Below, one piece after another: positions 1 to 24,961 of a DNA stretch of 24,961 nucleotides. Both the position numbers and the translations under genes were made by a program. The stretch's first letter is position 1. Each line of letters opens with the position of its first letter. Source of the DNA: a virus; IMG/VR virus record IMGVR_UViG_3300030202_001468, positions 1 through 24,961 of that record; one strand, given 5' to 3'. Under the pieces are notes generated by a model. The model was given only the letters and a program-made list of their open reading frames with translations. It ran no database searches and was not told where the DNA came from.

Positions 1-2
1 AA

Positions 3-209
3 GATGTATTGAAGAAACCAATGATGGAAAACTTAGAAGAAAAGATTCTAAGAGAAATAGAGAAAGAAGGTGGTGCATTGGGTATGAAAAACCTAAAACA
101 GTTTGCTGAAGATAATGAATTAAAAGAAGTTTTATCACAAATGGAAAAAGAAGGTAAAATATTTACACACAAAGATGGAGACATCTACACACATGAACCA
201 AGAAAGTGA
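3..209 (+). CDS. Small winged-helix-like protein, 5' end outside window
   Basis: The frame is open to the left edge, so the start lies outside the window; a TTG at 9 or ATGs at 21 and 24 are possible but less likely. The first visible residues read DVLKKPMMEN, which match the end of the M-x-W-x-x-V-L-K tag that opens many neighbours, so the true start is probably two to four codons upstream. The rest (about residues 9-68) resembles a small winged helix: a helix starting LEEKILREIEKEG, a second around LKQFAEDNELKEVLSQMEKEG, then a short hairpin KIFTHKDGDIYTH. That would suit DNA binding, but no family is firmly recognised. It ends at the ribosome binding site of the next gene (GTGAT overlapping its stop). 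The reading frame is solid; the function is a guess from shape. Confidence 0.65.
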   Translation, partial: DVLKKPMMENLEEKILREIEKEGGALGMKNLKQFAEDNELKEVLSQMEKEGKIFTHKDGDIYTHEPRK

Positions 210-214
210 TTAAC

Positions 215-496
215 ATGGAATGGTTTGACCTCTTTAAGAATGAAAACAATAAGTTAGCACAAACATTGTATAGTGAAACTTTAGGTCTTATAGAAAAGAT
301 TCAACAAACAAGAGAAAAGTTAGTAAATGATGCAGAAGAAATTGCTGATGGAATGGTTAATGCAGGGCTTAATAGAGAAGATGCAAGAAATACTGCAAGA
401 CAAATATTATCTCCATTGTTTAAAGATTTAAAAGAACGTGAAAACGCCCTTAAGAAAGATTTAGAATTTTATATGAAAGAAGGGATGAAAGAATGA
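215..496 (+). CDS. Tagged small helical protein
   Basis: This 93-aa protein begins MEWFDLFKNEN, a clear copy of the tag. I chose the ATG at 215 over the in-frame GTG at 206 because GTGAT at 206-210 is a ribosome binding site at normal spacing and the ATG places the tag exactly at the N-terminus. The remainder is charged and helical, with heptad-like hydrophobic spacing in the EKIQQTREKLVND and FKDLKERENALKKD regions, suggesting a coiled coil. There is no signal peptide or membrane segment. Its stop overlaps the next start as ATGA at 493, so the two are probably translationally coupled. I recognise no family; the likely role is a minor virion or head-interior protein, inferred from tag and context only. 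Confidence 0.75.
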   Translation: MEWFDLFKNENNKLAQTLYSETLGLIEKIQQTREKLVNDAEEIADGMVNAGLNREDARNTARQILSPLFKDLKERENALKKDLEFYMKEGMKE

Positions 497-1005
497 CTTG
501 GTTTGATTCAATTAACAAAGATGAAGGCGATGTTGATGATGCTATTGACGAATTAGAAGAAATAGTTGAAGAGTTTGATTTAACTGAACATGAGTGGTCT
601 TCTGTTGATGATGCTTCTGATTATCTTTTTGAACATAAATATAAAGATAAGATGAATAAAAGTTTAGATTGGTTTGAAGTTGTTAAAAAGAAAAAATCTA
701 AGAAACATCCTGCATTAAAGAGAGCAGGTGTAAGTGGTTTTAGTAAACCAAAAAGAACTCCTGACCATAAGAGTAAATCTCACATTGTTGTTGTGAAAGA
801 TGGTGACAAAGTTAAGACTATTAGGTTCGGTCAAAAGGGAGTTAAAACTAATCAAACTGCCGGACAAAGAAAAGCGTTTAAATCAAGACATGCTAAAAAT
901 ATAAAGAGAGGAAAAACCTCTGCTGCTTATTGGGCTAATAAGGTTAAATGGAGTCCTAGCAAAACAAAAGAAAAGAAAAACAAGAAGTGGAGAAAAGGTT
1001 CTTAG
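493..1005 (+). CDS. Two-tag protein with basic DUF6321-like C-terminal domain
   Basis: This 170-aa protein has two parts. Residues 1-52 start with the tag (MTWFDSINKDE) and are very acidic. Residues 54-170 start with a methionine and carry a second tag, LDWFEVVKKK (W60), followed by a strongly basic domain with segments SGFSKPKRTPDHKSKSH, KTIRFGQKGVKT and SAAYWANKVKWSP. The basic domain resembles a small family widespread in marine phages that I believe is annotated DUF6321; function unknown, though the charge suggests nucleic-acid binding. The start overlaps the previous stop as ATGA. An ATG at 652 could in principle start the second half alone, but I see no strong ribosome binding site there. 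The layout looks like a fusion of two tagged genes. Confidence 0.8.
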   Translation: MTWFDSINKDEGDVDDAIDELEEIVEEFDLTEHEWSSVDDASDYLFEHKYKDKMNKSLDWFEVVKKKKSKKHPALKRAGVSGFSKPKRTPDHKSKSHIVVVKDGDKVKTIRFGQKGVKTNQTAGQRKAFKSRHAKNIKRGKTSAAYWANKVKWSPSKTKEKKNKKWRKGS

Positions 1006-1048
1006 AACAGATATGATAATTAGTTAGGTTATAGTCGGGGAGAAACAT

Positions 1049-1249
1049 ATGAGTAGTCTCGACTTTACTCAAACAGATAATCAAGCAAGTTGGTTTACTG
1101 TTATTCGTGGTGAAGGAGCAGTTACTACAACTAGCACTGGAACGTCTGATTTATTTAATAATGAAGCCGTTGGTGGTAAGGCAAAAAGAGTTACTTTGAG
1201 GCGTTACTGTAAGAAGTGTGAAGATAAAAAGAGGTGTTCTTGTGACTAA
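1049..1249 (+). CDS. Small Cys-rich protein with near-N-terminal tag
   Basis: This 66-aa protein carries a tag-like stretch ASWFTVIRGEG at residues 13-23 (W15) rather than at the very start. A Thr/Ser-rich piece VTTTSTG follows, and the end is Cys-rich (C-x2-C-x5-C-x-C), possibly binding zinc. A closely similar VTTTTSTG string occurs in the 59-aa tagged protein at 17512, so the two may share ancestry. The ATG at 1049 is preceded by CGGGGAG, an acceptable ribosome binding site, after a 43-bp gap that is one of the larger gaps in the window. The last codons overlap the GTG start of the next gene. I do not recognise the family. Confidence 0.65.
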   Translation: MSSLDFTQTDNQASWFTVIRGEGAVTTTSTGTSDLFNNEAVGGKAKRVTLRRYCKKCEDKKRCSCD

Positions 1250-2342
1250 AGGTGTAAAGAAAGATGAAGTAACTTTTACCTTTGGAAAGTATAAGGCTAC
1301 TGCAACTAGAGATTTTAAATCGTTTGCAGAGAATTATAAGATATGGAGAAGAACTTGTTCCGGTTTAAGAGGTAGGGCAATTGGTGTTGCTAAAACCAAA
1401 AAGAGTTTATTAGGTTTAGTTGTAGGTATGGGCAAGTTAGGTCGAATTGCAGGAAATAGTGGGCCAATGAGTGATAGAGGTTGGACATACATTGATAGAG
1501 AATTGAGAAAAATATTTAGTTTAAAGGGTGGTAGGCAAATAGATAAAGGCCAATTAGATTTATTGAAGAACTTAGATAATTTGTTGGAAGAATATAAAAA
1601 ACCAAACAGTCCTGCTAATCCTGCTAATATTTCATTTGAAGAACCTCTTAATTGGGATGATGAAACAGGAGAGGTTTTAGAAAGAAGAAATGTATATGGT
1701 CATTATTTAACAGAAGATTATGTAGAATATAGAAATGAATTCAAAGGTACTAAATTAACTGCGGTTGACAAAAGTTGGTATTCATATCAAGATGATGGTT
1801 CAGCAAGACCTCCTATGTGGCAAGCCTTGTTTGGAGAAGATAAAATTCTCGGAAAGGAATCAAAGGGTTTACAACAAGTTGTAAAAGATGCAATTAAATC
1901 ATTTGCTAATTTAGGATTATCATTTAGGAAGGATACACCTATTCCAATTCAAGGAAGAGGTAGTGGAGCAGCCGCATTAAAAATTCCTGAAATTAAATCT
2001 ATGTTTACTGCATTTGCTAGAGATGATGAATTTACAACTCCTGCGGGTAATTTTAGTACAGATAAAGCAGCAAGAATAATTAGGAACACTCCAATAAATC
2101 TAACAACCAAACAACATCAAAATGTGTTACGTCAAATAGAATCAGATTTGAAAATTCCAAATGAGATTGAAGAAGTTTACATTAAGATGTCTAGAGGGCA
2201 AATGAAAAATATGGCAGTATTAGCAGGATGGAAACCTCCTGTAAAAGAAGAACCTAAAAAGGAAGAACCTAAAGATACTGTTAGAACTAGTGCAAATGTA
2301 GAACCTACAGATTGGAGAACTATAATGAAGGTGAAAGTATGA
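1242..2342 (+). CDS. Unknown 366-aa protein with C-terminal tag
   Basis: I chose the GTG at 1242 because GAGGTG at 1231-1236 sits at proper spacing; an in-frame GTG at 1218 would add eight residues. The N-terminal part is basic (FGKYKATATRDFKSF, WRRTCSGLRGRAIG), followed by a mixed region with several aromatic residues. A Lys/Glu/Pro linker (VKEEPKKEEPKDT) leads to the last residues TDWRTIMKVKV, which match the tag but lie at the C-terminus (W358). The gene overlaps its upstream neighbour by 8 nt and its stop overlaps the next ATG as ATGA. No domain is recognised. A flexible linker ahead of a terminal tag fits a protein tethered to another virion component, which is an inference. Confidence 0.75.
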   Translation: MTKGVKKDEVTFTFGKYKATATRDFKSFAENYKIWRRTCSGLRGRAIGVAKTKKSLLGLVVGMGKLGRIAGNSGPMSDRGWTYIDRELRKIFSLKGGRQIDKGQLDLLKNLDNLLEEYKKPNSPANPANISFEEPLNWDDETGEVLERRNVYGHYLTEDYVEYRNEFKGTKLTAVDKSWYSYQDDGSARPPMWQALFGEDKILGKESKGLQQVVKDAIKSFANLGLSFRKDTPIPIQGRGSGAAALKIPEIKSMFTAFARDDEFTTPAGNFSTDKAARIIRNTPINLTTKQHQNVLRQIESDLKIPNEIEEVYIKMSRGQMKNMAVLAGWKPPVKEEPKKEEPKDTVRTSANVEPTDWRTIMKVKV

Positions 2343-2635
2343 AGTGGCAAAACATACTAAAAAACAATTCTAAAAAAATGAAACAACAAAAATGGAGAAT
2401 GGATAATTTAGGGTTCAAAGAAAACGAATCTATTTTTGAATATGAGAAAAGAACAGGTGATAAAATAACATATCATGACAAATACGATAAAAATGGACAG
2501 TTTACTGAAGAGACTATACAATCTAAAAAACACGGTAATATTTCTATCACTCCGAATAACTATGGTTTTCAAACCTTTGAATGGGATATTGAAGGTGATG
2601 GGGAGTGGTTATTAGAAAGAGGCGGATACATATGA
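2339..2635 (+). CDS. Tagged small protein, unknown function
   Basis: This 98-aa protein starts MKWQNILKNNS at the ATG at 2339, which overlaps the previous stop as ATGA and has GGTGA four bases upstream; that decides the start over an earlier in-frame TTG at 2312. After the tag comes a Lys/Gln-rich helix, then a probable beta region (DKITYHDKYDKNGQF, ISITPNNYGFQTFEWD). It ends near the next ATG, again as an ATGA overlap at 2632. There are no membrane segments. The family is not recognised. It belongs to the tightly coupled chain of tagged genes on either side. Confidence 0.75.
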   Translation: MKWQNILKNNSKKMKQQKWRMDNLGFKENESIFEYEKRTGDKITYHDKYDKNGQFTEETIQSKKHGNISITPNNYGFQTFEWDIEGDGEWLLERGGYI

Positions 2636-4098
2636 GTTGGGAAAAAGTATTGAAACAACCGGAATTACAGCAACCACCAATGGAGCAACCGCCAATGGAA
2701 GAACCTATGGTTGACCCAACAACAGGATTACCATTAGACCCTATGGCTCAACAAGCAGGTATGGCAGTTCCTCCTCAAACTCCTACTAATCCAAATCCAA
2801 CAGGAGAAGAAGAATTTCCTGTAGACCCTGAAGTAGAAGATGATGCTAAATTAAATAAATGGTTTTCTACTATTGTAAAACAAACAAATCCATATAATCA
2901 ACCAACAGTAAATCCTGCTACGCCTGACCCTAATAAAAAAAAAGAACAGGCTGAGGCTGCTGCTTTAAGAGAAAAGTTAGCAGGTGAAGCAAGAGCCAAA
3001 CAAGCATCACAAAGGATTCAAGCAGACTTTCAAAGAAGGGCTAAAGCAGGAGCAAAAGCAAATAGAAAACCATTAGTAACTAGTGTTCCTCAAGGAACAA
3101 TAAATCCTGATGCTCCTTTAGAAGCGGCAGGTAGAGCAGTTCTAAGTGGTGGTAAAAAGATTTTAGGTGGTGGTAAACAACTTGCAAGTGGAGCAATGGC
3201 AGCAGGAGCAGATACCGCAACAAGTAGAGAATTAGTACAAGGAGCAAAAAATATTAAACAGGGTTTAAAAGAAGAAAAAGATACATTAATAGGAGCAGGA
3301 AAGAATGTTTTAGATGCAGGAAAAAAAGTTTTTCAAACAGGCCAACAAGCCATAGCAAATCCAAAGGGAGCAGTAAGGGAAGCAAAGAAAAATTTGCGAG
3401 CAATGGGGGCTGAGACTAAAGAAAGTTGGAAAGATGCAGTTAAAAGAAGAAATGAAAGAGTATATGGTGGATATGAAAATCCACAACAACAGAAAGAGGC
3501 GGAAGAAAAAGAACGTATTGCAGAGAGACAAAAAAAGATTGCAGAGAGAGTTAAGTTCCGACAAGAACAACAAGCAATTGGAGCAAATAAACCTCGTCAA
3601 TATACAGACCCCGAAACAAGTGAAGTAAAAGATATGGAAAGGGGTTATGCTGATACGGCTATAGAAGAATATGATGTATCAGATGAAGGCGAAATAAAAT
3701 TTCAAACATTTAAAGATGCCTTTATGCGAGAAAATGTTAGTCCAATGAAATATAAAAATGAACAAGGTTACAGAACTAAAATAAATAATATTTTGAGAGA
3801 TAGATATAAACTAGATGTGTCAGATAATTTACCCAAAGAAATGATTGCAGAAATATTAGACGATTTAGAACAACCAACTCTAAGGGGAGAAAAAGTAGAA
3901 CCAAGACTTCTTACAGAAGAAGAAAGAGTTGAAGCGTTCAAAAGACAGAAAGAAGGGCGTGGCTTAACAGGTGCATATTTAGCAGGACGAGAAGACGAAG
4001 TCGAAGACAAAGACGAAGAAAAGAAAATGGATTTACAAAAACAAGATAGAAGAGATGACCCTGCACTATGGGAAAGTTGGGATGGTGGACTAATTTGA
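2632..4098 (+). CDS. Tagged large protein with Pro/Gln-rich and Ala/Gly/Lys helical regions
   Basis: This 488-aa protein begins MSWEKVLKQPE at the ATG at 2632, overlapping the previous stop. Residues 10-70 are Pro/Gln/Met-rich and probably disordered. A second tag-like sequence, NKWFSTIVKQ, lies at W77. Residues about 110-285 are Ala/Gly/Lys-rich with repeated units such as GAGKNVLDAGKKV and GGGKQLASGAM, suggesting long amphipathic helices. Residues about 285-330 are a highly charged coiled coil (QKEAEEKERIAERQKK). The C-terminal third is more globular and ends acidic. This composition resembles internal or ejected virion proteins rather than an enzyme, and amphipathic repeats can interact with membranes; both points are inference. 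No named family is recognised. Confidence 0.8.
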   Translation: MSWEKVLKQPELQQPPMEQPPMEEPMVDPTTGLPLDPMAQQAGMAVPPQTPTNPNPTGEEEFPVDPEVEDDAKLNKWFSTIVKQTNPYNQPTVNPATPDPNKKKEQAEAAALREKLAGEARAKQASQRIQADFQRRAKAGAKANRKPLVTSVPQGTINPDAPLEAAGRAVLSGGKKILGGGKQLASGAMAAGADTATSRELVQGAKNIKQGLKEEKDTLIGAGKNVLDAGKKVFQTGQQAIANPKGAVREAKKNLRAMGAETKESWKDAVKRRNERVYGGYENPQQQKEAEEKERIAERQKKIAERVKFRQEQQAIGANKPRQYTDPETSEVKDMERGYADTAIEEYDVSDEGEIKFQTFKDAFMRENVSPMKYKNEQGYRTKINNILRDRYKLDVSDNLPKEMIAEILDDLEQPTLRGEKVEPRLLTEEERVEAFKRQKEGRGLTGAYLAGREDEVEDKDEEKKMDLQKQDRRDDPALWESWDGGLI

Positions 4099-4751
4099 TT
4101 ACTAGAAAGAGATGTCCTTTGTGTACTCACGAAGATAGAAGTCAACTTGAAGCAGACTTAGAATCAATGAGTTATACTACTGATGCGTTAGACCAACAAA
4201 TGAATTGGCCTAGTGGAACTAGTTCAAGACATCAAAGAAATCATATGGGCAATTATACTAATTCATCAAACCCAAGATGTAAATTATGTGTTAATCCGAT
4301 TCGGAACGAATTGGAGGAACAACTTCACGATGGTAATATGACACCCGCAGGTGCGGCTAATATTGTTGGTTGTTCTGAAGACCAAGTTGTTAGACATATG
4401 AAAAGTCATCTTCAACCATTAGTTCAAGAATCTGCTGCTCAATTAATTGCTAAAAAAGAAGTTGATGAAATAGATACTCTTAGTAATAATATTTCTAGAC
4501 TTGAAAGTAGGATTGATATGTTGTTTAATGAAGAAGGAACAGACCCTAAGTATATTGATTCGTTAACTAAGTTAGCAAAAGAAATTCGTGAGAGTTTAAA
4601 ATATCTCATGGAGTTTAAGGGTAAGTTAGTTCACAAGAGACAAGACACAATTATAGTTCATCAGATGCAGATTGTAAAAGAAGTTCTTGCACAGAACCAT
4701 CCTGAAGTTTGGTTGGATGTTAGAAATAAAATGCAGGAGAAGTTACAATGA
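4095..4751 (+). CDS. Tandem zinc/HTH protein, probable terminase small subunit
   Basis: Residues 7-50 and 62-105 are two copies of one module: C-x2-C, 35 residues, then H-x3-H (C7, C10, H46, H50 and C62, C65, H101, H105). Between the metal ligands each copy has a helix-turn-helix-like stretch, clearest in the second (GAANIVGCSEDQVVRHMKSH). A long coiled coil (about 120-170) and a helical tail follow. DNA-binding HTH plus a coiled-coil oligomerisation region is the usual plan of small terminase subunits, which recognise viral DNA for packaging; TerL lies 5.5 kb downstream. The TTG at 4095 has GGTGG six bases upstream and forms a TTGA overlap. An in-frame ATG at 4068 would add nine residues (MGKLGWWTN). 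It could instead be a transcriptional regulator. Confidence 0.6.
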   Translation: MITRKRCPLCTHEDRSQLEADLESMSYTTDALDQQMNWPSGTSSRHQRNHMGNYTNSSNPRCKLCVNPIRNELEEQLHDGNMTPAGAANIVGCSEDQVVRHMKSHLQPLVQESAAQLIAKKEVDEIDTLSNNISRLESRIDMLFNEEGTDPKYIDSLTKLAKEIRESLKYLMEFKGKLVHKRQDTIIVHQMQIVKEVLAQNHPEVWLDVRNKMQEKLQ

Positions 4752-5218
4752 ATTGGTTTAGTGTTCTGAAAGAAGATGATGATGATGGTCCATACTCTAT
4801 TGAAAAAACGCCGGAAAAGGTTAAGGCAGCACTAGACAAGAAGAATGAATTTAAAAGAAAGAAGGAAGAAGTTATACAAGAATATCTTAACTATGTGGAC
4901 ACCTTTGGAGTAGGAGAAAATAGAAAATTAACATCAGTAGGCCAATTAGGTACAATCAATCAAGAAGGTAGGATATTTAGAAAAGTCTATGAAAAGGCTT
5001 TAAAAGATATAGGAATTCTTGGACATGATAAAATAAAAATAGATTATACAAATTATGAACAGTTTGATGTTGATAGAAAAATAAGTGATTTGAGAAATGC
5101 TCTTGAAAATGCAAAGGAATTTTATAAAGATGATATTAAGGATTTCTATCGTACTAGAATAAAAGAAAGGAATTTGTATAAAATGAGTTGGTTTTCGGCA
5201 ATAGGTGATTTACAATGA
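4748..5218 (+). CDS. Tagged helical protein with tags at both ends
   Basis: This 156-aa protein begins MNWFSVLKEDD (ATG overlapping the previous stop) and ends MSWFSAIGDLQ. The interior is helical and charged, with long stretches likely to form coiled coils (DKKNEFKRKKEEVIQEYLNY and ISDLRNALENAKEFYKDD). The C-terminal copy is preceded by an in-frame ATG at 5183, only 32 nt before the start of the next gene, which itself opens MSWESVLK. The repeated ATGAGTTGG suggests local duplication of a start region. The final GDLQ codons contain GGTGAT, the ribosome binding site of the next gene. Function is unknown; it is presumably a virion-interior or assembly protein. Confidence 0.75.
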   Translation: MNWFSVLKEDDDDGPYSIEKTPEKVKAALDKKNEFKRKKEEVIQEYLNYVDTFGVGENRKLTSVGQLGTINQEGRIFRKVYEKALKDIGILGHDKIKIDYTNYEQFDVDRKISDLRNALENAKEFYKDDIKDFYRTRIKERNLYKMSWFSAIGDLQ

Positions 5219-6990
5219 GTTGGGAATCTGTATTAAAAAACGAAGATGAGAAAACAACTCAATCTAAGTTACCTAAAGAATTAATTCCTGAAGGTGCTAC
5301 TGTTGCTACAAGACCTATAGAAGAATGGTTCAAAGGAAAACCAAAGAAAACTAAACCTGTAGATAATACAAAAGGTACAACACAAACATCATTAGGAGAT
5401 TTTGAAAAGGCAGAAAAACCTCCTGCTAAATATTGGGATAAGCAGATTAACATTCTAATGTTGTCAGATAATAAAGCAGGTATTGAAAAACTTATTCAAG
5501 GTGTTAAAGATAATAGTACAGATAACAAAGGATACACATATGATAGGGTACAAATATTAAGGGCAGCAAATCGTCAAATGAAAGAAGCCGGAGATGAAAA
5601 TGAAAAAGAACTTATTCAAATGATACTAGATGGTATTCCTAAAGCACTAAGAGATACACAATCTATAGATGAAAGACCTCTTATGAAAAATAAGATTCAA
5701 TTAATATTAGATGGTAAACATGATGAAGCATTAGAATATTTTGATGCTAACGAAAGAAGACGAAGAGAACTTAAGGTATGGGATGAAAAGAACGAAAATA
5801 AATTATCTGAATATTTAAAAGATAAACCGGAACTTGCTGCACAATTAAAATTTAAACTTCCACAAGAGGAAGAAGATTTGAAAGTTAAAGTAGATGAAAG
5901 TAAATTAACTCCTGAATTTTTAGTAGAATATTTACAGATGTTGTACAATGTAGGAAACATGATGAAACCTCCTTATGTTCCAAAACAATTTGTAAAGATG
6001 TTAGGTAGAAGAGTAAATCCTTCTTTAGAATGGATTATGGAAAATCCTAATTTTGAACCATCTAAGTTCCCAAAAAAAGGAACAGTAAAACAAAGCAGCC
6101 AACAAGAAGCCGTATATGAAATGTTAAGAAACAATCTATTTGTAGATGAAGACGCAGAAATTATACCAAAAACAGGAGAAAATGTTTCTGAAGTTATACA
6201 AAACTTATGGGATGATTCAAAGGGCAACATTAAAGATTTTAGAAGATTAATGAAAGATAATCCTAACAGTTTTTCTTTAGAAAATGAATTTTCTTCTAGA
6301 GTTAGTGGGAAAGAAAATATAGATTATAGTATTCCTAAAGCAGACCATGATGCTCTTATGGCTGCAAAGAATAAAAAATTAAATGAAAAACAATTAAAAA
6401 TATTAGAAAAATATTTTACTGATATAGATGAAGACGAAGTAATTGATTTTTATGAACAATATGAAAAAGAAATAAATCGTATGAAAGATAATAGAAGTGG
6501 AGGAATGAGAGCAGCATCCAAGGAAGATGGTAAAAAATTAATTAGATTATTTGGTCAACATGGAGAGGCTAAAATCTTTTCAACTGATACTATTGATACA
6601 GATGAAGATGCCTTAGAAGAATATTTAGCCTTAGCAAGAAAAACTGATGGTGCTAATATGTTTAGATTGGATGAAGTTTCAACTCAATCTGCAACATTGC
6701 CAAGTGTTATGCGAGTTTTAGGTAGGTTATCTATGTTAACTGTAGGCGGAGCAAATAGTTTACCAAGATTAGTTAAAAGATATGGTAAACAAGCATCCGA
6801 AGAAAATGAAAAAGATTTGAGAGAAGCATTGTCGCAATCAAATTATGATAAATTAAGAGAGTCTTTTTTTGATGCGTTAAGGAAAACTATTGTAGACTAT
6901 ATGGGTAGTGGCGACAAAAGTATACTACATGGTATGAAAAAGATAGAACCTTATAATTGGGTAAAAGCGAGGGTAGCAGATGGTAACTAA
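5215..6990 (+). CDS. Tagged 591-aa protein, unknown function
   Basis: The protein begins MSWESVLKNEDEK at the ATG at 5215, with GGTGAT at 5204-5209. The N-terminal 80 residues are Lys/Pro/Thr-rich and probably disordered. The rest is a long soluble helical protein with no signal peptide or membrane segment. The region around FRLDEVSTQSATLPSVMRVLGRLSML and SLPRLVKRYGKQASEENEKD is the most conserved-looking part. I see no catalytic motif. Its stop overlaps the next gene by 11 nt. Together with the 898-aa neighbour it forms a 4.5-kb block of large unknown proteins just upstream of the packaging genes. A minor virion or ejected protein is a reasonable guess. Confidence 0.8.
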   Translation: MSWESVLKNEDEKTTQSKLPKELIPEGATVATRPIEEWFKGKPKKTKPVDNTKGTTQTSLGDFEKAEKPPAKYWDKQINILMLSDNKAGIEKLIQGVKDNSTDNKGYTYDRVQILRAANRQMKEAGDENEKELIQMILDGIPKALRDTQSIDERPLMKNKIQLILDGKHDEALEYFDANERRRRELKVWDEKNENKLSEYLKDKPELAAQLKFKLPQEEEDLKVKVDESKLTPEFLVEYLQMLYNVGNMMKPPYVPKQFVKMLGRRVNPSLEWIMENPNFEPSKFPKKGTVKQSSQQEAVYEMLRNNLFVDEDAEIIPKTGENVSEVIQNLWDDSKGNIKDFRRLMKDNPNSFSLENEFSSRVSGKENIDYSIPKADHDALMAAKNKKLNEKQLKILEKYFTDIDEDEVIDFYEQYEKEINRMKDNRSGGMRAASKEDGKKLIRLFGQHGEAKIFSTDTIDTDEDALEEYLALARKTDGANMFRLDEVSTQSATLPSVMRVLGRLSMLTVGGANSLPRLVKRYGKQASEENEKDLREALSQSNYDKLRESFFDALRKTIVDYMGSGDKSILHGMKKIEPYNWVKARVADGN

Positions 6991-9676
6991 AATAGAAGAT
7001 ATGAGTCAAATAGATAAACAAGAAGCATTTTCTATTTTACTGACAGAAGGTCTAGTCGGACTTAAAAAATATCTAGAAGATAAAACTAACATTGAACAAG
7101 AAGATATTAGGTCTGCTGCTAGTACACTTAGAAAACAATTCTCAAAAGAAATGTTATTTAATTTCCTAGTAGAGAATTCCTCTAGTTCTAAAGAAGACGA
7201 AAATGTTTTACTTAGAAAAACCAAAAAGGGTTATGTACTTCAACAATCTTTTTTAGAATCTGCATTAGAAGGTGAACCACAACAGATGTTAAACAATTAT
7301 TTTCGAGAAAAATATCAAGGTTTTGCTGCCATTAAATCAATGGGTAGCAGACCTGATGAAATGAAAAGTAAAATGATACGATATGTGATTTCACAGTTGG
7401 TAGGAAAAGAAGCATTTGGTCAACAAAAAGTCGAAACACTTTCTGAAGTAGAAACTCAGGATAAAGAGGAAAGTATTGAAAGAGGAGAATCAAAATTAAT
7501 TAATGATGTTCTTAGTAATTTTAAAATGAAAGGTAAATCTACAAGATATAATTTGAATAATGCTGAGAATGCTCCTAGTCGAGGTGTTAGTTGGGCTGCA
7601 TCAAAATTTTCTGAAAGAGAATTAAAGGAATGGCAACGCACCTTAGAGAGTGTTCCTACTCAAAATATGCGAAGATTAGTAGAACCATTTTTGAATATAA
7701 TAGAAAGTAGATTAACAACAGAAAGTAGTATTATGTTTGAAGGTATAGAATTAGATGCAGATATGTTAATTGGAAAATTAGATTTAAAATATTTAACAAG
7801 AAGAGAAGAAATTTACAAATATTGGAAAAACATTGATACAAAATATGAAGATGTTCAAAGAACTGTAGAAGAATTTGCAAGGGGATTGAAAGAAATAAAA
7901 ACTGATAATAAAAAATTACAAGAGGTTATTGATGAATTTAATACTGTTGCAGAAGAACTATCTTCAAATGAAAATGATTACAAGTATATTATAGAATATG
8001 ATGGAAAACCTATGAAAGATTGGGTAAAAGGTAGAGATAAAGTTCAAGTTTTGTTTGAAACATTTTTAGATAGTTTAGATGAAAAGGGAGCAAATGTGGA
8101 TATTGATAGAACAAGAGAAAAACTAATTGAAGAATTAGGAATTGATTCCGATATTTCTGACGAAGACTTAGGACTTGAAGGTCGTGGACTTGCTACTCGT
8201 ACAAGTATGACAGATAAAGAAACAGGGGAAAAAAGAGAATTTATAGAAATTGATGCAACAAAGGCTAAAGAAGAAAATACACAAGCATCAAGGTTAGGCA
8301 GAAAATTAGGTAAACTACATGAAACTACTAAGGTAGACCCGTTGTTTTATTATGTGTATGCAGGTGAAAATAAAAATAGAACTGATTCTTCGGTGTGGGC
8401 AGAATGGCCTATATTTAGCAAAGAAATTAGTAGAATTAAAAAACAAATGAAAATTTTGGGTATAAAATCTGTTGTAGAAATAGATGATGATATTGAAAAA
8501 TATGTTGATAGACTAGCCGAACAAGCAGTAGTGGGGATGCAAGAATTTTATCTTCCTATTTCTGAAAGAATTTTTGACAGTGGAATATTACAAACTCAAG
8601 ATAATGATAAAATAGATGAGGCTAAAAATATAAAGAACATTGGTAACTTTTTAGAAATAGTTAGTAAATTTTTATCTAGTGGGTCAAACTTAGATAGACT
8701 TGCTTCTCCTACTACTGTAGAACAAACTGGTACAAAAGCACAAGCATCTCCGCAAATGATTTCTGCTACATTTGGTAGGCAAGATAGAAAGAATTTCTTA
8801 GAAGAAATAGAAGAAATAACAAATGAACATGAAGCAATGATGGAAGCCATTATCGAATATTACATTGTGCCACTAAATAGTAGATACAAACCCTTTGATG
8901 ATAAAATAGAATTTGCAAACACTCAACTTATGCAAATATTAACTAAAATGAAACCAAATGATAACTCCTTTTTTACTTTGTTAGCAATGGAAGCAGAATA
9001 TGGTGGTTTACTATTAGATGAAGATGAATTGAAATTAATTACTGACACATTACAATTTATCACTACTCCTGCGAATAAAGATTTTATAGATTTAAGAGCA
9101 AAATTAATTGCTCTACAATCAAAACTTGTAGAAATTCTAGGACAACTAGGAGGTAATTTTGATGAAGATTCTAAAGTTGAGTTAGGTGCTTTCTTGAATG
9201 GTCTTCTTAAAAAGAACAAATTAAACGATGTTAAAATATTTAATAGATATACAGAAGAATGGAAAGAATTGTATAACCCACAAAAAATTTACCCATTAGA
9301 GGCGATTGAATCTCATCTGAATAAAAATAGAGGACAGTACACAGAAAATGAAAATACAAAGTCGTATATCAAAAATTTCTTCAGTGCCATTGATGACATG
9401 AAGATTGTAAAATCAGAGGACGAAATGAAAATATTAGACGCTCATGATACAATTAGAAAAATGATGAATAAACCTGTCTATTATAATACTTCTAAATTAG
9501 ATAATTATACTCACGTAAATCGTGCTATTGAAATATTAAAAGAAAACTATCACATAGATGTAAGTGTTAATGAGATAGAACAAATAGTAAATAAAATAGA
9601 TTCTATGGAAAATATAAGCAAAACACATGGAATTCCTGTAGAAAGTGTATATTATCTAAAGGCTAATTTTAGGTGA
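6980..9676 (+). CDS. Very large helical protein, unknown function
   Basis: This 898-aa protein is the largest in the window. It starts MVTKIEDMSQ at the ATG at 6980, 11 nt inside the previous gene, with GCGAGGG as a plausible ribosome binding site. Unlike many neighbours it has no N-terminal tag. It is almost entirely helical and charged, with coiled-coil-like stretches around ARGLKEIKTDNKKLQEVIDEF and later segments, and one less charged patch near DPLFYYVYAGENKNRTDSSVWAEW. The last 50 residues (ILKENYHIDVSVNEIEQIV) look HTH-like. No catalytic motif or membrane segment is visible. It lies far upstream of where a tape measure is usually found, so I do not call it one. An internal or ejected virion protein is possible. 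Confidence 0.8.
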   Translation: MVTKIEDMSQIDKQEAFSILLTEGLVGLKKYLEDKTNIEQEDIRSAASTLRKQFSKEMLFNFLVENSSSSKEDENVLLRKTKKGYVLQQSFLESALEGEPQQMLNNYFREKYQGFAAIKSMGSRPDEMKSKMIRYVISQLVGKEAFGQQKVETLSEVETQDKEESIERGESKLINDVLSNFKMKGKSTRYNLNNAENAPSRGVSWAASKFSERELKEWQRTLESVPTQNMRRLVEPFLNIIESRLTTESSIMFEGIELDADMLIGKLDLKYLTRREEIYKYWKNIDTKYEDVQRTVEEFARGLKEIKTDNKKLQEVIDEFNTVAEELSSNENDYKYIIEYDGKPMKDWVKGRDKVQVLFETFLDSLDEKGANVDIDRTREKLIEELGIDSDISDEDLGLEGRGLATRTSMTDKETGEKREFIEIDATKAKEENTQASRLGRKLGKLHETTKVDPLFYYVYAGENKNRTDSSVWAEWPIFSKEISRIKKQMKILGIKSVVEIDDDIEKYVDRLAEQAVVGMQEFYLPISERIFDSGILQTQDNDKIDEAKNIKNIGNFLEIVSKFLSSGSNLDRLASPTTVEQTGTKAQASPQMISATFGRQDRKNFLEEIEEITNEHEAMMEAIIEYYIVPLNSRYKPFDDKIEFANTQLMQILTKMKPNDNSFFTLLAMEAEYGGLLLDEDELKLITDTLQFITTPANKDFIDLRAKLIALQSKLVEILGQLGGNFDEDSKVELGAFLNGLLKKNKLNDVKIFNRYTEEWKELYNPQKIYPLEAIESHLNKNRGQYTENENTKSYIKNFFSAIDDMKIVKSEDEMKILDAHDTIRKMMNKPVYYNTSKLDNYTHVNRAIEILKENYHIDVSVNEIEQIVNKIDSMENISKTHGIPVESVYYLKANFR

Positions 9677-9681
9677 TATTA

Positions 9682-10242
9682 ATGGCAGAGTTTGAAATAC
9701 AAGGGCCATTCCGTGAAAAGGAAGTAGTAGATATTTTTGCAAAAGAAGGCATACAATATAAAACAAGAAATGAAAGATATAAACTTCTAAATAATACAAT
9801 GTTTGAAAAAACCAATGGTGGATATTGGATAGCATTCAGTAAAGGTAAACCTATTGCAGTACAAGGAATAGGATTACATAATGGTGTATATTTATTATTA
9901 GGTTTGGTTAGTCATGGGGCTGACTATAAAGGAAAATTGGATAGTAGTGATACAAAAGGTGCAGGTTCAGCAGTGAGTAATAAGGTAATAGACTTACATG
10001 GAGATAAACCAATAGTAGGTATGGCTAAACCTGCCGGAAAAAGATTATTTTCTAAAGTTGGTTTTAAAGACATAGAAATAGAAAATGGTAATGTTGTAGG
10101 CCAAGAAGACATTCCACAAGATGTAAAAGATGTAATAGAACAAGTATATTCTAAAGGTGTTATTCCGAATGAAATAGCCCCTATTAGAAAATTATACTTT
10201 AAGCCGATATCAAATTGGTTTTATATTATGCAGAGGAGATAA
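9682..10242 (+). CDS. GNAT-like acetyltransferase-fold protein with C-terminal tag
   Basis: This 186-aa protein resembles the GNAT N-acetyltransferase fold. Residues 47-75 give the strands GGYWIAFSKGKPIAVQGIGL and NGVYLLLGLV; residues 91-105 (TKGAGSAVSNKVID) resemble the acetyl-CoA pyrophosphate loop and following helix; and residues 111-130 (IVGMAKPAGKRLFSKVGF) match the typical late strand-helix ending in GF. The loop lacks the canonical R/Q-x-x-G-x-G/A, so catalysis is uncertain. The protein ends SNWFYIMQRR (W179), a C-terminal tag. The start ATG has GGTGAT at 9672-9677; an upstream in-frame GTG at 9673 is part of that site. It sits directly before TerL. It might modify virion or host proteins, or be a structural use of the fold. 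Confidence 0.7.
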   Translation: MAEFEIQGPFREKEVVDIFAKEGIQYKTRNERYKLLNNTMFEKTNGGYWIAFSKGKPIAVQGIGLHNGVYLLLGLVSHGADYKGKLDSSDTKGAGSAVSNKVIDLHGDKPIVGMAKPAGKRLFSKVGFKDIEIENGNVVGQEDIPQDVKDVIEQVYSKGVIPNEIAPIRKLYFKPISNWFYIMQRR

Positions 10243-10243
10243 A

Positions 10244-11680
10244 ATGGAAGTTAGTGGTATAGATTTCATGTCTGATATGGACATGGAATTATCTAAAAAT
10301 TCTTTTCCTTATTTTTTTAAAAATGTCTTAGGTTGGGATTTTGCAGAACACCAAGAGGAATGGTTTGACTTAATGAATAAAACACAGAGAAGTGTAATCA
10401 TATGTTCTAGAGGTCATGGTAAATCTGTATTTATGCATAGTTGGGTTGTATGGAATTTAATATTTCAAGAGCCACCATATCAAATGCTTTACATTTCTTC
10501 TAACCAAAAACAGACTCTTGTTCACATGAGAGAAATTGATAGATATTTTAATCATCCTGCTCTTAAAAGATTCAAACCTACTAGGGGATGGGCTATTGGA
10601 AATATACAATTGACAAACGGAAATCAAATATTGGAACGTTCCGTTGGTTCGCAGATTCGTGGTCTTCATCCACAGGAAATTATTATTGACGACCCTTTGA
10701 AGGAGTTTAGTTTGTCTGCTATTCAACGTGTTACAGATTGGTTTTTTGGAGACATGATACCTACTTTACATCATACCGCTAAGTTAAGAATGATTGGTAC
10801 ACCATTTACTTACACGGATATTTTTGCACAATTAGAAGAAAATGATGCGTATACTGTAAATAAATATCCTTGTCTAAATTCATTAAATGAACCACTTTGG
10901 CCGGCAAGGTGGGATTATGAATCATTGATGCAAAGAAAGGCTGAGATAGGTTCTTTGAAATTTACAAGAGAATATCTATGTGTTCCAATTTCTACGGGTA
11001 CAGCATTGTTTAATCCTGACTACATAGAAAAATGTAAAAATAAAGATTATATTTTAAAATTAGGAAATAGAAGAGAAAAGGGGTATAGATACTATGTAGG
11101 AGTTGACCCTGCTATATCTACTGATGGTGACTATAATGTTATTACAGTTTTAGAAGTAGATGAAAATCAAAATAAAACAATAGTACATATTGATAGAGCA
11201 AAAAACGTAGAGTTCAGAGAAAATATAGAAAAGATTCGTATTGTGGGTAAAATATTCCAACCGGATAAAATATTTTATGAGACCAACACCTTTGCAAAAG
11301 CATTTACACAAGAACTTAGAAATGTTTCTGATTTAAACGTGCATGACTTCAATACTACTAGAAGGAAGAAACAAGAAATTATTTTAAATTTACAAATGAA
11401 TATAGAAAATCAGAAGTTACATTTCCCATATGGAGATGTTAATAGTAAAAAAATTACTAATATGTTAATAGAAGAATTGTCAATGTTTAGTATTACTGAA
11501 TCAGGTAGATTTGAAGGGGTTGGAGCACATGACGATTTAGTTATGAGTTTGGCATTAGCCAATGCTGCAAGTCAGTCAGCCAATGAAACATTTATCTTAC
11601 TTGATGACATGGATATATTCAATTCGACCCAAAAGCCTGTTAACTTGATGGCAAGTGGAGTGACAGGGTTGAATCTTTGA
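10244..11680 (+). CDS. terL: Terminase large subunit (packaging ATPase/nuclease)
   Basis: This 478-aa protein has the full two-domain plan of a large terminase, the motor that pumps DNA into the procapsid through the portal and cuts the concatemer. ATPase domain: Walker A CSRGHGKS at 54-61, Walker B EIIIDD at 145-150 (the second acidic residue is D rather than the usual E), and the coupling motif MIGTPF at 183-188. RNase H-like nuclease domain: GVDPA (D288), FYETNTF (E346) and AHDDLV (D430, D431). Length is normal for the family. The start has GAGGAGAT upstream and lies one base after the previous stop. It shows no tag at either end. No intein or truncation is visible. Confidence 0.97.
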   Translation: MEVSGIDFMSDMDMELSKNSFPYFFKNVLGWDFAEHQEEWFDLMNKTQRSVIICSRGHGKSVFMHSWVVWNLIFQEPPYQMLYISSNQKQTLVHMREIDRYFNHPALKRFKPTRGWAIGNIQLTNGNQILERSVGSQIRGLHPQEIIIDDPLKEFSLSAIQRVTDWFFGDMIPTLHHTAKLRMIGTPFTYTDIFAQLEENDAYTVNKYPCLNSLNEPLWPARWDYESLMQRKAEIGSLKFTREYLCVPISTGTALFNPDYIEKCKNKDYILKLGNRREKGYRYYVGVDPAISTDGDYNVITVLEVDENQNKTIVHIDRAKNVEFRENIEKIRIVGKIFQPDKIFYETNTFAKAFTQELRNVSDLNVHDFNTTRRKKQEIILNLQMNIENQKLHFPYGDVNSKKITNMLIEELSMFSITESGRFEGVGAHDDLVMSLALANAASQSANETFILLDDMDIFNSTQKPVNLMASGVTGLNL

Positions 11681-11691
11681 GGTGTGTCTGA

Positions 11692-13029
11692 ATGAGTGAA
11701 AAAGGTAACAGACTTCGTGAAGCAGCAGACCTTGCTGACCAAGAACAAGAGTTAGTTGATAGACAGAAAGAAATAACTGACCAAATGAAAAAAAATTGGC
11801 TAAAAGAACAACGAGTTTCTAGTCATTTTGATGTGGAAAAAAGGTTTGCCGCAGAGTATCAATTATCATTGTCAAAGGCTAGAAAAGAACTTTCTACTAA
11901 TGTAAAAAAATTACAAGTAGAAGATAATGATGTACCATCTTTAATTAAACAACTTAGAAAATATAGAAGAACATTGAAGGGTGAAGAAAAAATAGCCATC
12001 ACTAATTCTATTGATAATTTAATTAAGGCATATGCAGAACATTTAGACAATACAATAGAAAATGCTTACTGGATAAGTAAATACAAACCTCTTGTTAAAG
12101 ACATGACTTGTAATGAAGATACACTAATTAAATTATCATATGTTACAGATGAAGATACACGAAGAGATATGATAGATAATTTATGTAAATATTGGGAAGC
12201 AAAATTAGATAGACAGGGTTTACCATTTAACAAATCATATGCACAATTATCTAAAGAAATGGTAAATACTAAAAAAGCCTTTAAGAAAACCTTGAAAGAT
12301 TATATGTTAGGAGTTAGCCCTAAAGATGTTATCAAACAAGAGATTTTGAAAGCGGTTTGTGAAGATAATGGTATATCATCAAGACAGATACACGAAAGAT
12401 TACCATCTAATTTATTCAGAAAAACTTCTCCATCAATTATATCAAAAATGGCTAACAGTATGAATATTACTAATGTCAATGGGGCATTCTATAAAATTCA
12501 TGATGATATTAAAAAAGATATTTATGCATATACTGCTGCCTTCATTGATTCAGATGGATATATTACTATGGACAAAAACTACAATCCTAGAGTTGGATTA
12601 ATAGCAACCGGAGAAAGAGGCAAGGCATTTATGATGGAAATGCATAAGTCATTGGGTTGTGGTAGATTACATCTAGACCAAAAATCTCCACAAGCAACAA
12701 GACCAGTAAATAGATTAAATTTTTATTCAGGAGATGATGTTGTAAAAATCCTTACAAAATGTAGACCACACTTTAGAATGAAAGGAGCAAATGCAGATAT
12801 TTTATTAGAATTAATCCGAATGAAAAAGTCATACAAAAAAGAAGATTGGTACTCACAAAGAAAGGAAGAATTATTTCAACTAATGAAATATGAAAATCAT
12901 AAAGACCACGTAGGTTATGATTTTTCTCAATATGGCATAGACCCAACAACTGTAGCAAAATTGCACGATAATTGTAAAATGACTTTGATGGATAAATTAG
13001 ACTACGAAAACATACACAAGGAGAACTGA
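11692..13029 (+). CDS. Winged-helix plus LAGLIDADG-domain protein
   Basis: This 445-aa protein has three parts. Residues 1-205 are charged and helical. Residues about 215-270 look like a winged helix (KQEILKAVCEDNGISSRQIHE, then ISKMANSMNI and a short wing). Residues about 278-410 form a single LAGLIDADG homing-endonuclease-type domain: AAFIDSDGYI, with the acidic metal ligand expected at D288, then strand GLIATG, KAFMMEMHKSLGCG, and the later RMKGANADILLELIRM helix. No intein splice junctions are visible and it is a free-standing gene between TerL and portal, with GAGGTG at 11679-11684. It could be a homing endonuclease cutting related genomes, or a domesticated DNA-binding protein used in packaging. 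Only one LAGLIDADG motif is seen, so it would act as a dimer. Confidence 0.8.
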   Translation: MSEKGNRLREAADLADQEQELVDRQKEITDQMKKNWLKEQRVSSHFDVEKRFAAEYQLSLSKARKELSTNVKKLQVEDNDVPSLIKQLRKYRRTLKGEEKIAITNSIDNLIKAYAEHLDNTIENAYWISKYKPLVKDMTCNEDTLIKLSYVTDEDTRRDMIDNLCKYWEAKLDRQGLPFNKSYAQLSKEMVNTKKAFKKTLKDYMLGVSPKDVIKQEILKAVCEDNGISSRQIHERLPSNLFRKTSPSIISKMANSMNITNVNGAFYKIHDDIKKDIYAYTAAFIDSDGYITMDKNYNPRVGLIATGERGKAFMMEMHKSLGCGRLHLDQKSPQATRPVNRLNFYSGDDVVKILTKCRPHFRMKGANADILLELIRMKKSYKKEDWYSQRKEELFQLMKYENHKDHVGYDFSQYGIDPTTVAKLHDNCKMTLMDKLDYENIHKEN

Positions 13030-13033
13030 ACAC

Positions 13034-14659
13034 ATGGTAGAAGAACAACGTACTTTTAGTATTAGAAATTTATTTAGGAGAACCACTCCTAAACCCGCAG
13101 ATAGACAAATATATAATATGGGAATTCAAGAAAAAAATTCATCATATTTATTGACATCACCAATTATTTATCAACTCGCTACGAATTCTACTATTGTAAG
13201 AACATGTACTACTCAATTAAAACAAGAAGTGTTTAGAAGAGGATATACATGGCAAGAAGCATTTTTAAGAAAATGTAATAGTTGTGGAAAGGAACATAAA
13301 AGTCCTGTTTCTAAATGTAGCAATTGTGGTTCTACAGATTTGGCAAAAGCAGATGAAAATCAATTGGCGTATGCTAAAGACCTTTTAGGAGGCTATGTAA
13401 ATAAAGCAGAACAGATGTTTATTGATGTCTTAAAAGAAATGGAAGATGACCTAAATATTATGGATGATGCTTATCTTGTTATGGTTAAAGAATATTTTAT
13501 GGATAATAATGGAGATATTCGTATGCATAGAATCAAAGAGATTTATCGTGGAGACCCTGTAACTATGCACATTTATGCTAATGAATTAGGAGAAAGAGGT
13601 ATTGATGGATATACATGTTTAAAGCATAGAAATATGTTAGCACAAAATCCTAGTGAAACTTGTGAACAATGTGGTTCTGAGTTACATCCTGTACATTATG
13701 TAAACAGAGTAAATGGTGAAGAACAATATTTTGTTAAAGGAGAAGTTTTACATTTTAGTAAATATTCACCTTCTAGATTATATGGTATGTCTCCAATAAT
13801 TACATTGTGGAATCAAGTTACTACTTTAACTGCAATGGAAAATTATGTAAATTCTTCTTACACAAAGGCTAGAATGCCAAAAGGTTTGTTAGCAGTACAA
13901 ACTAGAAACATGGATTCTATGAAATCTTTTTGGAGAAGCGTAAAAGAAAAAATGGAAACAGACCCACATTTTATTCCTGTTATGGGAATTGAATCTGAAA
14001 ATGGAAAGGGGTCTATTGAATGGGTTAAGTTCATGGACAGTTTAAAAGAAATGGATTACATACAAGTGAAAGAAGATTTGCGTGACAGAATATCTGCTTT
14101 TTATGGAGTTAGTAAAATTTTCATGTCTGATAATTCTGCAAGTGGAGGATTAAATAATGAAGGTATGCAAATACTTGTTACTAATCGTGCAGTAGAAATG
14201 GCTCAAACAATTTGGAATAATTATGTTTTCCCATTTGTTACTAAAGAATTTGGTATAACAGATTGGGAATTAAGATTACCTCCTTCCGAAGAAGAAGATG
14301 AAATTGCCAAATTACGAAAAAGAGAGATAGAAGTAAATGTTGCTGCATCAATTAAGAATTTAGGATTTGAAGTAAATATGGATGATGAAGGTAGGTTTAC
14401 CTTTGTTAAACCACCACCGCCACCTACTGACCAAGAACCTGTTGAAGAAGAAATGGTTGAAACAGACCCTTATGCAGGAACTAATATTGATGCTAGTCAA
14501 ATGGGTCAAATGATGGAAGCAGGTATGGGAACACCAACACCACAAATGAATCCAAACCCCACAAAGAATAAGGCTCGTAATAGTGTCGGGCCTGATAAGA
14601 GATTTAGTGGACTCCCTGCTGAAGCAGGAAATAGGAATGTAGACAGAAGAACAGAATAG
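13034..14659 (+). CDS. Portal protein with zinc-ribbon insertions
   Basis: The 541-aa product matches tailed-virus portal proteins, the dodecameric ring at the head vertex through which DNA passes. Supporting segments are EVLHFSKYSPSRLYGMSP, the following long helix, and the YIQVKEDLRDRISAFYGVSK and GGLNNEGMQILVTNRAVEM regions, followed by an acidic, Pro-rich tail. It lies two genes after TerL, the usual order. Unusually, it contains two probable zinc ribbons: C81, C84, C95, C98 (C-x2-C-x10-C-x2-C) and C195, H198, C210, C213 (C-x2-H-x11-C-x2-C). The C-terminal 90 residues are Pro/Met/Gln-rich and likely disordered. The start ATG at 13034 has GGAG about 10 bases upstream. There is no N-terminal tag. 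Confidence 0.93.
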   Translation: MVEEQRTFSIRNLFRRTTPKPADRQIYNMGIQEKNSSYLLTSPIIYQLATNSTIVRTCTTQLKQEVFRRGYTWQEAFLRKCNSCGKEHKSPVSKCSNCGSTDLAKADENQLAYAKDLLGGYVNKAEQMFIDVLKEMEDDLNIMDDAYLVMVKEYFMDNNGDIRMHRIKEIYRGDPVTMHIYANELGERGIDGYTCLKHRNMLAQNPSETCEQCGSELHPVHYVNRVNGEEQYFVKGEVLHFSKYSPSRLYGMSPIITLWNQVTTLTAMENYVNSSYTKARMPKGLLAVQTRNMDSMKSFWRSVKEKMETDPHFIPVMGIESENGKGSIEWVKFMDSLKEMDYIQVKEDLRDRISAFYGVSKIFMSDNSASGGLNNEGMQILVTNRAVEMAQTIWNNYVFPFVTKEFGITDWELRLPPSEEEDEIAKLRKREIEVNVAASIKNLGFEVNMDDEGRFTFVKPPPPPTDQEPVEEEMVETDPYAGTNIDASQMGQMMEAGMGTPTPQMNPNPTKNKARNSVGPDKRFSGLPAEAGNRNVDRRTE

Positions 14660-14667
14660 GTGCTTAT

Positions 14668-15021
14668 ATGGAAAAAAAAGATGAATGGTTTAATACATTA
14701 AAAACAGAAGAAGTAGAGAAGATTTTACCTGCATTACAAATGGCAGGAAGGGCAGGTTTGGCTGCTGCTAGAACTCCAATGGGTCAAGCGGCTATTGGGG
14801 CAGCAGGAAATTTTGCTAAAGATAAACTAAAACAAAGAGTAGAACAACAAAAGAAAGACCTAGAAGAACAAAAAAGGTTAATGGCTGAACAACAAAGATT
14901 ACAACAAGAGCAAGAAAATTTAACTAAAAAATTAGTAGGTAATCAAAAAAAATTAGATAAAGATGGTGATGGAGACATTGATGAAAAAGACTTCAAACAA
15001 TTAAGGGAGGAAAAAAAATGA
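14668..15021 (+). CDS. Tagged coiled-coil protein with EF-hand-like loop
   Basis: This 117-aa protein opens MEKKDEWFNTLKTEE, a tag displaced by four residues. Residues 20-50 are Ala/Gly/Met-rich and weakly hydrophobic (MAGRAGLAAARTPMGQAAIG); 51-95 are a Gln/Lys/Glu coiled coil; and 97-108 (DKDGDGDIDEKD) match a calcium-binding EF-hand loop, with D at positions 1, 3 and 5, G at 6, I at 8 and D instead of the usual E at 12. GGTG lies just before the start, directly after the portal gene. The stop overlaps the next start as ATGA. A Ca2+-sensing or Ca2+-stabilised virion component is plausible, as seawater calcium is high, but this is inference. Confidence 0.78.
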   Translation: MEKKDEWFNTLKTEEVEKILPALQMAGRAGLAAARTPMGQAAIGAAGNFAKDKLKQRVEQQKKDLEEQKRLMAEQQRLQQEQENLTKKLVGNQKKLDKDGDGDIDEKDFKQLREEKK

Positions 15022-15242
15022 ACGAAGATAAAGGTGTAAGACAATTGGAAAGAGAACTAAAGGAAGCAAGAATACGTGAGAAAAGTATAGCAGATGCAAG
15101 GATAGAAAAAAATAGAGATTTTACTGTTGGTGTCGCTAGACCTATTGAAAATCACAGACCTGCACCTAATAGTGCTGAAGTACCAAATGCAATACTCTTA
15201 CCAAAGAAGAGAAAAAATCAAAGTGAAAATATACCATTTTGA
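15018..15242 (+). CDS. Small charged protein, unknown function
   Basis: This 74-aa protein starts at the ATG at 15018, overlapping the previous stop, with a strong GGGAGG site upstream. Residues 1-37 are a charged helix (VRQLERELKEARIREKSIAD); the remainder is Pro/Asn-rich and basic (VARPIENHRPAPNSAE, PKKRKNQ) and probably disordered. It has no tag, metal site or membrane segment. I do not recognise the family. It is very likely coupled to the EF-hand gene upstream. Confidence 0.65.
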   Translation: MNEDKGVRQLERELKEARIREKSIADARIEKNRDFTVGVARPIENHRPAPNSAEVPNAILLPKKRKNQSENIPF

Positions 15243-15251
15243 GGTGAGAGT

Positions 15252-16574
15252 ATGAGTTTTATGCATATATTAAAGGCGAGAGAAATCGACCCTATTTTAT
15301 ATGAAGAGGCAAAAAAACTCAGAGTATCAGAAAAAGAAATTAATGATGCATATGATTATTTTGAAGATACTAGCGAAAGAAAAAAACTTCAGGAACGACT
15401 AGAAACTGTTGAAGAAAAATTGAAATCTTTTGAAGATAAAGATGGTAATATTAACGAAGGAAGGCTAAGATTAAAAGGGTCACTAAACCGTTATAAAGGA
15501 CTAAAATCAGAAAGAGACAAATTAAAATTAGATATAAAAGATAAAGACACAGAAGAAACTACTAATCCATTATCTTATAAATTTACAGATAATGAATCTA
15601 AGGTAATGTTTCCAAGAATGATAAGAGAGTTTACTAGTAATTTAAAATTAAAAGATACCAAAACTCTAACTGAAGATGATATAGATGAATTTGATAAAAT
15701 AAAAGATACACTATACAGATTGGCTTTGTTTGGTCAAGATATAAAAATAGGAAGTAAAAAGAAAAAAGTATCATCTGCTGAAAGAAAAGTAAAGGGTTTA
15801 TCTAAACTCTTAACAAGAGCCTTTGAATCAATTGCTGCATCAGGATTTAGAGAACAAGATGTAGATATACAAAATCTCAAAAATACTAAGGCACAAAAAG
15901 ATATGAATAAAATACAAGATTTCTTTTTAGAAGGAAGACCTATAACATATTTACATGATATTTTGTTAGAAAACAAAATGGCTAAATGGGATAATAAAAA
16001 AGAAGATTGGTTATTAGATGGTAAAATTGCATATAAAAAATATGGAACTAAAAACAGTAAAGAATTATTTACAGAATTACAAGAAGGTTTAGGTTTTGGT
16101 GAGTTAACTAGTAAAGATATAGTTGGTACTAGAGAATCATTATTAGAACATTTTGAACTAGATAATTATGAACCATTGATAGAGGAACTTATGACATTAG
16201 TAGTTAAAAATGCAGATGAATATACTCAAAAAGATGAGAAATTATTATTCCGTAGTAACTATAGTAAGTTAGAAAGTGCTTTGATGGAAATTGCAATGGA
16301 GACTATTGAACTACAAGATAAGTTAGAATCTCATATTAAAAAACCACTTCAAAGTGATTTAGATTCTGTAGAAAAATATCTTGATGTTGCTGAATTTATT
16401 ATTGCAGTTTTAAAACTTAGAGGTGACTATAGAGATATACCTCAAATAGAAGAACCTTTAATAGATATAGATGAACCTAGAGACATTGATTTAGAGAGAG
16501 ACTTTCCTGAACTTGAACAAGCGGGAGAGAATTATCTAGAGAAAACAAACGTAAGAAAAAGGTTGGATGATTAA
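15252..16574 (+). CDS. Tagged 440-aa helical protein
   Basis: The protein begins MSFMHILKAREI, a tag with Phe replacing Trp, at an ATG preceded by GAGGTGAG. Residues 40-99 are a coiled coil (ERKKLQERLETVEEKLKSFE, SERDKLKLDIKD) that is clearly related to residues 75-124 of the protein at 18418, down to the kDG-N-G-RL-seRDrLK pattern. The rest is helical with no recognised domain, ending in an acidic, Pro-containing segment (IEEPLIDIDEPRDIDLERD). It is soluble, without signal peptide or membrane segment. The stop directly abuts the next ATG at 16575. The likely role is a structural or head-interior protein, inferred from tag and context. Confidence 0.78.
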   Translation: MSFMHILKAREIDPILYEEAKKLRVSEKEINDAYDYFEDTSERKKLQERLETVEEKLKSFEDKDGNINEGRLRLKGSLNRYKGLKSERDKLKLDIKDKDTEETTNPLSYKFTDNESKVMFPRMIREFTSNLKLKDTKTLTEDDIDEFDKIKDTLYRLALFGQDIKIGSKKKKVSSAERKVKGLSKLLTRAFESIAASGFREQDVDIQNLKNTKAQKDMNKIQDFFLEGRPITYLHDILLENKMAKWDNKKEDWLLDGKIAYKKYGTKNSKELFTELQEGLGFGELTSKDIVGTRESLLEHFELDNYEPLIEELMTLVVKNADEYTQKDEKLLFRSNYSKLESALMEIAMETIELQDKLESHIKKPLQSDLDSVEKYLDVAEFIIAVLKLRGDYRDIPQIEEPLIDIDEPRDIDLERDFPELEQAGENYLEKTNVRKRLDD

Positions 16575-16904
16575 ATGGATTGGTTTGAATTAGTAAAGGA
16601 AGATAGGGGTCTTGTTGCTAAGTTAGAACCTAAACAAAAAAAGAGAATCAAAAAACTATTACAGGCTGCTGAACCAACAGAGTTTATGGGTCAAGAAGTA
16701 ACTAAGTTGACTGATTTGATTTCAGAAATGAAGTCATTAGATTTAGTAAAGTCTGATAAGGTATTAAGGAAGAAATTAGAAAAATATGACGAAAGTAACT
16801 TAGACTTGGTAGCCACCGCATCTAAACTAAGGAAGGGTTACGAGACTCTTTACAATCAATTAAGAACAGTAGTTTATCCAAAAAAGAAAGGTGATTTGGA
16901 ATGA
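16575..16904 (+). CDS. Tagged small helical protein
   Basis: This 109-aa protein begins MDWFELVKEDRG, close to the tag consensus, immediately after the preceding stop. It is Lys/Leu/Glu-rich and helical throughout (KQKKRIKKLLQAAEP, VTKLTDLISEMKSLDL). Its last codons, GDLE, are set by the GGTGAT ribosome binding site (16890-16895) of the next gene, whose ATG overlaps the stop. No known family is recognised. Confidence 0.75.
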   Translation: MDWFELVKEDRGLVAKLEPKQKKRIKKLLQAAEPTEFMGQEVTKLTDLISEMKSLDLVKSDKVLRKKLEKYDESNLDLVATASKLRKGYETLYNQLRTVVYPKKKGDLE

Positions 16905-17515
16905 GTTGGTTTAAAATAATAAAAAAGGATAATAGTTCCGATTATAAAATACCCGATGATGTAAAGTCTTTCATAAGTGATTTAGAAGATGTATACGAAG
17001 AAAGTAGGGAACTTACAGACAATTTGGAAAATGCAGAATATAATTTGAGACATGGTTCTGAAGATGAGGATGAGTTAGAGAAAGTAAAACAAGAAATAGA
17101 AGACCTTTCTTCCAAAGTTTACGCATTAAGAACCCCATTAATATCTTTGATAAAAAAATATAAGATAGAGGATATGGATTGGTCTCCTAAAGAAATTGAA
17201 AAATCTCCAATTCAAATGCAAGATAAAGATGATGTTGACTATCAAAGAATAATTGATGCCTTAAAAGAAAATTTTTATGTTGACCCTCATGAGGATACAA
17301 CTCCAAAAAGAGGAAATGAAAATAAGAAAATTGTTGAAGAACTAGATGCGTTTCAAACTCAACATTATGAGCAGTATGGTACTCCTGAACAAAACCAAAG
17401 ATTAGAAGCATTCACAAGTGTAGTTAGTAATGGTGATGTTAGCAACTTAAGAAGTAGATTTCCTTTTGCACATTTAGTTTTTGATGAAGCAGGTTTATTA
17501 GGTGATTTAGAATGA
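16901..17515 (+). CDS. Tagged acidic coiled-coil protein
   Basis: This 204-aa protein begins MSWFKIIKKDNS at the ATG at 16901, with GGTGAT ending six bases upstream. Residues 20-90 are an acidic coiled coil (DLEDVYEESRELTDNLENAE, EDELEKVKQEIEDLSS). A middle part includes EDMDWSPKEIEKSP, which contains a Trp but is not a convincing second tag. The end, AGLLGDLE, again encodes the GGTGAT site for the following gene. Unknown function. Confidence 0.75.
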   Translation: MSWFKIIKKDNSSDYKIPDDVKSFISDLEDVYEESRELTDNLENAEYNLRHGSEDEDELEKVKQEIEDLSSKVYALRTPLISLIKKYKIEDMDWSPKEIEKSPIQMQDKDDVDYQRIIDALKENFYVDPHEDTTPKRGNENKKIVEELDAFQTQHYEQYGTPEQNQRLEAFTSVVSNGDVSNLRSRFPFAHLVFDEAGLLGDLE

Positions 17516-17691
17516 GTTGGCAAGATACTTTAAAATCTCATTGCGGAACAGAAAAATCTGACCCAATGGATAGAGTTACAACAACAACTTCTACAGGGCA
17601 AGATGAAGAAGCCGCTAAAAGAACTAAAGATAAAGAAAAAGAACTGTTGGCAAGAATATTAGAACGTAATAAGAAAGCAAGAGATAGATAG
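17512..17691 (+). CDS. Tagged 59-aa protein
   Basis: This short gene overlaps the preceding stop as ATGA, with GGTGAT at 17501-17506. It starts MSWQDTLKSHCG, continues through a Thr-rich string RVTTTTSTGQ (residues 21-30) and ends in a highly charged helix (KRTKDKEKELLARILERN). The VTTTTSTG string matches the small Cys-rich protein at 1049. The tag, tight coupling and ribosome binding site support it as real despite its size. Function unknown. Confidence 0.72.
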   Translation: MSWQDTLKSHCGTEKSDPMDRVTTTTSTGQDEEAAKRTKDKEKELLARILERNKKARDR

Positions 17692-17692
17692 C

Positions 17693-17764
17693 ATGAATTG
17701 GAAAGCATTTTTAAAAGAAAGGATACAAGAGAAAGTTAAAGAATATAGGGAGGAACAAGCATGA
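17693..17764 (+). CDS. 23-aa tag mini-protein
   Basis: An ATG at 17693, one base after the previous stop, opens a frame of 23 codons beginning MNWKAFLKERIQEKVKEY and ending in a TGA that overlaps the next ATG (17761). The sequence is essentially the tag plus a charged helix. No strong ribosome binding site lies upstream, so translation would depend on reinitiation after the 59-aa gene. The frame also carries the AGGGAGG site for the next gene. If expressed it would be a free docking peptide; it could also be a relic of a larger tagged gene. Confidence 0.55.
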   Translation: MNWKAFLKERIQEKVKEYREEQA

Positions 17765-17994
17765 GTGATGAAAATAATGAAATGCTGATGTTATTAAAAG
17801 AGTTAGTAAGTAAGGTAAAAACGCTTGAAGAAGCAGTTTACAATAAAGATAATCTATTAATGAAATCAGGATTAGTTGTAGTAGACAGTCCTAAACCTGC
17901 AATGAATAGCGGTTCAAACCAAATGAGTGGAGATAAAATAGCAAAGATGGATTGGGCAGATATTCACAGTATAATGGAAACAATAGAGGGATAA
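17761..17994 (+). CDS. Small coiled-coil protein with scaffold-like C-terminal tail
   Basis: This 77-aa protein has an N-terminal leucine-zipper-like helix (MLMLLKELVSKVKTLEEAV), a Ser/Pro/Asn-rich linker, and a C-terminal MDWADIHSIMETIEG (W65). That plan (coiled coil, linker, W-x-x-I tail) parallels the end of the scaffold at 22884, which finishes LSWNEIADIARKYN. GGGAGG lies about 7 bases before the ATG and the start overlaps the mini-gene stop. A small scaffold-like or scaffold-binding protein is a reasonable inference; no family is recognised. Confidence 0.7.
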   Translation: MSDENNEMLMLLKELVSKVKTLEEAVYNKDNLLMKSGLVVVDSPKPAMNSGSNQMSGDKIAKMDWADIHSIMETIEG

Positions 17995-17998
17995 AAAA

Positions 17999-18406
17999 AT
18001 GAAGAAGAATTGGGAAAATGTGCTTAAAGCAAATACAAAAGGAAAGCAAATGTTAGCAGATGCTATAGCAGAAATATATAATTTAGATGCTATAGAAAAA
18101 GAATGGGTAGCAGCACATGGTTATGGCCCTGAACTCTTTTATCAAGGTATTATAGATTTCATAAAAAGTGGTACACCTTTAAAACAAGCAATTGAAGAAG
18201 AAAGAGAATCAGCAAGATTGCTTGCAGAACAAGACAAAGCAGCCGGAGGTAGACGACCTCATAAACCAATAATGACAATGGAACAGTATGAGATAGACCA
18301 AAGAAATGCAGCGAATCAAAGTTATAATCAAGTTATGCCACAACAAGGGCAACAACAAGGGCAACAACAAGGGCAACAACAAGGGCAACAACAAAGACCA
18401 CAATAG
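17999..18406 (+). CDS. Tagged protein with Gln/Gly repeat tail
   Basis: This 135-aa protein begins MKKNWENVLKANT, the tag shifted by two residues, with GAGGGAT upstream. Residues 15-75 are helical and look globular (ADAIAEIYNLDAIEKEWVAA, PELFYQGIIDFIKSGTPLKQ). The end is a low-complexity Gln/Gly tail made of QQGQ units encoded by a 12-bp tandem repeat (18341-18400). Unknown function; the tail length may vary between relatives by slippage. Confidence 0.75.
   Translation: MKKNWENVLKANTKGKQMLADAIAEIYNLDAIEKEWVAAHGYGPELFYQGIIDFIKSGTPLKQAIEEERESARLLAEQDKAAGGRRPHKPIMTMEQYEIDQRNAANQSYNQVMPQQGQQQGQQQGQQQGQQQRPQ
18341..18400 (+). repeat. 12-bp tandem repeat encoding QQGQ
   Basis: CAACAAGGGCAA is repeated four times exactly, followed by a fifth diverged unit (CAACAAAGACCA). 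It is in frame with the tagged protein at 17999 and codes for its Gln/Gly tail. It is a coding microsatellite-like repeat, not a CRISPR or origin. Confidence 0.9.
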
Positions 18407-18417
18407 AGGAATTAAAA

Positions 18418-19023
18418 ATGAATCAGTTAGAATTAATACAAGAAGCCATAGAAAAAGCAAAAGCAGTTTTAGAAGATAGTCAATTTGCTAGGCTTCATGA
18501 TTCTGAAGGTGAAGAAGTAAAGGTAAAAAGACCTCCAAAAAATCCTAAAGAAGAAAAAATAGATATGCCTAAAGATGCAAACAAAGAAATGATTAAAGAA
18601 GATAATCCATTTTTAGATGAAGAAGAGGAAAAAGATACTGCTTCTAGGAAAAAGAGACTTCAAGAAAGACTAGATAATGTTGAAGAAGAAATGGAATCTT
18701 ATGATTCTATGAAAGATGGTAAATCAAATCAGGGATATAGAAGACTATTATCCGAAAGAGATAGATTAAAATCGTCTATAGAAGATATTGATTCAGAAAT
18801 ATACAAGTCTGTTGTTCTCAAAGGTCTACTGGCTTTACAGGAAATGACAATAAAAGATTCTAGTTCTATATTAAAATCTGACAAAAAATCAGATGTTATA
18901 AAACAAACATATGAGACATTAGAAACTATGGCTAATGACCTTCCTTATGATAATACATTTGCAGACCAATATGAAAACCTATCAAAATCAATTTTAACTT
19001 TCCTAAAGGAAAATAGAATTTGA
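18418..19023 (+). CDS. Coiled-coil protein related to the 440-aa protein
   Basis: This 201-aa protein starts MNQLELIQEAIEKA with GAGG upstream. It has no clear tag. Residues 28-75 are a charged, Lys/Glu/Pro linker. Residues 75-124 (RKKRLQERLDNVEEEMESY, SERDRLKSSIED) are homologous to residues 40-99 of the protein at 15252, at both protein and DNA level, so one segment was probably copied from the other. The C-terminal 75 residues are helical. Unknown function. Confidence 0.75.
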   Translation: MNQLELIQEAIEKAKAVLEDSQFARLHDSEGEEVKVKRPPKNPKEEKIDMPKDANKEMIKEDNPFLDEEEEKDTASRKKRLQERLDNVEEEMESYDSMKDGKSNQGYRRLLSERDRLKSSIEDIDSEIYKSVVLKGLLALQEMTIKDSSSILKSDKKSDVIKQTYETLETMANDLPYDNTFADQYENLSKSILTFLKENRI

Positions 19024-19033
19024 GGAGTTAGAT

Positions 19034-21655
19034 ATGGCTCAAACAGGTTTAGCCTTTGAAAAAGAAAAAGATTCTTTAACACAACGGATTTTAGATTTCT
19101 TTGAACGTGCTAGGTATGCTTATCTTTCTGCAAGAGAAGACCCTGCTGAATATACATCTGAATGGAAAAAAATCATAAGAATGATGAAAGAAGATTTTGA
19201 TAACATCAGCAGTTTTGCAACAGAACTTAAAGAATTTATAGATGAAGATGTTTTATTTGATAATGATGTTATAGATGCAACATCTGATGAAGCACGTAAA
19301 TTATTTGAATCTATAAAAGATATGAGATTTAAATCAGATGAAATAACAGACCCGTTTGTTAAACAATTTAATAATAAAGTTATTGAAACCTTTATAGAAA
19401 AAGAAGAAGTTTTACTTGCATTTTTACATTATGCTATGAGAAGTCATTCAAATGCACTACCGGAAAAATTGTGGGAACAATTTGAAATGAAACCTGATTT
19501 AGTTACAAGAGGAGTTATGGGTTTAGATTTAAAAGTTCAAGATATTCCTTTGTTTGTGATAGAACATTATGGTCAAGAAAATACTAACAATTCTAGAATA
19601 AAAGGTAAAGTAAAAGCAGGAATGAAAAAACTAGAAGAAATGTACAAAGAAATATATCCTGAATCTAAGTGGGAAAATTTACAAGAATTAAACATTACAA
19701 AGGCGGAAAAAAGTGAAGAGGAAAAGGCAGACATTGATTTTTTAATTCCTAACAAACCAATGTACAGAATTTTTGAAATAGATGATATGAAAGAACTAAA
19801 GGGCTTTAGTGGTGAGTGGGTTGTACAAGAAAAATATGATGGTATGAGAATACAAATTCACAAAACAGATGATATTGTAACTATTTATTCTTATAATAAA
19901 AAAGATATAACTGATAAATGTCCTCAACAAGTTAAGGAAATGAAAAAGAAAAATTTCGGAGATTGTATTTTAGATGCCGAATTAACTTTATTTTTAAATG
20001 ATGAACCATTACATAGAGCAGATACAATTTCACATGTTTTCAAAAAAGAAACAAAAGGTAGATTGGCTGCTCATGTTTTTGACATTATGAAACATGAAGG
20101 TAAAATGGTTGCTGATGAGCCTTTGCGTGAAAGAATTAATATGTTATTTTATCAATACAGTCAACACTCCACTGAAAATTTAGCATTCCCTTCTAAAAAA
20201 GATACTCGTATAGCAGATTCTCTAAAAGAAATAGAATCCTATGCTAAAGATATTATGATGTTACCTAACTCTGAAGGTGTCGTAATCAAAGACATTGAAT
20301 CTACTTATTTAATAGGGAAAAAGAAAAACCCAAAGTGGGTCAAATGGAAAAAATTTATTGATTTAGATGTAATAGTATTAGATGATAAAAAGACTAAAAG
20401 TAATTTACATAGTTATACTATGGGAATTGGGCCTGTAACTGCTGAAGTTGCTAGAAAATACAAAACGGTAGAATTAGAAGATAAAGCATATGTGCCTGTA
20501 GGTAAAGCACTAAATACAAAACAAAGTGTAAAAATAGGAGATATTATTAGAGTCAAAGTTGATGAAGTAAAGAAAACTAAGGACGGATTTAGTCTATATT
20601 CTGCTAAAGTAATTGAATTACCGGAAGTAAATGAGTCTGATAATATTATTACATTAGAACAACTTGCAGGTAAAACTAAAAAATCTTTATCTGATTTTGT
20701 AGAGTTTGTGGCAGGTAGAACATTAGGCGGATTATTTAGAGTAAGTAGCGGACTTTCTGATACAGTAACAAATGGTAAAAAGAAAAAGAAAAAGGCCGGA
20801 ATAAAGAAATCATATTATATTACTGATGATATACATGGAACTGCTGAAATTATATTAAAAGAAGATATTGATGGATTCACTATTTATGGATTTGAAGGTG
20901 ATTCTCTTATGCAGAAAAATGCACTATACAACATAGATTTATGGAAAGAACAACTTACATCAATTTTGAAAACGAAAAGGTCTGAATTACGAGTTGCTAT
21001 TCGTAATGATATTATAGAGTATGGTGATAGCCCAAAACCTTTTGATAAAATATTAGATTTTGTTGTTAAAAATTATAAAGAACAGTATGAAGAATTATTT
21101 GATGGTAGAGAAGAAAAATTAATGTCTTGGATGAAAAAACAAGATGATATACGATATATACATCCTAATAAATTTCAAGCAAGAGAAGATATTTTAGAAA
21201 AAGATATTGATGACTTACAAAAAAAAGTAAAAGAAGCGAGTTTTAAAATATACCAACGTGAAGATGGTAATTTAGATTTTGTTATATTAATCGAAGATGA
21301 GAAATTAGCATGGACTATTGACATAGAAGATGCTGAAGATATATACAATTTGTTTGGTAAGTCAGGTAAGTTTCCTGCTGTAGTAGCAAAACAAGTTGAT
21401 GAAGATGATTTATTAGATAGTGGTAAATTAATTTTAGGTGTTCAAAAAGATGGTTATCACGAATACAAATTAGAAGGAGATAAATTTGATACAAGAATGC
21501 ATCTTAGAGTTGTACCATTAAATGAGAAAAATACTTGGATAGCATGGACAGGAAAAAAGCAAGAAATGTTAGACAATAAAGACAATGAAAATTTATGGGA
21601 TATAAGAGAAGATAAGTATGCAAAATTACAATTTCCTCCTAAAAGTGGCGACTAA
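19034..21655 (+). CDS. ATP-dependent DNA ligase with long C-terminal extension
   Basis: The central part of this 873-aa protein is an ATP-dependent DNA ligase, which seals nicks using a lysyl-AMP intermediate. Motif I is EKYDGMR with nucleophile K267; motif III ILDAEL (E316); IIIa HVFDIM (D350); IV EGVVIKD (414-420); V WVKWKK (K437, K439). An OB-fold-like region (about 445-535) follows. Residues 1-245 are a helical N-terminal domain, roughly where archaeal ligases keep their DNA-binding domain. Residues about 560-873 are extra; the last 120 (LDFVILIEDEKLAWTID ... GYHEYKLEGDKFDTR ... WIAWTG) loosely resemble a LigD-type phosphoesterase fold but lack its His/Arg cluster. GAGG precedes the ATG. 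It is placed among late structural genes, which is unusual, and has no tag. Confidence 0.92.
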   Translation: MAQTGLAFEKEKDSLTQRILDFFERARYAYLSAREDPAEYTSEWKKIIRMMKEDFDNISSFATELKEFIDEDVLFDNDVIDATSDEARKLFESIKDMRFKSDEITDPFVKQFNNKVIETFIEKEEVLLAFLHYAMRSHSNALPEKLWEQFEMKPDLVTRGVMGLDLKVQDIPLFVIEHYGQENTNNSRIKGKVKAGMKKLEEMYKEIYPESKWENLQELNITKAEKSEEEKADIDFLIPNKPMYRIFEIDDMKELKGFSGEWVVQEKYDGMRIQIHKTDDIVTIYSYNKKDITDKCPQQVKEMKKKNFGDCILDAELTLFLNDEPLHRADTISHVFKKETKGRLAAHVFDIMKHEGKMVADEPLRERINMLFYQYSQHSTENLAFPSKKDTRIADSLKEIESYAKDIMMLPNSEGVVIKDIESTYLIGKKKNPKWVKWKKFIDLDVIVLDDKKTKSNLHSYTMGIGPVTAEVARKYKTVELEDKAYVPVGKALNTKQSVKIGDIIRVKVDEVKKTKDGFSLYSAKVIELPEVNESDNIITLEQLAGKTKKSLSDFVEFVAGRTLGGLFRVSSGLSDTVTNGKKKKKKAGIKKSYYITDDIHGTAEIILKEDIDGFTIYGFEGDSLMQKNALYNIDLWKEQLTSILKTKRSELRVAIRNDIIEYGDSPKPFDKILDFVVKNYKEQYEELFDGREEKLMSWMKKQDDIRYIHPNKFQAREDILEKDIDDLQKKVKEASFKIYQREDGNLDFVILIEDEKLAWTIDIEDAEDIYNLFGKSGKFPAVVAKQVDEDDLLDSGKLILGVQKDGYHEYKLEGDKFDTRMHLRVVPLNEKNTWIAWTGKKQEMLDNKDNENLWDIREDKYAKLQFPPKSGD

Positions 21656-21656
21656 C

Positions 21657-21664
21657 TTATATAG
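21657..21664 (+). promoter_or_regulatory. Possible archaeal TATA box for the capsid operon
   Basis: TTATATAG lies in the 32-bp gap between ligase and protease genes and resembles an archaeal TATA element. Transcription starting about 25 bases downstream would begin near the protease start codon, giving a nearly leaderless mRNA for the protease-capsid genes. It rests on the short AT-rich motif only. Confidence 0.3.
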
Positions 21665-21687
21665 TAAAAGTTGAAGGTGCTTGTTTT

Positions 21688-22884
21688 GTGCTTATGGCAG
21701 AATCCCTTTTAATGAAGGCAGATAGTAATCACGAATTTAGTATTCTAAAGTCTGATGATTTAGTCATTGGTGGATATGCTTCTATAGAAATTGTAGACAA
21801 ACAAAATGATTTAATTACACTTAAGGCATTAGATGAAGCCGTTCAAAAATATATGAAAGAAACAAAATACAGAAATGTAATGTCAAACCATTCTAATGTA
21901 CAGGTTGGAGAAGTTGTAGAAAAATACCGAGATAGTAATGGTATACTACATAAGACAGGTGTAGATGATGTTGGTTTTTATGTTGTTATTAAATTAAGAG
22001 ATGATATAGAAAAGGCAAAAGAAATTTCAAGAGGTATTAGGAAAGGAACTCTTCGTTCCTTTAGTATTGGTGGACAAGCAATATCTAAGAAACAGAAGAC
22101 AAATGATGAATATGGAGAGTATAACGAAATAGAAAAGTTAGAACTTCATGAAGTAACCATTTGTGAAAAAGGGATAAATCCCGAAGCGAAATTCGACATT
22201 TTAAAACAAGATGTTGGAGGTAATAAAATGAGTGAAAAACTGGAAAAAGCACTTGAGGAGTTAAATGACTTGATGAAACAAGTTAACTCTTCAATTGTCG
22301 AAAAAACTGAAGATAATACGACAGATGCCACCCTTGAAACAAAGGGCGATATGGAATACATGGATTCTGATAAAGAAATGATGGATACAGATGACAAGGA
22401 CATGGATGATGACGACATGGATATGGAAGAGAAGGCTCTTGATGAAGATTCAACAAGAGACTACGAAGCCGGAGAAGAGGTTGTTAGTGGTGGAACACCA
22501 AAAGCAACACCTGCTGGATTAGATGTTGTTAAAGGTCTAGAAGATTCTGATTTCTCAACTCTTAACTTGAGTGCAGAAAATGTTGAAAAAGCATATGAAG
22601 CATTCAAAGCAGAAAGAATGGAAAAGATTGCATACGATTCTCTAAGCAAGCAATTTGAAACAAGACTTGCTGAAGAATTAGAAGTTAAGAAAGCAAGTGC
22701 AGAAGCAGCAGCATATGATGCTCGTTCTGATGTAATTGCTTTGAAAGAAGAATTTGCAGAACTACGCAAATCTTTAACTGCACAAAATGATGAGATTGTT
22801 AAATCGCAATCTGTAGAAATTCCTAGTGATGTAAGTAACCTATCATGGAATGAGATTGCTGATATAGCGAGGAAATATAATTAA
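21688..22884 (+). CDS. Prohead protease fused to scaffold
   Basis: This 398-aa protein combines two functions. Residues 20-175 resemble the XkdF-like (S78-related) prohead serine protease: GGYASIEIVDKQNDLIT, then MSNHSN with probable catalytic H68, RSFSIGG with probable nucleophile S126, and LHEVTICEKGINPEAKF with a possible third member at E155. It would mature the procapsid by cleaving scaffold and perhaps tagged cargo. Residues 181-398 are a scaffold: coiled coil, a very acidic Asp/Met/Glu run (about 218-248), a longer coiled coil (310-370), and the tail SNLSWNEIADIARKYN (W387). GGTG at 21676-21679 supports the GTG at 21688; the ATG at 21694 is also possible. The capsid gene follows 13 bp later. 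Confidence 0.9.
   Translation: MLMAESLLMKADSNHEFSILKSDDLVIGGYASIEIVDKQNDLITLKALDEAVQKYMKETKYRNVMSNHSNVQVGEVVEKYRDSNGILHKTGVDDVGFYVVIKLRDDIEKAKEISRGIRKGTLRSFSIGGQAISKKQKTNDEYGEYNEIEKLELHEVTICEKGINPEAKFDILKQDVGGNKMSEKLEKALEELNDLMKQVNSSIVEKTEDNTTDATLETKGDMEYMDSDKEMMDTDDKDMDDDDMDMEEKALDEDSTRDYEAGEEVVSGGTPKATPAGLDVVKGLEDSDFSTLNLSAENVEKAYEAFKAERMEKIAYDSLSKQFETRLAEELEVKKASAEAAAYDARSDVIALKEEFAELRKSLTAQNDEIVKSQSVEIPSDVSNLSWNEIADIARKYN
22216..22221 (+). promoter_or_regulatory. Internal ribosome binding site for scaffold
   Basis: GGAGGT lies inside the protease coding region, six bases before an in-frame ATG at 22228, exactly where the protease domain ends. It is one of the strongest such sites in the window, suggesting deliberate internal initiation. 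Confidence 0.6.
22228..22884 (+). CDS. Separate scaffold protein from internal start
   Basis: In-frame initiation at 22228 would yield a 218-aa protein (MSEKLEKALEELNDLMKQ...) containing only the scaffold: N-terminal coiled coil, acidic run, central Ala/Glu/Lys coiled coil and the W-x-x-I tail. Phage lambda does the same with Nu3, made from an internal start in the C protease gene. GGAGGT at 22216-22221 is well spaced. This is a nested product, not an additional locus; that it is expressed is inferred. Confidence 0.55.
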   Translation: MSEKLEKALEELNDLMKQVNSSIVEKTEDNTTDATLETKGDMEYMDSDKEMMDTDDKDMDDDDMDMEEKALDEDSTRDYEAGEEVVSGGTPKATPAGLDVVKGLEDSDFSTLNLSAENVEKAYEAFKAERMEKIAYDSLSKQFETRLAEELEVKKASAEAAAYDARSDVIALKEEFAELRKSLTAQNDEIVKSQSVEIPSDVSNLSWNEIADIARKYN

Positions 22885-22897
22885 GGAGTGATAAAAA

Positions 22898-24250
22898 ATG
22901 AGTGGATATATAAAAACAATGAAAGATTTAGAAGCGGCATCATACGGTCTAAGAGGCGGTAATGGTAATGCTTTGTTGAAGGCTGCCGGAGTCGTTGGTG
23001 GATTAGGAGGAGTAGGACACGATTTACAACCTGCTTTTAGTGGTGCATCAGGACTAACGGATTTATACAATGTTCTTTACGGACAGAAAGTATGGTCAAT
23101 GCTTAACCAAGAGGTTAATGCTTTGTCAATGATTGCTAAGAGGCCATATACCTCAAGTGGTTGGAGAGTTCTAAAGAGCCGACCTCAAGGTGGTAGTGGT
23201 TCTGCTTTCGCACTTGGTAGTGGAGCAGCAGGAAGTGCTGCACCTAAAGCATCAGTAATTGGTGGAGTTGCAGAAAATGCTTCTCTAAGTAGTATTACTG
23301 CATTAGCCCCTGAATACACAAAACTGAATGTAAGCCCTAAAACAATAGCACACAAATTCGAGTTCTCTGAACTTGCAATGGAACTTGCTGCTATTGATGA
23401 TGGTGTTGGTGATATACGTGCTATAATCCGTGAGGATATGGGTAAACACCACGCTGAAGTACAGAACAAGATGTTATTAACACCTCTTGAAGTATATTCA
23501 GAAACAGGAACAGGAGATATTGTTAACAACTATACATCTTTGTATAAGGTTGTAGCAAGTGCTGAAGAAATTGGTCAAATGTACACTGATGATTTAACTG
23601 ACTTAGGTGCAGGTGGTACTAATGAAGCCCTTGAAGATACATTAGTAAGAATCTATGGACAAGATAGAGGAGTTACAGTTAGTACTGAAACTATTACAGT
23701 TGTATCTGATTTCTTGGATGCTGAAGTTGACTTCGGTGCAAGTTATGCAGCAGGTTCTACTAGAGTATTAACTTTAACAATACTAAATGACATGATTCGT
23801 AGAATCCGTCAAAATGGTGGAAACCCTAAAGTTATCTTAACAGGATACGATACTATACAACATATCTCTGACTTGCTACAAAGCCAAGAGAGATTTATGG
23901 ATAGGAAAGAAGTAGTTCCTACACATAACGGTGTTCGTGGAGTTAAAGGTGCTGAAGTTGGTTTCAGAGTTGCAACATACTATGATATACCAATTATCCC
24001 TTGTAAGGATATGGGTTCAACAACTGCTGCCGGTGTAACAAATGGATTAAGTGATATCTTTGTCTTAGATACAGACCATCTATGGCTATCAGTTATGAAG
24101 CCTACAGAATACTTCGAGGATGGTATTTCAAATGGAAACCCATTCGGTGTTGGAACTTTAGGAAATCAAGCAATGTACAGAACCATTGGTGAAGTATGTT
24201 GTTCTTTCTTTAAAGGTCAAGGTAAGATAACTAACTTGAAGAGTGCTTGA
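22898..24250 (+). CDS. Major capsid protein, HK97-fold
   Basis: The 450-aa product is the best candidate for the shell protein. It directly follows protease/scaffold with GGAGTGAT upstream. Residues 1-50 are Gly/Ala-rich. The FEFSELAMELAAIDDGVGDI and REDMGKHHAEVQNKMLL stretch resembles the HK97 spine helix region, and the part from NDMIRRIRQNGGNPKVILTG to ATYYDIPIIPCKDM and IFVLDTDHLWLSV is the typical A-domain pattern (an 'X-N-P-K-V-I-L-T' strand, then 'IPIIPCKDM'). Codon use shifts to C-ending codons (Phe is mostly TTC, unlike the ligase), as expected for a very abundant protein. The N-terminal region may be trimmed by the protease. It has no tag. Confidence 0.87.
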   Translation: MSGYIKTMKDLEAASYGLRGGNGNALLKAAGVVGGLGGVGHDLQPAFSGASGLTDLYNVLYGQKVWSMLNQEVNALSMIAKRPYTSSGWRVLKSRPQGGSGSAFALGSGAAGSAAPKASVIGGVAENASLSSITALAPEYTKLNVSPKTIAHKFEFSELAMELAAIDDGVGDIRAIIREDMGKHHAEVQNKMLLTPLEVYSETGTGDIVNNYTSLYKVVASAEEIGQMYTDDLTDLGAGGTNEALEDTLVRIYGQDRGVTVSTETITVVSDFLDAEVDFGASYAAGSTRVLTLTILNDMIRRIRQNGGNPKVILTGYDTIQHISDLLQSQERFMDRKEVVPTHNGVRGVKGAEVGFRVATYYDIPIIPCKDMGSTTAAGVTNGLSDIFVLDTDHLWLSVMKPTEYFEDGISNGNPFGVGTLGNQAMYRTIGEVCCSFFKGQGKITNLKSA

Positions 24251-24262
24251 GGTGATTAAGTA

Positions 24263-24598
24263 ATGGCACATACTGTCACACTTATTGCTGACCATAAAGG
24301 ATTTGCTGCTCCTAAAGTATCAGGAGATGAATATGTTGTTGATGCACACATTAACATCACGGCATATGTTCAAGGTGGAATAACTGTAACTGCGTCTTCT
24401 TTGGGTCTATCTTCTGTACACTGTGTTTTAGTAACAGGTATGGAAGAAATAGGCCAAACAGCAAGACCAATAGTAAGTACAACTGGTGCATATGAATCAG
24501 GAACTAGTTTCAAACTAATTCTTTCAACTGGTTCAGCCCAACTCAGTGGTACTGCTGATGAAGGTATGGTTAGAGTCCGTGTTTACGGAAACCTCTAA
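24263..24598 (+). CDS. Small beta-rich protein after capsid gene, possible decoration protein
   Basis: This 111-aa protein (MAHTVTLIADHKGF...) has alternating hydrophobic/Thr/Ser strands (INITAYVQGGITVTASSLGL, VHCVLVTGM, FKLILSTGSAQL, MVRVRVYGNL), suggesting an all-beta fold. GAGGTGAT precedes the ATG. Small beta proteins just after the capsid gene are often head decoration or stabilising proteins; that is inference from position and composition, and a head-tail connector is the alternative. No tag or metal site is visible. Confidence 0.7.
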   Translation: MAHTVTLIADHKGFAAPKVSGDEYVVDAHINITAYVQGGITVTASSLGLSSVHCVLVTGMEEIGQTARPIVSTTGAYESGTSFKLILSTGSAQLSGTADEGMVRVRVYGNL

Positions 24599-24626
24599 AC
24601 AGTGAATAATGGAATAAACATAAAAT

Positions 24627-24665
24627 AGTAGTCTTCGTTCTGAGACAATCAGAACGGGGGCTACT
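24627..24665 (+). terminator. Strong 17-bp hairpin downstream of the capsid genes
   Basis: AGTAGTCTTCGTTCTGA (24627-24643) and TCAGAACGGGGGCTACT (24649-24665) pair over all 17 positions, three of them G-U, with loop GACAA. The arms are far richer in G/C than their surroundings. No T-run follows on the + strand, so it is not a classic intrinsic terminator; it could be an RNA processing or stability element for the capsid mRNA, or regulate the next gene. A second short pairing, CCTT with AAGG (24670-24681), overlaps the next ribosome binding site. Confidence 0.5.
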
Positions 24666-24692
24666 ATCCCCTTATTAAAAGGAGAAAAACAC

Positions 24693-24961
24693 ATGACACA
24701 AGTAACATTAACGAACCAAGCAAGACCAAGAGATATTAAAATCGGTGGAGTAATATACTCCATACATTATAATCAACAAACAACTGTACCTTTAAGACAT
24801 ACCGTATGTTTCTTAGGTGCGGAAAATATTACATTCACATTCGATGAAACGGACAAAAAAGATATTGAAAATCTTAATGACTATAAATTTAATGAATTAA
24901 TTAGATTAACTGATGAACTAAAAGAAGGCGATACACGTAAACAAGCCCAAAAAATATTATT
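24693..24961 (+). CDS. Unknown protein, 3' end outside window
   Basis: An ATG at 24693, preceded by AAAGGAG, opens a frame that runs 89 codons to the right edge without a stop. The visible part is MTQVTLTNQARPRDIKIG, then a likely beta segment (GVIYSIHYNQQTTVPLRHTV, ENITFTFDETD), then a charged helix (NDYKFNELIRLTDELKEGD). Position after the capsid and possible decoration gene suggests another head or head-tail connector protein, but no family is recognised. Confidence 0.7.
   Translation, partial: MTQVTLTNQARPRDIKIGGVIYSIHYNQQTTVPLRHTVCFLGAENITFTFDETDKKDIENLNDYKFNELIRLTDELKEGDTRKQAQKIL

Follow-up and report, generated by a model that had tools for sequence, protein, structure and literature searches.

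What does a 23-codon reading frame between two coupled genes of a viral head module encode, and what might its product do? We addressed this question for the microgene MNWKAFLKERIQEKVKEYREEQA in the window, the whole analysed stretch of 24,961 bases (30–35% G+C), whose features are listed in Table 1. The initial annotation had described a coupled gene opening with a tag-like stretch, and the frame, its junctions and its conserved homologues confirm that description. The stop codon of the 59-aa tagged gene upstream lies 1 nt before the microgene ATG, and the start of the 77-aa gene downstream sits inside the last microgene codons in an ATGA overlap. As detailed below, the microgene is a genuine gene of one branch of related viruses.

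Table 1. Coordinates of features in the window.
Feature	Position	Strand	Evidence or remark
Tagged gene (MKWQNILK)	2339..2635	+	Tag pattern
Tagged gene (MSWEKVLK)	2632..4098	+	Tag pattern
Tagged gene (MNWFSVLK), second W motif at C-terminus	4748..5218	+	Tag pattern
Tagged gene, 591 aa (MSWESVLK)	5215..6990	+	Tag pattern
Terminase	10244..11680		
Portal	13034..14659		
Tagged gene, 117 aa (MEKKDEWFNTLK), EF-hand-like loop	14668..15021	+	Tag pattern; Pfam
Tagged gene, 109 aa (MDWFELVK)	16575..16904	+	In 136 of 161 loci
Tagged gene, 204 aa (MSWFKIIK), variable cargo	16901..17515	+	Tag pattern
Tagged gene, 59 aa (MSWQDTLK), variable cargo position	17512..17691	+	Replaced by other tagged genes in other lineages
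Microgene, 23 aa and stop	17693..17764	+	Intact homologues; pN/pS
Tag-like start of microgene, 8 codons (MNWKAFLK)	17693..17716	+	Tag-consensus matches W+0, L+4, K+5
GGGAGG, probable Shine-Dalgarno of 77-aa gene, within microgene	17748..17753	+	Sequence
77-aa scaffold-like gene, constant downstream partner	17761..17994	+	In 136 of first 161 loci; model
C-terminal W motif of 77-aa protein (MDWADIHSIMETIEG)	17947..17991	+	W 85/85, I+3 84/85
Tagged gene, 135 aa (MKKNWENVLK)	17999..18406	+	Tag pattern
Prohead serine protease (S78), scaffold-like tail	21688..22884	+	Peptidase_S78, E 7.9e-10
C-terminal W motif of protease (LSWNEIADIARKYN)	22840..22881	+	Proteases of relatives end in [ML]SWx[DE]IHxLAR or close
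Major capsid protein	22898..24250	+	SU10_MCP, E 4.7e-8; distant Druskaviridae capsid matches

The window corresponds to the head module of a tailed virus of archaea, encoding an HK97-type capsid protein, a portal, an S78 protease and a terminase. The opposite strand of its 92-kb relative G007 carries archaeal-type replication genes; TFB-like and RFC-S-like genes (both named by eye) and a second ligase were found there. In the phage collection, the capsid protein had relatives only in one Methanofastidiosa virus and in the Druskaviridae, which infect haloarchaea. This gene set agrees with what has been published on magroviruses (PMC10768690); shared with Magrovirales are the archaeal genes for replication and transcription on the opposite strand (seen in G007), relatives of about 92–103 kb, low G+C content and the distant capsid link to Druskaviridae. 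These are thus probably magrovirus-type viruses of marine archaea, an assignment made from the published description. A provirus search for the host yielded no relative among genome contigs, and no tag was seen at the ends of the head-module proteins of the Druskaviridae member HVTV-1. The head module also contains an 873-aa ATP-dependent DNA ligase (19034–21655 in the window; 4470–6026 in L164), which is a second ligase; G007 has in addition a 518-aa ligase on the opposite strand. As the latter sits near replication genes in G007, the head-module ligase might be packaged. Between terminase and portal, the ORF at 11692–13029 matched a PHROG of HNH endonucleases (E 4e-6) and is possibly a homing endonuclease.

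We collected loci by a search seeded from the 77-aa gene; the relatives are metagenomic contigs throughout, and some may be fragments. Of 107 distinct loci, 28 had an intact ORF of 23–33 aa at this place, and relative to the 77-aa start codon its stop always lay at −1 to +14 nt (examples: MNMKGILKRNLKEKLNEFRKEEDA, MIDWKIVLRQRIREDMLIAMKDIQEGA, MNWKEELRIRIKESLSKMYEEEAYNE and MQEINWKEYLRGELRECFKTIAEDEAVGGYY). In relatives, a separate ribosome-binding site (GGTGA or AGGAG) often precedes the microgene. None of 9500 shuffled upstream regions yielded such an ORF, a result to be read as a chance check and not as an independent discovery, because the ORF pattern was derived from the same sequences. 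On a tree of the adjacent ligase, the microgene family fell within one branch (47 rows, support 91, under the 95 mark); 30 of 104 rows were microgene-positive, a count that includes two hand-corrected labels (L067 and L088), with two fused cases besides, and the label changed four times compared with 26 in shuffles. Since only part of the relatives carry the microgene, and 15 rows inside its own branch are without it, the head design in general does not depend on it. A search by pattern within the fetched loci gave no convincing second copy elsewhere; the only candidate (G001:94655) was rejected, as it is an in-frame part of a longer gene. The microgene had no match in PHROGs, and no description of it was found in the literature searched, which is no proof of absence.

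Selection on the peptide was estimated from substitutions within seven close groups. For codons 2 to W+12, 27.8 synonymous and 27.2 non-synonymous changes gave a pN/pS of 0.22, the changes being counted on minimum spanning trees and hence approximate. When base composition and transition bias were allowed for, the omega-like ratio was 0.23–0.36 (p-value 1e-7 to 2e-4, kappa 1–6). The signal comes mainly from part of the groups, as two of the seven had no or almost no synonymous change. Individual loci illustrate the pattern: synonymous replacements such as AGG to CGA and GTT to GTC occurred in L003, and in the L099 group the first 19 residues were unchanged despite several synonymous changes. 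In the tail of the microgene the ratio was weaker (0.59–0.87) and not significant. These data show that purifying selection keeps the frame and its first ~15 codons, so the check proposed in the initial annotation, for a frame kept with synonymous bias in relatives, succeeded. Conservation, selection and the shuffles together led us to reject a chance ORF. A relic of a longer tagged gene, another option raised at the outset, would accord with the 91-aa gene of L071 and L130, which begins with a similar stretch, but is very improbable given long vertical maintenance under purifying selection, conservation across the clade with a pN/pS well under 1 and the finding that every copy was intact.

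The gene neighbourhood offers a different explanation, in which the ORF mainly serves as a translation leader that gives the 77-aa gene a constant start context, with Shine-Dalgarno sequence and coupling, while the cargo upstream changes. The 77-aa gene always comes next after the microgene, and this pair is constant while upstream genes vary and are often swapped: in several lineages the upstream neighbour is the homologue of the 109-aa gene (ending −4 to 43 bp from the microgene in L122, L119, L157, L110 and the L060 group), and in others it is drawn from a varying, mostly tagged group of genes. The microgene overlaps the start of the 77-aa gene in most members and holds a GGAGG in the window's lineage, kept in relatives L003, L005 and L088. 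Other genes, however, overlap this start likewise in lineages without the microgene, so coupling alone is no explanation for it. Amino-acid selection is, moreover, strongest in the N-terminal codons, away from the Shine-Dalgarno sequence, whereas a leader would leave the peptide itself unselected. RNA structure, which could have been a separate cause of conservation, was rejected, since folding of the microgene stretch was not above shuffles (z 0.56), and its absence also counts against a leader. Taken together, we consider a role mainly in translation quite unlikely. The interval between the 109-aa gene and the microgene receives mostly tagged, lineage-specific cargo insertions and is possibly a recombination hotspot.

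The tag that the initial annotation reported in the neighbouring genes is real. In the window, 13 ATG-initiated ORFs on the plus strand matched a loose tag pattern, 11 of which look true, compared with none on the minus strand. Among the relatives, the coding strand yielded 589 distinct N-terminal 16-mers with MxW and the opposite strand 39; the consensus of the former, M-S-W-x-D-[IV]-[LI]-K, was absent from the latter. Position 8 was K in 421 of the 589, and no E was conserved. Three relatives of 92–103 kb each had about 11 tagged genes in one block on the same strand, upstream of protease and capsid genes; the few matches outside the block did not resemble tagged genes. One tagged protein of the window (14668–15021) ends in an EF-hand-like loop, DKDGDGDIDEKDF (Pfam EF-hand_1, E 0.0028, under the Pfam cut-off), and in two relatives a 38-aa gene consists of little beyond the tag and such a loop (G007, 57979–58095; G008, 21641–21757).

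The distribution of the tag invites comparison with phage T4, in which capsid-targeting sequences (CTS) send internal proteins into the prohead and are removed by the prohead protease (PMC9026906, PMC9958956, PMC5694885). The T4 CTS of IPI–IPIII is an N-terminal peptide of ~10 residues carried by head proteins that otherwise differ, in a virus possessing a prohead protease (PMC9026906, PMC9958956); here too a short N-terminal peptide is common to unrelated head-module proteins, and a prohead protease is present. The sequence differs (MSWxxILK), the L/I-x-E cleavage motif is lacking and the protease is of the S78 type, not gp21. The MSWxxILK tag thus looks like an analogue of T4 capsid-targeting sequences and not a homologue; because the T4 cleavage motif is not found, we say that it may work like, and not that it is, a T4 CTS. 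Targeting and cleavage in these viruses are putative, and the microgene is itself an atypical tag.

How atypical it is became clear when microgene starts were scored against a profile of 391 distinct tags from longer proteins: they fell in the lowest 0–3%, and the fused 91-aa version was the only form with a normal score. In the window, K+1 and the residue at +3 fit the tag consensus poorly, and the score is in the lowest 1% of tags. Aligned on the W, the 24 distinct microgene sequences all shared K+1, L+4, I/L/V at +8 and a hydrophobic residue at +12, followed in frequency by K/R+5 (22/24), E+10 (19/24) and W+0 (17/24). Some lineages have M or R in place of the W, and at +3 the I or V of the tag often gives way to E, S, T or Y. 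The conserved unit is a hydrophobic stripe of ~13–16 residues that starts from a tag-like N-terminus, although the helical hydrophobic moment was not above shuffles in the members tested. Retention of W, L and K in most members suggests descent from the tag or mimicry of it.

This profile bears on the proposal that the product is a free copy of the docking peptide, binding the site used by MSWxxILK tags and C-terminal W motifs and thereby capping unused sites or timing assembly. The microgene's location in the tag operon and its matches to the tag at W+0, L+4 and K/R+5 speak for such a role. Against it stand the very low tag scores, the loss of the W in some sublineages and conservation that runs past the tag to +12, so that the description of the gene as almost only the tag is not supported. 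The idea of a competitor or cap is likewise weakened, because a competitor for tag sites should match the tag consensus well. On balance, we regard a free docking peptide as unlikely. A related and equally tentative reading is that of a stand-alone microprotein that descends from the docking tag in a packaging system of the CTS-like kind and has come to regulate this system in trans. By occupying tag sites, for example, or the helices that bear the W motif in the 77-aa scaffold-like protein and the protease, it might set the amount of cargo in the prohead, which we would likewise treat as doubtful.

The constant partner of the microgene has a scaffold-like appearance. The 77-aa protein was modelled as a helix (residues 2–36), a low-confidence linker and a second helix (65–76) carrying the W motif (mean pLDDT 66). 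In the model of the protease, whose protease domain was poorly modelled, a long helix (294–372) precedes a shorter one (385–394), so that the order of helix, linker and short C-terminal helix was modelled in both the 77-aa protein and the protease tail. Both proteins also have M[SD]Wx[DE]IHx[LIM], or a near match to it, at the C-terminus, and no sequence relation between them was seen. The core [SD]Wx[DE]I, common to the N- and C-terminal forms, suggests that the two bind one partner. Further C-terminal W motifs occur in window ORFs 1218–2342 (DWRTIMKVKV), 9673–10242 (SNWFYIMQRR) and 4748–5218 (MSWFSAIGDLQ), and an internal one, MNKSLDWFEVVKKK (493–1005), corresponds to the start of a separate gene in relatives, suggesting a fusion.

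A resemblance to the end of the tag recurs within three head proteins as [IL][LM]K. The protease has 'ILK' invariant or nearly so (FxILK and FD[IV]LK in 73 rows; FSILK and FDILK in the window), the capsid protein has LLK[AS] (NALLKA in the window) and the 77-aa protein has LLMKSG. [IL][LM]K is a possible cleavage site of the prohead protease; contrary to this reading, S or A after the K is not kept in tags. We retained the tag as a protease site only as a lead, given that the two sites in the protease lie on the margins of its S78 domain and are maybe structural strands.

Since the microgene is selected in a whole branch and always lies just before the scaffold-like gene, it probably makes a tiny head-building peptide. 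Our preferred reading, to which we give about an even chance, sees in it a short helical peptide of the prohead core, or one accessory to the scaffold, paired with the 77-aa protein, a partnership we infer solely from gene order. The peptide would enter the prohead via its tag-like start and act there as a short helical core component or scaffold accessory together with the 77-aa protein; coupled translation would probably fix the stoichiometry of the two. Entry by the tag route is uncertain, because the first residues of the microgene are weak tags. The other tagged proteins of the operon would be core components or cargo whose MSWxxILK peptides carry them into the prohead in the manner of the T4 CTS. 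Two further known systems offer parallels. The herpesvirus protease and scaffold form a pair with a common C-terminal capsid-binding peptide, and here one motif terminates both the protease and the small scaffold-like protein of 77 aa; unlike the herpesvirus pair, these two proteins are not versions of a single gene. In T4, gp67 and gp68 are encoded between portal and protease. They are small prohead core proteins (PMC9958956), to which the microgene is analogous in place and size only. Alternatively, the peptide could be carried in the head and ejected to act in the host cell after infection. The tag operon resembles a store of variable packaged cargo, and T4 internal proteins provide a precedent (PMC9026906), but the microgene stays with the 77-aa gene, unlike the swapped cargo genes, and we hold ejection to be improbable.

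In these abundant uncultured viruses of marine archaea, a selected, taxonomically restricted microgene thus occupies a precise site in the head module, where about a dozen proteins are marked by one short peptide. If this peptide directs packaging, it would represent a capsid-targeting system outside T4-like phages that is readable from sequence.
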